64,000 bases of DNA from Desulfosarcina sp. BuS5 (GTDB lineage: Bacteria; Desulfobacterota; Desulfobacteria; Desulfobacterales; BuS5): the NCBI RefSeq assembly GCF_028752835.1, contig NZ_CP087952.1, positions 1,903,041 to 1,967,040 of the forward strand, written 5' to 3'. Under the pieces are notes generated by a model that saw only the letters and a list, made by a program, of their open reading frames with translations, did not search any database and had not been told where the DNA came from. This document shows positions 1 through 64,000 of this stretch, piece after piece. The position numbers and the translations under genes are program-made. The first letter of the stretch is position 1. Each line of letters opens with the position of its first letter.

Positions 1-1193
1 TTAATCGCCTCTATTTGGCCGCAAAGGATTCTTAATGGTTCAAGGGCGGCAGGTTTAAAATTTTTTCGGGCCGCTTTTTCTTCATAAGAGATTTCGTCCT
101 GGAAATAGAAAAGGGCTCCTTCGGTCAAATCTATCAAGTTTTTGCTTCTTGTGTTCAGGGTCTCGATTATTTTTTCCAGGTATTGGTTATTATCATTATT
201 GATCCTGCGTTCTTTTAAAAAAGGCTTCCAGTATTTAATAAGTTTACGCGGTGGGGAGGCTTTGATATGGTCTGCATTAAGGGATAAAAGTTTTTCCTGA
301 TCAAAAATACCGGCTGACCGGCCGATATTATCGAGTGTAAATTTTTCTATCAGCTCGTCTATCAAAAAAAACTCCTGGTCTCCGTATGACCAGCCCAGCC
401 GTACAAGATAATTTAGCAAAGCCTCCGGCAGGTATCCCATATCCCGATATGCCGTGACGGACATGGCGCCGTGCCGTTTGCTCAAACGGCTTCGATCATT
501 GCCAAGCACCATGGGTACATGACCGTAAACCGGGAGTTCGATCCCAAGGGCTTTGTATATCTGTATCTGCCTGGGGGTGTTGTTAACATGGTCATCCCCT
601 CTTATGACCGTATTTACGCCCATTGTTATATCATCAACCACTACGGCCAGATTATAAGTCGGTACCCCGTCGCTTCTTACTATTATAAAGTCATCGAGCT
701 CGGTATTCTGAAACCGGATATTGCCCTTGATACTATCTTTCAATACCGTTGTACCGGCGGAAGCGGATGCAAAGCGCACAACCGCATTGTCGGTTTTGTC
801 GATTCCCTTGTTTCTGCACCGGCCATTATATTTTGGCTTGTCGCCGGAAGCCATGGCTTTTTTTCTCATTTCCTCGATTTCTTCAGAAGTACATGTGCAA
901 TAGTAAGCATTTCCGGAATCCAATAGTTTTTGTACGTATTCCTTATAAATATCAAACCGTTCGGATTGAAAATGAGGCCCTTCATCCCAGTCTATTCCCA
1001 GCCATTCAAGACTGTCAAGGATAGCATCCACAGAAGCCCTGGTGGAACGTTCCCGATCAGTGTCTTCGATTCTAAGTATAAATTTTCCTTTCATATGACG
1101 TGCATAAAGCCAATTGAACAGGGCCGTTCTGGCGCCTCCTACATGCAGATAACCTGTGGGGCTGGGTGGAAAGCGGGTTATAACAGTTTTCAT
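1..1193 (-). CDS. gltX: Glutamate--tRNA ligase, 3' end outside window
   Basis: This gene charges tRNA-Glu with glutamate in the cytoplasm (class I aminoacyl-tRNA synthetase). The ATG at 1193 opens with MKTVITRFPPSPTGYLHVGG, containing the HIGH-type motif. The KMSKS-type loop reads SRLSKRHGA about 235 residues in. Roughly 397 residues are visible and the frame stays open to base 1, so about the last 70-90 residues of a usual 465-490 residue GluRS lie outside the window. The partner tRNA-Glu lies 30 kb away. Nothing unusual is seen; the discriminating or non-discriminating type cannot be judged from this part, although the presence of glnS nearby makes a discriminating enzyme likely. Confidence 0.95.
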   Translation of the reverse strand, partial: MKTVITRFPPSPTGYLHVGGARTALFNWLYARHMKGKFILRIEDTDRERSTRASVDAILDSLEWLGIDWDEGPHFQSERFDIYKEYVQKLLDSGNAYYCTCTSEEIEEMRKKAMASGDKPKYNGRCRNKGIDKTDNAVVRFASASAGTTVLKDSIKGNIRFQNTELDDFIIVRSDGVPTYNLAVVVDDITMGVNTVIRGDDHVNNTPRQIQIYKALGIELPVYGHVPMVLGNDRSRLSKRHGAMSVTAYRDMGYLPEALLNYLVRLGWSYGDQEFFLIDELIEKFTLDNIGRSAGIFDQEKLLSLNADHIKASPPRKLIKYWKPFLKERRINNDNNQYLEKIIETLNTRSKNLIDLTEGALFYFQDEISYEEKAARKNFKPAALEPLRILCGQIEAI

Positions 1194-1376
1194 TTTACAG
1201 TATCCTTAACATACTTTTTACCGGGCTTGGTTTTTTGTGAGCTCCGGTGGAAGAGATTGATATGTGAAAATCTATAGTCTGAAGGGATGTCATTTTCAAA
1301 GCAAATAAAAGGTAAGAATGTGATCAGGCATGGCAAGGTAATGAAGCCGGCGATTATTTGAGGTAAAAATGTTTAA

Positions 1377-1406
1377 TTTAAGGCCCTGGGGCTGCAGGGC
1401 CTTAAA
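1377..1406 (-). terminator. Hairpin terminator after acyl-CoA dehydrogenase gene
   Basis: A perfect 12-bp inverted repeat (TTTAAGGCCCTG at 1377-1388, CAGGGCCTTAAA at 1395-1406) surrounds a 6-base loop. It begins 34 bases past the stop of the minus-strand dehydrogenase gene, and the minus strand continues into a T-rich stretch. Rho-independent termination is the simplest reading. Confidence 0.7.
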
Positions 1407-1439
1407 CTTACAATCGAGTATTTACATCAAGTTTAATGG

Positions 1440-3242
1440 TTACTTGCCACCAAAAGATGCTTCGGAAATTTCCACAGCAGATCCGTCTGATGCTGAAATA
1501 GCATCCAGCTTCCCGGCAGTAACCGGAAGCATTGTGTTGATAAAGAATTGAGCTGTTTTGACCTGCCCTTCATAAAAGGCTGTATCCTTTTTACTTTTAC
1601 CTATTTTAGGTGCTGCAATTGATGCGCGCCATAAAAGCATCCAGGCCATCACGATATCTCCTGTAGCTTCCATAAAGGGATGGGAAAATGCATATGCATT
1701 GAGTGCTTTATCTGACCTTGATGCTTTTCCTATTTCAACTGCAACTACTTGATATTTAGCATAAATTGTCTCCATATTGGCGACAATCTGCTCCAGTCCT
1801 GGAACTTGTTTGGCTTTTTCAATGGTTTTTTTGATTTCTTCCAGAAAATTATTAAAGGGTTTTCCGCCTTTCATGCCAAGCTTGCGTCCGAGGAGATCCA
1901 TAGACTGGATACCATTTGTCCCTTCATAAATCTGGAAAATTTTGCTGTCCCTTAGAAGCTGGGCCACAGGATACTCTTCAACAAATCCATAGCCGCCATA
2001 AACCTGGATACCATGACTGCAGACTTCAAAAGCTTTGTCTGTAATATAGCCTTTGATGATCGGCGTTAATACGGCAATAAGGTCGTCATTTTTTTCCTTT
2101 TCTTCCTCACTATCTGCAATTGCAATTCTATCATAACAGAGTCCTCCAAAATAGATAAGACTTCTCATTCCTTCAACGTAGGACTTCATAATCATGAGCT
2201 GCCGCCGAACATCCGGATGCTGAATAATCGCAACCGGCGGTGAATCCGGGGGAGCTGTAAGATGCTTGGTTTGAATTCTTTCCCTGGCATAATTAAGCGC
2301 ATATAAAAATGATGTGGTGGCATTGGCAAAGCCCTGAAGCCCAACCATCTGACGAGCTTCGTTCATCATCTGAAACATGGCGCTCATACCTTTGTTCTCT
2401 TTGCCCAGCAGTGTACCGATGCATTGTCCCTTGCCGCCGAGTGCAAGTGAAGCCGTGCTGTTTCCATGAATTCCCATTTTTTCTTCAATGGCTGTGCAAA
2501 CCACATCGTTGAATTCGCCAAGACTCCCGTCATCATTAATCCTGAATTTGGGGACAAGAAACAGGGATATTCCCCTGGTTCCGGGAGGGGCGCCTTCAAT
2601 TCTGGCCAAAGTAGGATGGATGATGTTTTCCACCATGTCTTGCTCGCCGCCTGAAATAAATATTTTATTGCCGGTTATAGAATAGGTGCCGTCATCATTT
2701 TTTGTCGCAACTGTGGTCAGAGCACCGACATCGGATCCAGCTTCCGGTTCTGTAAGTAGCATTGTACCGGACCATTCACCTGAAAGCATTTTTTTCAAGC
2801 AGAGTTTTTTCTGTGTTTCAGTTCCAAATATTTCCACCAGCCTGGCTGCACCATGGGTTAACATGTTATAAAGCATAAATGAGTTGCAGGCACCGTAAAG
2901 ATATTCATTTGCCGCCATTGAAACAGTCTTGGGCATTCCCTGGCCGCCCCACTCCGGGTCGTCCGACATGGCCAGCCATTCCCCTTCTTTATACAGCTTG
3001 TTGGCCCTGTGAAATTCTTCCGGAACCTTTACCCGGCCCGCATCAAATACACAACCTTCATCACTTACTTTCTGCAGCGGAAGGATTTCTTTAATCGCCA
3101 GGTTTCTTGCTTCAGAAATAATCAGGTCAACGGTCTTTTTGTTGAATTCTGCAAATTTTTCATGTTTGGCGAGTTCACCAACTTCCAACTGTTCGTGAAG
3201 AACAAAATCGACATCCCTTCGATCAGAAATTACCTGAGCCAT
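1440..3242 (-). CDS. Acyl-CoA dehydrogenase, long form with C-terminal extension
   Basis: This is a 600-residue FAD enzyme expected to oxidise an acyl-CoA at the alpha-beta bond and pass electrons to ETF. The middle domain carries LTEPEAGSDVGAL and the flavin-binding TGNKIFISGGEQD. The C-terminal part has FQIYEGTNGIQSMDLLGRK, where the Glu of YEGT is the usual catalytic base position. The extra 190 or so C-terminal residues are typical of the roughly 600-residue subgroup common in fatty-acid and aromatic-acid degrading Desulfobacterota. The start is supported by AGGAGA upstream of the ATG. It appears monocistronic, with a hairpin terminator at 1377-1406. Substrate chain length cannot be read from sequence. 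Confidence 0.92.
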   Translation of the reverse strand: MAQVISDRRDVDFVLHEQLEVGELAKHEKFAEFNKKTVDLIISEARNLAIKEILPLQKVSDEGCVFDAGRVKVPEEFHRANKLYKEGEWLAMSDDPEWGGQGMPKTVSMAANEYLYGACNSFMLYNMLTHGAARLVEIFGTETQKKLCLKKMLSGEWSGTMLLTEPEAGSDVGALTTVATKNDDGTYSITGNKIFISGGEQDMVENIIHPTLARIEGAPPGTRGISLFLVPKFRINDDGSLGEFNDVVCTAIEEKMGIHGNSTASLALGGKGQCIGTLLGKENKGMSAMFQMMNEARQMVGLQGFANATTSFLYALNYARERIQTKHLTAPPDSPPVAIIQHPDVRRQLMIMKSYVEGMRSLIYFGGLCYDRIAIADSEEEKEKNDDLIAVLTPIIKGYITDKAFEVCSHGIQVYGGYGFVEEYPVAQLLRDSKIFQIYEGTNGIQSMDLLGRKLGMKGGKPFNNFLEEIKKTIEKAKQVPGLEQIVANMETIYAKYQVVAVEIGKASRSDKALNAYAFSHPFMEATGDIVMAWMLLWRASIAAPKIGKSKKDTAFYEGQVKTAQFFINTMLPVTAGKLDAISASDGSAVEISEASFGGK

Positions 3243-3411
3243 AATTTAGATTCTCCTTTTTTAAATTTAAGTATATGCAGCTTTAATATTTGGTCATTAG
3301 GGGACTGTACAAGAACTTTATTATTTATCATATAATAATGTTCATCGCAAGTAGTTTAAGGGATATTTCATCAATACCAAAAACCTTGTAAGAATATTTC
3401 CAGACCTGAAT

Positions 3412-5178
3412 TTAATTTTTCTTAATCCGGCCCTTTTTTTTATGCGCTTCATTTTTTTGAATCTTTGCCCAGGAATCACGAAGGGTCACTGTCCTGTTAA
3501 ATACGAGCCGCTCTTCAGTGGAATCCTTTGAGTCGACACAAAAATACCCTATCCTTTCAAACTGATATCTGCTTTCAGGCTTGGCTGCCGCCAAATAAGG
3601 CTCTACCCGGCTATCCTTTAAAGTTTCAAGAGAACCGGGATTAAGCGAAGCCATAAATGCGGAATCGTCTGTTATTATAGCTTTTGGTATAGCTTCGGGT
3701 ACATCTCCAGGTAAATCTCCGGGATTCTCTTTTAAAAAAAGTCTGTCGTAAAGTCGTATTTCAGCCTTTAAAGAATGCGCTGCAGATACCCAGTGAATAG
3801 TTCCTTTTACTCTGCGGCCGTCAGGAGATGATCCTCCCCGTGATTCAGGATCGTATGTGCAATGCACCTCAATCACAGCGCCTGTCTTTTCGTCTTTAAC
3901 CAGATCAACACATTTTATATAATATGCGTACCGTAGCCTTACTTCACGTCCAGGCACCAGGCGGTAAAACTTTTTTGGAGCTTCTTCGCGAAAATCATCC
4001 CGTTCAATATAGATTACACGGGAAAAAGGGAGTTTTCTCGTTCCCATGTCGGCATCTTCCGGGTGGAGCGGCCCGTCAAGTTCCTCAACAAGGTCTTCAG
4101 GGTAGTTATCTATGACAACCTTTAATGGGCGTATAACCCCCATAACACGCGGCGTCCATCTGTTAAGATCTTCTCGAATACAATACTCCAGGAGAGCAAT
4201 GTCGACGGTACTCTCTTTTTTGCCTACACCGATACGTTCACAGAAGTTTCGTATCGCTTCAGGAGTATATCCTCGTCTTCGCATACCGCTGATAGTCGGC
4301 ATTCGGGGATCATCCCATCCGCTCACAACCCCGTTTTCCACAATCTTTAGAAGTTTTCTTTTGCTCATAATAGTATAACTTAGATTAAGACGCGCGAATT
4401 CTATTTGCTGGGGATGACAGTCAACCTCAAGTTGATCAAGAAACCAGTCGTATAAAGGTCTGTGGTCTTCATATTCCAGGGTGCATAATGAATGCGTTAT
4501 GCATTCTATGGAATCGGAAAGGCAGTGTGTAAAATCATACATGGGATATATGCACCACTTGTCACCGGTTCTGTGATGTGAAACATGCTTAATCCTGTAA
4601 ATAACAGGATCGCGCATGTTGAGATTGGGTGATGCCATATCAATTTTAGCCCGCAGCACATGGGCTCCGTCTTCGAATTCTCCGGCCCGCATCCGCACAA
4701 AGAGATCGAGATTCTCTTCGATCGAGCGTGTGCGATATGGACTCTCTTTACCTGGCGCCTTTAATGTTCCTCTGTATTCTCTAATCTGATCTGCACCCAG
4801 GCTGCACACATAAGCCTTGTCTTTTTTAATCAACTGCACCGCATAATTATACAGTTGTTCAAAATAATCGGATGCATGCCGCAATCTGTTTCCCCAATTG
4901 AACCCAAGCCACCGCACGTCTGATTTGATTGCCTCGGTATATTCGATATCCTCCTTGCTGGGATTGGTATCATCAAATCTTAGATAACAGATTCCTCCTT
5001 CATGCTCTGCCGCAATGCCGAAATTAAGGCATATTGATTTAGCATGTCCCGTGTGCAGGTATCCATTCGGTTCAGGAGGGAATCTTGTCGCCACACGGCT
5101 ATTATTTTTATTTTTTTCAAGATCCTTTTCTATGATGTTACGAATAAAATTTGACGGTGATGATTCAGTTTTAGACAT
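3412..5178 (-). CDS. glnS: Glutamine--tRNA ligase
   Basis: This 588-residue class I synthetase attaches glutamine to tRNA-Gln. It shows the HIGH-type motif [15 protein letters not shown] near residue 32, the GlnRS signature FDDTNP, and a KMSKS loop IMSKRKLL near residue 270. The C-terminal anticodon-binding beta-barrel is complete. Length is slightly above the usual 550-560 residues because of a short N-terminal tail and a basic C-terminus (KKKGRIKKN). The 196-bp gap to ccs1 on the other strand must hold both divergent promoters; it is very AT-rich and no convincing -35/-10 pair stood out by eye. Confidence 0.96.
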
Positions 5179-5374
5179 ATTGTGATACCCTTTTTTATAA
5201 CGGTTTAGAGATAATCATCTTATTTATAATTTTTAAATAATAATTCTCCATTAAATATTTTGCAATATGTAAAGTTGAGAATAATATGTTCGGCAATTTC
5301 TGAATGCGGTTTTATTTGTTTACATTCTTTTCTATCTTATATAAAAAACATTCCATTAAATTACAGGATCTGCA

Positions 5375-6751
5375 ATGAATAAAAATAACAAAAATTCAAA
5401 TAATATTATAAACAGGTTATGGAGTTTTTTTGTTTCTGTAAAACTTACGGTTTTTTTACTGCTGACCCTTGCAGCAACTTCAATCATAGGGACCTTTATA
5501 CCCCAAAACCAATCTCCCGCAGCATATATAAATACATATGATGAAACAGTTTACAGGATATTCAGCTTTATAGATATTTTTGACATGTACCATTCATGGT
5601 GGTTCCGCTGCTTGCTGCTTCTTCTTGTAATTAATATTATAATCTGTTCAATCGACAAGCTGTCTTCCGTATGGAAGATAGTATTTGTGAAAAATCCAAA
5701 ATTTAACATTTCAAAATTCAGGAACCTGTCTTCAAAAAAGGAGTTTGTTACAAGCTCGGCCACCGAAACGCTGCTGAATAAATACAAAAAAAATATTTCA
5801 AAAAATTTCAAGTATATAAAGGTCAATAGAACTGAAAAAGGGTTTTATATTTTTGCGGAAAAAGGAAGATGGACACGCCTGGGAGTTTATATTGTACACT
5901 TTAGTGTTCTATTGCTGCTCCTTGGAGGTTTGATCGGTTCAATTTTTGGGTTTGAAGGATATATCAATATAACCGAAGGAGAGACCAAACAAATAATAAG
6001 ACTGAAAACTGCCGGGGAGGTGTATAAACTAAACTTTGGAATCAGGTGCGATTTCTTTAAAGTCAGCTTTTACGATTCAGGCGCACCCAAAGAATACCGT
6101 TCCGGTTTAACCCTGATAGAGCAGGATAAACCGGTTTTACAGCAGGATATAAAGGTTAACGTCCCTTTACGGTACAAGGGGATAAATATCTTTCAGTCAA
6201 GCTATGGTGCCGTGCCCCCCCGGTATGCGGCATTAAACTTTTTAAGTAATGAATCCGGAATGAAGTACCAGGAAAAAGCAGAATTCGGCCAGGAGATCAA
6301 TCTGCCAGAAAACTCCGGCAAACTGATTATAAAAAAATTCACTCGATCGTCCAATTTTATGGGACATAATATGGGAGAAGCCTTTTTAGCGACCCTGATG
6401 CTTAAAGATAAGAGCCCGGTAGAAATAATTTTGCCTGTACGTTTTTCGAATTTTGACAAAATGAGAAAGGGCGCTTTAATTATTTCTGCAAATTCTCCCC
6501 CATATTATACTGGACTTCAGGTTACGCACGATCCTGGAGTATGGTTGGTTTATGCCGGATTTATTGCTATGATTATAGGCTGTTGCATAACCTTTTTTAT
6601 GTCTCATCAAAGTATTTGCCTGGAGGTGACGTGGAAAGGAAAAGAAAATATTGTCATGGTCGCCGGAACAGCAAATAAAAACAGACTCGGGATGAAAAAT
6701 AAAATTAAAAAGCTGGCCCAAAGATTTGAAGCAATTAAGGAGAAGCCATGA
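5375..6751 (+). CDS. ccs1: ResB/Ccs1-type cytochrome c maturation protein
   Basis: This membrane protein of 458 residues forms, with CcsA, the System II machine that carries heme out and attaches it to apocytochromes c. Four membrane segments are visible: about residues 20-43 (VKLTVFLLLTLAATSIIG), 70-90, 168-190 (VYIVHFSVLLLLLGGLIG) and 390-410 (YAGFIAMIIGCCITFF). A large periplasmic ResB domain lies between the third and fourth. The ATG is preceded by AGGATCT. Its stop overlaps the ccsA start by four bases, indicating translational coupling. The next genes on this strand encode the multiheme QrcA, an obvious client. Confidence 0.93.
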   Translation: MNKNNKNSNNIINRLWSFFVSVKLTVFLLLTLAATSIIGTFIPQNQSPAAYINTYDETVYRIFSFIDIFDMYHSWWFRCLLLLLVINIIICSIDKLSSVWKIVFVKNPKFNISKFRNLSSKKEFVTSSATETLLNKYKKNISKNFKYIKVNRTEKGFYIFAEKGRWTRLGVYIVHFSVLLLLLGGLIGSIFGFEGYINITEGETKQIIRLKTAGEVYKLNFGIRCDFFKVSFYDSGAPKEYRSGLTLIEQDKPVLQQDIKVNVPLRYKGINIFQSSYGAVPPRYAALNFLSNESGMKYQEKAEFGQEINLPENSGKLIIKKFTRSSNFMGHNMGEAFLATLMLKDKSPVEIILPVRFSNFDKMRKGALIISANSPPYYTGLQVTHDPGVWLVYAGFIAMIIGCCITFFMSHQSICLEVTWKGKENIVMVAGTANKNRLGMKNKIKKLAQRFEAIKEKP

Positions 6752-7602
6752 ACAGTTCCAATCTGCTTTCTATAACGACCTTTATTTACGGGCTGGCGGC
6801 ATTCTTGTATATTGCGGCAATGGTTTTTAAAAAACCATCGATTTTTAAGCCGGCCGTATGGACGGCAATAATAGGTTGCGCCGTAAACGCCGCCGGCATC
6901 AGCATGCGATGGATAGAATCATACAAACTCGGGATAGGTCATGCACCCCTTACCAACCTTTATGAATCTCTTATTTTTTTTGCGCTGGTTATTGTTATTA
7001 TCTACTTGATCATCGAGCATAAATACAAATATAATCTGCTCGGGGCCTTTATAACTCCCTTTGCTTGTCTGGCTATGGCCTATGCCTCATTGTCTCCGAA
7101 TATCAATGATCGTATCCAGCCTTTAATTCCCGCCCTGCAAAGCAATTGGCTGATTGCGCATGTTGTCGCCTGTTTTATCGGATATGCCGCATTTGCCATT
7201 TCATTCGGAATCAGCCTCGCCTATCTTTTAAAAAAAAAAAAACAGGGTTCAAAAACATTTTTTAATCATTTTCCTGCGGCGGATATACTCAATGAATTAA
7301 ATCATCAGTTGATAATATTCGGATTTCTTTTTTTAACTATAGGAATAATCACCGGCGCAGTTTGGGCCAACTCAGCCTGGGGCCGTTACTGGGGATGGGA
7401 TCCAAAAGAAACATGGTCACTTGTCACATGGTTTGTATATGCAACATTACTGCATGCCAGAATGACGCGTGGATGGACAGGCAAACGCATAGCCCTACTT
7501 TCCATGGTCGGTTTTCTTGCAGTTCTGTTTACATATTTCGGCGTTAATTACCTGCCGGGTCTGCATAGTTACGGAATCTTGGAGAAAACGATTTTTCCTT
7601 GA
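6748..7602 (+). CDS. ccsA: CcsA/ResC-type cytochrome c assembly protein
   Basis: This 284-residue polytopic protein is the heme-handling half of the System II cytochrome c synthetase. It has about eight hydrophobic segments and the tryptophan-rich WWD signature AWGRYWGWDPKETWSLVTW at about residues 210-228. Conserved histidines expected as heme ligands lie in flanking segments (for example IAHVV and LLHAR). The ATG overlaps the ccs1 stop (ATGA), so the two subunits are made together. The symbol follows the chloroplast and bacterial ccsA/ccsB usage; some annotations call it ResC or CcsB. Confidence 0.93.
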   Translation: MNSSNLLSITTFIYGLAAFLYIAAMVFKKPSIFKPAVWTAIIGCAVNAAGISMRWIESYKLGIGHAPLTNLYESLIFFALVIVIIYLIIEHKYKYNLLGAFITPFACLAMAYASLSPNINDRIQPLIPALQSNWLIAHVVACFIGYAAFAISFGISLAYLLKKKKQGSKTFFNHFPAADILNELNHQLIIFGFLFLTIGIITGAVWANSAWGRYWGWDPKETWSLVTWFVYATLLHARMTRGWTGKRIALLSMVGFLAVLFTYFGVNYLPGLHSYGILEKTIFP

Positions 7603-7649
7603 CAAAAAAGTACTTTCAGGGTAAAAAACGTAAATTATGCGTGGAAAGC

Positions 7650-7777
7650 TATAAATTTTTAGATAATTACCCTATTTTGAAATTTGGCACAAGGTTAGAG
7701 GGAGTAGGGGTTCAAAATCTTGAACCCCTACTCCGATGACCGATAACTCAGTGAAATTATTTATGTGACAATCTATA
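7650..7777 (+). repeat. MITE-like element copy 1, upstream of qrcA
   Basis: This 128-bp non-coding element matches the intact copy at 50008-50126 along most of its length. The right terminal repeat TGACAATCTATA (7766-7777) is intact; the left one is decayed. Its centre differs from the other copies: a perfect 14-bp inverted repeat, GGAGTAGGGGTTCA at 7701-7714 and its complement at 7721-7734, replaces the usual sequence. No transposase is encoded, so it would be a non-autonomous element. Confidence 0.75.
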
Positions 7778-7793
7778 TATGGTTTTGTATAGA
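7765..7793 (+). promoter_or_regulatory. Possible qrcA promoter at MITE edge
   Basis: GTGACA at 7765-7770 (5 of 6 matches to TTGACA) is separated by 17 bases from TATAGA at 7788-7793 (4 of 6 matches to TATAAT). The -35-like box lies inside the terminal repeat of the MITE-like element and the -10-like box just outside it, 35 bases before the qrcA ATG. This is a sequence match only. Confidence 0.4.
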
Positions 7794-7827
7794 TCTCGTA
7801 AAATCATCAACAACAGATGAGGTTTTA

Positions 7828-8517
7828 ATGGAGAGTCATAAAGATCAAGACGGTAAAGTTTCAACAGGTATTGGGGCGTCTGAAGCCGCACAAAAAAAGG
7901 ATGACGGATCCAGCGGGTTCATCATCCTTTTTTTTATTGTAGGATTTTTGGCAAGTCTTGTCATAGGGTGGGTGGTTTTCCCGAAATTGCTCTATTCCCA
8001 AAAAAAGCAACCTTTCGATTTCAGCCATGCAGTCCATATGGAGGAGGTTGATGATGGTTGTGAAAGCTGTCATTTTTTCCGTGATGACGGAAGCTTTGCC
8101 GGAGTTCCCAAACTCGAGCAATGTGTCGACTGTCATGAAGAGGCACAGGGGGAGAGTGAGGATGAGGCTGTGTTTCTAAATAAATATGTTGCCAAAGGAA
8201 AGGAAGTGTCATGGCTGATATATTCAAAACAGCCTGACTGCGTCTTCTTCTCGCATGCGGCCCATGTAAAAATGAGTAAAATGGAATGTTCCGAATGTCA
8301 TGGTAATATTGGCGAATCCGAACATTTAAGGGTTTATGAAGAGAATCGGATTACCGGTGTCAGCCGGGATATATGGGGAAAAAATATCGGTGGATTTAAG
8401 AAAAACACCTGGGACAGAATGAAGATGGATGACTGCTCGGAATGTCATGTAAGGGAGAATGTAAAACAGACAAGCGTTCAGACAAAAAAAGGCGGATGTT
8501 TTGTGTGTCATAAGTAG
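7828..8517 (+). CDS. qrcA: Qrc menaquinone reductase, multiheme cytochrome c subunit
   Basis: QrcA takes electrons from periplasmic type I cytochrome c3 and passes them to the Qrc complex for menaquinone reduction during sulfate respiration. I place the start at ATG 7828, preceded by GATGAGG; the frame is open 21 codons further but that stretch is MITE sequence. The 229-residue protein has one N-terminal anchor (residues 31-52). It has five CXXCH heme motifs, at Cys78, Cys99, Cys154, Cys203 and Cys224, plus histidines in FSHAVH and FSHAAH suited to be distal ligands. The family is described as hexaheme; a sixth canonical motif is not visible, only an unpaired Cys138 in CVFFSH. The assignment rests on operon order as well as sequence. 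Confidence 0.9.
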   Translation: MESHKDQDGKVSTGIGASEAAQKKDDGSSGFIILFFIVGFLASLVIGWVVFPKLLYSQKKQPFDFSHAVHMEEVDDGCESCHFFRDDGSFAGVPKLEQCVDCHEEAQGESEDEAVFLNKYVAKGKEVSWLIYSKQPDCVFFSHAAHVKMSKMECSECHGNIGESEHLRVYEENRITGVSRDIWGKNIGGFKKNTWDRMKMDDCSECHVRENVKQTSVQTKKGGCFVCHK

Positions 8518-8554
8518 CGCCCGTCCATAATTTTTTCTTTTTGAGGTTATATTT

Positions 8555-10837
8555 ATGAAAATTGGCAGAAGAAGTTTCTTGTCATTAATTATCGGGGGAG
8601 CGGCAGGCACGGCTTTGTCTCCTCTTCCGTGGAAATTGATGGATGACAGTTCCATCTGGACCCAGAACTGGCCGTGGACCCCGGTCCCTGACGTCGGGGA
8701 AGTTACTCATGTAAATTCCGTGTGTACATTATGCCCCGGTAGTTGTGGCATTTCTGTACGAAAAGTCGACAACAGGGTTGTCAAGATAGAAGGGAATTCT
8801 GATTTTCCTGTTAACAAGGGTGGAATCTGTAGCCTCGGTTTAGCCGGCCCCCAGCTTCTTTATGGACATACAAGGGTTAAAACACCCCTTAAACGTGTTG
8901 GCAAACGGGGTGAAAACAGATGGGAAAAGATTTCCTGGGATAACGCCGTCAAGGAGGTTGCGGTAAAACTGGGCCGATTGAGATCCAATGGCCAAGCCTC
9001 ATCGGTAGGCACGATCCTGGGACGGGACAGGGGAACAATGCATGGTCTCTTCGATAGGTTTTTAACAGTCTACGGTTCAGCCAATCTGATGAATATGCCG
9101 TCGATGGATGAGGCGTATAATCTCTCTACTCATTTTATGAACGGTGTTCAGGGCTTGACCGGATTCGACTTGGAAAATTCCGACTTTATATTAAGTCTGG
9201 GCAGCGGTCTGCTTGACGGCTGGGGTTCTCCTGTTCGCATGCTTAAGGCACACAGCTTATGGAAAGAAAATAATGCCATGGTTGTTCAGGTAGAACCGCG
9301 TCTTTCCCGTACAGCGGCTAAAGCAGATAAGTGGATACCGATAAAACCCGGAACAGAAGCTGCTTTGGCCCTGGGGTTTGCAAATGTCATCATTAATGAG
9401 TCGCTTTTCAATAAAGAATTTGTTGAAGATTATTCATTTGGTTTTGAGGACTGGGGGGATGACTACGGCAATTCTCATAAGGGCTTTAAAAATTTGGTAA
9501 CAGAAGGATACAGCCCTGAAAAAGTTTCTGAAATTACCGGCGTCAATAAAACGGATATCATATATTTGGCTCGGCAGTTTGCCTGCGCTTCCAGACCTTT
9601 GGCCTTATGCGGCCAGGGCAGGGGATGCGCGCCCGGCAGTCTGAATCTCTATATGTCGGTGCATGCCTTAAACGCTCTGACAGGCAGAATTAACAAAAAA
9701 GGGGGCGTCTGGTCGGTTCCCGAACTCGATTATATTAAATGGCCTGAATTGAAAACCGATGCTGTCGCCAAAGCGGGGCTGTCTGCCGGACGAATAGACG
9801 GAGCCGGAACTTCTGCATATCCTTATACAAAGTCTCTTTTAAGCGGATTGCCTGAAAAAATCAATTCTTCCAAGGAAACTCCTGTCCAGGCCCTTATAGT
9901 CTGCGAAGCTAATCCTGTATATTCGCTGCCTGATACCATAGAGGTTCAAAAAGCTTTTGATGCTGTTCCGTTTATAGTGAGCCTCTCTTCATACATGGAT
10001 GAAACAGCTTTAAATGCAGATATAATTTTACCCAATCACATGTATCTTGAGAGATATGAAGATATCCCAGCTCCTTTTGGTGTGCTTGACCAGGTGATCG
10101 GATTGGCAAAACCGGTTGTGGAGCCATTATACAACACCCAACATGCCGGTGATACAATTATTATGCTGGCTAAAGCCCTGGGCGGTTCCATAGCAGAATC
10201 TTTTCCATGGGATAATTACCAGGAATGCATTGAGTCGGTGCTTGGGGATAAATGGGATAGTTTAAAAGAAGAAAGTTTTTTTATCGGTTCAGAATATTCA
10301 CCCCGAAAATGGAGTAAGGCTTTTGAAACCCCATCTTCCAAATTTGAATTTTTTGGAAGCGCTGTTTATGATGCTGAAAACAGGGCAAACGAGTCTATTC
10401 CGCTCTTCACACCTCTAAAACCGGAAGGTGATGATTCCAGGTTCCCGTTAACCCTGATTCCGTATGAATCGATGAGACTGGCCAACGGCTTTATAGGGGA
10501 TCCTCCGTTTTTAATGAAAATCATCCCTGATACAGTGCTTAAAGGAAATTTAAGCTGTGTGGAAGTAAATCCCGTTACTGCCCGTTCTCTCGGCCTTCCC
10601 AATGATAAGCCGGCTTTATTAAGCACTCCCAGGGGGAGCGTAAAGGTTAAAATTTGTCATTCTGAAGGCATTATGCCGGGACTCGTAGCGTTGCCCATGG
10701 GACTTGGGCATGAATGCAAGGATGAATATCTGGCAGGAAAGGGTGTTAATTTTAACAGCCTGATAAGTCCTGTTCCGGATAATAGAACAGGAATGGATAC
10801 AGTCTGGGGAATAAAGGCCGGACTTGTTAAAGCTTAA
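8555..10837 (+). CDS. qrcB: Qrc menaquinone reductase, molybdopterin-oxidoreductase-like subunit
   Basis: This is the large periplasmic subunit of Qrc, 760 residues, related to molybdopterin enzymes of the DMSO reductase family; the known Qrc homologue lacks molybdenum. An N-terminal twin-arginine signal is seen (RRSFLS, Arg5-Arg6, then a hydrophobic stretch). It is followed by a [4Fe-4S] ligand set Cys57-x2-Cys60-x3-Cys64-x27-Cys92. The rest shows the usual family fold, ending in the C-terminal beta-barrel (ARSLGLPNDKPALLSTPRG). A good spacing from qrcA (37 bases) and the order A-B-C-D match the characterised operon. Whether a cofactor binds cannot be read from the sequence by eye. Confidence 0.92.
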   Translation: MKIGRRSFLSLIIGGAAGTALSPLPWKLMDDSSIWTQNWPWTPVPDVGEVTHVNSVCTLCPGSCGISVRKVDNRVVKIEGNSDFPVNKGGICSLGLAGPQLLYGHTRVKTPLKRVGKRGENRWEKISWDNAVKEVAVKLGRLRSNGQASSVGTILGRDRGTMHGLFDRFLTVYGSANLMNMPSMDEAYNLSTHFMNGVQGLTGFDLENSDFILSLGSGLLDGWGSPVRMLKAHSLWKENNAMVVQVEPRLSRTAAKADKWIPIKPGTEAALALGFANVIINESLFNKEFVEDYSFGFEDWGDDYGNSHKGFKNLVTEGYSPEKVSEITGVNKTDIIYLARQFACASRPLALCGQGRGCAPGSLNLYMSVHALNALTGRINKKGGVWSVPELDYIKWPELKTDAVAKAGLSAGRIDGAGTSAYPYTKSLLSGLPEKINSSKETPVQALIVCEANPVYSLPDTIEVQKAFDAVPFIVSLSSYMDETALNADIILPNHMYLERYEDIPAPFGVLDQVIGLAKPVVEPLYNTQHAGDTIIMLAKALGGSIAESFPWDNYQECIESVLGDKWDSLKEESFFIGSEYSPRKWSKAFETPSSKFEFFGSAVYDAENRANESIPLFTPLKPEGDDSRFPLTLIPYESMRLANGFIGDPPFLMKIIPDTVLKGNLSCVEVNPVTARSLGLPNDKPALLSTPRGSVKVKICHSEGIMPGLVALPMGLGHECKDEYLAGKGVNFNSLISPVPDNRTGMDTVWGIKAGLVKA

Positions 10838-10894
10838 CATTGGTTTCCACATAAAATAATTAATCCTTCAGGCGCTATTTAGCAAGAGGTTCTG

Positions 10895-11710
10895 ATGAGT
10901 AAAGATCTCAAACATGTAAAAACAAAAAAATATGGGATGGTAATTGATCTCGATAAATGTACCGGCTGCGCTTCCTGTATGGTGGCCTGCATGTCGGAAA
11001 ATAATGTTCCTTTTAAAAAAGACGAATCCAATAAACTTGATTCCATAACCTGGATGAGGGTTTATAAATTAACAAACAACAAACCTTTTCCGGAAGCGGA
11101 TGAATGTTATCTCCCAAGGCCCTGCATGCATTGTGAAGGGCAGCACGGCCATTCCCCGTGCGTATCGGTCTGCCCTGCAACCGCAACCGATTATAATATG
11201 GATACCGGAATTGTAAGCCAGATATATACAAGGTGTTTTGGATGCAGGTACTGTATGGCGGCATGCCCCTACCATGCCAGATATTTTAACTGGTGGGATC
11301 CGGTATGGCCTGCTGATATGACAAAATATCTGAACCCGAATGTTTCTACGCGGATGAGAGGAGTTGTGGAAAAATGCAGCTTCTGTTTTCATAGGTACCA
11401 GGCGGCAACGGATAAGGCCTATGCTGAAGGAAGGCGCGAGCTCGAAGAGGATGAATATCAAACCGCATGCACCCAGGCCTGCCCGGCAGGTGCCATTACG
11501 TTCGGTGATTTGAACAATCCGGATCATAAGGTTCATAAACTGGTTGAACCTGACTCTCATCACGGCGGACGTCCCAAAAATCCAAAAGCATTCAGGCTGC
11601 TTGAAAGACTCGGCACAAACCCCAAAGTATACTATCTTTCCAGCAGGGAATGGGTCAGAAAAGCCGGGGACAATTATATTAACAATGAAACAAAAAAATA
11701 TCACAGTTAG
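10895..11710 (+). CDS. qrcC: Qrc menaquinone reductase, iron-sulfur subunit
   Basis: This 271-residue periplasmic ferredoxin-like protein relays electrons between QrcB or QrcA and the membrane subunit. Cysteine clusters are visible at residues 22-32 (CTGCASCMVAC), around 77-98 (CMHCEGQ and CVSVCP), around 113-121 (CFGCRYCMAACP), and in the pair CSFC and CTQACPAGAI further on, enough for three to four cubane clusters. There is no signal peptide, so export is expected by hitch-hiking on the Tat substrate QrcB. An antisense reading frame of 211 codons runs through most of it and is treated as a shadow. Confidence 0.92.
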   Translation: MSKDLKHVKTKKYGMVIDLDKCTGCASCMVACMSENNVPFKKDESNKLDSITWMRVYKLTNNKPFPEADECYLPRPCMHCEGQHGHSPCVSVCPATATDYNMDTGIVSQIYTRCFGCRYCMAACPYHARYFNWWDPVWPADMTKYLNPNVSTRMRGVVEKCSFCFHRYQAATDKAYAEGRRELEEDEYQTACTQACPAGAITFGDLNNPDHKVHKLVEPDSHHGGRPKNPKAFRLLERLGTNPKVYYLSSREWVRKAGDNYINNETKKYHS

Positions 11711-11805
11711 GAATGAAGACGAAATAATTTCCTCATTTCTTAAACCCAGGTTGAACGATTTAGGTTAAATTTTTATCTTTATATTTTTTAAGGAGCACAT
11801 AAATT

Positions 11806-13125
11806 ATGGATTCTGCGTTAATACCCACCGGAGTCAAGCGATGTTCAACAGGTAAGTTTGCCTTTTGGCTCTTTATCGGTTTGATTGTGCTTTTGTGGGG
11901 CGTTTATGCCATGCTGCTATGCTGGTTTAAAGGGCTTAACCAAACAAATATGAATGATTCCTATGGATTTGCCTTATGGATCTGGGCTGATCTTGCTGTA
12001 ATTGCCATAGGCGGCGGCGCTTTTTTTACCGGATTATTAAGGTATGTTTTCGGGCTGGATGAATTGAAAAATATTCTCAATTATGCCGTCCTGATAGGTT
12101 TTATCTGTTACAGTTCCGCTTTGCTGATTCTTGCCATAGATGTAGGACAACCATTAAGAGCATGGTTTATTTTCTGGCATGCAAATGTTCATTCCATGCT
12201 TACGGAAGTAGCTTTTTGTCTTTCATGCTACTTTGCAGTGCTTACCATAGAATATATTCCGCTTATCCTGGAAAATCGACAGGTAGATAAAGTTCCTTTT
12301 TTCCATTATCTGGGTCACAACATGCATTCAGCAATGGCAGTCTTTGCCGCCACAGGCGCCTTTCTCTCCTTTTTTCATCAGGGATCACTCGGCGGCGTTG
12401 CCGGAGTTCTTTATGGCCGACCATTCGCTTACAGGGAGGGCATTGCAATCTGGCCCTGGACTTTTTTCCTCTTTACCTGGTCAGCCGCTGCATATGGTCC
12501 ATGTTTTACGCTGTTTATTACACGAATAACCGAAATAGTATCAAAAAAGAAGCTTGTTAAACAGAATGTAATCGATCTTCTGGCTAAAATTTCAGGATGG
12601 ATGATAGCTTCATACATAATCGTCAAAATTATCGATACCCTTTACTGGGCACTTGTTACAGCACCGGCCAAAGGATTTAATGTATCATTCTTCTATTCCA
12701 ACAATGCTTTTTATGGATATTGGATACTTTTTCTTGAAATTATTATCTGCGGTATTTTGCCGGCTGCTATACTGCTGACCAAAAAAGGGAGAGACAACCC
12801 CAAAATATTGATGACGGCATTAATCCTGGGGGTATTAGGACCATGCGTTAACAGATGGGTAATGGTACTACAGGTTATGGCAGTCCCTGTACTCTCTTTT
12901 GAAAATTGGGTACTTTATTATCCCAGCTGGCAGGAAGTTGCGACAACAATTCTGCCTGTGGCATACGGTTTTCTGTTAATTCTGGTATCATATCGCTATC
13001 TTCCGATATTTCCACAGGAAACGGAACTTAATCCCATAGTGGAAACTGAGATGAAATCTGAAACAGAAACCGAAGAAACAATAGAGCCTGCCGGGGATCA
13101 GGCATTAAGTCCAGCAACGGCATAA
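11806..13125 (+). CDS. qrcD: Qrc menaquinone reductase, NrfD/PsrC-type membrane subunit
   Basis: QrcD is the integral membrane subunit that holds the menaquinone site and couples the periplasmic reaction to the membrane. The 439 residues contain about ten hydrophobic helices typical of NrfD-like proteins, starting with FWLFIGLIVLLWGVYAMLL. The last 30 residues are an acidic, Glu- and Thr-rich tail (ETEMKSETETEETIEPAGDQ) that is probably cytoplasmic and poorly conserved. The RBS is AAGGAGCAC. The gene is followed by two hairpins and then a 52-codon membrane gene that may belong to the complex. Confidence 0.92.
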   Translation: MDSALIPTGVKRCSTGKFAFWLFIGLIVLLWGVYAMLLCWFKGLNQTNMNDSYGFALWIWADLAVIAIGGGAFFTGLLRYVFGLDELKNILNYAVLIGFICYSSALLILAIDVGQPLRAWFIFWHANVHSMLTEVAFCLSCYFAVLTIEYIPLILENRQVDKVPFFHYLGHNMHSAMAVFAATGAFLSFFHQGSLGGVAGVLYGRPFAYREGIAIWPWTFFLFTWSAAAYGPCFTLFITRITEIVSKKKLVKQNVIDLLAKISGWMIASYIIVKIIDTLYWALVTAPAKGFNVSFFYSNNAFYGYWILFLEIIICGILPAAILLTKKGRDNPKILMTALILGVLGPCVNRWVMVLQVMAVPVLSFENWVLYYPSWQEVATTILPVAYGFLLILVSYRYLPIFPQETELNPIVETEMKSETETEETIEPAGDQALSPATA

Positions 13126-13130
13126 CGAAA

Positions 13131-13171
13131 TAGTGCCTGAACAAAAACTGCTAATTTTCGTTCGGGCACTA
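13131..13171 (+). other. Hairpin between qrcD and microprotein gene
   Basis: A 12-bp stem with one G-T pair (TAGTGCCTGAAC at 13131-13142, GTTCGGGCACTA at 13160-13171) starts 6 bases after qrcD. It has no T-tract, so it looks more like a processing or mRNA-stability hairpin than a strong terminator. Confidence 0.5.
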
Positions 13172-13179
13172 AATAGATC

Positions 13180-13208
13180 CCATCCGGGAAAATTTTATTT
13201 CCGGATGG
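13180..13208 (+). other. Second hairpin just upstream of microprotein RBS
   Basis: CCATCCGG at 13180-13187 pairs with CCGGATGG at 13201-13208, with weaker pairs inside. The ribosome binding site GGAGG begins 8 bases later. This placement could shield or expose the RBS; that is inference. Confidence 0.45.
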
Positions 13209-13227
13209 AGTCTTTGGAGGAGTAAAA

Positions 13228-13386
13228 ATGTTACCGTTTTCATTTGAATGGGTTTGGGATGCAGGGCATATGCTTTTTATGGGCGGCCTTTGGTACGCGT
13301 TAGCTATCCTTGGACTTGGCATGACTTTTTGTGTTGTAAAATCTGCCATTGATGTTTGCAAGGGAGATGCTCATAAAGAACACTAA
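13228..13386 (+). CDS. 52-residue membrane microprotein downstream of qrcD
   Basis: The frame begins at an ATG with an excellent RBS (GGAGG at 13216-13220, spacing 7) and encodes 52 residues starting MLPFSFEWVWDAGHMLFMGG. One hydrophobic helix spans about residues 13-40 (LWYALAILGLGMTFCVVKS), followed by a charged tail ending KGDAHKEH. I recognise no family. Same strand, the strong RBS and the position 103 bases after qrcD suggest a small accessory subunit or assembly factor of Qrc. It is too short for usual gene-finding cut-offs. Independent function is possible. Confidence 0.7.
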   Translation: MLPFSFEWVWDAGHMLFMGGLWYALAILGLGMTFCVVKSAIDVCKGDAHKEH

Positions 13387-13415
13387 TCAAAATTCAAATA
13401 TTTTAGGGAATATTA

Positions 13416-13766
13416 ATGAAAATTAAGAATTATTCTGATGTCAGTCCGACATTATTTGATGATGAGCCTGCAAAAGGTGTTAAGGCTCGTGTGCTCATAG
13501 GAAATGCCGACGGCGCTGAAAATTTTTGCATGCGTATTTTTGAAATTGATAAAAACGGGTATACTCCGCGGCATTCACATGACTGGGAACACGAAGTCTT
13601 TATCCCTTCAGGCAGTGGACAGCTTTATAGCGAAGGTGAGTGGGTACCTGTGAAATCAGGACAAGCTGTTTTTATACCCGGCAACGAGGAACATCAATTT
13701 AAAAATACAGGCGATGAGCCTTTCATAATGATCTGTCTGGTTCCGTCCAGCGCCCCGGAATTATGA
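13416..13766 (+). CDS. Small cupin-domain protein
   Basis: This 116-residue protein is a single-domain cupin barrel. The first cupin motif, HSHDWEHEVFIPSGSGQL at about residues 53-70, supplies His, His and Glu metal ligands; the second, PGNEEHQFKNTG at about 88-99, supplies the last His. It sits 29 bases after the Qrc-associated microprotein gene on the same strand, so it may be the last gene of that operon. The substrate is unknown; such proteins range from metal-dependent enzymes to sensors. Confidence 0.8.
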   Translation: MKIKNYSDVSPTLFDDEPAKGVKARVLIGNADGAENFCMRIFEIDKNGYTPRHSHDWEHEVFIPSGSGQLYSEGEWVPVKSGQAVFIPGNEEHQFKNTGDEPFIMICLVPSSAPEL

Positions 13767-13778
13767 ATTTATCCGGGA

Positions 13779-13836
13779 ACAGGGAGGAAGATGTAGCGCA
13801 ATACTCCGACGACCGATAATATCTTGAAATTATTCA
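13779..13836 (+). repeat. MITE-like element, truncated copy
   Basis: The stretch from AGGGAGGAAG through ATACTCCGACGACCGATAA to TGAAATTATT matches the right half of the element at 50008-50126. The outer left half is missing and the right terminal repeat is decayed. It starts about 13 bases past the cupin stop codon. Confidence 0.65.
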
Positions 13837-13845
13837 TATTAAAAC

Positions 13846-14118
13846 CTATAATATGTTAATTCCGTTAATGTAGATGGCGAGCCGTTGCTTTTCATATGAC
13901 AAGGTTACATCATCAGTGCTATTACCAGACAGCTCTGTATACGTACCCCTCAGTTGGGCGAAATCCAATTCTTTGAGTGCAACCTCAAGCGCTTCAATTT
14001 TCTTTTCCAGTTTTGTTCTATCATCAGTAGCTTTGAAATACTGATAAATCATCTGGTTGTGTAATCTTTTTGTTTCCGTTTCAATGCAATGCTTGCTTAG
14101 ATCGAGTTTAATACACAT
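13846..14118 (-). CDS. Small hypothetical protein
   Basis: This frame encodes a 90-residue soluble protein that I do not recognise. The first 55 residues are charged and helical (for example DDRTKLEKKIEALEVALKEL, a likely short coiled coil), followed by a more beta-like end (VTLSYEKQRLAIYINGINIL). There is no signal peptide and only a weak RBS (GAGATAACA before the ATG). It lies between a truncated MITE copy and birA on the birA strand. It could be a small DNA- or protein-binding factor; no function is claimed. Confidence 0.5.
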   Translation of the reverse strand: MCIKLDLSKHCIETETKRLHNQMIYQYFKATDDRTKLEKKIEALEVALKELDFAQLRGTYTELSGNSTDDVTLSYEKQRLAIYINGINIL

Positions 14119-14162
14119 TGTTATCTCATTTAGTTTGAATGTTAAATTAAATTATACAAATA

Positions 14163-15152
14163 TTATTCAACAACCCTTAATGATACATCCCCGAATACTA
14201 TCTTCTTTCTTTTTCCGTTCAGATCTCTGAAAATAAGACAGCCGTCAGCATCCACGGATTCAGCCACGCCATCCTCGGTTGAGTTGAATGATGTTATTCT
14301 TACAGGCTCGCCGGTTATAAGGGAATAGCTGTTCCATTCTTTATGTATTTGATATATTTTATCGATTTTAATTAAATCATAATACTTGTCTATCTCTTTT
14401 AAAATTTCACGGAGCAGTTTCACCCTTGAAATTTTTTTCCCAAGCTCTCTTGAAAGACTCGTTGCGCCATTTTGAATATCGTCTGATAAAGACGGATCAA
14501 AATTAACATTTAATCCTATACCCACAACTACAAAATTAATTCGATCCTGTTCCCCGTCAAATTCCGTAAGTATTCCCCCTGCCTTTAACCTGTTGATATA
14601 AATATCATTCGGCCATTTTATCATTGGCTTAAGTCCGGATGACTTTGTAATGGCCTTGACTACAGATAAGGATGTCAGCATGGTCAAAGAAAAAAGCTGC
14701 GCCAGGAGAATTTGGGGGCGGAATATTATCGAAAAAAGAATGTTTTTATTTGGCGGCGAAATCCATTGTCTGTTCAACCTGCCACGGCCCTTGGTCTGTT
14801 CTTCAGCGATAACAATTGTTCCTTCAACTGCTCCGTCCCCAGCCATTTTTTTTGCGATAAGATTGGTCGAATCGATTGTCTTGTAGTAGATAATATTCCC
14901 GGAGAACATTGATTCTTGATCAATTTCGCTTTCGATCTCTTCGGGAATCAGCGCGTCGGGGGATGATGTCAGGCTATATCCCGATCTAGGCTGGGCATCT
15001 ATTTTAAAGCCTTCGTCTCTTAGCTTCTCAATCCTTTTCCAGACCGCTGCCCTGGAAATATTTAACTCTTGCGCTATTTTTTCTCCGGAAAGGCGGGTAT
15101 CCGCATCTTTCAGGATTTGCAGCACAGTTTTTGGATTCTGAGTATTCTTCAT
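14163..15152 (-). CDS. birA: Bifunctional biotin ligase / biotin operon repressor
   Basis: This 329-residue protein attaches biotin to carboxylase carrier proteins and, with biotinyl-AMP bound, is expected to repress biotin genes. The N-terminal 60 residues hold a winged helix (LSGEKIAQELNISRAAVWKR). The catalytic domain contains the biotinyl-AMP loop GRGRLNRQW near residue 117 and the WPNDIY motif near 180. A small C-terminal SH3-like domain follows (EGVAESVDADGCLIFRD). No biotin synthesis genes are nearby, so any operator target lies elsewhere. Confidence 0.94.
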   Translation of the reverse strand: MKNTQNPKTVLQILKDADTRLSGEKIAQELNISRAAVWKRIEKLRDEGFKIDAQPRSGYSLTSSPDALIPEEIESEIDQESMFSGNIIYYKTIDSTNLIAKKMAGDGAVEGTIVIAEEQTKGRGRLNRQWISPPNKNILFSIIFRPQILLAQLFSLTMLTSLSVVKAITKSSGLKPMIKWPNDIYINRLKAGGILTEFDGEQDRINFVVVGIGLNVNFDPSLSDDIQNGATSLSRELGKKISRVKLLREILKEIDKYYDLIKIDKIYQIHKEWNSYSLITGEPVRITSFNSTEDGVAESVDADGCLIFRDLNGKRKKIVFGDVSLRVVE

Positions 15153-15333
15153 TGTTCAACCATGATTCTTTTTGAATAATTTATTATTAATCTGAATAGT
15201 TCTAGTTTTGGTAACCTAAAACAGTGACCCACTATAGTATTAAATTACAACCTAAAATTGACCCACCTGTAACTGACTTCTGATAACATGAATTTCAGTA
15301 TAATGAAAACCTATTATCAGAGGAGCAAGGAGA

Positions 15334-15486
15334 ATGCTAACAATGGATCAATATGGGTACATTCGGATTGCAGACAGGGTTTTATGGCAATACAATCAGA
15401 AAACAGCAAGTGAAAGGGGACATTTAAGGATGAGAACCGCATTTGTATTTTTAGGATCAAGTCAAATGGAGACAAAAAAGCATTAA
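15334..15486 (+). pseudogene. istA: IS21-family IstA N-terminal remnant
   Basis: The ATG at 15334, behind AAGGAG, opens a 50-codon frame beginning MLTMDQYGYIRIADRVL. This matches the characteristic IstA opening (MLTMDQYE-IRTAHRVYG) and its following ARETGHSR-like helix, here ASERGHLRMR. The frame then departs from the family and stops. The rest of istA and all of istB are absent, so this is a deletion relic of an IS21-type element. Confidence 0.6.
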
Positions 15487-15621
15487 GATATCGTAACCGT
15501 TCACGGTTGCCGGTTTACGGCTGACATTTTTTGTCAGAGTTTCCGTTTCCGTTCCCATTGTTGAGTTAAGGTTTAGTTCCCCTAAGAATGGTGTCATAAA
15601 TCGCTAACCCGTGACGTTGGC

Positions 15622-15662
15622 CTTGACAATGAATAAAAATGATGTATAGTACTAATGTATAC
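15622..15662 (+). promoter_or_regulatory. vapBC promoter with overlapping operator palindrome
   Basis: TTGACA at 15622-15627 and TATAGT at 15644-15649 are 16 bases apart. An inverted repeat TGTATA (15642-15647) and TATACA (15657-15662) overlaps the -10 box. Autorepression by the antitoxin or antitoxin-toxin complex at this site would be usual for the family. Confidence 0.65.
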
Positions 15663-15679
15663 ACCATTGGAGGTGCCAC

Positions 15680-15913
15680 ATGATACGAACACAAATATAC
15701 CTAACAGCGCGCCAACGTGCTGAATTAATAGTTATTTCAAAAATTCTTGGAAAAAAACAAAGTGAACTCATACGAGAAGCTGTTGATCGACTCATTGATC
15801 AAGCGGGACACAGCCAGCGTGAGGTAGTATTACGCGAGGCTGCCGGGATATGGAAGGATCGTACTGATCTTCCTGATTTCAAGAAAATTCGTACTGAATG
15901 GGACAGGATTTAG
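15680..15913 (+). CDS. vapB: Ribbon-helix-helix antitoxin of VapBC pair
   Basis: This 77-residue protein is predicted to neutralise the PIN toxin encoded next and to bind the shared promoter. The first 45 residues have the ribbon-helix-helix pattern: a short basic beta strand (MIRTQIYLT) followed by two helices (ARQRAELIVISKIL and KQSELIREAVDRLIDQ). The acidic C-terminus would wrap the toxin. The RBS is GGAGGTG. The stop is 2 bases before the preferred vapC start. Confidence 0.85.
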   Translation: MIRTQIYLTARQRAELIVISKILGKKQSELIREAVDRLIDQAGHSQREVVLREAAGIWKDRTDLPDFKKIRTEWDRI

Positions 15914-15915
15914 CC

Positions 15916-16299
15916 ATGGAGAGATCATTTCTCATCGACACAGATGTTTTAATTGATTTTTTCCGAGGTTACAACAAGGCGGTGAGTTTTGTAAACAGGT
16001 ACTCATCACGAATTATCCTTTCGTCCATCGGTGTTGCAGAGGTGTATGCTGGAGCTAAAGAAGGAGCAGAACAAACTTTATTGGAGAATTTCGTTTCGCT
16101 TTTTCGTGTTGTACCTGTAACTGCTGAAATTGCAAAGGCTGGAGGATTCTACAAGCGTGATTATGGAAAATCTCATGGCATTGGGCTTGCAGATGCAATA
16201 ATAGCCGCTACATCTGAAGCCGAGGATGCAGAGTTGAAGACCCTAAATATTAAGTATTACCCAATGATAAAGGGTCTAACACCTGCTTACAAAAAGTAG
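15916..16299 (+). CDS. vapC: PIN-domain toxin VapC
   Basis: This is a 127-residue PIN-domain ribonuclease, the toxin of a type II pair that usually cleaves tRNA or rRNA. Acidic active-site residues are visible in FLIDTDVLIDFFRG (first Asp), VAEVYAG (Glu) and GLADAIIAA (Asp). I prefer ATG 15916, with CAGGA 7 bases upstream, over the ATG at 15898 inside vapB. The pair flanks the large synthase gene and lies in an area rich in mobile-element remnants, as is common for such modules. Confidence 0.85.
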   Translation: MERSFLIDTDVLIDFFRGYNKAVSFVNRYSSRIILSSIGVAEVYAGAKEGAEQTLLENFVSLFRVVPVTAEIAKAGGFYKRDYGKSHGIGLADAIIAATSEAEDAELKTLNIKYYPMIKGLTPAYKK

Positions 16300-16555
16300 G
16301 AGGCCAACCAGCAGGTCAACTTCACCAGCGAGTACAGCAGGAAGGAATCGGACTGCGATCGAAAAAAAATCTAAGAAACTTTGAAAGGAAGCTGCGGTTC
16401 TTTTGTTTTCAAAACAAATGTGCATCATCCTGCAGATATTAATTTGCTTTTTGATGCAGTTCTGGTAGTAAGAATGAGGACGATATAACTTCCCAGACTA
16501 TGCATCATAGCTCCACTTGTTCTATTAAAGTATATTTGGTATTGATTTTTGTCTC

Positions 16556-16619
16556 GTTCCTACGCTCCAGCGTGGGAATGCATACCATACTGGTTCCCAC
16601 GCTGGAGCATGGGAACCAG
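16556..16619. repeat. REP-like double palindrome
   Basis: Two adjacent imperfect palindromes occur: GTTCCTACGCT-CC-AGCGTGGGAAT (16556-16579) and CTGGTTCCCACGCT-GG-AGCATGGGAACCAG (16590-16619). They share the core TTCCCACGCT in alternating orientation, as in bacterial REP/BIME-type intergenic repeats. Confidence 0.65.
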
Positions 16620-16645
16620 ATAAAAAGAAACATCTGAAAAGTGTG

Positions 16646-16681
16646 GTTCATCACGGATTAGTGTGGTAATCCATGATGAAC
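16646..16681. other. 15-bp stem hairpin upstream of synthase gene
   Basis: GTTCATCACGGATTA (16646-16660) pairs with TAATCCATGATGAAC (16667-16681) with one mismatch around a 6-base loop. No T-tract follows on either side. It may be a terminator-like relic or another small repeat. Confidence 0.45.
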
Positions 16682-16848
16682 AGCTAAAAGCTAATACCTG
16701 ATGGCATAAGTTTAATTAGTATATGCTCAACAAGAAATAGAATCTTCACAATAATCCGCTATGATCCAAAAATGTAAACTAAATTTGAAGGATGACGAAA
16801 TCATCATATAAAATCCGACCCTAAATCCGCTGTTAAATTACAACCCTT

Positions 16849-19800
16849 ATGAAACTGAATGAGTCTAGAATGCAACACAACAAGCCTGTGGCTATTATAG
16901 GCATGGGGTGTCTATTCCCCAAAGCCGCTTCATTGAAGGATTATTGGCGTTTGATCTTTAACGGTATTGACGGGATTTCCGATGTCCCGGAGACACACTG
17001 GTCTCCTGCTGATTTTTTTGATGCGAATCCAGAGAAGCCGGATCATACATACTGCAAACGGGGTGGGTTTTTACCGAAAATTCCTTTTGATCCTATGGAA
17101 TTCGGCATTCCCCCATCATCCCTGGAAGCAACGGATACTTCACAGCTCCTGGGGCTGGTGGCCGCAAAAATGGCGCTTGATGATTCCGGTTATGGCAAAG
17201 GCCGCGAGTTTAACCGGGAGAAGACCAGTGTGATTCTTGGTGTAACCGGTACCCAGGAGCTTGTTATTCCCCTGGGGGCTAGACTCGGATTTCCAAAATG
17301 GCGCGCTGCTTTAGAAAATTCAGGGATTCCCCCGGAAAAGGCTGATGAGGTAATAAGCAGGATTTCAGACTCCTATGTGGCGTGGCAGGAAAATTCTTTT
17401 CCTGGTCTGCTGGGAAATGTTGTGGCCGGCAGAATCAGCAACCGCCTGGATCTGGGCGGAACAAACTGTGTTGTAGATGCTGCCTGCGCAAGCTCAATGG
17501 GCGCCATCAATCTTGCCGTCATGGAGCTTCAGTCCGGCAGGAGCGATATGGCCGTGACAGGCGGTGTGGACACATTAAACGATATATTTATGCACATGTG
17601 TTTTTCCAAAACCATGACATTGTCATCTACCGGTGATGCCAGACCTTTTTCCAAACACGCGGACGGCACTGTCCTGGGCGAAGGCATAGGTATCATGATT
17701 CTGAAAAGACTTGAAGATGCGGAGAAAGATAATGACAGAATATATGCTGTTATCAAATCGATAGGTTCCTCAAGTGACGGCAAATCCCAGAGTATATATG
17801 CTCCCAGGCCTGAAGGACAGGAAAAAGCCCTGGAAATGGCTTATGAGCTTGCCGGCGTAAAACCCTCCAGTATTGAACTGATAGAGGCGCATGGAACCGG
17901 AACCAAGGTGGGGGATGAGGCTGAATTCAAGGCTCTTTCCAAGGTGTTTTCGTTGTCGTCCGGGAACGGGCACAAGTGCGCATTAGGTTCGATAAAATCG
18001 ATGATAGGTCATACCAAGGCTGCTTCCGGTGCGGCAGGAATAATAAAAGCGGCTCTTTCTCTTTACGGCAAGACACTGCCGCCCACTTTAAAAGCGGATG
18101 AACCCGATCCGGAACTTGATTTTGGCAGTACACCTTTTTACCTGAACAGCAAGAAAAGGCCCTGGCTTTCTAAAGATGGGCACCCCAGGAGAAGCGGAAT
18201 CAGTGCTTTTGGATTCGGAGGCAGCAACTTTCATCTGGTTCTCGAAGAGTATAAGAAAAAAAAAGAGGTGGTTACCTGGGATGGTTCAGTCGATATATTA
18301 GCAATCTCCGCTTCTTCCATTCAAGAGCTGTCCGGCCTGCTGGATGACTTTAAGGATTCTCTTGATCATGACATGCCATTGGCTGACATAATGGCAAAAA
18401 CAGCTTCTGCAAGAGACAGGTTTTCAAACAAAGCTAAGCACCGTCTTTTGATTACGCTTGAGATACCGGTGGAATTTGACGATTATCTTCCAATGATATC
18501 CGACAGGATTGAGACTGCCAAAAAGCAGTTGCGGTCCGGTATGGACAAAGATTTTTGGAGCTTTGAGAATTTTTTTTACGGGAGCGGGGAAAGTAAAGGC
18601 GGAACCGCGTTTCTGTTTCCGGGGCAGGGGAGTCAATATCCCGGCATGGGCGCAGATATTGTCTGCACATTTCCTGATGCCATGGATGCCCTTTATTCAG
18701 CGGATAAAGCGTTTGGCAAAAATGGCGGAGTCAGTGATTTTATATATCCTTATAACTCGACAAACGGTCAGGCAGGGACAGATCACGGCAAAATTCTCGG
18801 GAAAACCGATATTGCGCAGCCGGCCATAGGCGCTGTCAGCTTTGCCATGCTTAGGGCTTTGCAATATTTCGGTTTAAAACCTGATGTAACTGCCGGCCAC
18901 AGCTTTGGAGAATTGACCGCGTTGCTGGCAGCAGGCCGGATCGATATGGAAACCTTTTTTTCCCTGTCTGTAGCCAGGGGCTCTTTAATGGCCAAAGCCG
19001 GAAACAATAAAGACGGGGATAGCGGAGCAATGCTGGCAGTGCAGGCGCCGCTGGAAGAACTTGATATATTAATAAAGGATAATGCTGATATTGTTCTGGC
19101 CAACAGGAACAATATGAATCAGGGAGTCTTGTCCGGGGCCACGGAAGCTATAGATAAAATCGGCAAAGTATGCCGGGAAAAAGGGTACCGATCTATAAAG
19201 CTTGACGTGTCAGCCGGGTTTCACAGCAGCCGGGTTGCCGATGCAGTTGAGCCCTTTATGGGGATTGTGAATGATATTGACTTAATACCTGCGAAGATAC
19301 CTGTCTTTTCCAATACAACGGGCGGCCGTTATCCCTCTGATTCTAAAAAAGCAAAGGAACTATTAGGCCGCCATATAGGTTTCCCCGTCGATTTTATCAG
19401 TAATATCAAAAATATGTACGCTGAAGGTATTCGTAATTTCATAGAAATCGGTCCCCAAACCGTACTTACCGGTCTTGTTAAATCGATACTTGAAGGCCGT
19501 GAATTTAACGCCCTTGCCATGGATATGTCATCCGGGAAGAAGTCTGGAATTGCAGATCTGGCGCGGGTTCTCTGTAATCTTGCAGCTTCCGGATTAAATA
19601 TGGATTTGACAAAATGGGAACATGTTTCAGTTTCAAATAAAAAACAGTTAATGAACATACCGCTGACAGGGGCCAACTATATTGAAAGTAAAGGTAATAA
19701 CAGAGCGAATAGAGTCAAAGAAAAAAAGAAGGCCGCTCTTCATGCAGCGCCCCGGAAAGCTGTAATTGACGATGCGCCCCTTGACAGCATCACCAAAGAT

Positions 19801-22800
19801 ATGCCTAAGCCTTCTATAATTTCCGGGAGTGGAGATATTGTGAAAAGAGATATTAAGGATAATAGCATAAAAACAGATTCAATATCCGGGGCTTTTCTTG
19901 TTGTTCAGGAAGGCCTGAAGTCTATGCAGGCCTTGCAGCTTAAAACCGCTGAAACACACGAAAAATTTCTGGAAACACAGGCCGAGGCGAGCCGTACTTT
20001 GCAGAAAATGATGGAGAGCACCGGGCGGCTTGTCGAAGCCTCAGCCGGTTTAAGTCCCGCACCGGCATGTAGTGATAATGTTTCTTCGGCAAGGAATGGG
20101 GATTCGTTTATATGCGCTGATGCTAATGTTAAAAGGGTTGCCGACAAAAAACCGGAGCAGGAAAATACGGACGCAGTTAATGCTGAAAAATCAACTCCCC
20201 CAAATGAAGCCCGGAAAGATTTCAATGATAAAGATACCGGATCTGTAGTAGATAGGGATATAGAGGAGAATCTGCTCAATGTAGTCACACTGCTCACCGG
20301 TTATCCTTCAGAGATGCTGGGGCTGGAAATGGATATAGAATCCGACCTTGGAATAGATTCAATCAAGCGGGTGGAGATATTCTCTACGTTGGAAGAAAAG
20401 CTGCCTGATCTTCCGGCTGTATCTCCTGAAAAGATGGCCGGCTTAAAGACCCTGGGGCAAATTGTTGATTATCTTTCCCGGAAAGAGACTTCAGATGTTG
20501 AATCAGATATCAATTATGCCGGAGCAACCGGTCTGGCGCATAATGAAATCAAAAATCATCTTTTGAGTGTAGTTACCGACCTCACCGGGTACCCTTCAGA
20601 GATGCTGGGATTGGAAATGGATATAGAGTCCGACCTTGGAATAGATTCAATAAAGCGGGTGGAGATATTCTCTACATTGGAAGAAAAGCTGCCCGATCTT
20701 CCGGCTGTATCTCCTGAAAAGATGGCCGGCTTAAAGACTTTGGGGCAGATAGCAGATTACCTGGCTCAAGATATTAAACCTGGTGATTCGGAAGATATTA
20801 TTCCTGTTGGCGCTGATCCTGTTCCTCATGTCGCGAACTCCGACAGAAGCAGAAAAAATAATGTCAAAAGGAGGGTAGTCTCTGTTGTTGAACAGAAGCT
20901 TGAAGATAGAAAGAGACTCTCCATACCGTCCGGAAGAAAAATTTATATTACAGACAGCAAAACCGGACTCGCGGAAATAATCGCAGATGAGTTTGCTAAG
21001 CATGGCATCAAAGCAGTAATTCTTTCAAAAGTAAATCCTCCCGAATTTTCGGAACTGCAATCCGCGGCCGGTCTTGTTTTGCTCCATGATGAAGGTATGA
21101 AAGGTGTGAACAGATCATCCCGGCAGGATGACGGTTTTCTTAAGGATGCTTTTTTACTGTCCAAAAGTTTTGCCAGGCATCTGCTGGATTCGGCAGATAA
21201 AGGCGGAGCCTTGTTCGCATCTGTTACTTCCATGGACGGAGCCTTCGGCTTCAGGGGGAAAACGGTTTTCAACCCTCTTTACGGAGGGCTGGCCGGTCTT
21301 ATAAAAACAGCCGCCATTGAATGGGAAGGAGTTAACTGCCGGGCCATGGATCTTGAACCAGGTTGGACTGATTTAAAAGATATAGCCGGAAAAATAGTCC
21401 TTGAACTTTTAAATTGTGCCTCCTCCTCATCCTCCGTGGAAATCGGTATAGCTCCGGCTTCAAGAGTAGTGCTTGAGCTGGAACCGTCTGAGTCTGATTC
21501 AGCCGTTGAAATCAGATCGGATATCAATAGTAATGATGTCATACTAATAACAGGAGGCGCAAAAGGTGTAACTGCAGCATCTGCTCTTGCTCTTGCGGAA
21601 TATGCACAACCGACCCTTGTGCTTCTTGGCCGTTCGCCTGAACCTGAATCTGAACCTGTTTGGCTTGCCTCTATTGATAATGAGGCTGATATGAAAAAAG
21701 CGATCCTGGAGCATGAGCAGGCTTTGGCCGGGAATGAAAAGGGGATCTTGACGCCTTCCATGCTTGAGAAGAAATACAGGAAGTATATTTCGAATCGGGA
21801 GATTTGCGGGAACCTTGAAAAAATAAAAAGAACAGGGGCGCGTGTATCATATTATTCTGTTGATGTTCGCAATCAAGACGAGGTTAAAGCTGTTTATGAT
21901 AAAGTCATCTTCGAGTATGGCCCTGCAACTGGTATTATTCACGGGGCCGGAGTTCTTGAAGATCGGTTGATAATAGACAAAACAGGGGAGCAGTTTGAAA
22001 AAGTTTTCGATACCAAGGTAAAAGGATTAAACGCGTTGCTGGAAGCTGTAAAAAATAATGATCTGAAATTTATTGTAATATTTTCATCCATAACCGCGCG
22101 TTCAGGTAATATTGGTCAGGCTGATTATGCTGTTGCAAATGAGGTTTTAAACAAGATGGCTCAACAGGAGTCTCTTGCACGTCCGGAATGCAGAACAGTC
22201 TCCATAAACTGGGGCCCCTGGGACGGCGGCATGGTAACCGAAGCATTGAAAAGGGAGTTTGCAGGGAAGGGGATAGCTTTGATACCTGTTGATAAAGGCG
22301 CAGAAAAGATGATTCGTGAGTTGTCCCTGGATCCGGACAGCCATGCTGAAGTGGTAATAGGGGCGGACTTTATCCCGGAACAGGATAATTCAGATGATAT
22401 GGAAGAACTCTCCCTGACCTTCAAACAAGAGGTTGATGTGCAAAAATTTCCTGTTTTACAGTCACATATGCTTGACGGTAAAGCTGTGGTTCCATTTGCT
22501 CTTATGGCCGAATGGTTCGGCCATGGAGCCCTTCACGCGAATCCCGGTCTTTTTCTCCATGGGCTTGATGACATGAGGCTTTTGAATGGGATAAAGCTTG
22601 AAAATGATACGAAGATGATACGCCTGATGACAGGGAGTCTACACAAAAACGGCACAATGTTCGAGTTGGATGTTGAACTTAAGGACGGCATTAAGGAGAA
22701 CGGCAAAGATCTTGTTCATTCCAGGGCCAGGGCTATATTAACATCCGGTTCCGTCCATCCCCCGGTTTACGTAAAGCCTGAGCGGAATGGGGAAAGAGAC

Positions 22801-23268
22801 TATAATCGAACAATTGATGATGTGTACGAACAAGTGCTGTTTCATGGTGAAAAACTCCATGGTATCAAGAAGATAGTCAGCATTTCTTCTTCGGGAATTG
22901 TGGCAGAGGTTGCTTCCGCTCCGGCCCCTTCGGACTGGATGATAAAACCGCTGAGGAGCAGATGGATTGCGGATCCCCTTGTGCTTGATTCAGCCTTTCA
23001 GGTGGCAACCCTTTGGTGTTATGAGGAACAAGGAGTTGTCTCTTTGCCGAGTTATGCAGCATCTTATCGCCAATATCGAAAGAGTTTTCCTTCGGATGAT
23101 GTAACAGTCATTCTTAAGGTAAACGATGTTACCGGCCGCAAGATGACCGGAGACTTTACATTTATAGATTCAAAAGAAGAAGTGATTGCAACATTAACAG
23201 GATACGAATCCATTATGGATGTTTCACTTTACAAGTCTTTCAAGCCACAGTATGCATCCGGAAAATAA
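16849..23268 (+). CDS. PfaA-like multidomain polyketide / fatty-acid synthase
   Basis: This 2139-residue type I synthase has the domain order KS-AT-ACP-ACP-KR-DH, like PfaA of polyunsaturated-lipid synthases. KS: Cys213 in DAACASS, His348 in EAHGTGT, His388 in MIGHTKAA. AT: from about residue 585, FPGQGSQYPGMG and Ser685 in GHSFGEL. Two ACPs carry phosphopantetheine serines at 1171 and 1267 (LGIDSIK). KR: nucleotide loop from about 1565 (ILITGGAKGV) and Tyr1760 in DYAVANE. A double hot-dog DH has His1873 in HMLDGKAVVP and Asp2047 in LDSAFQ. All active-site residues are present. No enoyl reductase, thioesterase, phosphopantetheinyl transferase or PfaB/C/D partner is in the window. The start is uncertain (ATG 16849 or 16870). 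The gene overlaps rlmN. The product is unknown. Confidence 0.9.
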   Translation: MKLNESRMQHNKPVAIIGMGCLFPKAASLKDYWRLIFNGIDGISDVPETHWSPADFFDANPEKPDHTYCKRGGFLPKIPFDPMEFGIPPSSLEATDTSQLLGLVAAKMALDDSGYGKGREFNREKTSVILGVTGTQELVIPLGARLGFPKWRAALENSGIPPEKADEVISRISDSYVAWQENSFPGLLGNVVAGRISNRLDLGGTNCVVDAACASSMGAINLAVMELQSGRSDMAVTGGVDTLNDIFMHMCFSKTMTLSSTGDARPFSKHADGTVLGEGIGIMILKRLEDAEKDNDRIYAVIKSIGSSSDGKSQSIYAPRPEGQEKALEMAYELAGVKPSSIELIEAHGTGTKVGDEAEFKALSKVFSLSSGNGHKCALGSIKSMIGHTKAASGAAGIIKAALSLYGKTLPPTLKADEPDPELDFGSTPFYLNSKKRPWLSKDGHPRRSGISAFGFGGSNFHLVLEEYKKKKEVVTWDGSVDILAISASSIQELSGLLDDFKDSLDHDMPLADIMAKTASARDRFSNKAKHRLLITLEIPVEFDDYLPMISDRIETAKKQLRSGMDKDFWSFENFFYGSGESKGGTAFLFPGQGSQYPGMGADIVCTFPDAMDALYSADKAFGKNGGVSDFIYPYNSTNGQAGTDHGKILGKTDIAQPAIGAVSFAMLRALQYFGLKPDVTAGHSFGELTALLAAGRIDMETFFSLSVARGSLMAKAGNNKDGDSGAMLAVQAPLEELDILIKDNADIVLANRNNMNQGVLSGATEAIDKIGKVCREKGYRSIKLDVSAGFHSSRVADAVEPFMGIVNDIDLIPAKIPVFSNTTGGRYPSDSKKAKELLGRHIGFPVDFISNIKNMYAEGIRNFIEIGPQTVLTGLVKSILEGREFNALAMDMSSGKKSGIADLARVLCNLAASGLNMDLTKWEHVSVSNKKQLMNIPLTGANYIESKGNNRANRVKEKKKAALHAAPRKAVIDDAPLDSITKDMPKPSIISGSGDIVKRDIKDNSIKTDSISGAFLVVQEGLKSMQALQLKTAETHEKFLETQAEASRTLQKMMESTGRLVEASAGLSPAPACSDNVSSARNGDSFICADANVKRVADKKPEQENTDAVNAEKSTPPNEARKDFNDKDTGSVVDRDIEENLLNVVTLLTGYPSEMLGLEMDIESDLGIDSIKRVEIFSTLEEKLPDLPAVSPEKMAGLKTLGQIVDYLSRKETSDVESDINYAGATGLAHNEIKNHLLSVVTDLTGYPSEMLGLEMDIESDLGIDSIKRVEIFSTLEEKLPDLPAVSPEKMAGLKTLGQIADYLAQDIKPGDSEDIIPVGADPVPHVANSDRSRKNNVKRRVVSVVEQKLEDRKRLSIPSGRKIYITDSKTGLAEIIADEFAKHGIKAVILSKVNPPEFSELQSAAGLVLLHDEGMKGVNRSSRQDDGFLKDAFLLSKSFARHLLDSADKGGALFASVTSMDGAFGFRGKTVFNPLYGGLAGLIKTAAIEWEGVNCRAMDLEPGWTDLKDIAGKIVLELLNCASSSSSVEIGIAPASRVVLELEPSESDSAVEIRSDINSNDVILITGGAKGVTAASALALAEYAQPTLVLLGRSPEPESEPVWLASIDNEADMKKAILEHEQALAGNEKGILTPSMLEKKYRKYISNREICGNLEKIKRTGARVSYYSVDVRNQDEVKAVYDKVIFEYGPATGIIHGAGVLEDRLIIDKTGEQFEKVFDTKVKGLNALLEAVKNNDLKFIVIFSSITARSGNIGQADYAVANEVLNKMAQQESLARPECRTVSINWGPWDGGMVTEALKREFAGKGIALIPVDKGAEKMIRELSLDPDSHAEVVIGADFIPEQDNSDDMEELSLTFKQEVDVQKFPVLQSHMLDGKAVVPFALMAEWFGHGALHANPGLFLHGLDDMRLLNGIKLENDTKMIRLMTGSLHKNGTMFELDVELKDGIKENGKDLVHSRARAILTSGSVHPPVYVKPERNGERDYNRTIDDVYEQVLFHGEKLHGIKKIVSISSSGIVAEVASAPAPSDWMIKPLRSRWIADPLVLDSAFQVATLWCYEEQGVVSLPSYAASYRQYRKSFPSDDVTVILKVNDVTGRKMTGDFTFIDSKEEVIATLTGYESIMDVSLYKSFKPQYASGK

Positions 23269-24340
23269 TAGACCAGATCTTAATAGACCAGACATTAAAG
23301 ATCTTTCGTTTGATCAATTAATTGTATGGCTTAAATCCCATGGCCTCGAGTCATACCGGGCTGTGCAGATTTTCAAATGGGTTTATATCCGTCAGGTTGA
23401 TACCTTTGACGAAATGACAGACCTGCGTAAAGATGTCAGGCAGATGTTGACGGATAATTTTGTAATCAGCCGCCTTGAAAATGTTAAAATGGAAGAATCC
23501 GAAGACGGAACTCAAAAAATTTTGTTCCGACTGCATGACGGAAATTTTATAGAGAGCGTACTCATTCCGGAAAAAAATCATTATACTATCTGCATATCCA
23601 GCCAGGTCGGATGCGCTCAGGGCTGCAAATTTTGCCTTACCGCAAAGGGCGGGTTTATCCGCAACCTGACGCCCGGGGAAATTATCGCGCAGGTGCGCGA
23701 TATCAAAAATAATCTCAACAAATCGAAAAAACTGACTAATATCGTTCTGATGGGAATGGGAGAACCTCTGGCTAATTATCAGAATGTTATCAATGCCATA
23801 AAAATATTCAGCAACACGGATTACGGCCTGAATTTTTCAAACCGCAGGATCACCATTTCAACCGCAGGCCTGGCGCCGAAATTAGCCGACCTGGGCCGTG
23901 ACACAGATGCAAGTCTGGCTGTATCATTAAACGCCACGGAAAATTCCACCCGGGATATGCTCATGCCCGTCAACAGGAAATATCCCATAGAAACTCTCCT
24001 CAATGCTTGCAGAACATACAAGATGGCTTCAAAGCGCAAGATAACCATCGAATATATTCTCATAAAGGATGTAAACGATTCGGAAGAAGATGCCAGGCGG
24101 CTTGTAAAGCTTCTTCGCCCCATTAAAGCAAAAATCAACCTTATTCCCTTTAACGAACATGCAGGAAGTGATTTTGCCTGCCCGGATGAAAATATAATCG
24201 ACAGATTTTATAATATTCTGATCAGCAGCGGCTATATTACCATGATCCGGCGCAGCAAAGGGCGGGATATTTCCGCTGCCTGCGGCCAGTTGAGACTGAA
24301 AATCGGCAAGGAACCGGGACGAAATAACTTCCCCGAGTAG
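23252..24340 (+). CDS. rlmN: Dual-specificity 23S rRNA/tRNA adenine-C2 methyltransferase
   Basis: RlmN is a radical-SAM enzyme that methylates C2 of A2503 in 23S rRNA and A37 of some tRNAs. It shows the CX3CX2C cluster motif in VGCAQGCKFCLTAK, a SAM-binding MGMGEPLAN, and the C-terminal catalytic cysteine in SAACGQLR. The frame extends back to 23219, but ATG 23252 gives 362 residues, nearer the family length. Either start lies inside the 3' end of the synthase gene, so translation is probably coupled to it. This is a housekeeping gene; coupling to a lipid synthase is unusual. Confidence 0.93.
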   Translation: MHPENNRPDLNRPDIKDLSFDQLIVWLKSHGLESYRAVQIFKWVYIRQVDTFDEMTDLRKDVRQMLTDNFVISRLENVKMEESEDGTQKILFRLHDGNFIESVLIPEKNHYTICISSQVGCAQGCKFCLTAKGGFIRNLTPGEIIAQVRDIKNNLNKSKKLTNIVLMGMGEPLANYQNVINAIKIFSNTDYGLNFSNRRITISTAGLAPKLADLGRDTDASLAVSLNATENSTRDMLMPVNRKYPIETLLNACRTYKMASKRKITIEYILIKDVNDSEEDARRLVKLLRPIKAKINLIPFNEHAGSDFACPDENIIDRFYNILISSGYITMIRRSKGRDISAACGQLRLKIGKEPGRNNFPE

Positions 24341-24345
24341 GCTTT

Positions 24346-24597
24346 TCAGAAAAAATCAATTACCTCTTTAATAATTTTATTGGAAAAAATCTTTAAATTT
24401 GTATTACAATCATTTTTATTCCAAATAGCACATTCCTGAAAAAATTTTATCCTTCCCTTTTTGGTTAGTTTGCAGCCATCTGTCATATTGCTCGTAAAGT
24501 CTTTAATATTAAGTGAGTTGGAAATTAATTGCAGTACAAATTCATCGAGATGTGGGCGTAGCGGCTCCAAAACATCAAAGACAAGACTCGGTTTTGA
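24346..24597 (-). pseudogene. Cas1 C-terminal fragment
   Basis: About 84 codons match the C-terminal helical domain of Cas1, the CRISPR integrase. SKPSLVFDVLEPLRPHLDEF corresponds to the GRPSLVYDLIEPLRP stretch, and DGCKLTKKGRIKFF to the usual gly-cys/leu-thr-x-x-gly-arg-x-x-phe segment. The frame is open to 24618, but bases beyond about 24597 belong to an adjoining ISL3-type transposase on the other strand. The N-terminal nuclease half is missing, as are cas2, effector genes and any repeat array. The fragment starts 6 bases after rlmN, so it is a remnant left by an insertion or deletion. Confidence 0.7.
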
Positions 24598-25301
24598 CCG
24601 AGCTTCTTGGCGTTGCAACCATGACAGTCACAATGTTTTGCCTTCGCATAGAGGGAAAACTGGAAGTCCTTCATTTATGGTGCGCTCATCGCGAAGAGGT
24701 TGCTATTTGTCCACGATGCGGAATGATATGTGAAAAGGTGCATGAAGAAAAGCAACGCTGTGTTCGCCACTTGGACATTTGGGGGAAAAAGACTTGCTTC
24801 CATTTTTATTCCCGCCGTTTTATGTGTGAGCCCTGCGGGAAGCCTTTTACTGAGGAATTACCCTTTGTTGAAGGGTTTCGGAGACAGACCATAGCATTTG
24901 AGTACCACATTTATGAGTTGTGTAAAGCCAGTAATCGAAAAAAAGTAGCCCAAAAAGAAGGGCTTTGCCAATCGACGGTCAAGGATATTTTTAATCGATG
25001 GGCTCGTCGCAAAACAGATCGGTCTGGAAATATTCTTACAAGGGTTTTGGGTATTGATGAAATATCCCTGAAGAAACGGCATAAACAATTTGCCCTGGTT
25101 ATTTCGGACATAAGTAACAAGGCTATTCTTGCCGTCCTTCCAGACCGGCACAAGGAAACCTTGGAGAAGTGGTTCGATAACTTAACAGAGCAACAGCGTA
25201 AGGCAATTCGCTTTGTGTCTTTTGATTTATTTGAACTCGGGTTGTCGGATGCAGCGGTGGAAAGAATCTTTAATATTCAAAGAGGGGAAATAGATGAATA
25301 A
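24594..25301 (+). pseudogene. ISL3-family transposase, truncated
   Basis: The frame encodes the N-terminal half of an ISL3-type transposase: the opening TELLGVATMTV, a zinc-ribbon (CPRCGMIC), a second cysteine pair (CEPCGKPF), an HTH (KVAQKEGLCQSTVKDIF), and the first catalytic Asp in VLGIDEISLKK. Alignment with the family breaks after RKAIRFVSFD near 25220. The following 24 codons are unrelated, so the catalytic core is incomplete. TTG 24594 is the likely original start; the frame opens at 24513 inside the Cas1 fragment. No terminal repeats were identified. Confidence 0.75.
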
Positions 25302-25469
25302 AAACAAATTCAGATTTCCTTATGTGATGGTTGCTTAAAAAAATGGTAAATTTGAGGGAGTTGCCGGTTTGTGGCTTGAATCGATCCTAAAGGGGGATCT
25401 TGCCGATGACAGTAAGGATGGCTCGGACTTGCAAGGAACAACTGCCGGATTGGATATGTGAGGAAATGA

Positions 25470-25805
25470 TTATTCACCATACATATCAGTTATGAGCTTT
25501 CGTAATTGAGCTGCTTTGATATCAGACAATTTATCAATTTTATTTTTTAATCGCTGCTTGCTAATAGTGCGAATTTGATTAACAGCAATTTCAGCCTTTT
25601 TATTCAAACATTTAATCTGGAGCCGAGTCCTCCATTGTGGATGCAATTTTGAGGTTAACGGACATACGACAACAGTTTCCAAATATTTATTCATTTCTTT
25701 TTGACTAATTATGATAACGGGACGTACTTTTTTTATTTCACTTCCTATGGTGGGGTTGAGATCAGCAAAATATATTTCGTACCTTTTAATATTCAAAGTC
25801 TTCAT
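25470..25805 (-). CDS. mazF: MazF-type endoribonuclease toxin
   Basis: This 111-residue PemK/MazF protein is an mRNA interferase of a type II toxin-antitoxin pair. The family opening RYEIYFADLNPTIGSEIKKVRPVIIIS is present in two short blocks, with the conserved basic residues of the RPVII strand, then VVVCPLTSK and the AVNQIRTISKQRL segment with the conserved Gln and Arg. Its start overlaps the mazE end by 20 bases, giving coupled expression. It appears intact. Confidence 0.9.
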   Translation of the reverse strand: MKTLNIKRYEIYFADLNPTIGSEIKKVRPVIIISQKEMNKYLETVVVCPLTSKLHPQWRTRLQIKCLNKKAEIAVNQIRTISKQRLKNKIDKLSDIKAAQLRKLITDMYGE

Positions 25806-26058
25806 CCTCTATACCGTCAAGAAGTGTTGTGTCAAAATCGTCCCAGTCTTCTTTATCATTAGCCATGACTTTATATGTATCTCCCCAAGAAAGTTTATTG
25901 TCGTCTTTTTTGCGAAGAAGCAGCCCCCTGTCTGTTTCCTCAATCAACAGGGAATTAGTAAAACCATACTTTTGCAGGAGCACCTTAGGTATGCGAACTC
26001 CTTTCGAGTTTCCAATTGGGACAAGTTTAATATCCCTTGAACGTATTTGCTTTTCCAT
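25786..26058 (-). CDS. mazE: MazE-type AbrB-fold antitoxin
   Basis: This 90-residue antitoxin has an N-terminal swapped-hairpin AbrB/SpoVT DNA-binding domain (KLVPIGNSKGVRIPKVLLQK). A highly acidic C-terminal tail (KEDWDDFDTTLLDGIEDED) should occupy the MazF RNA site. The RBS is AAGGAG. A strong promoter and an overlapping palindrome lie directly upstream at 26098-26126, consistent with autoregulation. Confidence 0.9.
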   Translation of the reverse strand: MEKQIRSRDIKLVPIGNSKGVRIPKVLLQKYGFTNSLLIEETDRGLLLRKKDDNKLSWGDTYKVMANDKEDWDDFDTTLLDGIEDEDFEY

Positions 26059-26097
26059 AATGATTGCTCCTTAGGCTTTGGGATCTTTTATGTATGT

Positions 26098-26126
26098 ATT
26101 GTAATTACATATTGAGACAATGTCAA
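26098..26126 (-). promoter_or_regulatory. mazEF promoter with operator palindrome
   Basis: Read on the minus strand, TTGACA (26126-26121) and TACAAT (26103-26098) are separated by 17 bases, close to the sigma-70 optimum. A perfect 10-bp palindrome TGTAATTACA at 26100-26109 overlaps the -10 box and is a good candidate MazE operator. Confidence 0.75.
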
Positions 26127-26307
26127 TACCTGTTCCCTACTCGTCACCTCACCAAAATCCGGTATGATCAGATTTTTTCTAACTGGTGAAGATTATAAAT
26201 CCAAAAATGAGACACGAAAGGTCTTGACTGCATGATATTTGACATGCATATTGGCAATAACAGATGATATCTGGCGGTATTCATGGCAATTATCATGGAG
26301 GTTGGTA

Positions 26308-27444
26308 ATGTATATCAAAAGGCAATTGGATTTATTAAGGATTCTACAAAAAAAATCTTATTTTTTATTCGGACCTCGTCAAACGGGAAAGACATCCTTA
26401 ATTAAACACACGTTAAATAAATACAGGTATTATAATCTGCTTCAAACGGATGTGTATCTGAAATTAAGCAGGGCGCCCCAAAGGCTTCGCCAGGAAATAA
26501 CAGACAATGACAAGATTGTTATCATTGATGAGATTCAAAAGTTGCCGATTCTGCTTGATGAAGTACATAACCTGATTGAAGAAAAAGGGATTCATTTCCT
26601 TCTTACAGGGTCCAGCACCAGGAAATTAAGAAATAAGGGTGTGAATCTGCTGGGTGGCCGCGCTAGAACCAGGCGGCTGCATCCTTTTATTTTCAAAGAA
26701 TTAAAGGAGGATTTCCAATTATTGAAAGCCCTGGATACAGGTCTGATCCCTTCTATTTATTTTTCCGATGCACCATTTGAAGATCTGGAGGCATATGCGG
26801 GAAATTATTTAAAGGAGGAGATTGCAGCAGAAGCCATCGTTCGGAATGTGCCTGCATTCAGCAGATTTCTTAACGTAGCCGGAGTGTGCAATGGTAAAAT
26901 GATTAATTATACGAACATAGCAAGCGATGCACAGGTTCCAAGATCAACTGTGCAGGAATATTTTCAGATTCTACGCGACACGCTGCTTGGCGATGATCTG
27001 CCTGCATGGCGGAAATCCGTCAAACGAAAACCGGTTTTCACTTCAAAATTTTATTTTTTCGATATAGGAGTCGCCAGATTTCTGCAGGGTCGTCGGGGCC
27101 TTGCGATGAGATCCCCGGAATTTGGGGAGGCATTTGAAGCTTATATTCATCATGAGATAAAAACCTGGTGCGATTTTAAAGGAGGTTCTGATTTGTCTTA
27201 CTGGAGATCAACCTCAGGCTTTGAGGTTGATTTTGTCATCAACGGAAAAACAGCGATTGAAGTAAAAGGGAAGGTAAATACCACAAAAAAAGACCGCAAA
27301 GGATTGACTGCGATAAAGGAAGAAGCACTTCTAAAGAATTATATATTAGTCACACTTGAAGAAACCCCCAGGAAAGATGGCGATATATCTATTCTCCCCT
27401 GGAAAGATTTTATTGCGAACCTGTGGCAGGATGCGTATGTATGA
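26308..27444 (+). CDS. AAA+ ATPase with DUF4143 nuclease-like domain
   Basis: This 378-residue protein has an N-terminal P-loop ATPase: Walker A GPRQTGKTSL near residue 25, Walker B IVIIDEIQKLP, and sensor-like LLTGSSTRKL. A winged-helix region and a C-terminal DUF4143 domain with a PD-(D/E)XK-like pattern (GFEVDFVING and AIEVKGK) follow. GGAG precedes the chosen ATG 26308; 23 more codons are open upstream. Such proteins are common next to toxin-antitoxin modules and mobile elements, but their biochemical role is unsettled. No partner gene is obvious. Confidence 0.85.
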   Translation: MYIKRQLDLLRILQKKSYFLFGPRQTGKTSLIKHTLNKYRYYNLLQTDVYLKLSRAPQRLRQEITDNDKIVIIDEIQKLPILLDEVHNLIEEKGIHFLLTGSSTRKLRNKGVNLLGGRARTRRLHPFIFKELKEDFQLLKALDTGLIPSIYFSDAPFEDLEAYAGNYLKEEIAAEAIVRNVPAFSRFLNVAGVCNGKMINYTNIASDAQVPRSTVQEYFQILRDTLLGDDLPAWRKSVKRKPVFTSKFYFFDIGVARFLQGRRGLAMRSPEFGEAFEAYIHHEIKTWCDFKGGSDLSYWRSTSGFEVDFVINGKTAIEVKGKVNTTKKDRKGLTAIKEEALLKNYILVTLEETPRKDGDISILPWKDFIANLWQDAYV

Positions 27445-27580
27445 TAAAGAAAGAAAAATAAATGACTTATCATTGTTTAAAGGGGTTTGTTGAATTATGG
27501 CATCTGCAATTGAGGCAGTGGTTGAACTGTCCGATTTTCTGCATTCACTAAAAATAACAACAGCCCCAAACAAAGTCCAA

Positions 27581-29014
27581 TCATGAACTGTCAGTCAGCA
27601 ACTTCCCAAAGTAAATAATTTTATCAAAAAAATCACTTTTTTCAACAAATTCGCTTAGTTTACCTTCATAAATCAAGACGGGGCGAATGGAAATATTTTT
27701 AGGCTTTTTCAGGATTGCGATTTTTTTATCAATTTCATTGATCACATTGCGATTTATTTTCTTCTGAAATTTAATTTCACACAGGTAAAGCGTATTAAAT
27801 TTTGTTTGAATGAGGAGATCAATCTGGCATGCGCCTTTGTTTGTTTTGGTTGGATTTTGAAAATATGGTGACGCACTTATTATACTATTAAAATCTATTC
27901 CTATATATTTAACAACCGCAGGTATATTATGCATAACGAGATTTTCAAACTGCAAAGCTATGATACTATTCCAGCCGGGTAAATTTTCGATTCCGGTATA
28001 TTGAAACAATCCTTGTTCTATTTTAGCTTTAACAGGATCAATATATTTTAAATAAAACCTTAGATAGTTATCCTTTATCCTGTATTTGCTCAGTCTTGAT
28101 TGTTTGCCTTTAAAATTATATACATAATCTCTTTTGATAAAGCCTGATACTTCCAAATCGTGCAGATATTCACTTATATCACCGTTCCGCGGTCTTCCTG
28201 TAAGTTTTGCAATTTCACTAACGGAACAATTTTGTTTTGAGAGAGCTTTTACGATCTCCTTATATATTTTAGCTCGTTTGTTAAAGATATCATTGAATAT
28301 TTTTTCAAACTCTTTAACAAGAATACCTCCTTTATCAAAACAGATGTTTTTGATATTTTCTTCGGCGCTCTCCTTGATATTGATTTCTTCCAAATATTTA
28401 GGAACTCCTCCTGTTACTGAAAGAATCTTTAATTTTTCCATGGATGAAATCAGATTTTTTTTTTTCTGCCAGAATTTATTGCAATCTATTAAAGGCAGCT
28501 CTTCAAGATTTATTTCAAGGGAAATTCGTCCTACAAAATCTGTATCCTTCAAGATATTTTTATCAATCCATGATGAAGCAGACCCGCACAATACCAAAAC
28601 CAGATGGTGGTTTTTTTTAAACCTTGTATCCCATGCAATTTTAAGCTTTCCTGGAAAATCTGCATCCTTGCTAGCCATCCATGAAATTTCATCGAGAAGA
28701 ATTAAGGTTCTTCCTGTTCGTGTATGGCTTGAAAGATGTGAAAACGCATCATTCCAATTTTCCAGCGGTACTGCTGGAATATCAAAAATATTTTTCATCT
28801 GTTCACTGAAATTTTTACGCTGATCTACATCTGTTATAGAATTTCTTGGTGCAAGGCCCTGTATTTCACAAAAAAAATTAAATTTTTTACTGAATTCCTG
28901 GATCAGGGTACTTTTTCCTATTCGCCGCCGTCCACCTACCACCACCAAACTTGCTGTTTTTTTTCCCAGAAGCCCATTGAGTTTTTTTAGTTCATTTCTT
29001 CGTCCATAAAACAT
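27581..29014 (-). CDS. Archaeal-type ATPase with DUF234 domain
   Basis: This 477-residue protein opens with FYGRRNELKKLN and Walker A VGGRRRIGKSTLIQEF, then Walker B TLILLDEISWM and a sensor LVLCGSASSWI. A winged-helix segment follows (VSEIAKLTGRPRNGDISEYL). The C-terminal DUF234 region has a restriction-like pattern (ACQIDLLIQT and LYLCEIKFQKK). It is a different subfamily from the DUF4143 ATPase encoded convergently 137 bases away; function is unknown for both. The leader carries repeated CCTCTATA-type motifs (29021-29138) that may be its operators. Confidence 0.85.
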   Translation of the reverse strand: MFYGRRNELKKLNGLLGKKTASLVVVGGRRRIGKSTLIQEFSKKFNFFCEIQGLAPRNSITDVDQRKNFSEQMKNIFDIPAVPLENWNDAFSHLSSHTRTGRTLILLDEISWMASKDADFPGKLKIAWDTRFKKNHHLVLVLCGSASSWIDKNILKDTDFVGRISLEINLEELPLIDCNKFWQKKKNLISSMEKLKILSVTGGVPKYLEEINIKESAEENIKNICFDKGGILVKEFEKIFNDIFNKRAKIYKEIVKALSKQNCSVSEIAKLTGRPRNGDISEYLHDLEVSGFIKRDYVYNFKGKQSRLSKYRIKDNYLRFYLKYIDPVKAKIEQGLFQYTGIENLPGWNSIIALQFENLVMHNIPAVVKYIGIDFNSIISASPYFQNPTKTNKGACQIDLLIQTKFNTLYLCEIKFQKKINRNVINEIDKKIAILKKPKNISIRPVLIYEGKLSEFVEKSDFFDKIIYFGKLLTDSS

Positions 29015-29020
29015 AATTTT

Positions 29021-29138
29021 CCTCTACAAAATAATTTTTGAGATTTTATAGAGTAATACATTTCATATTATTTACCTCTATACAACATTTTTTATCATTT
29101 TGTAGAGGTTTTTGGATAACATTAAGCACCTCTATAAA
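29021..29138. repeat. Cluster of CCTCTA(T/C)A motifs upstream of ATPase gene
   Basis: Five related sites lie in 118 bases: CCTCTACAAA at 29021, TATAGAG (inverted) at 29047-29053, ACCTCTATACAA at 29074-29085, TGTAGAGGT (inverted) at 29101-29109, and ACCTCTATAAA at 29128-29138. The third and fourth form an inverted pair. The cluster covers the promoter region of the DUF234 ATPase gene. Confidence 0.5.
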
Positions 29139-29308
29139 TCGCCTTTTATTTTTTCCCTCTTAATGTTTAAATCTCGATGGAGTAATATGGATTTTTTATA
29201 AAATGGCGGTTGCAGTCGATTCGATAAGTCCGGTTGAAGATGCAGTTTTTGAACATTCAAAAATGCTGCTGGATGAACTGAAACGCTTTTTAAAATCTGA
29301 TGGCTATC

Positions 29309-30166
29309 TCAAAAATAATGGTCACTTGCCGCTGCACTGGTTTTACAGAAAACAGACATACATATAAGATCAATAAGTTCTATTTTTTTTTTATATTCAG
29401 CTATGTTTAGATAAGGTATTCTGACATTTTGCGTCATTAATATTTCAAAATTTTTTTTCTCCAATTGACCCGTTAATGCGGCTGCTTTTTTAATTGAATT
29501 GGAAAAAAAAATTTGTTTTTGTACCAAAGCATTAAAAATATCATTATCTTTTGTTAACCCATTAAAAAATTCTATCATAAAATCAAGGCATTCAAAAAAA
29601 TAAGAACTTGCAGGAAGATTGCTTTTGAAAAATATGCAGAAAAAATTAATTTTGTTTTCTGTTTCATCAAAGCGCCTGTTTCTTAATTTAACCTTTATAA
29701 GGCTTTGATCACTTGCGCGCGCATACGTATTAATGGTATCAAGAATTTTATAATCCGTTTTTGTATAAATATTCAACCGGGCGACAAAATTATGAATAAT
29801 CGACTGAGGAAAAGATACCTTTAAAAATTTTGTGCCGTCTGGAAATAATAGATCGATTTTAGGATTAACGGTTGAAAGATAAGCTTTAACTTTTTCGGTA
29901 TCATCTTTTTCAAACTTGTTCGATTCTATGATATATTCAAGCTTCATCTGAATTTTTTCATCAGGATAAAAAATTAACTCAAGGAGAGAGTCTATTTCGC
30001 AGTTCTCTTTATCAGTGATTATATCCTTTAATTCCTGCAAGGAGGGATATCCGAATGTTGAATCTATATAATGGACTACATCAGCGTTCAGATTAATGCC
30101 CTTACAAAGCAAAGAGATTATTTGTTTTGCCAGCAGGTCGCACCTTGAAACATATTCAGTATTCAT
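29309..30166 (-). CDS. Hypothetical protein, divergent from pyk
   Basis: I do not recognise this protein. From ATG 30166 (AAGG upstream) it has 285 residues; the frame extends back to 30229. It is soluble, mostly helical, with regularly spaced hydrophobic positions and no signal peptide, membrane helix or cysteine cluster. A central stretch (LFPDGTKFLKVSFPQSIIHN) is followed by basic and aromatic segments (KVKLRNRRF, INFFCIFFKSNLPASSYFFE). It is transcribed away from pyk. The complete, well-structured frame suggests a real gene. Confidence 0.65.
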   Translation of the reverse strand: MNTEYVSRCDLLAKQIISLLCKGINLNADVVHYIDSTFGYPSLQELKDIITDKENCEIDSLLELIFYPDEKIQMKLEYIIESNKFEKDDTEKVKAYLSTVNPKIDLLFPDGTKFLKVSFPQSIIHNFVARLNIYTKTDYKILDTINTYARASDQSLIKVKLRNRRFDETENKINFFCIFFKSNLPASSYFFECLDFMIEFFNGLTKDNDIFNALVQKQIFFSNSIKKAAALTGQLEKKNFEILMTQNVRIPYLNIAEYKKKIELIDLICMSVFCKTSAAASDHYF

Positions 30167-30255
30167 AACAGCCTTAAATAAACCAAAACCTGCCATATTA
30201 CCAGGTTTTTTATTTCCGGTTAACCACAAAAAAAAGGAAGGGAGGAGTAAAAGTC

Positions 30256-31701
30256 ATGTCTTTTTCAGCCAATAAAACCAAAATTGTTTGCACTATCGGT
30301 CCTGCGTCGGATTCTCCGGAAATTCTGGAAAAAATGATTCTTGCCGGTATGAACGTAGCGCGTCTGAATTTTTCTCATGGCGATTTTTTAAGTCACGGGG
30401 AAGTTATAAAAAAAATTCGGGCTGCATCTAAAGCAACCGGACGGAGGATTGCAATTATGGCGGATTTGCCCGGGCCCAAAATGCGCATCGGACAATTGGC
30501 GCAAGAACCGGTCGACTTAAAGACCGGCGATAAAATTTCACTTACCACCGAAGAAATTGTCGGCAACGCTGACCAGGTCTCAGTAAGTTTTGCAGGTCTG
30601 CCACAGTCCGTTAAACAGGGAGACACGCTTTATATAAATGATGGTTATATCGAACTTAAAGTCGATAGTATAGGAGGAAACAACGTTCAATGCATAGTTA
30701 TTGTAGGCGGTGAACTTAATTCACGAAAAGGCCTGAATCTGCCAGGCATTGATCTTGGTATAAGCGCATTTACTCCTAACGATCATGAATGCCTTAAATT
30801 TGCCATGGAACATGGGGTGGAGGCAGTAAGCCAATCTTTTGTTGAAAATGCCGACGACATAACCGCCGTTCGCGACGCTGCCGCCGCTTTGGGAGGAAAT
30901 CCGTTTATTATAGCCAAGATAGAACGCTCGGGAGCGCGTAATCACATCAATGAAATCATCGAAGCTGCTGATGGTATCATGATCGCCCGTGGTGATTTGG
31001 GAGTTGAAATACCTATAGAACATATCGCCCTTGCTCAAAAGCACCTGACGCAACTGGCAAATCGAAAAGGAAAGCCGATTATCACCGCAACCCAGATGCT
31101 GGAGTCTATGACAACGAATAGGCGTCCGACTCGTGCAGAAGCTACGGATGTGGCCAATGCTATTTTAGACGGCACCGATTGTGTGATGCTTTCCGGAGAG
31201 TCGGCAAGGGGTTTGTATCCTGTAGATGCCGTGGCCATGTTGGCCGGTATCGCTGCATCCATAGAGCCGCACCGCTCGCTTTATCCCATCCAGGAAGCTA
31301 TGCGAACCCGTAAAGGAGATGATGAACCGAAACTTGCAGATTTGATTGCATTGAGTGTTGAGACCATTTTAAAACGGATTACTCCGGCGACTGTTATTGT
31401 GCCTACTCACGGAGGGGTTACCGCCAGAAGCATTACACGTTTCAGGCTTCCGGTATGGATAACGGCTGTCAGTTCCCAGGTAAAAACATGTCAGGATCTC
31501 ATGTTTTCTTATGGGGTCTGCCCGGTTCATGAACCGGTTCATCCGGATAACTGGAAAGAATGGTCAGAAAACTGGATAAAATTACAAGGGGAAGATGGCC
31601 ACCTGGTTGTCCTGACGGAAGGTCCTTCGCGAAAGCGTCCGGATAGAAATAATCGGGTAGAGATTATAGATCTCAGCCGATGCTTGCCGCGTAAAGTGTA
31701 A
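30256..31701 (+). CDS. pyk: Pyruvate kinase
   Basis: This 481-residue enzyme transfers phosphate from phosphoenolpyruvate to ADP at the end of glycolysis. Family landmarks are KIVCTIGPASDSPE, NFSHG, the active-site Lys in IIAKIERSGA, the metal-binding MIARGDLGVEIP, and ITATQMLESM. The C-terminal allosteric domain is present up to about residue 470. The RBS GGGAGGAG is strong. No other glycolytic gene is adjacent. Confidence 0.96.
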   Translation: MSFSANKTKIVCTIGPASDSPEILEKMILAGMNVARLNFSHGDFLSHGEVIKKIRAASKATGRRIAIMADLPGPKMRIGQLAQEPVDLKTGDKISLTTEEIVGNADQVSVSFAGLPQSVKQGDTLYINDGYIELKVDSIGGNNVQCIVIVGGELNSRKGLNLPGIDLGISAFTPNDHECLKFAMEHGVEAVSQSFVENADDITAVRDAAAALGGNPFIIAKIERSGARNHINEIIEAADGIMIARGDLGVEIPIEHIALAQKHLTQLANRKGKPIITATQMLESMTTNRRPTRAEATDVANAILDGTDCVMLSGESARGLYPVDAVAMLAGIAASIEPHRSLYPIQEAMRTRKGDDEPKLADLIALSVETILKRITPATVIVPTHGGVTARSITRFRLPVWITAVSSQVKTCQDLMFSYGVCPVHEPVHPDNWKEWSENWIKLQGEDGHLVVLTEGPSRKRPDRNNRVEIIDLSRCLPRKV

Positions 31702-31807
31702 AAAATGGGTTTTTGTTTGAGCACTATGGGCTTTTGTAAATGCAGCCCGGAATTAATTCTGAAGTTTTAGAAAAAATTGGATATCACGTCATGGGGATAA
31801 AAAAAGT

Positions 31808-31834
31808 TTGACAATTAGTTATTTTTTTTATAGC
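31808..31834 (+). promoter_or_regulatory. Probable tRNA-Glu promoter
   Basis: TTGACA at 31808-31813 and TATAGC at 31829-31834 are 15 bases apart. The tRNA begins 22 bases after the -10 box, a normal distance for a short leader. Confidence 0.6.
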
Positions 31835-31855
31835 AATGACAAGCTCTTAGAAAAT

Positions 31856-31930
31856 GGTCCCATCGTCTAGCGGTTAGGACGCCGGCCTCTCACGCCGGAA
31901 ACCGGGGTTCAATTCCCCGTGGGATCACCA
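31856..31930 (+). tRNA. tRNA-Glu(CUC)
   Basis: A 75-base cloverleaf with encoded CCA. The acceptor arm GGTCCCA pairs with TGGGATC (one G-U). The anticodon stem CCGGC/GCCGG encloses CTCTCAC, giving anticodon CUC. The T arm CGGGG-TTCAATT-CCCCG is canonical. Its 3' half is the attachment core of the neighbouring integrative element, which restores the full tRNA sequence. Confidence 0.95.
31883..31930 (+). other. Attachment site attL (48-bp direct repeat)
   Basis: These 48 bases, from the anticodon stem to the CCA end of tRNA-Glu, recur exactly at 37123-37170 in the same orientation. The sequences diverge on both sides. This is the standard footprint of tyrosine-recombinase integration into a tRNA 3' end. 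Confidence 0.9.
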
Positions 31931-31969
31931 ATAAAATCAATAAGTTATACCATTGAGAGATGTCTGCCT

Positions 31970-32003
31970 GTGGGGTTGACGGCTCCACAGACGGCTTTTT
32001 ATT
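31970..32003 (+). terminator. Possible terminator downstream of tRNA-Glu
   Basis: CTGTGG and CCACAG form a 6-bp stem, with three more pairs beyond one mismatch, followed by GGCTTTTTATTT. It lies in island DNA and ends at the stop codon of an integrase remnant on the other strand. Confidence 0.45.
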
Positions 32004-32187
32004 TCCTATTTCCAAACATCCGGTCAAATTCAATTACCTCTGCCTCCTTCGTAGAACTAGTGGGCAGGTTATCAACCATCTCACGTGTCTCTTCCATACC
32101 GATGCTTCGCAAATACCGCTCTGTGGTGCTCGGACTTTTGTGCCTTAATATCGGTTGGATGGCAGCAACTTTATATCCAAGTTGATA
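31999..32187 (-). pseudogene. Tyrosine integrase C-terminal remnant
   Basis: About 62 codons of minus-strand frame read YQLGYKVAAIQPILRHKSPS then TTERYLRSIGMEE, the end of a phage-type integrase including the catalytic tyrosine context TERYL. It stops at 31999, close to the tRNA. The upstream part is removed where the IS3 element begins (about 32190). It is a different protein from the integrase at 35.8-37.0 kb, so it records an earlier element at the same tRNA. Confidence 0.75.
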
Positions 32188-32267
32188 CTATAATACTCCC
32201 CAAAAACTGGACAGTTGTTTAAGGTGTAAAATGAGTATATCCTGATCAACAAAAAGGAGGCTCATCA

Positions 32268-32558
32268 ATGGGTAAAATTCGAAAAAATTACAGTGCATCA
32301 TTCAAAGCTAAAGTAGCGCTTGAAACGGTTAAAAAGGAAAAGACGATTTCTCAACTATCTAGTGAATATGGAGTTCATTCAAATCAAATAAATCAATGGC
32401 GAAAGCGTCTATTAGAAGAATTGCCCGATATATTTTCAAAAAAGCGTCAAAAAAAAGAAAAAGACGCTGAAGAATTCCAGGCGGAGCTTTACCAGCAAAT
32501 CGGCCAATTAAAGGTCGAATTGGACTGGCTAAAAAAAAAATCTAACCTTCTCAATTGA
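32268..32558 (+). CDS. IS3-family transposase OrfA
   Basis: This 96-residue protein contains an HTH_Tnp_1 domain (FKAKVALETVKKEKTISQLS then SEYGVHSNQINQWRKRL) and a leucine-zipper coiled coil (EFQAELYQQIGQLKVELDWL). It binds the terminal repeats and regulates transposition. A run of ten A residues near 32531-32540 lies just before its end. orfB is in the +1 phase relative to orfA, so the usual -1 frameshift would not join them; the fusion product may be lost in this copy. Confidence 0.88.
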   Translation: MGKIRKNYSASFKAKVALETVKKEKTISQLSSEYGVHSNQINQWRKRLLEELPDIFSKKRQKKEKDAEEFQAELYQQIGQLKVELDWLKKKSNLLN

Positions 32559-32592
32559 TATAAAGCGTCAATACATTGAGCCGAATCATTCT

Positions 32593-33387
32593 TTGATACC
32601 GGTAATGCGCCAGTGTGATCTTTTGGGAATAAACAGATCAACCTATTACTATCAATCCTGCAAAGATGAGAGCTATAACCTGGCTCTCATGCGATTGATA
32701 GACGAAGAATATACCCGATATCCGTTCTACGGTGTTGAAAAAATGACGGCCGTATTAAAGCGACAAGGGCACACTGTTAATCCTAAACGAATAAGACGTT
32801 TGATGCGGCTTATGGGACTTGAAGCTATATATCCAAAACCAAATTTGAGCAAAGCATCAAAAGAGCATAAAATTTATCCATACTTGCTGCGAGGCGTTTC
32901 CATTGAGCAAGTTGACCAGGTGTGGTCAACGGATATTACCTATATCCGTTTGAATTCAGGTTTTATCTATCTTGTAGCAGTGATAGACTGGTTTAGTCGG
33001 TATGTCCTGAGCTACGAATTTTCAACCACATTGGATAAGGATTTTTGTATAAAAGCCTTACAGGGTGCCTTAAAAATTGCAAAACCTAAGATTTTTAACA
33101 CGGATCAAGGCAGTCAGTTTACCAGTGATGCCTTTACCGGCGTTTTAAAAAAAGCCGATGTGAAGATCAGCATGGACGGCCGGGGCCGTGCTCTGGATAA
33201 CATTTTCGTAGAGCGCCTTTGGCGTACCGTGAAATATGAACGTGTTTATCTTCACAATTATGAGACCGTCAGGGAGGCTATTCAAAACATTGGAGAATAT
33301 TTTGGCTTTTACAATAATGAACGACTCCATCAATCTTTGGATTACCAGACCCCGGCAGAGATATATTTTAAAACTTTTCCAGGGTAA
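32593..33387 (+). CDS. IS3-family transposase OrfB (DDE integrase core)
   Basis: This 264-residue rve-type DDE transposase opens IPVMRQCDLLGINRSTYYYQ in two blocks, as in the IS3 group. The catalytic residues are in VWSTDITYIRL (Asp), IFNTDQGSQF (Asp) and FVERLWRTVKYE (Glu, 35 residues later). It appears intact. The annotated start is TTG 32593; the frame is open upstream to 32533, and ATG 32605 is an alternative. Confidence 0.9.
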   Translation: MIPVMRQCDLLGINRSTYYYQSCKDESYNLALMRLIDEEYTRYPFYGVEKMTAVLKRQGHTVNPKRIRRLMRLMGLEAIYPKPNLSKASKEHKIYPYLLRGVSIEQVDQVWSTDITYIRLNSGFIYLVAVIDWFSRYVLSYEFSTTLDKDFCIKALQGALKIAKPKIFNTDQGSQFTSDAFTGVLKKADVKISMDGRGRALDNIFVERLWRTVKYERVYLHNYETVREAIQNIGEYFGFYNNERLHQSLDYQTPAEIYFKTFPG

Positions 33388-33621
33388 TTTCAGAACCACT
33401 TTGTATAATTAATTAGAATACCATTAAGTCGTATTGATATTATAAAAAATGTTTCCTGCTGCAAACAAGATAAAAGCGTACTATCCAACACATAATCAGT
33501 TGGTAGTAGAGTTTGTTTGAATATTGCATAACGCTAATCAAATATATAGCGTATTTTTAGGATGATTTTTTGAATAGCGTTGCACTTAATTCAACATACT
33601 ATATGTTTTGGAGGTAAAAAA

Positions 33622-33819
33622 ATGAGAGGAGGAAAACGTGCAGGGGCTGGTCGAAAAAAGAAACCAGACCATTTGAAACGAGAGCTTGTGACAATTAGAT
33701 TACCACAGTGGATGATTTCACAGCTCAAGAGGAATGGTCAAATTGGTTATTTAATTGAGAGTCAATTGGCGAAAAAAGATTTTTTGAATTTGCCGGATGA
33801 TTACGAAATTGATAGTTAA
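33622..33819 (+). CDS. Small ribbon-helix-helix-like DNA-binding protein
   Basis: From ATG 33622, behind GGAGG, this encodes 65 residues starting MRGGKRAGAGRKKKPDHL, a basic arm typical of small phage and plasmid DNA-binding proteins. A beta strand and two short helices suggestive of a ribbon-helix-helix follow (LVTIRLPQWMISQLKRNGQI). Fourteen more codons are open upstream without an RBS. It precedes the iteron-like repeats at 33.93-34.07 kb and could bind them; that link is inference. Confidence 0.6.
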   Translation: MRGGKRAGAGRKKKPDHLKRELVTIRLPQWMISQLKRNGQIGYLIESQLAKKDFLNLPDDYEIDS

Positions 33820-34141
33820 GATCGGACAAATTAAAGGAAGTAACAGGCAAGATTTATCAGCAATGGTGATCAATGTGAGGTTGTAAAAATAATATATTTT
33901 GGTGAATGCCCTATTCAACGTGCGGCATAAGTTATAAACATATTAATATTGAATTTTAACAGTATGTTAATGAGATACAAAAAAGTTATAAACATTTTAT
34001 CAATAAGTTATGAACATTTTAGAATGGTATTATTATTTATTAAATCAATTAGTTAAGTTGTTTATGAACATTTTTATGATAAACAGAAACATATTTTTTT
34101 TATTTACTATTATTTTTTTAATTTTCAGGATTATTTATAGC
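33820..34141. other. 322-bp AT-rich gene-free stretch with iterons
   Basis: This extremely AT-rich stretch contains no gene. It holds four direct iteron-like repeats (33929-34074) and short A/T runs up to the end of the truncated transposase frame at 34142. Confidence 0.55.
33929..34074 (+). repeat. Four iteron-like direct repeats
   Basis: AAGTTATAAACATATT (33929-33944), AAGTTATAAACATTTT (33983-33998), AAGTTATGAACATTTT (34005-34020) and TTATGAACATTTT (34062-34074) share one orientation. Start-to-start spacing is 54 and 22 bases, then about 54. They resemble iterons of plasmid or phage origins, or repeated operators. Confidence 0.6.
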
Positions 34142-34768
34142 TCAAAAGCGCACCTTAAAAAACCTTGTTTTTTGTCTTGACAATGGGGAGTACCTTAGAT
34201 TTGTACTAATTAAAACAATTAGATAAGGGAATATCCCTGCAAAACGAGTGAATTTCCAATCATGAAGGCTCTTAAATGGTTGTTCGTCTTTTGAAACAAG
34301 TTGTTCGCCGAATTCAAAATCAAGCTCCTGCTGTTTTTTTTGATTTTCTAATCGTTTAGCTTTTCTCTCTTTAGCGAGAATGACAGCCTTGGTGCCCTGT
34401 ATGCGTTTGTGCTGCGTGCTCTTGCGATGTTGTTCAAGATTTTTGCCCATTTTGGGATTATATCCACCCAATAAGCCTTCTGTCCCAAATTTTTTTTTGC
34501 TCTCAATGTAATTGTGTATCGTTTGTCTGCTAATATTAAGGGCACCAGCCAATAAAGATTTATTCGCACCCAATTCAACGGCATCAACAACAAATATTTT
34601 TTTTGCCGGCTTGTCAGAAATATCAACCTTTTTAACAATGATATCGCGGTTTTTAAGGGTAATCATGTGCTTATTTCTTCTGTTAAAAACCAACGACAAA
34701 TTTGCGCCAATCATTTTGGTGTTATCGTTTTTTTTCTTTGGTATATCTGGAAATAGTTGTTTTTGCAT
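34142..34768 (-). pseudogene. HTH transposase N-terminal part, truncated
   Basis: The 208-codon frame has an HTH region (SLLAGALNISRQTIHNYIES) then KKFGTEGLLGGYNPKMGKN. A charged linker (VILAKERKAKRLENQKKQQE) and HDWKFTRFAGIFPYLIVLIS follow. This matches the N-terminal third of a DDE transposase family that begins with such a regulatory module. Past about 34192 the frame runs into an IS-end-like sequence (TACTCCCCATTG on the minus strand), so the last 16 or so codons are unrelated and the catalytic domain is missing. Confidence 0.6.
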
Positions 34769-34771
34769 AAT

Positions 34772-34819
34772 TGATACCTTAATGTGGTGTACGCAATGTG
34801 AATTTTTAATAAGGTATCA
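34772..34819 (-). other. Inverted repeat in leader of HTH transposase
   Basis: TGATACCTTA (34772-34781) and TAAGGTATCA (34810-34819) are perfect 10-bp complements, beginning 3 bases upstream of the start codon at 34768. It could be a terminal repeat of the original element, an operator, or a hairpin that limits translation of read-through transcripts. Confidence 0.5.
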
Positions 34820-34975
34820 CAAAAAAATATTTTTTACAAAATAAATTTACATTAAATAAAAGAAATAGTTAAAATAAAATAGGTTAAACATATGAATGTC
34901 CAACATTATGCTTGTCCAATAAATTACTGGAGAATAGTCTAACTACCTGAATAATAAGGCTTTACGCATTTCTAT

Positions 34976-35242
34976 TCACTTTGTACGTTCCGAGGTCTGG
35001 GATAAGTATTCTATATCAGATAAGAGTTCGGCATACGGGGGATTCTCTTTTCCTTCGATTTGATTCAGATGCGCCGTAACCATTTCTGTTTCGGTTAATT
35101 CTGAGTTTAACTCTTCATAAGGTATCTCGAAGAATACAGCGTACCTGGTATCAATCGCGCCGTGCATATACTTTTGGTTTTTACAGGGTGCATATAATAC
35201 CACCTCCGTAGGATAGATGCCGCATTGATGGATAAGGGGCAA
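34976..35242 (-). CDS. Doubtful small ORF in integrative element
   Basis: This is an 88-codon frame starting at TTG 35242 with no RBS. The composition is protein-like (GIYPTEVVLYAPCKNQKYMH, then many acidic residues), but no domain is recognised. It may be the decayed 3' part of a longer gene whose beginning is lost. It sits between the truncated transposase and the ORF6N gene. Confidence 0.3.
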   Translation of the reverse strand: MPLIHQCGIYPTEVVLYAPCKNQKYMHGAIDTRYAVFFEIPYEELNSELTETEMVTAHLNQIEGKENPPYAELLSDIEYLSQTSERTK

Positions 35243-35300
35243 GGCCGTTGCGGATTACGGCTTTTCGGGAGCTACCCTATCCACCAAGATCGAAAAAATT

Positions 35301-35804
35301 TCAGAAGCCAATCTTCCTTGTCGGCTTACTCTCTGTTTCTATCAATTGCTTTATGGCATCAAATACTATCCTGAACTGTTCATCATATTTGCTTTCCATG
35401 TGCTCTATTTTTCTTTTTAAATCTTCATGTGTTGAAAGCATTCGCCTGATTTGTGTGAATGCTCTCATAATCTGGATGTTGACATGGATAGCTCTTTTGC
35501 TGTTAAGTACACTTGAAAGCATGGCAACGCCTTGTTCGGTAAATGCCATAGGTCTATATCTTAACCCCATCTTAACATTGCTATTGGAGGTGCCAATTTG
35601 GCATCTCCAATTTTTCAACTCATCTTTTGTCAATTCAAACATGAAGTCTTCAGGAAAACGGTCAATATGTCTTCTTACAGCTCTTTTTAACTGGCTTGTT
35701 TCCACACCGTAAAGCTCTGCCAAATCCCTGTCCAGCATTACCTTGATGTTGCGGATAAGATATATTTTTCCGGTTATTTTTTCCATTGGCATAATTTCTG
35801 TCAT
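35301..35804 (-). CDS. ORF6N-domain protein
   Basis: This 167-residue protein has an N-terminal ORF6N domain, common in phages and integrative elements: GKIYLIRNIKVMLDRDLAEL then YGVETSQLKRAVRRHIDRFP and EDFMFELT. A variable middle and a conserved YRPMAFTEQGVAMLSSVL segment follow, and then a C-terminal coiled coil (LKRKIEHMESKYDEQFRIVF). Proteins of this type are thought to bind DNA and regulate phage genes. It lies 6 bases downstream of the integrase coding region on the same strand. Confidence 0.85.
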   Translation of the reverse strand: MTEIMPMEKITGKIYLIRNIKVMLDRDLAELYGVETSQLKRAVRRHIDRFPEDFMFELTKDELKNWRCQIGTSNSNVKMGLRYRPMAFTEQGVAMLSSVLNSKRAIHVNIQIMRAFTQIRRMLSTHEDLKRKIEHMESKYDEQFRIVFDAIKQLIETESKPTRKIGF

Positions 35805-35810
35805 GCTGGC

Positions 35811-36978
35811 CTATCCTTTATTTTGCGCATCCTTTAAATCGATGACACTACTTTTCCGGTTTACTGACTGGCTGATGATATCACCTGCAAGGTCGGAGGC
35901 TTTTCTCAGCGCATCATCTCTTAAATGGGCATATCTTTGGGTCATAACAGGACTTTTATGCGTCAATAATTTTTGCAAGGTGTACAATATCAACCTTGCC
36001 GCTTGAAGCCAACATTGATGCGTATACGTGCCTTAAACCGTGAAGAGGCCTGAAGTCCTTCGGTAGTCCGGCACGTTTTTTTATTTTATTTGCAGCACTC
36101 CTGACAGTTATCCGCATTCCTCCATTTTGGCCGGGAAATATATACTCGCTGCCGGTTCTCACATGCCCTTCTAATATGGCTCTGGCTTCATTATTTAATG
36201 GAATTTTCTGGTCAACCCCACCTTTGGGTGATCTGATATTGATAAAACCCTTCTCGAAGTCAATATCCTTCCACCTAAGCTTGAACAATTCGCCTCTTCG
36301 CATTCCTGTAAATAGTGCCATTTTCATCAAGTTAGCAGCTTGGACGTTCGATTCAGTTTCAAGGACTTTTAGTAATCGTGATAGTTGACCAGGTGTTAAA
36401 TCTTCGGTCTTGATGTTATTCACTACTGGTTTTTGTACATGGAAAGACAGCCCTTTGCATAATCCTTTTTTCACACCAAAGCTGGTAATCCATGTTAAAA
36501 GATTCAAAACGTGTTTAACTGTCTGGGGTGCCAACTTTTTTTTTAACCTTAGCCTCAAACGGTCAACTTCAAGCGGCGCTATTTTTTGCGGCTCTTTGTT
36601 GCAGAACACAGGCTGTATGTATTTTTTATATCGACCTGCATCTGTCTTACGTGATTTGTTATCAGGCCTGCTTTGTATGTATTCATTAAACAGTTTGTTT
36701 ATCGTCCATTTGCCTGCTTCAGTTTTCTTTCTGGCTTCTTCGGCTTCCCTTTTTTCACTGTTCGATTTCGCCCCTTGTATCCGTTCCGCCCGTAAATGTG
36801 AAGCCCGGGCAGGTGTCATATCGTCCTGGAACTGCCGGCCAGCCTTTTCGTTAATCAATTTGCCTGCTTTGCGATACGTTATGTAGTAAATCTTTTCCGG
36901 CTTATTTGCGCCGATAGCTTTTCCATTAATGTAACGTACTCCAGGATAGTTTGTTTTGTATTGTTTTTGTGCGGGCAT
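35811..36978 (-). pseudogene. int: Tyrosine integrase with frameshift
   Basis: This integrase of about 388 codons would catalyse insertion at tRNA-Glu. Reading from ATG 36978, an N-terminal arm-binding domain (YPGVRYINGKAIG) and a SAM-like core domain lead to the catalytic box I (MALFTGMRRGELFKLRW) and HxxR (LHGLRHVYASML). After GKVDI the frame breaks near 35988. The remaining catalytic part, LYTLQKLLTHKSPVMTQRYA, with the nucleophilic tyrosine, continues in another frame to 35811. One extra base explains it. Either the integrase is inactive or there is a sequence error. Confidence 0.85.
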
Positions 36979-37122
36979 TTTTTAAAACCTCCTTTCTATA
37001 CCTAACACTTTTGTTGGAAGTCAAGGTATATTTAAGTAACTTAAGGAATAAAGGATATAAGAAAAGGTCAATAAATCAAGAGGTTTTGGATATGGAAGTA
37101 AATAGCGGTAAATATATGTCTA

Positions 37123-37170
37123 CGGCCTCTCACGCCGGAAACCGGGGTTCAATTCCCCGTGGGATCACCA
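37123..37170 (+). other. Attachment site attR (48-bp direct repeat)
   Basis: An exact copy of the 3' 48 bases of tRNA-Glu (31883-31930), without the 5' half of the tRNA. It lies 145 bases upstream of the integrase start and marks the distal end of the 5.24-kb element. Confidence 0.9.
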
Positions 37171-37510
37171 CAAATAAGATCAAAGCGTTATGAACATTCC
37201 CCAAATCCATTTTCCAATGTTTGAGAACTAAATTCCAACCCTATTCTCTATCCCCAGCTCTAAAAATGATGGAGTCTGTCTGTCCTTTCCCCCATGACCA
37301 GCTCAATGAACCCATGCTGTTTGGACGTATAGATGTTTATATAAATAATTTTATTTTGTTATTTTACTGTGTTATCGGTCGTCAGAGTATTATAATACGT
37401 CTTCCTCCTAAAAAAAAATATGACTGAATCAGTAAGGTAATAAATATCTGAAGCCATGGCGATGTAAAAAATAGCGTATAATTAGAAATGGATTATAGGA
37501 AGAAATAAAG
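37171..37510. other. 340-bp gap after attR
   Basis: This is the original downstream flank of tRNA-Glu. It holds a degenerate inverted copy of the MITE-like element (37328-37410) and no convincing gene; a 68-codon frame at 37221 has no RBS and runs through the repeat. Confidence 0.5.
37328..37410 (-). repeat. MITE-like element, degenerate inverted copy
   Basis: Read on the minus strand, AGGAGGAAGACGTATTATAA, then ATACTCTGACGACCGATAAC and a decayed right end (ATAAACATCTATA) follow the element at 50008-50126. A short AT-rich duplication is inserted after the ACAGT step. The left terminal repeat is missing. Confidence 0.6.
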
Positions 37511-38028
37511 ATGAAAAAAAAATAGATTAATTTTCTTTTTTACTTTCATTGGATTATTAGGTAGCATCAATTACAGCTTCAGCAATGAATGGAAAAATTA
37601 AGGGTCCAAATCGTGCTCCTGTTGCTGATGCCGGCTTCGACCAGATAGTGGAACCATATTATCAGGTAGTGCTGGATGGAAGCAAAAGTTTTGATCCGGA
37701 TGGGGATAAATTTATAAAAAGTTATGGAACTATGATCGGCATTAATTTAATAAACTGTTGCGGTAAGTCTAAAACTTCTGAGTTGCACTTTGTTTATGAC
37801 TGGACGCCATTAAAGTCCGATGGAGAAAACATATTAATACGAAAAAGTGATATCAATCTTAATGTGGGAGAAAAGTACATTAGATTTGATGGGCTCAGAA
37901 TCCCACGAAAAGAGAAATATAAGAAAAACTATACTATCTTTGCAATTATCAGGCATCATGAAAATGGTTATGATGTTCTATACGAAACTCCTGTGAGAGC
38001 AGACTATGTAAAAATTGTTGGAAAGTGA
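37511..38028 (+). pseudogene. Exported PKD-like small protein with two frameshifts
   Basis: An ATG at 37511 with RBS AGGAAG begins MKKK in a run of nine A residues. One base later in phase lies a good signal peptide (RLIFFFTFIGLLGSINYSFS). The mature part, starting NRAPVADAGFDQIVEPYYQV then VLDGSKSFDPDGD, is a PKD/K319-like beta-sandwich opening and is in a third phase up to 38028. The longest single frame starts at 37585. Two indels, one in the poly-A run and one near 37595, would restore a protein of about 170 residues. It is either decayed, miscalled in homopolymers, or phase-variable. Confidence 0.6.
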
Positions 38029-38113
38029 TAAGGTAATACAAAATTGAATTCAAACCAACACTCCCAAACTTGAGGGGAAAGGGGAGCTGTTATATTTGTT
38101 TTAGCAGGAGCCC

Positions 38114-38998
38114 ATGGTGTCACATGGAAAGGATAATTTTTTGAGCCGGCAAAATATCACGCAAGATTTATGCTTGCCAGTAACTTACAGTAAAACAAAG
38201 GATTGTATTATAAACAAGGAATATCAGGCAGTTCTTAAGCGGCATCAATTGGATACCTTTAATTCTGTTTTTATGTTTAAAGGAGGTGAAACCGCAAAGA
38301 CTCTAAAGGAAAGATCTGTAATCCGTTTTGAAGTAGAGGATATTGATGCAACAAAAACATTTTATTTAAAGAGACATAACTTGAGCTTTATTGGGCCAAA
38401 AAGACTGGTTTCTTTATTTTTTCCGAATACGGCTGTCTCTGAAGGCATAAAAGAATTTAAAAATATTTGCAATTTCCGTAAAAAAAACCTGGCAACTGTT
38501 GTACCTGTAGCGGCCGGTGAAAAATTTGTTAATTTTTTTTGGGTGGAGTCGTTTCTTTTAACAGAAGACTTTTCGCCTTTTATTCCATTGGAAGACTTTG
38601 TCAAAGAGCAACCGGAATTTTTTAAAGGCAGGAAACAAAAATTGTTAAAGGAGATTGCTGTTTTTGCACGCCGCATGCATGCGCAGGGTTTTAATCATCG
38701 TGATTTTAACACAACCCATATTCTTGTTAAGTATAGTTCCGCAGATCAAAGTCCTGAGCTGGCGGTCTTTGATCTGCAAAGGGTAAATAAAAACAGGTTG
38801 TTTAAATTTCGCTGGATGATCAAGAGCCTTGCGCGGGTAAATTATTCTCTCCCCGATCATCTGTTTACAGTCAAAGATATAATCTATCTTTTCATGTCCT
38901 ATAAAGGTAAAAAAGAAATTAATTTTCTGGATCGCTGCCAATGGTTCTGGATAAATCGGAAAACCGAAAAAATAAAAAAACATACTGAAAAAAAATAA
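38114..38998 (+). CDS. WaaP-like lipopolysaccharide kinase
   Basis: This 294-residue protein has the Kdo/WaaP kinase fold, expected to phosphorylate a sugar of the LPS core in the cytoplasm. A lysine in TFYLKRHNL suits ATP binding; the catalytic loop is GFNHRDFNTTHILV at about residues 193-206, and the metal-binding aspartate is in VFDLQRVN. The RBS is AGGAG. It is the first gene of a plus-strand set with a membrane glycosyltransferase, a double kinase and a GT4 enzyme. Confidence 0.85.
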   Translation: MVSHGKDNFLSRQNITQDLCLPVTYSKTKDCIINKEYQAVLKRHQLDTFNSVFMFKGGETAKTLKERSVIRFEVEDIDATKTFYLKRHNLSFIGPKRLVSLFFPNTAVSEGIKEFKNICNFRKKNLATVVPVAAGEKFVNFFWVESFLLTEDFSPFIPLEDFVKEQPEFFKGRKQKLLKEIAVFARRMHAQGFNHRDFNTTHILVKYSSADQSPELAVFDLQRVNKNRLFKFRWMIKSLARVNYSLPDHLFTVKDIIYLFMSYKGKKEINFLDRCQWFWINRKTEKIKKHTEKK

Positions 38999-39028
38999 AC
39001 TCAAACATAGGATCAGTGGGATATATCC

Positions 39029-40609
39029 TTGGATAAAAACTTAATAATAAATAAAATAAAAAAATTGCCGGGAAGTCATGGGGGGTTGCTCTTTGTATTA
39101 TTAACCTCCTTATTTCTTAAATGTGTAATTCTGATTATTACGTATGATAACCCTTTTAATCCTGACGGCATTTTATATATAGCTGCGGCCAAACAACTAT
39201 CCGCCGGACACTTTAAAGAAGCATTGGCTTTATACCCAATGCCTTTTTATCCTTTTCTTATAGCCCTGGTTCATGCCTGCATTCTCTCCTGGGAGATGGC
39301 CGGCAGACTTCTCTCGCTTATGTCCATGGTCTTGGCAATTATACCGTTTTATCTTTTGACCCGGGATTTATTCAGCCGGAAGGCTGCCTTCTGGGGAACA
39401 CTGGCTTTTGCGCTGGTTCCTGTGGTTAATGAGTGGTCTGTGGAAGTTTTGCGCGGACCGCCTTATATATTCTTTGCAGCCTGGGCTGTTTTTTTTGCGG
39501 TACGCTCATTTCAGGTTAAAACGATAAATTACTTTATCCCGGCTGCTGTTTTTTCCTGTTTTCCGTTTTTATGCAGGTTTGAAGGCTTTATTTTTATTCC
39601 TCTATATTTCTTTTTTCTGATTCTGCTAACCATTATCAGGCCTACTGAAAGGCGCTGCTACTTAAAAGGAGTTTCTGTATGCCTTGTATTATTTTTGCTG
39701 ATTGGCGTGCTTTCTTTTGCTGTTTTTAAAACAGAAGAATCGTCCCTGAACAGGCTTGATCAGCTTGCAGAAGAAATCAGTATATTATCGGAGTTTAAAT
39801 TTCTGAATAATTACCATTTGTTATACGAGCAGCTTAAGGCGCTTGAAGATACGTCGCCATACCCCAACGGCAAACAGAACTTTGCTGAAATTACAAGGCA
39901 CTATATGTTTGTCATTTATTGGTTCGGTATAATAGAGAGCTATATAAAAATAATTTTTCCTTTGTTTATCATTCCGCTTTTGTGGGGAGTTAAACATAAA
40001 CTGTCAATAGCACGTGTTTATTTACTGGTTTTAGTTATTTTTTACCTGCTGATGATTTATTATTCCCTTGTTGAAAGGGACTTTATCCAAAAAAGATTTT
40101 TATTTGCGGCGGTCTTTTTTTCCTATCCGTGGATAGGCTTGGGAATGGAACGTTTCTTTTTGTTAATTAAGAACCATCCAAAATCACGGCTAATCGGTTG
40201 TGCTTTAGCTGTTGTTTTTATTCTGGCGCCTCTTTGCGGTACTGCCGCGTCATTTAAAAAGCAGGATAACAGGATGAAAGAAGCCGGAAAATGGTTGGCT
40301 GGAAATATACGCTTAAAAAATGCCGGGATAATATCAACAGATTCAAGAGTTCTTTTTTATGCAGGCAGAGATTGCTATATTGAGCCTGAGAAAGAATGCA
40401 AATGTTTTATAAAACATGACCATGACTATTCGGACATAGAGCAGACCGCTATGAGCGGCGGATATGATATAATTATTTTTAGAACATCACTTAAAAGAAA
40501 GCATCTGATTCCTGAAATAAAATATTATAAAAAAATAAAATCTTTTTCAGGTAAAAAAAATATTGTCCTATTTTATTGTTCTCCTGATTTTGTAATGACT
40601 TCAAATTAA
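39029..40609 (+). CDS. ArnT/PMT-like membrane glycosyltransferase (GT39-type)
   Basis: This 526-residue polytopic protein should transfer a sugar from a polyprenyl-phosphate donor on the periplasmic side of the inner membrane. After a first membrane helix, the loop YDNPFNPDGILYIAAAKQL carries the acidic residue typical of this superfamily. About ten further hydrophobic segments follow, and the soluble tail is about 110 residues. The start is TTG 39029. It lies 30 bases after the kinase gene and likely acts on the same glycan. Confidence 0.8.
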   Translation: MDKNLIINKIKKLPGSHGGLLFVLLTSLFLKCVILIITYDNPFNPDGILYIAAAKQLSAGHFKEALALYPMPFYPFLIALVHACILSWEMAGRLLSLMSMVLAIIPFYLLTRDLFSRKAAFWGTLAFALVPVVNEWSVEVLRGPPYIFFAAWAVFFAVRSFQVKTINYFIPAAVFSCFPFLCRFEGFIFIPLYFFFLILLTIIRPTERRCYLKGVSVCLVLFLLIGVLSFAVFKTEESSLNRLDQLAEEISILSEFKFLNNYHLLYEQLKALEDTSPYPNGKQNFAEITRHYMFVIYWFGIIESYIKIIFPLFIIPLLWGVKHKLSIARVYLLVLVIFYLLMIYYSLVERDFIQKRFLFAAVFFSYPWIGLGMERFFLLIKNHPKSRLIGCALAVVFILAPLCGTAASFKKQDNRMKEAGKWLAGNIRLKNAGIISTDSRVLFYAGRDCYIEPEKECKCFIKHDHDYSDIEQTAMSGGYDIIIFRTSLKRKHLIPEIKYYKKIKSFSGKKNIVLFYCSPDFVMTSN

Positions 40610-40632
40610 TAATAAAAAAATAGATCATTTTT

Positions 40633-42132
40633 TTGACAGACGTGAATAAAACAACAGAGACTCAAGACAGGGCAGCGCCTGCTATGGATGTGGATCCTGG
40701 ATCATCCGGATATGCAATTAAAACACCTTTTCGGGTAAGCCTCAATGCCGGCGGGCAGATAGTCGAGCTTGTATGCCACAAGGCTTTGCGAATCTTACCC
40801 GGCAAACGATTGGTATGTTGCGGAAAATGGACTGACAAAAAAATCGTTGCGAAATTTTTTCTTGATCCAAACAAGGCTGCAAAACATTGTGAACGTGAGG
40901 AGAATGGTTTATCGGCTCTTCGTAAAGCAGGCATCAAGACGCCTGCTTTACTATTTAAAGGCGCTCTTCATCAAGTGGCCTTGCCGGTTTTAATTTTCAA
41001 AAAGCTTGATCCGGCAGATAATTTGGAAATACTTTGGAAAAAAGCAGAGTCACACAGCCGGCGCATAGACCTTCTTAAAAAAATTGTCAGGATTATAGCC
41101 GTTCAACATGAGGCCGGAATAAAACAGGATGATATCCATTTGGCGAATTTCATGCTGTTTAAAGATCAAATTTATACTCTTGACGGCTCTGCCGTTGATT
41201 TCAGGAATCTGGGAAGACCTTTGCCTGCCGCAGCTTCGTTGAATAACCTTGGCTTGTTTCTGGCCCAGTTTTATCCTGAATTTGACGAATTAATAAAAAA
41301 AATATTTGCATTATATATATCAAAAAGATCAATATTGTTTAAGCAGAATGACTGCGAACGCTTAATTAAAAAGGTTTTCCTTTACCGCGAATATAAAAAA
41401 AAGAGCTACCTTAAAAAAATTTTCAGGGAATGTTCGGCCTTTGCCTGTAAAAAAAATCATAATAGCCTCACGATTTGTGATCGGCAATATCAGTCTGAAC
41501 TTATGGATACTTTCCTGGCAGATCCTGATAATTTTTTTAAAACAGGCACGTTTTTAAAACAGGGCAACACCTCTACGGTTGCGTTGGTGAAAATCGACGG
41601 CCGGCAACTTGTTGTAAAACGATATAATATAAAAAGTTTCCGGCACAGCTTCAGGTACCTGTTCCGAAAAAGCAGGGCTTCAGTTTCATGGAAAAATGCA
41701 CAAAGATTATTTTACGTGCTAAATATTCCCACCCCCAAACCGGTTGCGTTTCTGGAAAAGCGAGTGGGCTTATTTAAAAAAAAATCGTACTTTATTACGG
41801 AATACATTGATGGTATAAATGCTTATAATCTATTCCATTCAAATGAAGTTGAGGATATTGCCGGAAGAAAGCATCTGGTCTGTATGTTCGGAAGGCTTTT
41901 GCAGTCACTATCCGATGCCTTGCTTAGTCATGGGGATTTTAAAGCCTCAAACTTTATTATTGCAAATGACAAAATTTTTTTACTCGATCTTGATGCCATG
42001 CAGGAGCACAGCTTCAGGTGGATGTTCCGCAAAAAGTTCAGGCGGGACTGCCTGCGGCTGACGCAGAATTTGAAAGATTTACCAGAACTATCGGAGATGT
42101 TTAAAAACCGGATAACCGGTTTGCATCTGTAA
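40633..42132 (+). CDS. Tandem double LPS-kinase-like protein
   Basis: This 499-residue protein contains two kinase-fold halves. The first (about residues 40-230) has GKRLVCCGKW, AKFFLDPNKAAKH, the catalytic-loop-like GIKQDDIHLANFML and IYTLDGSAV. The second (about 300-490) has GRQLVVKRYN, YFITEYIDG, SHGDFKASNFIIAND and FLLDLDAMQ. Both halves keep the catalytic Asp, the Asn and the DFG-like Asp, so both may be active. The TTG start at 40633 is uncertain; GTG 40642 or ATG 40684 are alternatives. It is predicted to act on LPS-type glycans by context. Most family members have a single domain. Confidence 0.8.
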   Translation: MTDVNKTTETQDRAAPAMDVDPGSSGYAIKTPFRVSLNAGGQIVELVCHKALRILPGKRLVCCGKWTDKKIVAKFFLDPNKAAKHCEREENGLSALRKAGIKTPALLFKGALHQVALPVLIFKKLDPADNLEILWKKAESHSRRIDLLKKIVRIIAVQHEAGIKQDDIHLANFMLFKDQIYTLDGSAVDFRNLGRPLPAAASLNNLGLFLAQFYPEFDELIKKIFALYISKRSILFKQNDCERLIKKVFLYREYKKKSYLKKIFRECSAFACKKNHNSLTICDRQYQSELMDTFLADPDNFFKTGTFLKQGNTSTVALVKIDGRQLVVKRYNIKSFRHSFRYLFRKSRASVSWKNAQRLFYVLNIPTPKPVAFLEKRVGLFKKKSYFITEYIDGINAYNLFHSNEVEDIAGRKHLVCMFGRLLQSLSDALLSHGDFKASNFIIANDKIFLLDLDAMQEHSFRWMFRKKFRRDCLRLTQNLKDLPELSEMFKNRITGLHL

Positions 42133-42144
42133 CGAGTTAATCAA

Positions 42145-43326
42145 ATGATCAAAAAAAAGAGAATAACCGTTTTTGTCTCCTCTTTAAAAGGTGGCGGGGC
42201 CGAACGTGTTATGCTGAATCTTGCATCCGGGCTTGCGGAGCGAGGGCAGCAGGTCGATCTGCTCCTGGCACGAAAAGAAGGCCCATACTTAAAATATGTG
42301 CCTGATTCGGTACGATTGGTTGTTCTGCCGCAGTGTTCAAGATTGAGAGGTCTGTTGACAATCCTGAACAGCAGGCCTTCTCTTTTTTTTAAGCTCTTAT
42401 CCTTTCATCCTGCCAGAATGCTTAGGTTATTGCCGGGCTTGATACATTATTTGCTGAAAAGAGAACCGGATACAATCATATCAGGCTTGCACAATTGTAA
42501 CCTAGCAGCTTTATGTGCATGCTTTTGCATTAAAAGCAGGATACAGACCATAGTTGTTGAGCATAACACCCTCAGCAAAATAATTAATTCAGTCCCGGCA
42601 AGAAAAAAGCGGCTGCTCCCTTTGATAAATTATTTTTATCCCAAGGCAAATAAAATTGTTGCTATTTCAGATGGCGTCAAAGCTGATTTAATAAAAACAG
42701 CAAATCTTCAGTCGGATAATATTGTTAAAATATACAATCCAATAGTGACTGAAGAACTTCGGGAAATGGCAAGGCTGGAACCCGATCACCCCTGGTTCCG
42801 AAAAGGAGAGCCGCCTGTTATTATTGGAGTCGGTCGTCTTGTCCCGCAAAAAAAATTTTCGACACTTATCATGGCTTTTGCCAAAATAAGGTCAAAACGG
42901 AACTTACGCTTAATGATCCTGGGAGAAGGCAGGCTGCGTAAGGAGCTTGAACAACTGGCCGAACAATTACAAGTAGCTGATGATTTTATAATGCCGGGAT
43001 TCCAGGATAATCCATTTGCCTGTATTTCCAAGGCATCCGTATTTGTTCTGTCTTCAGTCTGGGAAGGATTAGGCTCTGTTTTAGTTGAAGCGCTTGCAAC
43101 AGGTTGTGCCGTTGTCAGCGCTGATTGCCCTCACGGTCCTTCAGAAATCCTTGAAAAAGGCAAATACGGACGAATTGTACCTGTAGGCGATTATAAGGCC
43201 ATGGCCGATGCAATTCTGCAAGCTCTTGATACTCCGGCAGATCGTAATGTCCTGATTGCGCGGGCGGACGATTTTTCAGTTAGTCTTATAGTAGAGCAGT
43301 ATTTACAATTGATAAATGATTTTTGA
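42145..43326 (+). CDS. GT4-family glycosyltransferase
   Basis: This 393-residue cytosolic or peripheral GT-B enzyme opens TVFVSSLKGGGAERVMLNLA, the usual acceptor-side glycine-rich loop. Its nucleotide-sugar side shows GVGRLVPQKKFSTLI, LMILGEGRLRKELE and the EX7E-like SSVWEGLGSVLVEALATG. It is the last gene of the plus-strand glycan set. Its stop codon TGA is formed together with the first bases of a 126-bp inverted-repeat element. Confidence 0.9.
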   Translation: MIKKKRITVFVSSLKGGGAERVMLNLASGLAERGQQVDLLLARKEGPYLKYVPDSVRLVVLPQCSRLRGLLTILNSRPSLFFKLLSFHPARMLRLLPGLIHYLLKREPDTIISGLHNCNLAALCACFCIKSRIQTIVVEHNTLSKIINSVPARKKRLLPLINYFYPKANKIVAISDGVKADLIKTANLQSDNIVKIYNPIVTEELREMARLEPDHPWFRKGEPPVIIGVGRLVPQKKFSTLIMAFAKIRSKRNLRLMILGEGRLRKELEQLAEQLQVADDFIMPGFQDNPFACISKASVFVLSSVWEGLGSVLVEALATGCAVVSADCPHGPSEILEKGKYGRIVPVGDYKAMADAILQALDTPADRNVLIARADDFSVSLIVEQYLQLINDF

Positions 43327-43450
43327 TGGCGTCGTAAAAAGTCTCCATATACTGCGTTATAGCGTTTGGCCATACGCTTGACATGCTACATGTATGCCTT
43401 CACGCATGGCTAAACGCTATGCCTTGTATATGAAGATTTACTTAGCCATC
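43325..43450. repeat. 126-bp imperfect inverted-repeat element between convergent genes
   Basis: The ends are GATGGC (43325) and GCCATC (43450), and complementarity continues inward through GTAAA, CATATA and TAGCGTTTGGCCATACG (43360-43376) against CGCATGGCTAAACGCTA (43403-43419). The whole element can fold into one long hairpin. It contributes the last two bases of one stop codon and, at the other end, the complete stop of the converging gene. A matching end, TGATGGCGTCGTAAA, occurs at 61108. Confidence 0.75.
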
Positions 43451-44281
43451 GGTTTTACTTTTTGCGAGTATATCATTTTTAGCGCGAGTTTTTTTTATTA
43501 TCCGTTTGCATATTTTTTTTACGCGTCCATCCAGCCTGTCCGTATCAAAATAAGCATAAAGAAATCTGATACGGTCTGCAGCGCTCCATCCTTTTGCGCG
43601 GCGATGCAAAGATTCCAGATCCCTGCACACTCTGTTTAAAGCAAAAAATCCCTGCTTGCTCTTTTCAAGGTCTATCAACCTTATCAGGAAATCATCCCCA
43701 TTCCGCTTAATAAAAATATGCTTGGGATACATGGAATTATGCATTAATCCTTTAGCATGCATCCTGCTTATGCATTTCGCAATAACTTTTATTAAATTAT
43801 TTTTTGTATTGCGCGGCCATTCTGCCTGTTTCCATCTTTTGACAAGATTATCCAGGGAGACAAATCCATCAAGAAATTCAGTAATCAATATAGCCTGCAC
43901 ACCGTTTTTTTTGCGCCTGGCAAAATATACAGGTTTCATAACCGGGATATTTTGCCTGTCATAACGCAGAATGCTGATCATCTCTTTTTCAAAGGTCGGT
44001 ATGCCTGTACATGGGTGAAGAAGAGTGCGCGAATTATGATTTTGCTGGCGTTTTATTATCAGTTTTTTACATGCGCCATTATCCAGCTCTAAATTAATAG
44101 CGCAGACAGAACTCCATCCGTCACGACTTCGCCCTATGTTCGGTGTATCCAGTGAAACCAGATCAAGCCCCCATAAAGCCTCAAAATCTGCCAGGCCCTG
44201 CTTTAAAAATACTCCTTTCCATTGAGGATCAAAAAAATATTTCATATCAATTATTTGAAAATTTATGCCTGCGTTGTTCAC
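43442..44281 (-). CDS. InaA/WaaP-family kinase
   Basis: This 279-residue kinase-fold protein has KKLIIKRQQNHN for the ATP lysine. The catalytic loop is GLMHNSMYPKHIFIKRNG at about residues 178-195, with His-Asn in place of the usual His-x-Asp, as seen in InaA-type members. IRLIDLEKSKQGFF supplies the metal-binding Asp. It overlaps the next upstream gene by 35 bases. Its stop codon lies inside the 126-bp inverted-repeat element. Role by context: phosphorylation or an ethanolamine-type modification of LPS core, unproven. Confidence 0.8.
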   Translation of the reverse strand: MNNAGINFQIIDMKYFFDPQWKGVFLKQGLADFEALWGLDLVSLDTPNIGRSRDGWSSVCAINLELDNGACKKLIIKRQQNHNSRTLLHPCTGIPTFEKEMISILRYDRQNIPVMKPVYFARRKKNGVQAILITEFLDGFVSLDNLVKRWKQAEWPRNTKNNLIKVIAKCISRMHAKGLMHNSMYPKHIFIKRNGDDFLIRLIDLEKSKQGFFALNRVCRDLESLHRRAKGWSAADRIRFLYAYFDTDRLDGRVKKICKRIIKKTRAKNDILAKSKTDG

Positions 44282-44996
44282 AAAAATATTGCTTAAGCTC
44301 TGTGCCGGGAAAAAGATCAGATTCCAGCGAACAGAGCAGTTTTTTCCATACTTTTATGCGTTTAAAATAAAATATAATCGGAACTCTAAAATACCACGGC
44401 CATTTTTTCAGAGGCAGGAACCTCTCAAGGTCAATCAAGGCGATCTCATCACTATCTTTTTTTATAAAAATATGCCATGCGACCCAATCAGGGAAATAAT
44501 AACCTGCTTTATGAACCTTGCGGATTATGCCGGATATCCTTAAAAAATAGTCATGCCTCCGGGACATAAAAAAATCAATAACCTCTGTCGGAGCGTTGCG
44601 CGATATCAAATTGCTCAGCGAATAAAAATTTTTAAGATTGGCATACAAAAGAAAACCCCGCCTCGCCTGATCGTCAAAAGCATGCATATCCAAATCAGCG
44701 CTTCGAAGGCCGAAATTCAGAATATGCCTTGCTGCTTCATATTCATTTATTATAGATTCGTATGAAACACCCTGAGCCTGTTTCAAATAAAATATTTCAT
44801 CATTTACAGTAATCCTGGTCATCTGACGGTTAATATCGTTGGTTTTTTTGTCAATATGCTTACGCATCGACTTAAGTTGCATTGCCGGTTTATTTTTTTC
44901 AAGATCCCAAAAATCAGAAAAATCCTTTAAACTAATTTTTGCAAATTTTTGTTCCGCTTTTTTATTGTGCCAATTTATTTTTACCATGCTGTTCAT
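44247..44996 (-). CDS. WaaP/InaA-like kinase
   Basis: This 249-residue protein is related to the neighbouring kinases. It has EIFYLKQAQGV for the nucleotide lysine, a catalytic region AGYYFPDWVAWHIFIKKD and a metal site IALIDLERFLPLKKW. The catalytic-loop Asp is in FPDW rather than HRD, a pattern known in LPS heptose kinase relatives. Its 3' end overlaps the following kinase gene by 35 bases, so the two are almost certainly coexpressed. Confidence 0.75.
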   Translation of the reverse strand: MNSMVKINWHNKKAEQKFAKISLKDFSDFWDLEKNKPAMQLKSMRKHIDKKTNDINRQMTRITVNDEIFYLKQAQGVSYESIINEYEAARHILNFGLRSADLDMHAFDDQARRGFLLYANLKNFYSLSNLISRNAPTEVIDFFMSRRHDYFLRISGIIRKVHKAGYYFPDWVAWHIFIKKDSDEIALIDLERFLPLKKWPWYFRVPIIFYFKRIKVWKKLLCSLESDLFPGTELKQYFCEQRRHKFSNN

Positions 44997-45005
44997 AATA
45001 CAACA

Positions 45006-45902
45006 TTAAATTTTATGAAATCCATACTTGTTGATCTTCCAGCCCCTGGAGGTGTTTTTATAATCGAATTGCACGATCTTGTCTAACTCCTCCCATGACG
45101 CTTTTGTGCCACGTTTTTCTTTGGGCAGCCATTTTCCTGACTTCCAGTTCATGAAATGCAGGTATAGAAATTCTTTGCCATGATCCAGGTTGTTCGTAAG
45201 CCGCCCATCATGCCAGTACCATTCATCAGGAAAGTTAAATGTTCCGTCAATCCAGGGTATATTGGAAAAGATGGTGCTGTATCTTTCCTCAAAACAGCAT
45301 GATCTTTGATATTTGTCGAATACCCCCATCAGTTTTCGCAGTATAGGAGGATATCTTTTATGCCTTAGATAAATCTTGGACAGCTTTGATTCGTCTATAC
45401 TTAAATGTACCGGATTTTCCATCATGTTTTGCCAGCCTTTTATCCTTTTGAATGCATTTTTATTCATTTCAGTATTTTTGAAAAGGCAGAAATGACCGGA
45501 GATCTTATTATAATGGGTTGATATCATATTGTATCTCAAGATATCGTCCGTGTAGAATTTTCTGATATTGCCATAAATAACATCTATATCGCCCCATCCA
45601 TAATAGTCGTATCCTGATAAATACTGCTCGTTAATAACTCCGTAAGCAGGTTTAATATCGCAAAGCTTATAAGGATCTCCTGTAAAATTTATTTCTAAAC
45701 TGGATGAAATAAGCTGTCGATATTCGTCAAAACCGGTTTTAACATAGGCAACATTAGGGCATCTGTTTTCAGGTTCAGCACAATCAGTGAAAAAAAGCCA
45801 GTCTATGGTAGGGTTCCTTTTGCATGATTCCAGATAAAGGTTAAACCATTCCGGCCACTTGCCGAAATAAGGCATCAGCATGATAATTTTTTTATAACTC
45901 AT
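45006..45902 (-). CDS. DUF6625-type putative glycosyltransferase
   Basis: This 298-residue protein opens IIMLMPYFGKWPEWFNLYLE, then FFTDC, and has the DXD-like YGWGDIDVIYG at about residues 100-110 for nucleotide-sugar and metal binding. The second half contains aromatic motifs (WIDGTFNFPDEWYWHDGRL, YLHFMNWKSGKW). This pattern fits the DUF6625 family of LPS or capsule-linked GT-A-like enzymes. It lies between a WaaG-like transferase and two kinases on one strand. Donor and acceptor are unknown. Confidence 0.75.
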   Translation of the reverse strand: MSYKKIIMLMPYFGKWPEWFNLYLESCKRNPTIDWLFFTDCAEPENRCPNVAYVKTGFDEYRQLISSSLEINFTGDPYKLCDIKPAYGVINEQYLSGYDYYGWGDIDVIYGNIRKFYTDDILRYNMISTHYNKISGHFCLFKNTEMNKNAFKRIKGWQNMMENPVHLSIDESKLSKIYLRHKRYPPILRKLMGVFDKYQRSCCFEERYSTIFSNIPWIDGTFNFPDEWYWHDGRLTNNLDHGKEFLYLHFMNWKSGKWLPKEKRGTKASWEELDKIVQFDYKNTSRGWKINKYGFHKI

Positions 45903-45947
45903 ATCCTTTCGTTCACAGGGTGTGGCCAGCCATTAGGGCTTTCCCTG

Positions 45948-47057
45948 CTATAATTTTTCTATAATATCCGCAATTTTTTCAGGCATGCGGAATATATCCA
46001 TACCGGCTGCATATTGTTTGCCGTTATTCCTCCAATCCTCTTTTGTTTCGGCGGTTAACATGGATAACAGGATATTATTAAAGGTCTCCTGTTTAAAGGG
46101 AGATGGTATAATTTTACCTGCATCGGCGTTTTTGATGTGAAAGCTGTATCCGCAAACTTCTGTTACTATCACCGGCAAGCCGACCGCCAGCGCCTCGATC
46201 AGAACCGTGCCGGTATTCTCATGATAAGCCGGATGAAGAAGAATATCCGATGCGACAAGGAGTTTGGGGATATCGTTCCGCCCCCCCAGAAAATTAACCC
46301 TTTCTGCAACTCCTGCCTGCACGGCCAGTCTTTTGAACGGTTTTATTTTATCCTCGCCGGCTACCAGTAAAAAAGTTTTGTGATAAATATCAAGCGGCAA
46401 GCTTGCAAGCGCCAGGATAGATCTGTCAACACCCTTCCGTTTATACCCGCTGCCGACCATTAAAAGAATGTTTTCATTATGACCGATTGAGAATTCTTTT
46501 CTCACTTGATGACGGATTGCGTCAATCTCTCCTGTAATAATGCGATCTTTCGAAATTCCGGGTGAGAGAGTATGAAAGCGTTCCTGATCCGTTCCGTAGT
46601 AATTTATATAAAGATCTTGCTGCTGGTGTGAGATAGAAAGGATATGAGTGTGCGAATCTTTTCCGAACACAGCCTGTTCCATTTCAAGATTACTTTTGCA
46701 GCGCCCGGTCATGCGATACAAAAAGCTGCGACCGGCGGCTTTGACTGCGTAACAGGGGTCGGCCGCGTAATAAAGATCCAGAAAAGGCATTTTGTTAAAT
46801 CCCACAATAGCGTTATAGTTTATTTTTTGTAAAAAAGGTTTTATGTTTTTTACGAAATTTTCACGCTGCCTGTGATTGGTAAAACCGGCCGCAGGAATTA
46901 TGGTAACTTTTATGTTTTCCGGAAGATCTCCCTTCCAGGCCATTGTATATATATCGACATTATGGCCACGGGCGGAACAGGCTTCGGCTATTTGCAGGCA
47001 GTCACGTTCCAGGCCGCCGAATGGAAAATACTTAAAAAGGCAGAACGCTATTTTCAC
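45948..47057 (-). CDS. WaaG-like LPS core glycosyltransferase (GT4)
   Basis: This 369-residue GT-B enzyme resembles WaaG, which adds the first hexose to the heptose of the inner core. Landmarks are FGGLERDCLQIAEACSARGH, the WaaG-typical VGFNKMPFLDLYYAADPCYA, LLMVGSGYKRKGVDRSIL, and the donor-binding HPAYHENTGTVLIEALAVGLP. It is the first gene of the minus-strand glycan set, and two kinase genes follow it, as waaP follows waaG in enterobacteria. I did not give a symbol because the acceptor is unproven. Confidence 0.85.
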   Translation of the reverse strand: MKIAFCLFKYFPFGGLERDCLQIAEACSARGHNVDIYTMAWKGDLPENIKVTIIPAAGFTNHRQRENFVKNIKPFLQKINYNAIVGFNKMPFLDLYYAADPCYAVKAAGRSFLYRMTGRCKSNLEMEQAVFGKDSHTHILSISHQQQDLYINYYGTDQERFHTLSPGISKDRIITGEIDAIRHQVRKEFSIGHNENILLMVGSGYKRKGVDRSILALASLPLDIYHKTFLLVAGEDKIKPFKRLAVQAGVAERVNFLGGRNDIPKLLVASDILLHPAYHENTGTVLIEALAVGLPVIVTEVCGYSFHIKNADAGKIIPSPFKQETFNNILLSMLTAETKEDWRNNGKQYAAGMDIFRMPEKIADIIEKL

Positions 47058-47108
47058 TTTATAGTGTCCTGTATGAGCCTTGATTTATTTAGCATCATGC
47101 AATCCATT

Positions 47109-47249
47109 TCAACCACAGACAAATCTTTTTTCCGGTTTATCGGGTAATGTCCCTGAGGTGATAAAATTGTACTGTTTTGAGCTTGGATGTTTACTATATT
47201 TTGTCATCTCATAGCCGGCTGCTTTAGCTAATGTTCGATGTAATTTCAT
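47109..47249 (-). pseudogene. Small ORF resembling FkbM methyltransferase N-terminus
   Basis: From an ATG at 47249, with AAGGGA 8 bases upstream, the frame encodes 46 residues starting MKLHRTLAKAAGYEMTKYSK. That opening is typical of some FkbM-family methyltransferases encoded in glycan loci. It stops after GTLPDKPEKRFVCG, without any SAM-binding region. It is probably a deletion remnant; a functional short peptide cannot be excluded. Confidence 0.35.
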
Positions 47250-47320
47250 TATCATATCCCTTATTTGCAAGCGAAAATATAATTTGTAGTCTTGCGAGGT
47301 ATATATCTTTTGGCTGCGCA

Positions 47321-48172
47321 TTAAAAAAAAGACAATTTAACTCGATCCGAAATAATTTTTTCCATACGCAAGTATTCAAAAAAAGTATTGAGGCCTTTTA
47401 TTTGGGAAGAATCAAGGGAATAGAATAATCCATTAAAATATTTTTTGCATATATCCTTGTGAAGAGCAAGCTTGTTTGAGGTATCAATAATAATTTTTTC
47501 TATATTTTTCAGGCCTTTTTCTTTTGAGTTAAGTAAAAGATCTATAACCTCTGAAACTGCATCCGGCCGGTCTTCAGCAAATTTTTTCCTTACAGCCCAT
47601 ACCGAGAAAACAAACGGCAGCCCGGTTAAGGTCTGCCACATTTCACCCAGGTCTCTGACATGCACGTACATGGTCTGCCATTCCCAGTTAAGGGCTGTGT
47701 CGCCGATAACAAGCGCCGCATCGGCGTCTTGATCAATATCAGCCGGATTATGAATCGTCACACTTTCAAAAACAGGTCGGATATTATTTTTAAGGAAGAG
47801 CAGCTTGATTAATTTTGCCGCTGAAGCGGAGTCGTCGGTTAATATTACTTTTCTATTATTGAGTTCTTCAAAAGGGAGTTTGCCGGCAAGCAAGACACTC
47901 ATGACCTTGCCCAGACAGGAAATTGAAAGATCCGGAAGCAGCAGCCAGTTGTTTTGGTGTAGTGCATACGCAACGGAAGAAACAGGGCTTATATCTATTT
48001 CACCCATGGAAAGCATGTTGTTTAATACTGCCGGCGGTGAGCTGACAATTTCGCACCATTCAGGTTTCAGGCTGCCATTCAGCAGATAGTATACCGGCGC
48101 AACATTTACATAGCTGATACGGCCTATTTTAACCTTTGGTTTTAAAGAATTATTTGGAGTTGAATACGTCAT
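47321..48172 (-). CDS. mqnA: Chorismate dehydratase (futalosine pathway)
   Basis: MqnA converts chorismate to 3-enolpyruvyl-benzoate, the first step of futalosine-route menaquinone synthesis. The 283-residue protein has the periplasmic-binding-protein-like fold: IGRISYVNVAPVYYLL at the start, SPVSSVAYALHQ, LTDDSASAAKLIKLLF, DAALVIGDTALNW and GLPFVFSVWAVRKKF. I chose the ATG at 48172, which overlaps the stop of the upstream deaminase gene (ATGA); the frame is open 8 codons more. Its product feeds MqnE, encoded 3 kb upstream. Confidence 0.92.
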   Translation of the reverse strand: MTYSTPNNSLKPKVKIGRISYVNVAPVYYLLNGSLKPEWCEIVSSPPAVLNNMLSMGEIDISPVSSVAYALHQNNWLLLPDLSISCLGKVMSVLLAGKLPFEELNNRKVILTDDSASAAKLIKLLFLKNNIRPVFESVTIHNPADIDQDADAALVIGDTALNWEWQTMYVHVRDLGEMWQTLTGLPFVFSVWAVRKKFAEDRPDAVSEVIDLLLNSKEKGLKNIEKIIIDTSNKLALHKDICKKYFNGLFYSLDSSQIKGLNTFFEYLRMEKIISDRVKLSFF

Positions 48173-49380
48173 GATGAAAGTAAAAGAGTATCGCATAAAC
48201 CATTGAAATCGGCATTGACAATTTTATTGATAAGATCGTCCCGGCCGGCGGCGCAAAAGGGGACATAGGTAAATATACCTTTTTTGCCCGGCAGGAGAGA
48301 GCCGGTCAGATTCCCAAGAGCAAGAGCTTTTGCTCCTGCGGAGGTTGCCATTTCTAAAATATCAGCAGGAGCGACCAGGGGAAAATACTCTGAAACAAAA
48401 GCCATTTCATCGAATATACTAAGTGTCTCTGCGCTGGCAAGGCTGTCTGTGCCGAGGCATGGTTTTATTCCGGCTGCCAGCATTCTTTCTATGTCGGGCA
48501 GCCTTTGATGCAAATTTTGATTGCTTCTTGGGCAAAGGCATACCTGAACCCCGTTTTTTTTAAGTATTTCCAGATCCTTTTTATCAGTATGGAGTAGATG
48601 CACGGCTATGGTATGCTCATCCAGCACGCATAGTTTGTCCAGGTATTGCACAGGTGTTGCGGCGGGGAGATCCCATTCAGAAAATTTTATATCCCTTTCC
48701 GTCAGAAAATCAGCCCATGCTCCTTTCCCTGTGGTGATAAAGAAGTGTTCATCATCCGATTCCGCCAGGTGAATCGAAAAAGGGAGGTTCATTTGGATCG
48801 TCATTTTTTTTAAAGCAATTATCATTTCCGTTGAAGTTGTATGGGGCGCATGGATTGCCAGGGATTGATCAATATGATTTTTTTTATGCGCATCAAATTC
48901 ATCCTGGGAGCCGTTTGTAATATTACCTATGAACTCTTTAAACCAGATACCGTAGATACTGGACGCGGCCATGGCCTCCCAGGTGAGGCCGAGAGTTGAT
49001 ATCTCACCCACCACCCCGCAGCCTGATTGAATAATTTCCCTTATTCCGTCTGCCGCGCTGTCTCGTAAAGCCTCACCTGCTGATTCACGTTCTTTAATAA
49101 GGCTTTTGACCCATGAACTCAATCCTTGATCGAGTGTAACCTTTCCTTTCAATGCTGTCAGTTCAAGATGGGTATGGGTGTTGACAAGGGCAGGCATTAT
49201 AGCGCCGGGCCCATGGTCAATCATATTAACGCCGCCGGGACCGCGGCCGGAGCCGACATCTTTAATAATCCCATTTTCCATATACAAAAAACCATTTCGA
49301 AAAATGGTTTTTGAATCCACTACAATCCAACCTGCTTTGTGTTTTACTGAAACGTTATTTTTATTTTTGCAATCAACCAC
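48169..49380 (-). CDS. mqnX: Amidohydrolase, probable aminodeoxyfutalosine deaminase
   Basis: This 403-residue metal-dependent deaminase of the amidohydrolase superfamily has VNTHTHLELTALKG (HxH metal ligands), LAIHAPHTTS, SIHLAESDDEHFF, TIAVHLLHT and the catalytic Asp in LGTDSLAS. Overlap with mqnA and nearness to mqnC and mqnE indicate that it deaminates 6-amino-6-deoxyfutalosine. The enzyme family includes ATZ/TRZ and SAH deaminases, so the substrate is assigned by context. The start is GTG 49380 with a weak RBS. Confidence 0.8.
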   Translation of the reverse strand: MVDCKNKNNVSVKHKAGWIVVDSKTIFRNGFLYMENGIIKDVGSGRGPGGVNMIDHGPGAIMPALVNTHTHLELTALKGKVTLDQGLSSWVKSLIKERESAGEALRDSAADGIREIIQSGCGVVGEISTLGLTWEAMAASSIYGIWFKEFIGNITNGSQDEFDAHKKNHIDQSLAIHAPHTTSTEMIIALKKMTIQMNLPFSIHLAESDDEHFFITTGKGAWADFLTERDIKFSEWDLPAATPVQYLDKLCVLDEHTIAVHLLHTDKKDLEILKKNGVQVCLCPRSNQNLHQRLPDIERMLAAGIKPCLGTDSLASAETLSIFDEMAFVSEYFPLVAPADILEMATSAGAKALALGNLTGSLLPGKKGIFTYVPFCAAGRDDLINKIVNADFNGLCDTLLLSS

Positions 49381-49440
49381 TTATACACTAAATTTATATC
49401 ATCTCAATAAGGGTTCGCGCAAATTATGGAGTGGCACGAG

Positions 49441-49668
49441 CTATCCGAAAGCTGCTACCGGCACTGGTCGCTCTTTCGCGAAGCTTTGGCTGTGTAATTT
49501 AATACGTTCAATCTCGTGCAACGTCTCTGCTGTTAAATAGCTTTCCCCACAATGATGGCAACTGACCACAGGAACATTCTCTATGATAAGCAAATCCACA
49601 CCTTTGCCATAACTTCGGGTTACATGACGAATTTGAGCACCTTTTTCTCCACAAATATCACAAATCAT
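49441..49668 (-). CDS. YgiT-type zinc-finger protein, probable antitoxin
   Basis: This is a 75-residue protein from the ATG at 49668 (the frame opens at 49680). Two CxxC pairs, CDICGEKG and CHHCGES, form the zinc finger of the MqsA N-terminus. A short C-terminal tail follows, without the HTH of full MqsA. It follows a DUF4258 gene whose end it overlaps or nearly abuts, the order known for DUF4258/YgiT toxin-antitoxin-like pairs. Confidence 0.8.
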   Translation of the reverse strand: MICDICGEKGAQIRHVTRSYGKGVDLLIIENVPVVSCHHCGESYLTAETLHEIERIKLHSQSFAKERPVPVAAFG

Positions 49669-49676
49669 TTTCCACC

Positions 49677-49958
49677 TCATATTTTGTATACGGTGATAAT
49701 CACTAATTTACCAGTAATACTCAATTTACCAACCACAACCGCCATACTGGTTGAAATGATTTTACCTTCAACAATGTATTCCCATTCTTTGGTACTTTTG
49801 TCTTTTTGTCGTTTAACGATTTTACCTGTAAGAACGACACGTTCGATGTCAAAAATGGACAGATTATCATCAGCCATTTCTTCTTCCGTATGAAAAGTCA
49901 TTACGTACTTTCGGGTACGAATTCTTTCCCGCATTTGTTTTAAAATGCGTTCATACAT
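49677..49958 (-). CDS. DUF4258 protein, probable RelE-like toxin
   Basis: This 93-residue protein fits DUF4258. It has an N-terminal helix (YERILKQMRERIRTRKYVMT), FHTEEEMADDNLSIFDIERV, and beta strands WEYIVEGKI and LVIITVYKI. Such proteins share the RelE/ParE-like fold and are paired with YgiT zinc-finger antitoxins. The RBS GAGG precedes the ATG. The pair sits inside the menaquinone gene cluster, downstream of a MITE-like element, suggesting insertion into a once continuous operon. Confidence 0.8.
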   Translation of the reverse strand: MYERILKQMRERIRTRKYVMTFHTEEEMADDNLSIFDIERVVLTGKIVKRQKDKSTKEWEYIVEGKIISTSMAVVVGKLSITGKLVIITVYKI

Positions 49959-50007
49959 GTCATCCTCGCCAGATATATACTCTTTTAATCATACCATTAA
50001 ATTTATC

Positions 50008-50126
50008 TATAGATTGTCAGATAATAACCCTATTTTAAAATTTAGCACAAGGCCAGAGGGAGGAAGGCGTATTGTCATACTCCGACGACCGATAACGCAG
50101 TGAAATTATTTATGTGACAATCTATA
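50008..50126 (+). repeat. MITE-like element, intact copy
   Basis: This 119-bp non-coding element has perfect 12-bp terminal inverted repeats, TATAGATTGTCA (50008-50019) and TGACAATCTATA (50115-50126). It is the best copy of a family also seen at 7650-7777, 13779-13836 and 37328-37410. It lies between mqnC and the DUF4258 gene. Confidence 0.85.
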
Positions 50127-50149
50127 TCGTGATATGGGTGCAAACATGC

Positions 50150-51214
50150 TCAAACAGTCAGAAGTTTGATAATATTATAAAAGCAATCCCTTTGCGCTGC
50201 TTTAAAGCCCGCATTTTTTATAAGGCGGATCATTTCTTCTTTCGGCAGCCTGAATTTTATTCCCGCGGCAGCCACAACATTCTCTTCAATCATGGTGCTG
50301 CCCAGATCGTTTGCGCCAAAAAAAAGGGCCAGTTGAGCTATTTTGTCTCCCTGAGTTACCCATGAAGCCTGGATATTCGGTATATTATCCAGGAAGAGAC
50401 GGCTTATTGCGAGCACTTTTAAATATTCTGCGGCCGTTGCAGTTTTTACCTTAATAGCGGTATTGTCCGGCTGAAATGTCCAGGGGATAAATGCGGTAAA
50501 TCCGCCGGTTTCATCCTGGAGATTGCGTATCCGCACCAGATGCCGGATAATATGTTCTTTTTTCTCAATATGACCGAACATCATTGTGGCCGTTGTTTTA
50601 AGGCCGATTTTATGAGCCGAGCGCATGACATCTATCCATTGGTCGGCTGTGCATTTTCCGGGAGATATTTTTTCCCTTATTTGATCAACCAGGATCTCGG
50701 CTCCCCCGCCCGGAATTGAATCCAGCCCGGCCTTGATCATCCTTTTTAATGTATCTGCAATGGAAAGGGAAGATTTTTCTGCAATATAACATATTTCAGG
50801 GGGCGAAAAGCCATGGATGTGAATCGGAAAATTATCTTTTATATACTGTAGCAAGTCGAGGTAAAAATCGAGATCAAGTCCGGGATGCATTCCTCCCTGG
50901 AGCAGTATCTGGGTGCCGCCCAGTTCCAGGGTCTCTTCTATTTTTTGTTTAAGCACGGTTTTTGAAAGTACGTAAGCTTCTTTATGATTTTCAGGCCTGT
51001 AAAAGGCGCAAAAAAGGCATCCTGATACGCATACATTGGTATAATTGATATTTCTGTCAATTACAAAGGTGACAAGATTATCCGGGTGGATTTTTTTTCT
51101 TTTTCTGTCTGCCAGTTCCGCCAGGGTTAATATAGGAGTGTTATTTAACAGGTCAAAGGCAGTGTCCGGATCTATTCGGTTCTTTAGATTAAGCGGCACC
51201 CGATTAGTTTTCAT
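50150..51214 (-). CDS. mqnC: Cyclic dehypoxanthine futalosine synthase
   Basis: MqnC is a radical-SAM enzyme that cyclises dehypoxanthine futalosine on the way to menaquinone. The cluster motif is CVSGCLFCAFYR, preceded by the family phrase INYTNVC. ILLQGGMHPGLDLDFYLDLL, GGGAEILVDQIREKISPGKC and TTATMMFGHIEK are also typical. I chose the ATG at 51214 (354 residues, 11-base overlap with mqnE, GGAA upstream); the frame opens 13 codons earlier at 51253. It was probably once followed directly by the deaminase gene. Confidence 0.9.
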   Translation of the reverse strand: MKTNRVPLNLKNRIDPDTAFDLLNNTPILTLAELADRKRKKIHPDNLVTFVIDRNINYTNVCVSGCLFCAFYRPENHKEAYVLSKTVLKQKIEETLELGGTQILLQGGMHPGLDLDFYLDLLQYIKDNFPIHIHGFSPPEICYIAEKSSLSIADTLKRMIKAGLDSIPGGGAEILVDQIREKISPGKCTADQWIDVMRSAHKIGLKTTATMMFGHIEKKEHIIRHLVRIRNLQDETGGFTAFIPWTFQPDNTAIKVKTATAAEYLKVLAISRLFLDNIPNIQASWVTQGDKIAQLALFFGANDLGSTMIEENVVAAAGIKFRLPKEEMIRLIKNAGFKAAQRDCFYNIIKLLTV

Positions 51215-52310
51215 CCAGTTCCGTGACAGGATTATAGAATGAGTCTCTTTCAACAGGTGTAAAACCTGCCGCGCTTATAATCCGTTTCATTTCTTCCCTG
51301 CTCATCCCTTTGGCCGAGGTTGCTCCGGCCATGTGGGTGATTTTTTCTTCAATAATGGTTCCGTCCAGATCATCCGCCCCGAAAGAGAGCGCAACCTGGG
51401 CAAGTTTCTCGCCGATCATGATCCAGTACGCTTTTATGTGATCAAAATTATCCAGCATCAGGCGGGCTATGGCAATATTTTTAAGATCATCACAAGCGGT
51501 TGTATTGTGTAAATGCGACAATTGAGTATTTTGCGGATGAAAAGCAAGGGGAATAAAAGCGGAAAATCCACCTGTCTGATCCTGAAGTTCTCTTAATAGT
51601 ATAAGGTGGTTGACGCGTTCTTTGTTGGTTTCAATGTGCCCGTACAGCATGGTGGCATTGGAAGTTATACCTGCTTTGTGGGCGGCCGCCATAACTTCAA
51701 GCCATCTTTGGGCTGAAATTTTTTTAGGAAAAAGTTTTTCCCTGACCCTGCTGCTCATTATTTCAGCGCCTCCACCCGGCATCATGGAGAGCCCTGCCTT
51801 GATAAGCCTTGCCAGTGTTTCATCAAGGGCAAGCCCGGAGGTTTGTGCTATAAAATCTATCTCTACTGCAGTAAAAGCCTTTATCGTGGCGTCAGGGCGC
51901 AGTTCTTTAATACTTTTTATTAAATCAATATAATAATTAAAAGGAAGAGCCGGGTTAAGTCCTCCGACTATATGGAATTCGCGTACAGGTTCATCCATCC
52001 GTTCCAATACCTTTAAGTTTACATCATTTATATTAAGGGTAAATGAATCCCCGGCTTTTTCATCTCTGGAATAAGCACAGAATTTGCAGCCGTTTATACA
52101 CAAATTGGTATAATTGATGTGCTGGTTATATACAAAAAAAGTATCATTATCGTGCTGTTGTCTCCTGACAAAATCGGCAATCCGGCCTATGCCCGGAAGG
52201 TCATGGCTCTCATACAGAATCAGGCCGTCCTTAAAATCAAGGCGCTGTCCGGCTGCAATCTTTGCCTGGATTTTATCCAGTCTGTTATCTAAAAAAGAAG
52301 AGTTAAGCAT
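51204..52310 (-). CDS. mqnE: Aminofutalosine synthase
   Basis: MqnE is a radical-SAM enzyme that joins 3-enolpyruvyl-benzoate and SAM to give 6-amino-6-deoxyfutalosine. The 368-residue protein has HINYTNLCINGCKFCAYSRD with the CX3CX2C cluster motif, EFHIVGGLNPALPFNYYIDL, MMPGGGAEIMSSRVREKLFP and SNATMLYGHIETNKERV. It is clearly paralogous to MqnC. It overlaps rnd upstream by 8 bases and mqnC downstream, so rnd-mqnE-mqnC form a tight operon. Confidence 0.9.
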   Translation of the reverse strand: MLNSSFLDNRLDKIQAKIAAGQRLDFKDGLILYESHDLPGIGRIADFVRRQQHDNDTFFVYNQHINYTNLCINGCKFCAYSRDEKAGDSFTLNINDVNLKVLERMDEPVREFHIVGGLNPALPFNYYIDLIKSIKELRPDATIKAFTAVEIDFIAQTSGLALDETLARLIKAGLSMMPGGGAEIMSSRVREKLFPKKISAQRWLEVMAAAHKAGITSNATMLYGHIETNKERVNHLILLRELQDQTGGFSAFIPLAFHPQNTQLSHLHNTTACDDLKNIAIARLMLDNFDHIKAYWIMIGEKLAQVALSFGADDLDGTIIEEKITHMAGATSAKGMSREEMKRIISAAGFTPVERDSFYNPVTELDEN

Positions 52311-53478
52311 TTAATATTGATAATATCTCCTCTCCGAATTCTTTTCTTCTCCAGTTTTTCAGACATTCTATTTTTTTCAGGTCGGTTATCGTTTCCGGTT
52401 TTTCTTTTATTATTGCATGGATAACAGCATTGCTGATTAAAATGCCGGGATCGATTCCCAGTTTTGCAGAAACTTTATCCCTCCAATCCTTCAAAGCTTT
52501 TATCTTTTGTGGAACTGCGATGTCCTGCATAGGAACTTTTTTTTTGGGATAACCAGGCCGGTTCGCAGCGGGTATTTCCAGGGCCGCAACCACAGCATTG
52601 ATAATGGTTTTACCGTACATTTGAACCTGTTTTTTACTCAAAAGTCCACTTTCTTTTAACTGACGCAAATTACAAGGCTTTTCAGAAGTTATCCTGATAA
52701 TCGATTTATTGCTGAATATTTTGAATAATGGCCGGTCTTTTTTTTGAGCAATATTTTTCCGTAACTGCAGAAGCGTCTCAAGCACAACTAATGATTCAGG
52801 CTCAAGCCGCCCGGCGCCTTTAAACTTAAGATATAACGGCGCTCCGTTATTCGACTCAAACCTGACCTTGCTTAAATACTCACATTCTTCAAAAACCCAG
52901 GCAAGTCGTTCTTTTTCCGCGAGTTTTTTTTCAACAGCATAAGCTAACGCAGGCAAATAAGCTGAATCCAGGGCAGCGTAATCCATCATTTCCGGAGGTA
53001 ACGGTCGCACTGACCAGTCTTTTTTCTGGTATCTTTTATCCAGTGAAACATTAAAGTTGGTTTGCAGGACTGCGTCCAGGCCTGTTGACTTTACCCCTAA
53101 AAACATACAGGCCAGTTGAGTATCAAAGAGGTTGTTGATCTTAATCCCAAAATCCCTGTGCAAAGAACGGATATCATAATCTGCTCCGTGAAAAACCTTT
53201 TTTATAGCGGAATTTGCAAAAACAGGCTTTAAGGGGGAGAGATCCTGAAGCGGCAAAGGATCTATCACAACATTTTGTTTGTCCGAAGAAATTTGAATCA
53301 GGCATACTTTTTCTTTAAAATGATGCAAAGAATCCGCTTCAAGGTCTACACCGATAATTTTTTCATTGCTGAAAAGATTTGCAATCTGTTCCAGATCCGA
53401 AGCGGTTTTTACAAATTGATAATTAATTTTTATTCCTTTATCCATTTTTTCATTAATGGAAGTACACTGTGATGCCAT
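52303..53478 (-). CDS. rnd: Ribonuclease D
   Basis: This is a 391-residue 3'-5' exoribonuclease for tRNA and small RNA maturation. The DEDDy residues are in IIGVDLEADS (Asp45, Glu47), VFHGADYDIRSL and YAALDSAYL (Tyr and Asp). Two HRDC-like helical domains follow, about residues 215-290 and 305-391, the second ending LKNWRRKEFGEEILSIL. The start is uncertain: ATG 53478 lies 49 bases inside the upstream gene; ATG 53445 would shorten the protein by 11 residues. Confidence 0.9.
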   Translation of the reverse strand: MASQCTSINEKMDKGIKINYQFVKTASDLEQIANLFSNEKIIGVDLEADSLHHFKEKVCLIQISSDKQNVVIDPLPLQDLSPLKPVFANSAIKKVFHGADYDIRSLHRDFGIKINNLFDTQLACMFLGVKSTGLDAVLQTNFNVSLDKRYQKKDWSVRPLPPEMMDYAALDSAYLPALAYAVEKKLAEKERLAWVFEECEYLSKVRFESNNGAPLYLKFKGAGRLEPESLVVLETLLQLRKNIAQKKDRPLFKIFSNKSIIRITSEKPCNLRQLKESGLLSKKQVQMYGKTIINAVVAALEIPAANRPGYPKKKVPMQDIAVPQKIKALKDWRDKVSAKLGIDPGILISNAVIHAIIKEKPETITDLKKIECLKNWRRKEFGEEILSILNA

Positions 53479-53954
53479 TCGCTGGAAAGCCTTAATTTGA
53501 TAAAATTTTTAAACAGGTTGTCAAGTATGATAAAAATTCTTTCGTAAAAATATGCTTTTTCCATCACAGCGCCTTCAACATCCTTTTTTGATTCTACCGG
53601 GCCTGATTCGGGGACTTTGATACCGCTGATGTTGAGGCTTTCCCCTTTTATGCTAAACCGCCATTTTTGATTATTTGATTTTAATAAAAGGTTAAGTTCC
53701 GTAACAACAGATCCTTTTCCCAAAGCCAGCATGCCTTCTTCGAGACCGGCGTCATCGCCCTTGATGGTTACACTCTCGTCAATATCATTTATTTTTTTAA
53801 CAAGTACAATCCTGTTCCCTGTTTCCAGGGATACGGGTTCTTTATCAGGGAAGGAAATTTTCTCCGGTTCTTTTTCGATTATAAACCATAACCAGGTCAG
53901 GAATTCATCTCCCAAAAATTTATAACGATTATAAGCAATTGAAATATCAAGCAT
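53430..53954 (-). CDS. Hypothetical partner of RdgC-like protein
   Basis: This 174-residue protein contains FLGDEFLTWLWFIIEKEP near its N-terminus. The phrase GxEFLTWLW occurs in the C-terminal region of some RdgC-type recombination proteins. The remainder is a beta-rich domain (VTELNLLLKSNNQKWRFSIK) and a C-terminal helix pair. The gene follows the RdgC-like gene at 48 bases on the same strand, and its end overlaps rnd by 49 bases. I read it as the second half of a two-gene RdgC system; function is unproven. Confidence 0.6.
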   Translation of the reverse strand: MLDISIAYNRYKFLGDEFLTWLWFIIEKEPEKISFPDKEPVSLETGNRIVLVKKINDIDESVTIKGDDAGLEEGMLALGKGSVVTELNLLLKSNNQKWRFSIKGESLNISGIKVPESGPVESKKDVEGAVMEKAYFYERIFIILDNLFKNFIKLRLSSEWHHSVLPLMKKWIKE

Positions 53955-54002
53955 TATTTATTCCTGTCTTAATACAAGGCTGATGATAAAATAACTTTGG
54001 TT

Positions 54003-54611
54003 TTAAAAAAATCCAGCGGGCTGGAGCTGGTTCAGAGAATCAAGTTCCGAATCGGAAAGGCCGGCCGAAAAATGTGCTACTGTATAGGGAAAGAGTCTGA
54101 TAATATTGAGCTTAAATGATTTAAAAAAAAGATCTTCCAACTCTTCATTGGCAGCTTTGAGATTTGAAAAAAACCATAAAACAGATTCTTCATAATTCCA
54201 TACAAGATCATATATGTTAGGCGTAGCCGGAATCCGCAGCGCTAATACATTAATTACATGGTCTTTTGCCATTTTTTGTTCCTGACGAGACAAATATTCA
54301 CGTCCTGATTCCTTAAGGCGTTTATTCATCTCGATTTCATAATATTTTTTTATAATTTTGGGTGGGATGGTTTTTTTGTCAATTCGCAAAGAAAAGATGA
54401 GATAATTCCCTATGGAGAAAGATGAACCTTCAAAATTCGGGTTAAAAGGATTGTCAAACGAAGTCCATCCCACCACTTTTTCCGAAGCATCCTCAATTTC
54501 CGGGATCATCTGTTCTTTTAACCCAGTATATATGGTTTCTAAAAGATTACTCTCTATTTTTCCATCTACCCGGTAACGTGTAATGGATGCCGTAGAAGAT
54601 AACAAACTCAT
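54003..54611 (-). CDS. RdgC-like protein, N-terminal-type
   Basis: This 202-residue protein has features of the RdgC N-terminal part: VGWTSFDNPFNPNFEGSSF, YLIFSLRIDKKTIPPKIIKK, a basic helix REYLSRQEQKMAKDHVINVL and RIPATPNIYDLVWNYEES. RdgC is a ring-forming DNA-binding protein that modulates RecA. Normal RdgC is about 300 residues in one chain; here the protein ends at 202 and a separate gene follows. The family call is by eye and moderately sure. Confidence 0.6.
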   Translation of the reverse strand: MSLLSSTASITRYRVDGKIESNLLETIYTGLKEQMIPEIEDASEKVVGWTSFDNPFNPNFEGSSFSIGNYLIFSLRIDKKTIPPKIIKKYYEIEMNKRLKESGREYLSRQEQKMAKDHVINVLALRIPATPNIYDLVWNYEESVLWFFSNLKAANEELEDLFFKSFKLNIIRLFPYTVAHFSAGLSDSELDSLNQLQPAGFF

Positions 54612-54772
54612 AATTCGCTTAATTCCTTAAGCCAATTTCAAAACGCCACCTTTTGCCCGATCTCTGCGTAAGACAAAAATTTTAATCCTCGAAATACTTA
54701 ATGTATTCCTGTGGTTAAAATTTTTGCCTTTCTTGACCTCGAACAAAATTGAACATTTTGAAACTGGCTTCC

Positions 54773-55150
54773 TTATTTGTTTATATCGGCCATGTCTGCG
54801 GTAAATATTTTCTCCGCATCAATCCATAGCCCTTCAAGATCGTAAAATTTACGCACAGGCTGATGAAAAACATGAATAATTACGTGCCCGTAATCAAGCA
54901 CGACCCAGTGGCCTGTCTGTATCCCTTCTATACTTAAGGGCTTAATACCCTGTTTTTTTAGTTCAAAATGGATAAATTCAGCAATAGCCGCAACTTGTCT
55001 GTTTGAACGTCCGCTGCAAATAATGAATGCGTCGGCAATGGAGGTTAGCCTGCTTATATCGAGAACAACAAGATTCAGTGCTTTCCTCTCCAAAGCGGCC
55101 TTAACAAAAGCATCAAGAAAAGGAGCAGGATTTGAAAATTCGATTGTCAT
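54773..55150 (-). CDS. rsfS: Ribosome silencing factor
   Basis: RsfS binds ribosomal protein L14 (uL14) and blocks subunit joining when nutrients are scarce. The 125-residue protein has the DUF143 landmarks DAFIICSGRSNRQVAAIAEF, IEGIQTGHWVVLDYGHVIIH and VFHQPVRKFYDLEGLW. Its start overlaps the nadD stop by 4 bases. The order proA-nadD-rsfS is a common arrangement in Proteobacteria and Desulfobacterota. Confidence 0.95.
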   Translation of the reverse strand: MTIEFSNPAPFLDAFVKAALERKALNLVVLDISRLTSIADAFIICSGRSNRQVAAIAEFIHFELKKQGIKPLSIEGIQTGHWVVLDYGHVIIHVFHQPVRKFYDLEGLWIDAEKIFTADMADINK

Positions 55151-55824
55151 GAATATAATCCTTTTTTCTCTATAAAGGAGCCGACCTCAGGCGGAACCAG
55201 GGAACTTATCTTTTTACCTTCTCTGACATAGTTGCGTATCATTGTTGAGGAAATATCAAGCGGTGATACATCAAAAACAAATATTGTCTTTTTGTTGTCA
55301 TGGATATATCCGCATAGCTTGCTGTTATATCTGTATTGACCGGATATCTTCTTAAACAGGAATTCTTCAACAGCACTACCTTTATCAGTTGTTTTATGAT
55401 TTCCAGCTTCGGGACGTGTTATAACAATAAAGGGTATTATATCAAAAAAATCCATATATGATTTCCAGGTATTTACTTCAAGAAATGCATCCATGCCGAG
55501 TATTAAATAAAAACTGTAATCCGCAGGCATAATCGACTTGTAATGTAAAACAGTATCAATTGTATATGAAGGCCCTGAACGTTTCAGTTCCACATCCGAT
55601 ATCTCAACAAATTCTTTAATTGCAGAGTCATTCTTAACAGCAAGACTAACCATTTCATACCGTTCATCGGCATTGGGCACATCTATTCGATCTTTGTGCG
55701 GAGGCATGGCTGAAGGAATAATATATATTTTATCAAGAGGGAATTCTTCCTTAACCTTTTTTATTGCTTTAAGATGTCCAAGGTGAATCGGATTAAATGT
55801 GCCCCCAAAAAAACCTATTCGCAT
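55147..55824 (-). CDS. nadD: Nicotinate-nucleotide adenylyltransferase
   Basis: NadD makes nicotinate adenine dinucleotide in NAD synthesis. The 225-residue protein shows the nucleotidyltransferase opening GFFGGTFNPIHLGHLKAI, PSAMPPHKDR, YSFYLILGMDAFLEV and the closing SPLDISSTMIRNYVREGK with the ISSTxxR motif. It lies 36 bases after the proA stop on the same strand and is coupled to rsfS. Confidence 0.95.
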   Translation of the reverse strand: MRIGFFGGTFNPIHLGHLKAIKKVKEEFPLDKIYIIPSAMPPHKDRIDVPNADERYEMVSLAVKNDSAIKEFVEISDVELKRSGPSYTIDTVLHYKSIMPADYSFYLILGMDAFLEVNTWKSYMDFFDIIPFIVITRPEAGNHKTTDKGSAVEEFLFKKISGQYRYNSKLCGYIHDNKKTIFVFDVSPLDISSTMIRNYVREGKKISSLVPPEVGSFIEKKGLYS

Positions 55825-55859
55825 GAAAATAATATTATCCGTTCAGAGTTAATCTATGG

Positions 55860-57116
55860 TTATTCCCTTATCTGGCCGTCTCCAAAAACAACAAACTTGG
55901 TTGTCGTAAGCTCTTCCAGGCCCATGGGACCAAAGGCGTGGAGCTTGGAGGTGCTGATCCCCATCTCTGCGCCAAGGCCGAGCTGCCCGCCGTCATTAAA
56001 TCTTGTTGACGCATTAACCAGGACAACCGAAGAATCTACTTCACGGACAAATCGTCTTGCCCTATTATAGTCGGAAGTTACTATGGCTTCGGTATGGTTG
56101 GAGCCGTATTCGGCCATGTGAGCAATAGCCTGATCCATATCTTCAACTACTTTAACAGCCAGAATAAGATCAAGGTACTCAGCCGCCCAGTCCTCTTTCC
56201 CTGCTTTTTGAGCGCCTTTTATTATACCACAAGTCTTTTCGCATCCTTTTATTTTAACGCCGGCATCAAAAAACCGTTTTGCCATGTCCGGCAAAAAATT
56301 TTCAGCCGTATTTTTATGAACAAGCATGGTCTCCATTGCGTTGCATACACCAGGTCTCTGTACCTTGGCATTAAAGCATATATTATACGCCATATCAAAA
56401 TCGGCCCCTTCGTCTACATAGACATGGCAAACACCCTTATAGTGTTTTAGGACAGGAATTTTAGAATTTTCCGCAACAAAACGGATAAGCCCTTCACCAC
56501 CCCGTGGAATAATAAGATCTATAAATTCCGCCTGATTCAAAAGAAAATTAACAGCTTGCCGGTCTCTTACCGGCACCATCTGCACTGCCTTCTCAGGGAG
56601 GCCGGCCTTAGCAAGGGTATCCGAGATCAAACCGGCCAGGGCGCGGTTTGAATTAAGGGCTTCAGAGCCTCCGCGCAGGATAACAGCATTTCCTGCCTTT
56701 AAACAAAGCGCCGCTGCATCAATAGTAACATTCGGCCTGGATTCGTAGATGATGCCTATTACACCAAGGGGTATGCGCATTCGCGATACCTCCAGTCCAT
56801 TCGGTCTGATAATGGTTTTGCTTATTGCTCCAACCGGATTTTCAAGAGCCGCAATTTCTCTTAATCCGCCGGCCATAGACTGAATCGTTGCATCAGAGAT
56901 AGTCAGGCGGTCAAGCATTGCTGCCGAAAGCCCCCGGCCGGCAGCTAATTCCAGATCTTTTCGGTTCTCTTCTTTTAGATATGCTCTATTATTTTCAATG
57001 CTGCCGGCAAGTTCCATTAAAATTGTATTTTTTTTTGCGGAAGGAGCTTTTGCGATCACCCGGGAGGCTGCCCGGGCATCTTGCGCAAGATTGATGATCG
57101 TTGATTCAAGAAACAT
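55860..57116 (-). CDS. proA: Gamma-glutamyl phosphate reductase
   Basis: ProA reduces gamma-glutamyl phosphate to the semialdehyde in proline synthesis. I chose ATG 57116 (GGAG upstream, 418 residues, the normal length); ten more codons are open to 57146. Landmarks are [32 protein letters not shown], the catalytic cysteine in [15 protein letters not shown], and [20 protein letters not shown]. The partner proB is not in the window. Confidence 0.95.
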
Positions 57117-57471
57117 TTTTTCTCCGTATCTTTTTATTTTTTTCAAATCTTGGGCATTAATAAAGATCGCCGGGTTTGCCCTTGCCCTTTTTGCCGTGAT
57201 ATGATAGCAGATGCTTTAGATGTATTTTAAATACCAATAAGTTACATTAAGTTGTATAACATATAAAGGACAGGCGGGCAAGTGTTAAATGCACAGGTTT
57301 CAGGCTTTAAGTGTTAAATTTTAAAAAATACTCCGCTTAACGCTTATCGTGATTACACAAAGGTTGTTTTGGCATGTTTTATGCATTCAGTTTTACAATT
57401 GCGCCAAGCCAAGAAGACGCCAATAAAAATTCAATTGGAGTACGATACAATTTAAACAAGGAGATGCTTTT
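57117..57471. other. 355-bp divergent intergenic region
   Basis: It separates proA (minus) from the exported-protein genes (plus), so promoters for both should be here. A short direct repeat AAGTGTTAAAT occurs twice (about 57290 and 57309). AAGGAG lies 9 bases before the TTG start at 57472. No gene and no clear promoter boxes are seen. Confidence 0.45.
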
Positions 57472-58077
57472 TTGAGTACAAAAATTATTTATTTATTTAT
57501 TTTTATTGCTGCTGTTCTTTTTCCTGTTAATTTGCACGCTCAGGAGCAAGAGGCCAAATATCGTTTCATGGTTGTTGATATTCAGGATCAAACAGGACAC
57601 AAAGGATGGGAAAATCACCTTATTGCCTATGGCATAAAAAGCATTGTGAGCGACGAACTTTATAATACAGGGCAATATATTCCTATTGACGACAATCCGG
57701 AGATTGCCATTCGAATCAACGAAATGATTGCTGCGAGCTGGAAAAATAAAAAAGCACATTCTATGCACAAACCATCCTTTGTCGACAACCCTGATTGCGA
57801 TGCCCTGGTAGCAGTGGTTGTTCAGGATTTCAAGCTTAAACGCCTCCGCAGCATTGGAATATTTGCCGCAGCTAAAACTACTGTTGAAGTTGTTGTCAAG
57901 GTAGATGTACAGTACCGTGACGGCAGCATTATTACTGCAACAGGCTCAGGAAAAGGTATAACCAAATCCCTTGGGGTGCTTTTTCAGATACGTGAAGATA
58001 AAATATATTTTAATGAAACAACAGTCGGGCAAGCGACCCGGAAAGCTATTCATAATGCAATATCCAAATTTAATTAA
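57472..58077 (+). CDS. Exported CsgG-like small protein
   Basis: This 201-residue protein from TTG 57472 (AAGGAG upstream) has a clear signal peptide cleaved after about LFPVNLHAQ. The mature part resembles a reduced CsgG fold: RFMVVDIQDQTGHKGWENHL, DELYNTGQYIPIDDNPE, CDALVAVVVQDFKLKR, then alternating strands VEVVVKVDVQYRDGS and a GxGKG-like loop. There is no lipobox, so it should be periplasmic. The next gene, for a second CsgG-like protein, starts inside its 3' end, so they are translated together. Function unknown. Confidence 0.7.
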   Translation: MSTKIIYLFIFIAAVLFPVNLHAQEQEAKYRFMVVDIQDQTGHKGWENHLIAYGIKSIVSDELYNTGQYIPIDDNPEIAIRINEMIAASWKNKKAHSMHKPSFVDNPDCDALVAVVVQDFKLKRLRSIGIFAAAKTTVEVVVKVDVQYRDGSIITATGSGKGITKSLGVLFQIREDKIYFNETTVGQATRKAIHNAISKFN

Positions 58078-58723
58078 AGAGCGATTCCCCGGTAATTTAT
58101 TTTCTTTGTTTGTGGTAATTTGTTTTATATCTGCATCCGGATGTGCCACCACTTATGTGGAGCGGGATACCGGAACATCTGCCCAAATGGATTCACTCCG
58201 TAAAGCAGCAGTATCTCCGGTTTACAGCGGCCCCAAAACGGTTGTGGCGGTATTGCCGTTTGGTTTGTCTGATCGCGCCGCCAAACGTTACCCGCGTCTG
58301 CTTGATAAAAATGTTGGGATGGGCCTCCATAATATGCTGACGGAAAAGCTTTATGATACCAGGCGCTACACCTTTGTGGAAGATAAAAAAAATATAATTA
58401 AAGACGCTATGGACAGACAGTGGATGAGCGCCAACGGCATGGTTGCCCAGAATCGGGCAATAGAAATGGGTAAAATGCTTGGCGCGGTCAAGGTGATATA
58501 CGGCGAAGTCTATGATTTTGGGGAAGGAGGTGAAAAAATAAGAGGGTTCAGCTCTCAAAAAAATATTCAAACCAGGATGGGCATCCAGATTCGCTGCGTG
58601 GACGTAGAAACCCTGGAGTATATACCTGCCAGTGGAATCGGATTTGGAGCTGATGTCTTCAGCGCCGCAAACCAGGCTATTCAACATGCGGTTGTCAGTT
58701 TGCTGCGCAGAACCGGAAATTAA
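58055..58723 (+). CDS. CsgG-family outer-membrane lipoprotein
   Basis: From ATG 58055 (23-base overlap with the previous gene) this encodes 222 residues with a lipoprotein signal ending ISASGC, the lipidated cysteine at about residue 30. The mature domain has the CsgG/LpoB-type core: TVVAVLPFGLSDRAAKRYPR, LTEKLYDTRRYTFVEDKKN, EMGKMLGAVKVIYGEVYDFG and RMGIQIRCVDVETLEYIPAS. CsgG forms the curli secretion pore, whereas shorter relatives activate or assemble other envelope machines. No curlin genes are present. Confidence 0.8.
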   Translation: MQYPNLIKERFPGNLFSLFVVICFISASGCATTYVERDTGTSAQMDSLRKAAVSPVYSGPKTVVAVLPFGLSDRAAKRYPRLLDKNVGMGLHNMLTEKLYDTRRYTFVEDKKNIIKDAMDRQWMSANGMVAQNRAIEMGKMLGAVKVIYGEVYDFGEGGEKIRGFSSQKNIQTRMGIQIRCVDVETLEYIPASGIGFGADVFSAANQAIQHAVVSLLRRTGN

Positions 58724-58752
58724 TTTTTTTAAATGGAGGGAAAAATAAAATT

Positions 58753-59892
58753 ATGTTCAATATGCTTAAAAAGTCATTTGTTTTGGCAACCTTTATTTTA
58801 GCTATAACAACCAGCGCTTTTGCAACACAAATTTCAACATATCATGATGCTTCAAATTTTTATGATCAGCACTGGATACCTGATCATGGTACTCATTTTA
58901 CGGTCAACGGCAGAACCCTTATATGGCGGCCTGCCGAGCATCACGCCGAGCATCACGTTGATATATATATTGACCATGATTATATCGGCACAGTAGACGA
59001 GCATGATAAGGACGGGACCCTGCGGCTTTTATCAAAATATCTGGATTTTGCATTATTGGTAAGTTCTTCACTTGGCGGCACAGGCGGTGGTGACGAAGGG
59101 GCTGCCTACCTGTCTGCGGCAGGTAAAACTTCACGTATGGTCTTTCAGCAGCTTGTCACACCTGCGGCCAAAACCCGCAAAGACCAGCAACGAGATGATG
59201 TCCGTGCAGCGCTTGGTTTGAGTCGTTCCATGGGTTCTGCGCTCCGTTTTGAACGAGCCGCCTTTGATGAAGGAGACGATGGCAAGCTGTACGGCGCTAA
59301 TATAGGCATGGCCTGGGATCAGGATAATATTACTTATGGTTTTATGCTCCCTTATGATTATCTTGATTTTGACAGTTTTGACGCTAATCGTATCGGCTTG
59401 ATAGGATTCGGTCAATACCATATGCCCCTGACCGGTACGCTTGAAGCATCTTTTACCGGGCATCTGAATTATACTTATTCAAATATTAATTTTGATGATA
59501 TTGACAACGAAATTGTAAATGTATTCGGCGGCGGTCTCAGCTCTTCTCTTACATATGATCTGGATACGGTTGTGATCAGCACTGGCGTCTCCTACCTGTA
59601 TAACAAGGATGACACCAATATGGATGAGGATGAACAGCATTTGCTGAAATTTGGTGTTAATACCGGTATCCGATACGGGAATGACAGTGTTGTTAATTTC
59701 TTTGCAATATGGAATGCCGATATAACCAACTACGATAATGACCCTGAGGATGATAATTATTTCGAGCTGGGCGCTGAAGGCTGCTATGCTTTTTCTGATG
59801 CCTGGAATCTGACTTTTGGCGGTAAAAAGGTTGTCAGCCTGCAAGCTTTCGACTCTTATGAAGTATATATAGGCACTACATGGAACTTTTAA
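58753..59892 (+). CDS. Predicted outer-membrane beta-barrel protein
   Basis: This 379-residue protein has a signal peptide (SFVLATFILAITTSAFA). A His-rich segment at about residues 60-85 (AEHHAEHHVDIYIDHDYIG) is followed by a helical and glycine-rich linker. From about residue 165 alternating amphipathic strands end in the terminal Phe of VYIGTTWNF, the usual barrel signal. The barrel half resembles autotransporter-type or OmpA-like barrels of 12-14 strands, but no named family is recognised. A hairpin terminator follows at 59902-59925. It is coexpressed with two CsgG-like proteins. Confidence 0.75.
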   Translation: MFNMLKKSFVLATFILAITTSAFATQISTYHDASNFYDQHWIPDHGTHFTVNGRTLIWRPAEHHAEHHVDIYIDHDYIGTVDEHDKDGTLRLLSKYLDFALLVSSSLGGTGGGDEGAAYLSAAGKTSRMVFQQLVTPAAKTRKDQQRDDVRAALGLSRSMGSALRFERAAFDEGDDGKLYGANIGMAWDQDNITYGFMLPYDYLDFDSFDANRIGLIGFGQYHMPLTGTLEASFTGHLNYTYSNINFDDIDNEIVNVFGGGLSSSLTYDLDTVVISTGVSYLYNKDDTNMDEDEQHLLKFGVNTGIRYGNDSVVNFFAIWNADITNYDNDPEDDNYFELGAEGCYAFSDAWNLTFGGKKVVSLQAFDSYEVYIGTTWNF

Positions 59893-59901
59893 ATTAATAA
59901 T

Positions 59902-59925
59902 ACGCCGGGCCTTTGGGCCTGGCGT
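59902..59925 (+). terminator. Hairpin after beta-barrel gene
   Basis: ACGCCGGGCC (59902-59911) and GGCCTGGCGT (59916-59925) pair with one G-U around a TTTG loop, followed by TATGCTTTGCAATTTT. It is a moderate rho-independent terminator or attenuator, ending 36 bases before the next preferred start. Confidence 0.65.
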
Positions 59926-59961
59926 TATGCTTTGCAATTTTACAACAGCAGGGGGGGGGTA

Positions 59962-61110
59962 GTGGAAAAAACAAACAAGTTAAAGTCAAGGGTTATAATT
60001 ATTTTTTTTTACCTGCTGTTGATATTTAGCTGGAATATTTCGATAATATGGGCGGCAACCGATAGCTGCACAGTCGAAGCTGAAGGCTCTGCGCCTATTG
60101 AGCTTTCATATCAACAGGCACAGCGTGATGCTTTGCACGATGCACAACGGAATGCTGTTGAAAAAGCTTTGGGAACCATTATCAGCAGTGAAACCATTGT
60201 TGAAAATTATATTCTTATTAAGGATAAAATATTAACCCGTGTAGATGGGTATGTTAAAAAATATAAAATTTTATCCACATCATCGGAGAATAAGGTTTAC
60301 ACCAATAAAATCAGCGCTGAAGTTGAAAAGATGGCGCTGGCCGATGATGTTGCCGCACTGGCGCAAATTCTTCCCCGCATGAACTATCCCGCCCTTGCTG
60401 TTTTTCTTCAGGAACAGTCGCTCACCGCCCAGCTTGGCAAAACCGATCTTAACCTGCAAACAACAGCTAGTCAAACTATAGAAAAACGTCTTAAGCAAAA
60501 AGGTTTTACGCTGGTACATATTGATGCGCTTCAGGCCAAAAAGCTGAGGCATGGCCGGCAAGAATCCGGTGGTTATAGAGCTCAGCTGCTCGTTGACGGC
60601 ACTGCTTCTGTTCAGGACAATGGCGCATCTCCTTACAGTGATCGTTTTCACTCTTACGCTGCCACCATCAGCGCTGATATCTATGAAACGGCCACGGGGC
60701 AAATATTGGCTTCGGCCAGTACCCAATCTGTTGTTCCCCATCACAGTTTTGCCATTGGGAGTCAGGCAGCGCTTCAAAAGGCTGCCAATGAGATGGCGGA
60801 CAAACTGTGCAGCCAGATAGTTAAAACCTGGCTTGATTCCTGTTATAATGAGCATCAGGTGATTTTGATCGTTGACAATGCAACCTTTTCGGATCTCCCC
60901 GAACTTACGGGAAAACTTTCTGATTTATCCGGAGTTTCCAGCGTTCAGCAAAAAACTTTTTTAAGGGGCAGGGCGGAACTGGTTATTAAATGGCAAAATT
61001 GCAATACCATGAGACTGGCGAAAATCATTGACAATCTGGATTTTGGCAGCAAACACTTTGAAATTATAGAGGTTGGAGGCTATGTTTTAAGAGCGGAATT
61101 AAAGGAATGA
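59962..61110 (+). CDS. Exported FlgT/LPP20-like protein (paralogue 1)
   Basis: From GTG 59962 this encodes 382 residues with an N-terminal export signal (VIIIFFYLLLIFSWNISIIWAA). The first mature domain, with AEGSAPIELSYQQAQRDALH and DAQRNAVEKALGTIISSETI, matches the LPP20/FlgT N-terminal domain of envelope and flagellar-base proteins. The middle and C-terminal parts resemble FlgT or TolB-N-like modules (LIVDNATFSDLPELTGKLSD). A run of nine G residues at 59951-59959 serves as the RBS. A longer frame from TTG 59932 would read through the G-run. It is paralogous to the protein at 62808-63959. Confidence 0.75.
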   Translation: MEKTNKLKSRVIIIFFYLLLIFSWNISIIWAATDSCTVEAEGSAPIELSYQQAQRDALHDAQRNAVEKALGTIISSETIVENYILIKDKILTRVDGYVKKYKILSTSSENKVYTNKISAEVEKMALADDVAALAQILPRMNYPALAVFLQEQSLTAQLGKTDLNLQTTASQTIEKRLKQKGFTLVHIDALQAKKLRHGRQESGGYRAQLLVDGTASVQDNGASPYSDRFHSYAATISADIYETATGQILASASTQSVVPHHSFAIGSQAALQKAANEMADKLCSQIVKTWLDSCYNEHQVILIVDNATFSDLPELTGKLSDLSGVSSVQQKTFLRGRAELVIKWQNCNTMRLAKIIDNLDFGSKHFEIIEVGGYVLRAELKE

Positions 61111-61125
61111 TGGCGTCGTAAAGTG
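61108..61125 (+). repeat. Single end of inverted-repeat element
   Basis: TGATGGCGTCGTAAAGTG matches the left end of the 126-bp element at 43325-43450 for 15 bases. Here too the TGA is the stop codon of the preceding gene. The remainder of the element is not recognisable. Confidence 0.55.
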
Positions 61126-61209
61126 AATTTAGACATTCTGATCTCACTGCAAAATACCCAACAAGCATAATTGATAAAAATACGAGGTCTGTATTAAAAA
61201 AAATAAGCC

Positions 61210-62805
61210 TTAGGTTAATTTCTTTTTTGCCAACCGTGCCGCTGTGCTGCCGGGTGCGGTTGAAACCGCCTTTTGCCAGTAGTTATTGGCCTTATTGATA
61301 TTTGTGAGTAATTCGGCGTAAATATTTCCCATCTTATAATATATCATCGCTTTCAAATTATTTTTATAACCGGTAGCGGCCGCAGTTTTATAAGCATTCA
61401 GAGCTCTTTTCCCAAGTTTGGCAGCGCTTCTTCCCTGTTTCCCCCAAAAATAGTATGCGTCACCTAACAATTCGTGGGCGGCTGAATAGTTTTTATCAAA
61501 ACGGATAGCTTTTGTTAAGTATTTAACTGCATGTTTATAGAGTCCCTCTGTCATGTAGTATTTTCCATAATAGTAATAAACCACAGGAGATCTGCGATTC
61601 TGTTTTAATAGATTTTTTAGTAATCTCGCTGCTTTTTTGGTCTGTTGCTTCCATTGGTAATTGCCGGCCGCCTTTTGCCTGGCCGCTTCTTGCAGGAGCA
61701 TATCAATTCTTTTTAGCGTTGGCTGGGTGTTAAACTGAACACCACCATAAGCCGGACTTTGCGGCATTTTCCGTCCGGATGGCGGCGGCAATGGCTCTGA
61801 CGCGCGTATTTTTTTTGGTCTGCGATAACCAGTCTCAACCAGCCTGATATCAATCTCCATGTTCTGGTCAGGCTGCAGATATATCCACTCCTTTTTTGTT
61901 TTATGCCCTGGTGCCGACACCTCGATATGATATTTTCCGGCTTTAAGCTCCATACCGCGTCTGTAAGGTGGATTGATATTAAGAATGCGGACCCGGGCAT
62001 CTTGAGGATCTGTATTTACAAACAGCCTGGGTTTATTTCCGGTTTGAGATTCGACGACACTTATAACCATATGGCCGTATTTTAGGCTGCCGGGCCGCTG
62101 TTCCTTTATTATCTTAGCCTCTGATATTTTGCCCCTTACGCTGACAATTTCGACCCTTCCGGTTTCAATCCTTTGAACATCTAATATCTCTCCGGTTTTG
62201 GGATGCTTTATCACATTCCCTTCTTTGTATACTATAAACTGCATTCCTTTTTTAACACCAGCCGATCCTCCCAGGTCGATAACAACATTTTTTCCGTCCC
62301 TTTGCACTATATAGCCTTTTAGTGGAAAATCGTTAATTATCTTTTCCGCCATTTCATACACCATATCTTCAAGTCTGGTCACACTTGTGCTTTTTACACC
62401 TTCGGCGGCTACTACCGAGGCATTCTCTACATCAATAATTCTGGCATTGACCTCCAGTACTTTCTGATATCTCATAATCGAACCGGATATAACGACTTCA
62501 ACCCCCAGCAATTTGCCTATTTGCGAAGCGCTGCTTTCATTTACAACGCCGGTCATCACCAGCTTTTGCTCCTCGAGTATTTTTTTTAACAAGCTGCGTT
62601 CAATTACTTCAAAACGCCCGTTTTTAACAAAAGCGGTGATAAGCCACTCTGCTACGATTTTACCCATATCAGCAGTTTCATGCCCCTCACCCTGTATCTG
62701 AAAATCAAGGACTGCAATCCTGGTTTTTTTAAAACCGGCTGACACAGACAATGGAGATATAATCAGAAATGTTAAAGCGATAAATGAGGCGATTATTTTT
62801 TGCAT
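61210..62805 (-). CDS. Exported CsgG-PEGA-TPR protein
   Basis: This is a 531-residue exported protein with signal IASFIALTFLIISPLSVSAG. Residues about 27-180 form a CsgG-like domain (RIAVLDFQIQGEGHETADMG, ERSLLKKILEEQKL, LGVEVVISGSIMRYQ). About 180-265 is a small barrel (KKGMQFIVYKEGNVI). About 275-350 is a PEGA domain (LFVNTDPQDARVRILNINPP then AGKYHIEVSAPGHKTKKEWI). The C-terminal 170 residues hold TPR-like helices (YYYYGKYYMTEGLYKHAVKY). It likely scaffolds an envelope complex. It is 2 bases downstream of the FlgT-like gene on the same strand. Confidence 0.85.
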   Translation of the reverse strand: MQKIIASFIALTFLIISPLSVSAGFKKTRIAVLDFQIQGEGHETADMGKIVAEWLITAFVKNGRFEVIERSLLKKILEEQKLVMTGVVNESSASQIGKLLGVEVVISGSIMRYQKVLEVNARIIDVENASVVAAEGVKSTSVTRLEDMVYEMAEKIINDFPLKGYIVQRDGKNVVIDLGGSAGVKKGMQFIVYKEGNVIKHPKTGEILDVQRIETGRVEIVSVRGKISEAKIIKEQRPGSLKYGHMVISVVESQTGNKPRLFVNTDPQDARVRILNINPPYRRGMELKAGKYHIEVSAPGHKTKKEWIYLQPDQNMEIDIRLVETGYRRPKKIRASEPLPPPSGRKMPQSPAYGGVQFNTQPTLKRIDMLLQEAARQKAAGNYQWKQQTKKAARLLKNLLKQNRRSPVVYYYYGKYYMTEGLYKHAVKYLTKAIRFDKNYSAAHELLGDAYYFWGKQGRSAAKLGKRALNAYKTAAATGYKNNLKAMIYYKMGNIYAELLTNINKANNYWQKAVSTAPGSTAARLAKKKLT

Positions 62806-62807
62806 GT

Positions 62808-63959
62808 TTAGTCCACCCCCACCCTGTTTTCCAGTAGAATGCTTACCCTTGAACCTTCTATATCTGTAACTGACAGTTTTCGGTTCCCAAACTGTTTACC
62901 ATCAACCGCTTCGCTAAAAGAATCCGCATCACCCTTATATATTACAGATAGCGCAAGCCGGCCTTTTCCAAAACTGCGCTTGTTTACTGAAACAACACCA
63001 GGAGTTTCAGCAAGCATGCTTTTAATTTTTTTCTGCTCTTTAAAACTATCAACATTTTTGATGGCTATATCAAGCACAATGCCATTGTTGGCTATATCCT
63101 GGAAAGAAGAAAGAATTTTTTCAAAAAGTTTTTGATCCATCAGTTTTATGGCTGCTTTTTCCACAGCTTTCATTTTGGCAAGTTCTTCATCGGTATGAAC
63201 TGCGGCAGCGCTGGCAGATTTTGAGGCAACCACTCGTGCATTAGAGCAGTTAACTACTTTAGCTGTAATGCCGGCCTGGCCGGATTTCATGCCGGCGCTG
63301 CTTAAAAAATCACTACTGGCGAGGCTTTTTTTTACTTTACCGACAATTATATATTCAGCGCTGTTCTCAGCTCCAATCCGGGCTGCTGCTACAGGATCAC
63401 CGTCTGTCGCCCGATGTATAAAATTATCATCTTTTTGAGTCAGGGCTGCTACAACTGCGGCGTCAACCAGATCAAATCCTTTCTCGCTTAAATAATCTAC
63501 AATTGCGCTTTGAGCATAATCACCATCCTCTTCACGCATAACGACCATCATGCGGGGTCTGTCCATTGATTCAAGCAGGATTTTCAAAGCGATAAGGTCA
63601 TCTTTGATCTTTGCAAGAGCAACCGTAGCCTCAATCTTTATATAATACACACCATCGGGCTGCTTTTCCTCTTTCAGGACATTGTACTTTTTAACCGCGC
63701 CGATCGTTTTGGTCAGAACAACATCTTTTTGAACTTCAAAATTTTTAACTTCGGTTTCTGAAATAATCACCAGGCCGACACCCTGTTCAACTGCATCCCG
63801 CTTGGCTTTTAACAGGGCGTCACTTCTTGTTGTTCCGAAGCCCTCAGCCTTAACCAAAGTATCTCCATTGCGGCCTGTGGCGCATGCAAGCTCATGACTT
63901 GCAATATGAGCGCTTGTCAATAAAAAAAATAACAAAAAATATAATATTTTTGGCTTCAT
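62808..63959 (-). CDS. Exported FlgT/LPP20-like protein (paralogue 2)
   Basis: This 383-residue exported protein has signal ILYFLLFFLLTSAHIASHEL. The LPP20-like domain reads KAEGFGTTRSDALLKAKRDA then VEQGVGLVIISETEVKNFEV and parallels the protein at 59962-61110 position by position. The middle domain (MMVVMREEDGDYAQSAIVDY) and the C-terminal domain with GVVSVNKRSFGKGRLALSVI also align between the two. No flagellar genes are nearby, so a role in a FlgT-like ring is not implied. It is transcribed first, with the CsgG-PEGA-TPR gene following directly. Confidence 0.75.
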   Translation of the reverse strand: MKPKILYFLLFFLLTSAHIASHELACATGRNGDTLVKAEGFGTTRSDALLKAKRDAVEQGVGLVIISETEVKNFEVQKDVVLTKTIGAVKKYNVLKEEKQPDGVYYIKIEATVALAKIKDDLIALKILLESMDRPRMMVVMREEDGDYAQSAIVDYLSEKGFDLVDAAVVAALTQKDDNFIHRATDGDPVAAARIGAENSAEYIIVGKVKKSLASSDFLSSAGMKSGQAGITAKVVNCSNARVVASKSASAAAVHTDEELAKMKAVEKAAIKLMDQKLFEKILSSFQDIANNGIVLDIAIKNVDSFKEQKKIKSMLAETPGVVSVNKRSFGKGRLALSVIYKGDADSFSEAVDGKQFGNRKLSVTDIEGSRVSILLENRVGVD

Positions 63960-64000
63960 GTTTTATTGTTCGTTATATTAATAAAATAAAATCAACGGTT

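Follow-up and report, generated by a model that had tools for sequence, protein, structure and literature searches.

A locus at positions 38114-47057 of the window, by which we mean the whole 64,000-nt stretch of DNA analysed, encodes four kinase-like proteins among its eight products, and raises the question of what such a set of kinases is for and whether its size is exceptional. The first-pass annotation had described two convergent gene sets that encode four LPS-kinase-type proteins with five kinase domains between them, together with two GT4 enzymes, a DUF6625 protein and a PMT-like transferase. This description is borne out by the open reading frames and Pfam matches, the kinase domains being of the Kdo/WaaP family, and an inverted repeat lies between the sets. 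We argue that the region is very probably an LPS core-oligosaccharide locus, homologous to the waaG-waaP-wapP-wapQ-PA5006 block of Pseudomonas but rearranged.

Organisation and surroundings of the locus

The predicted features, each with the evidence on which it is assigned, are as follows.

38114..38998, + strand: K1, putative WaaP-type LPS kinase of a sister subfamily of WaaP (Pfam Kdo, RfaP, PDB 6dfl, motifs, tree)
39029..40609, + strand: PMT-like membrane glycosyltransferase (Pfam PMT_2)
40633..42132, + strand: K2, two-domain kinase, PA5006 counterpart (profile, identity, tree)
42145..43326, + strand: GT4 glycosyltransferase, not WaaG (Pfam Glycos_transf_1)
43359..43420, no strand: inverted repeat separating the two convergent sets; candidate terminator of transcription (arm complementarity)
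43442..44281, - strand: K3, WapQ-type kinase homologue with the HRD aspartate replaced by serine (profile, tree, motif)
44247..44996, - strand: K4, divergent Kdo/WaaP-family protein with FPD for HRD (Pfam Kdo)
45006..45902, - strand: DUF6625 protein with a D-x-D motif, suspected to be a glycosyltransferase (Pfam DUF6625, alignment)
45948..47057, - strand: WaaG/WapG, core glycosyltransferase (identity, match to solved WaaG)

All eight frames are open (249-526 aa), with no frameshift seen. The genes for K3 and K4 are adjacent, overlapping by 35 nt if K3 starts at the GTG at 44281 and not at all if it starts at the ATG at 44245. The inverted repeat has 18-nt arms that are 89% complementary, and a terminator-like match at 43404-43422 comes from a scan that finds about equal numbers in shuffled sequence, promoter-like and terminator-like sites alike being about as frequent in shuffles as in the real sequence. 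The stretch 43329-43430 is a repeat element with one further copy (96% over 75 bases) in the same genome, at G000:C1:1186850-1186924.

Directly upstream of the locus, at 35301-36978, lie phage-type integrase and antirepressor-like ORFs, possibly the remnant of an integrated element, with a tRNA-Glu at 31856 and what we take to be a transposase-like ORF at 32593. Elsewhere, the window holds a 2139-aa ORF (16849-23268) that presumably encodes a subunit of a synthase for polyketides or polyunsaturated fatty acids, a menaquinone-biosynthesis protein (PF02621, by Pfam) and, at about 7.8-13 kb, what we take to be a Qrc-like complex; the last two suggest that the host is an anaerobic sulfate reducer.

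Number and specificity of Kdo/WaaP-family domains

All four kinase-like proteins match PF06293 (Kdo) above its gathering cut-off of 21.3 bits, with scores of 90.8 for K1, 68.1 for K2 over two stretches, 128.6 for K3 and a weak 26.1 for K4. In a search of the host genome the two halves of K2 score separately, at 22.6 and 48.6 bits, giving five domains in all, and these five are the only matches at E <= 0.01 in the assembly, which is 97% complete. Of 14 control genomes, 8 also have a PF06293 match above the cut-off, Gram-positives and archaea being among the matches listed. A Kdo match alone is thus not LPS-specific, so the case for LPS has to rest on the kinase subfamilies and their neighbours.

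The first-pass annotation had taken enterobacteria as its only yardstick, against which five kinase domains seemed exceptional. We dropped this reading once Pseudomonas-type loci and genomes of the order had been counted, because the Pseudomonas block already comprises four kinase proteins with five domains and 13 of the 291 sampled genomes of the same order have 5-8 Kdo matches. At least one match was found in 175 of the 291, in a count that scored at most 10 candidates per genome and may include some non-LPS kinases; the host genome gave four matches in this run against five when searched singly.

Assignment of the four kinase-like proteins

Profiles for WaaP, WapP, WapQ and PA5006 were built from 77-79 Pseudomonas-type rows, and profile searches, to which the first-pass annotation had looked for a separation of kinase types, place K1 beside WaaP, K2 with PA5006 and K3 with WapQ, but leave K4 without a counterpart.

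K1 scores 71 bits against the WaaP profile, matches the solved WaaP structure (PDB 6dfl) with an E-value of 1.3e-13, and reaches 107 bits against the NCBIfam model RfaP, below the equivalog cut-off of 170. It retains all six WaaP catalytic residues that were checked (K51, E78, H161, D163, H168 and D188). In our tree, in which K4, WaaY and InaA were flagged for long branches and Pa_5006N, Pa_5006C and Pa_WapQ for composition, K1 forms a clade with relatives (support 100/99) and groups with WaaP and K4 (97/92), outside the WaaP clade proper. By profile and tree K1 is therefore a WaaP-type sister subfamily and not WaaP itself, and since it falls both below the equivalog cut-off and outside that clade, its acceptor may differ.

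K2 aligns to the PA5006 profile at about 312 bits over profile positions 9-474, covering both domains, with 33% identity to PA5006 over 447 columns, and each of its halves groups with the matching half of PA5006 (100/100 and 98/94). The C-terminal domain (K2C) keeps the lysine and both aspartates; it lacks E78 and has asparagine at H168, as in PA5006, the alpha-C glutamate being replaced in all 77 PA5006 rows too. The N-terminal domain (K2N) keeps both aspartates and has glutamine at H161 and asparagine at H168, its lysine being uncertain because the K51 region aligns poorly. Other multi-domain kinases occur in relatives: a 767-aa ORF of a same-genus relative (G001; L119:2843-5146) gives three Kdo matches and may encode an LPS kinase of three domains, and kinases of 533-557 aa with two domains, which score only 98-121 bits against the PA5006 profile, are present in a different family of the phylum (L225-L229).

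K3 scores 196 bits against the WapQ profile and groups with P. aeruginosa WapQ in a clade (98/91) that holds two relatives as well. Its motif HNSMYPKH carries serine in place of D163, the HRD aspartate. The same position is cysteine in 78 of 78 Pseudomonas-type WapQ rows, one of which also lacks the DFG-type aspartate, and in E. coli InaA; in 12 distinct proteins of the order that score at least 100 bits against WapQ, the one in the window included, it is cysteine (10) or serine (2). With the HRD aspartate missing in all 91 WapQ/InaA proteins examined, its loss in K3 is, as judged from these alignments, a family trait. Two earlier papers bear on this: the WaaP substitutions D163A and H161A each abolish growth support (PMC6147952), and P. 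aeruginosa wapQ can be deleted with minor fitness effects, according to earlier work cited in PMC8982409, which itself reports that the surface is altered in a wapQ mutant of P. syringae. The constant absence of the aspartate and the deletion data call into question a kinase activity of WapQ. According to PMC1821047, there are hardly any key kinase residues that are not replaced in at least one family; our literature search on WapQ returned no statement of the missing aspartate, which does not prove that there is none in print.

K4 is, as far as profile scores can tell, the sole kinase-like protein of the locus without a Pseudomonas counterpart. Its best score against a Pseudomonas-type profile is 15 bits (WapQ), and an identity as WapP was ruled out at 2.0 bits against the WapP profile. 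That profile gives 38-40 bits with K3 and K2C, far below their scores to their own families, and no protein of the locus is a WapP counterpart by profile match. Among 291 sampled genomes of the order K4 has no other match, and among 297 sampled genomes of the phylum, besides its own, there are seven with weak matches (20-32 bits) and none with a clear orthologue; five of the seven, all belonging to a single family, fall within larger kinases of two domains, one within a K1-like kinase and one within a stretch with stops. K4 has phenylalanine at H161 (FPD for HRD) and keeps the other five WaaP residues, including the HRD aspartate that K3, the product of the adjacent gene, has lost. In the tree it sits on a long branch whose place is unsure, inside the 13-row WaaP side (97/92). 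A structural model built from 7 alignment rows has a mean pLDDT of 55.0 and a pTM of 0.53, and the 50 Foldseek matches listed are all kinases or kinase-like, with TM-scores of 0.30-0.47 in the top ten; at this level of confidence and similarity the model supports the fold only.

Glycosyltransferases

The product of 45948-47057 is 46.7% identical to its P. aeruginosa PA7 homologue and 44.3% identical to E. coli WaaG, matches the solved WaaG structure 8b5s at 373.6 bits over residues 3-366, and on these grounds is WaaG. Pfam finds GT4 domains in this protein and in that of 42145-43326, which scores 122.6 bits for Glycos_transf_1 and reaches no NCBIfam equivalog cut-off among the matches listed. 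The protein of 45006-45902 matches DUF6625 at 178.6 bits (Pfam). It is suspected to be a glycosyltransferase with a D-x-D motif, D105 and D107 being invariant in six of six aligned sequences; searches of solved structures with the single sequence and with a profile gave no convincing match, a single-sequence model (pLDDT 32.7) was too low for use, and no relative was found in viral contigs nor any paper on DUF6625 in a literature search. DUF6625 is rare: of 282 sampled genomes, 10 have a match at E <= 1e-10. Locus L190 holds a homologue. The protein of 39029-40609 matches PMT_2 at 44.2 bits (Pfam) and nothing among solved structures at E up to 1, has homologues of 38-40% identity in loci L116 and L131, and is predicted to use a polyprenyl-linked sugar.

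Comparison with Pseudomonas, E. coli and relatives in the order

The gene order waaG-waaP-wapP-wapQ-PA5006, on one strand, is found in 79 of 80 loci around waaP, the exception being a Stutzerimonas locus (L113) that lacks wapQ; these 80, nearly all from Pseudomonas or close kin, are the best of at least 549 confirmed stretches, picked by likeness to P. aeruginosa WaaP. The block and the window locus have in common WaaG, WapQ, a kinase of WaaP type and PA5006 with its two domains, and each totals four kinase proteins with five domains. They differ in that the Pseudomonas block has WapP, whereas the window lacks it and has K4 instead, and in that the window genes form two convergent sets, include K1 from outside the WaaP clade proper, and lie far from the waaC/waaF-like genes rather than adjacent to them. 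A search of the PA7 segment with the PMT-like and DUF6625 proteins gave no match, which makes both of them additions to the Pseudomonas set. Kinases of the Pseudomonas core cluster phosphorylate, or are thought to phosphorylate, the core heptoses, according to PMC8005017, PMC6147952 and PMC8707732, the first of which also tabulates PA4998 as a further kinase of the cluster. The waa locus of E. coli K-12 likewise has WaaG and a WaaP-type kinase, but its only kinases are WaaP and WaaY, inaA lying elsewhere in the genome, and it has no annotated two-domain kinase.

Similar clusters, some fuller than that of the window, recur in the order. Among 43 segments compared (the window and 42 from relatives whose genomes hold kinase or DUF6625 matches), many of which end at contig ends, the dual kinase is present in 12, the window included. 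These 12 also carry WaaG (8), a PMT-like protein (5), WapQ (3), WapP (2) and DUF6625 (2), and some of the four without WaaG are cut at contig ends. The fullest sets are those of G071, where WaaG-WaaP-WapP-PA5006 and, in addition, WapQ span about 9 kb, and of G180, with WaaG-WaaP-WapP-PA5006-DUF6625-GT4-PMT, which thus shares DUF6625 with the window. The clusters of G071, G180, G279 and G006 combine WaaG with WaaP or a K1-like kinase and a PA5006-type kinase, often with a PMT-like protein; unlike the window, the first three segments hold canonical WaaP as well as WapP, and nothing in them matches K4. In several relatives the locus genes lie beside WaaA and WaaC/F-like genes.

Function of the locus and alternative explanations

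Most likely, its chemistry being argued by analogy, the locus serves to assemble the LPS inner core and to phosphorylate it at several sites. An LPS core role, as the first-pass annotation had supposed, is favoured by the presence of WaaG and by the three kinases that match kinases of the Pseudomonas core locus, as well as by the clustering of the same genes in relatives. The host genome also encodes an HldE kinase domain (369 bits, above the cut-off of 345), WaaF-like and WaaC/Q-like GT9 proteins and two WaaA, so that a heptose core is possible. Homology to WaaG, a WaaP-type kinase (K1), PA5006 (K2) and WapQ (K3) is evident from the profiles and identities above; for substrates, order of action and activity we propose the following. 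At the inner face of the inner membrane, WaaG would add the first outer sugar to heptose II of lipid A-core. K1 would place phosphate on heptose I, and K2, perhaps with K4 in the place of WapP, would add further phosphates. K3 would act as WapQ does, assisting or by another chemistry. The GT4 and DUF6625 proteins would add further core sugars, and on the periplasmic side the PMT-like protein would attach a sugar taken from a polyprenyl-phosphate donor. The finished core would, like that of Pseudomonas, carry several phosphates and be bridged by cations, and the highly phosphorylated core suggested by the first-pass annotation is a fair analogy with that genus.

A somewhat unlikely alternative is that the proteins do act on the LPS core but the majority of the kinase-like ones are pseudokinases with a regulatory or scaffolding role, the core being not unusually phosphorylated. 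The first-pass annotation had itself raised the inactivity of most proteins, and the residues point both ways: K3 lacks the HRD aspartate, K4 the HRD histidine and K2N has glutamine for that histidine, the very two positions at which substitution abolishes growth support by WaaP, but K1 keeps all six residues checked and K2C its lysine and both aspartates, with the glutamate replaced as in all 77 PA5006 rows, and E. coli WaaY, which is annotated as a heptose II kinase, has no histidine at the H161 position either. In a related proposal, one that we regard as quite unlikely, WapQ/InaA proteins would be widely conserved pseudokinases organising core assembly, or kinases of another chemistry, and K4 would be the catalytic partner of K3 here.

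It is very unlikely that the locus is an island, decayed or newly acquired, whose gene copies no longer function, for all that integrase-, antirepressor- and presumed transposase-like ORFs lie upstream and that one relative (G003) keeps only the two neighbouring genes (47321-49380), with no locus protein in the 16 kb examined; the eight intact frames speak against it. Less likely still is a locus for capsule, exopolysaccharide or another glycolipid phosphorylated by its kinases. The PMT-like and DUF6625 proteins, unmatched in the PA7 segment searched, would fit such a product, as would the limited specificity of Kdo matches, but WaaG lies inside the locus and the same genes stand beside WaaA and WaaC/F-like genes in several relatives.

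We therefore retain the reading as a core locus, which is, on present comparisons, a rearranged relative of the known Pseudomonas core kinase set plus one orphan kinase, K4. The most interesting lead from it is the constant loss of the catalytic aspartate in WapQ/InaA, which puts the name "heptose kinase" for WapQ in doubt. More broadly, the core kinase set of Pseudomonas type, with the two-domain PA5006 on which little has been written, also occurs in a distant order, presumably of anaerobes, and the locus provides comparative material for establishing which kinase places which phosphate.
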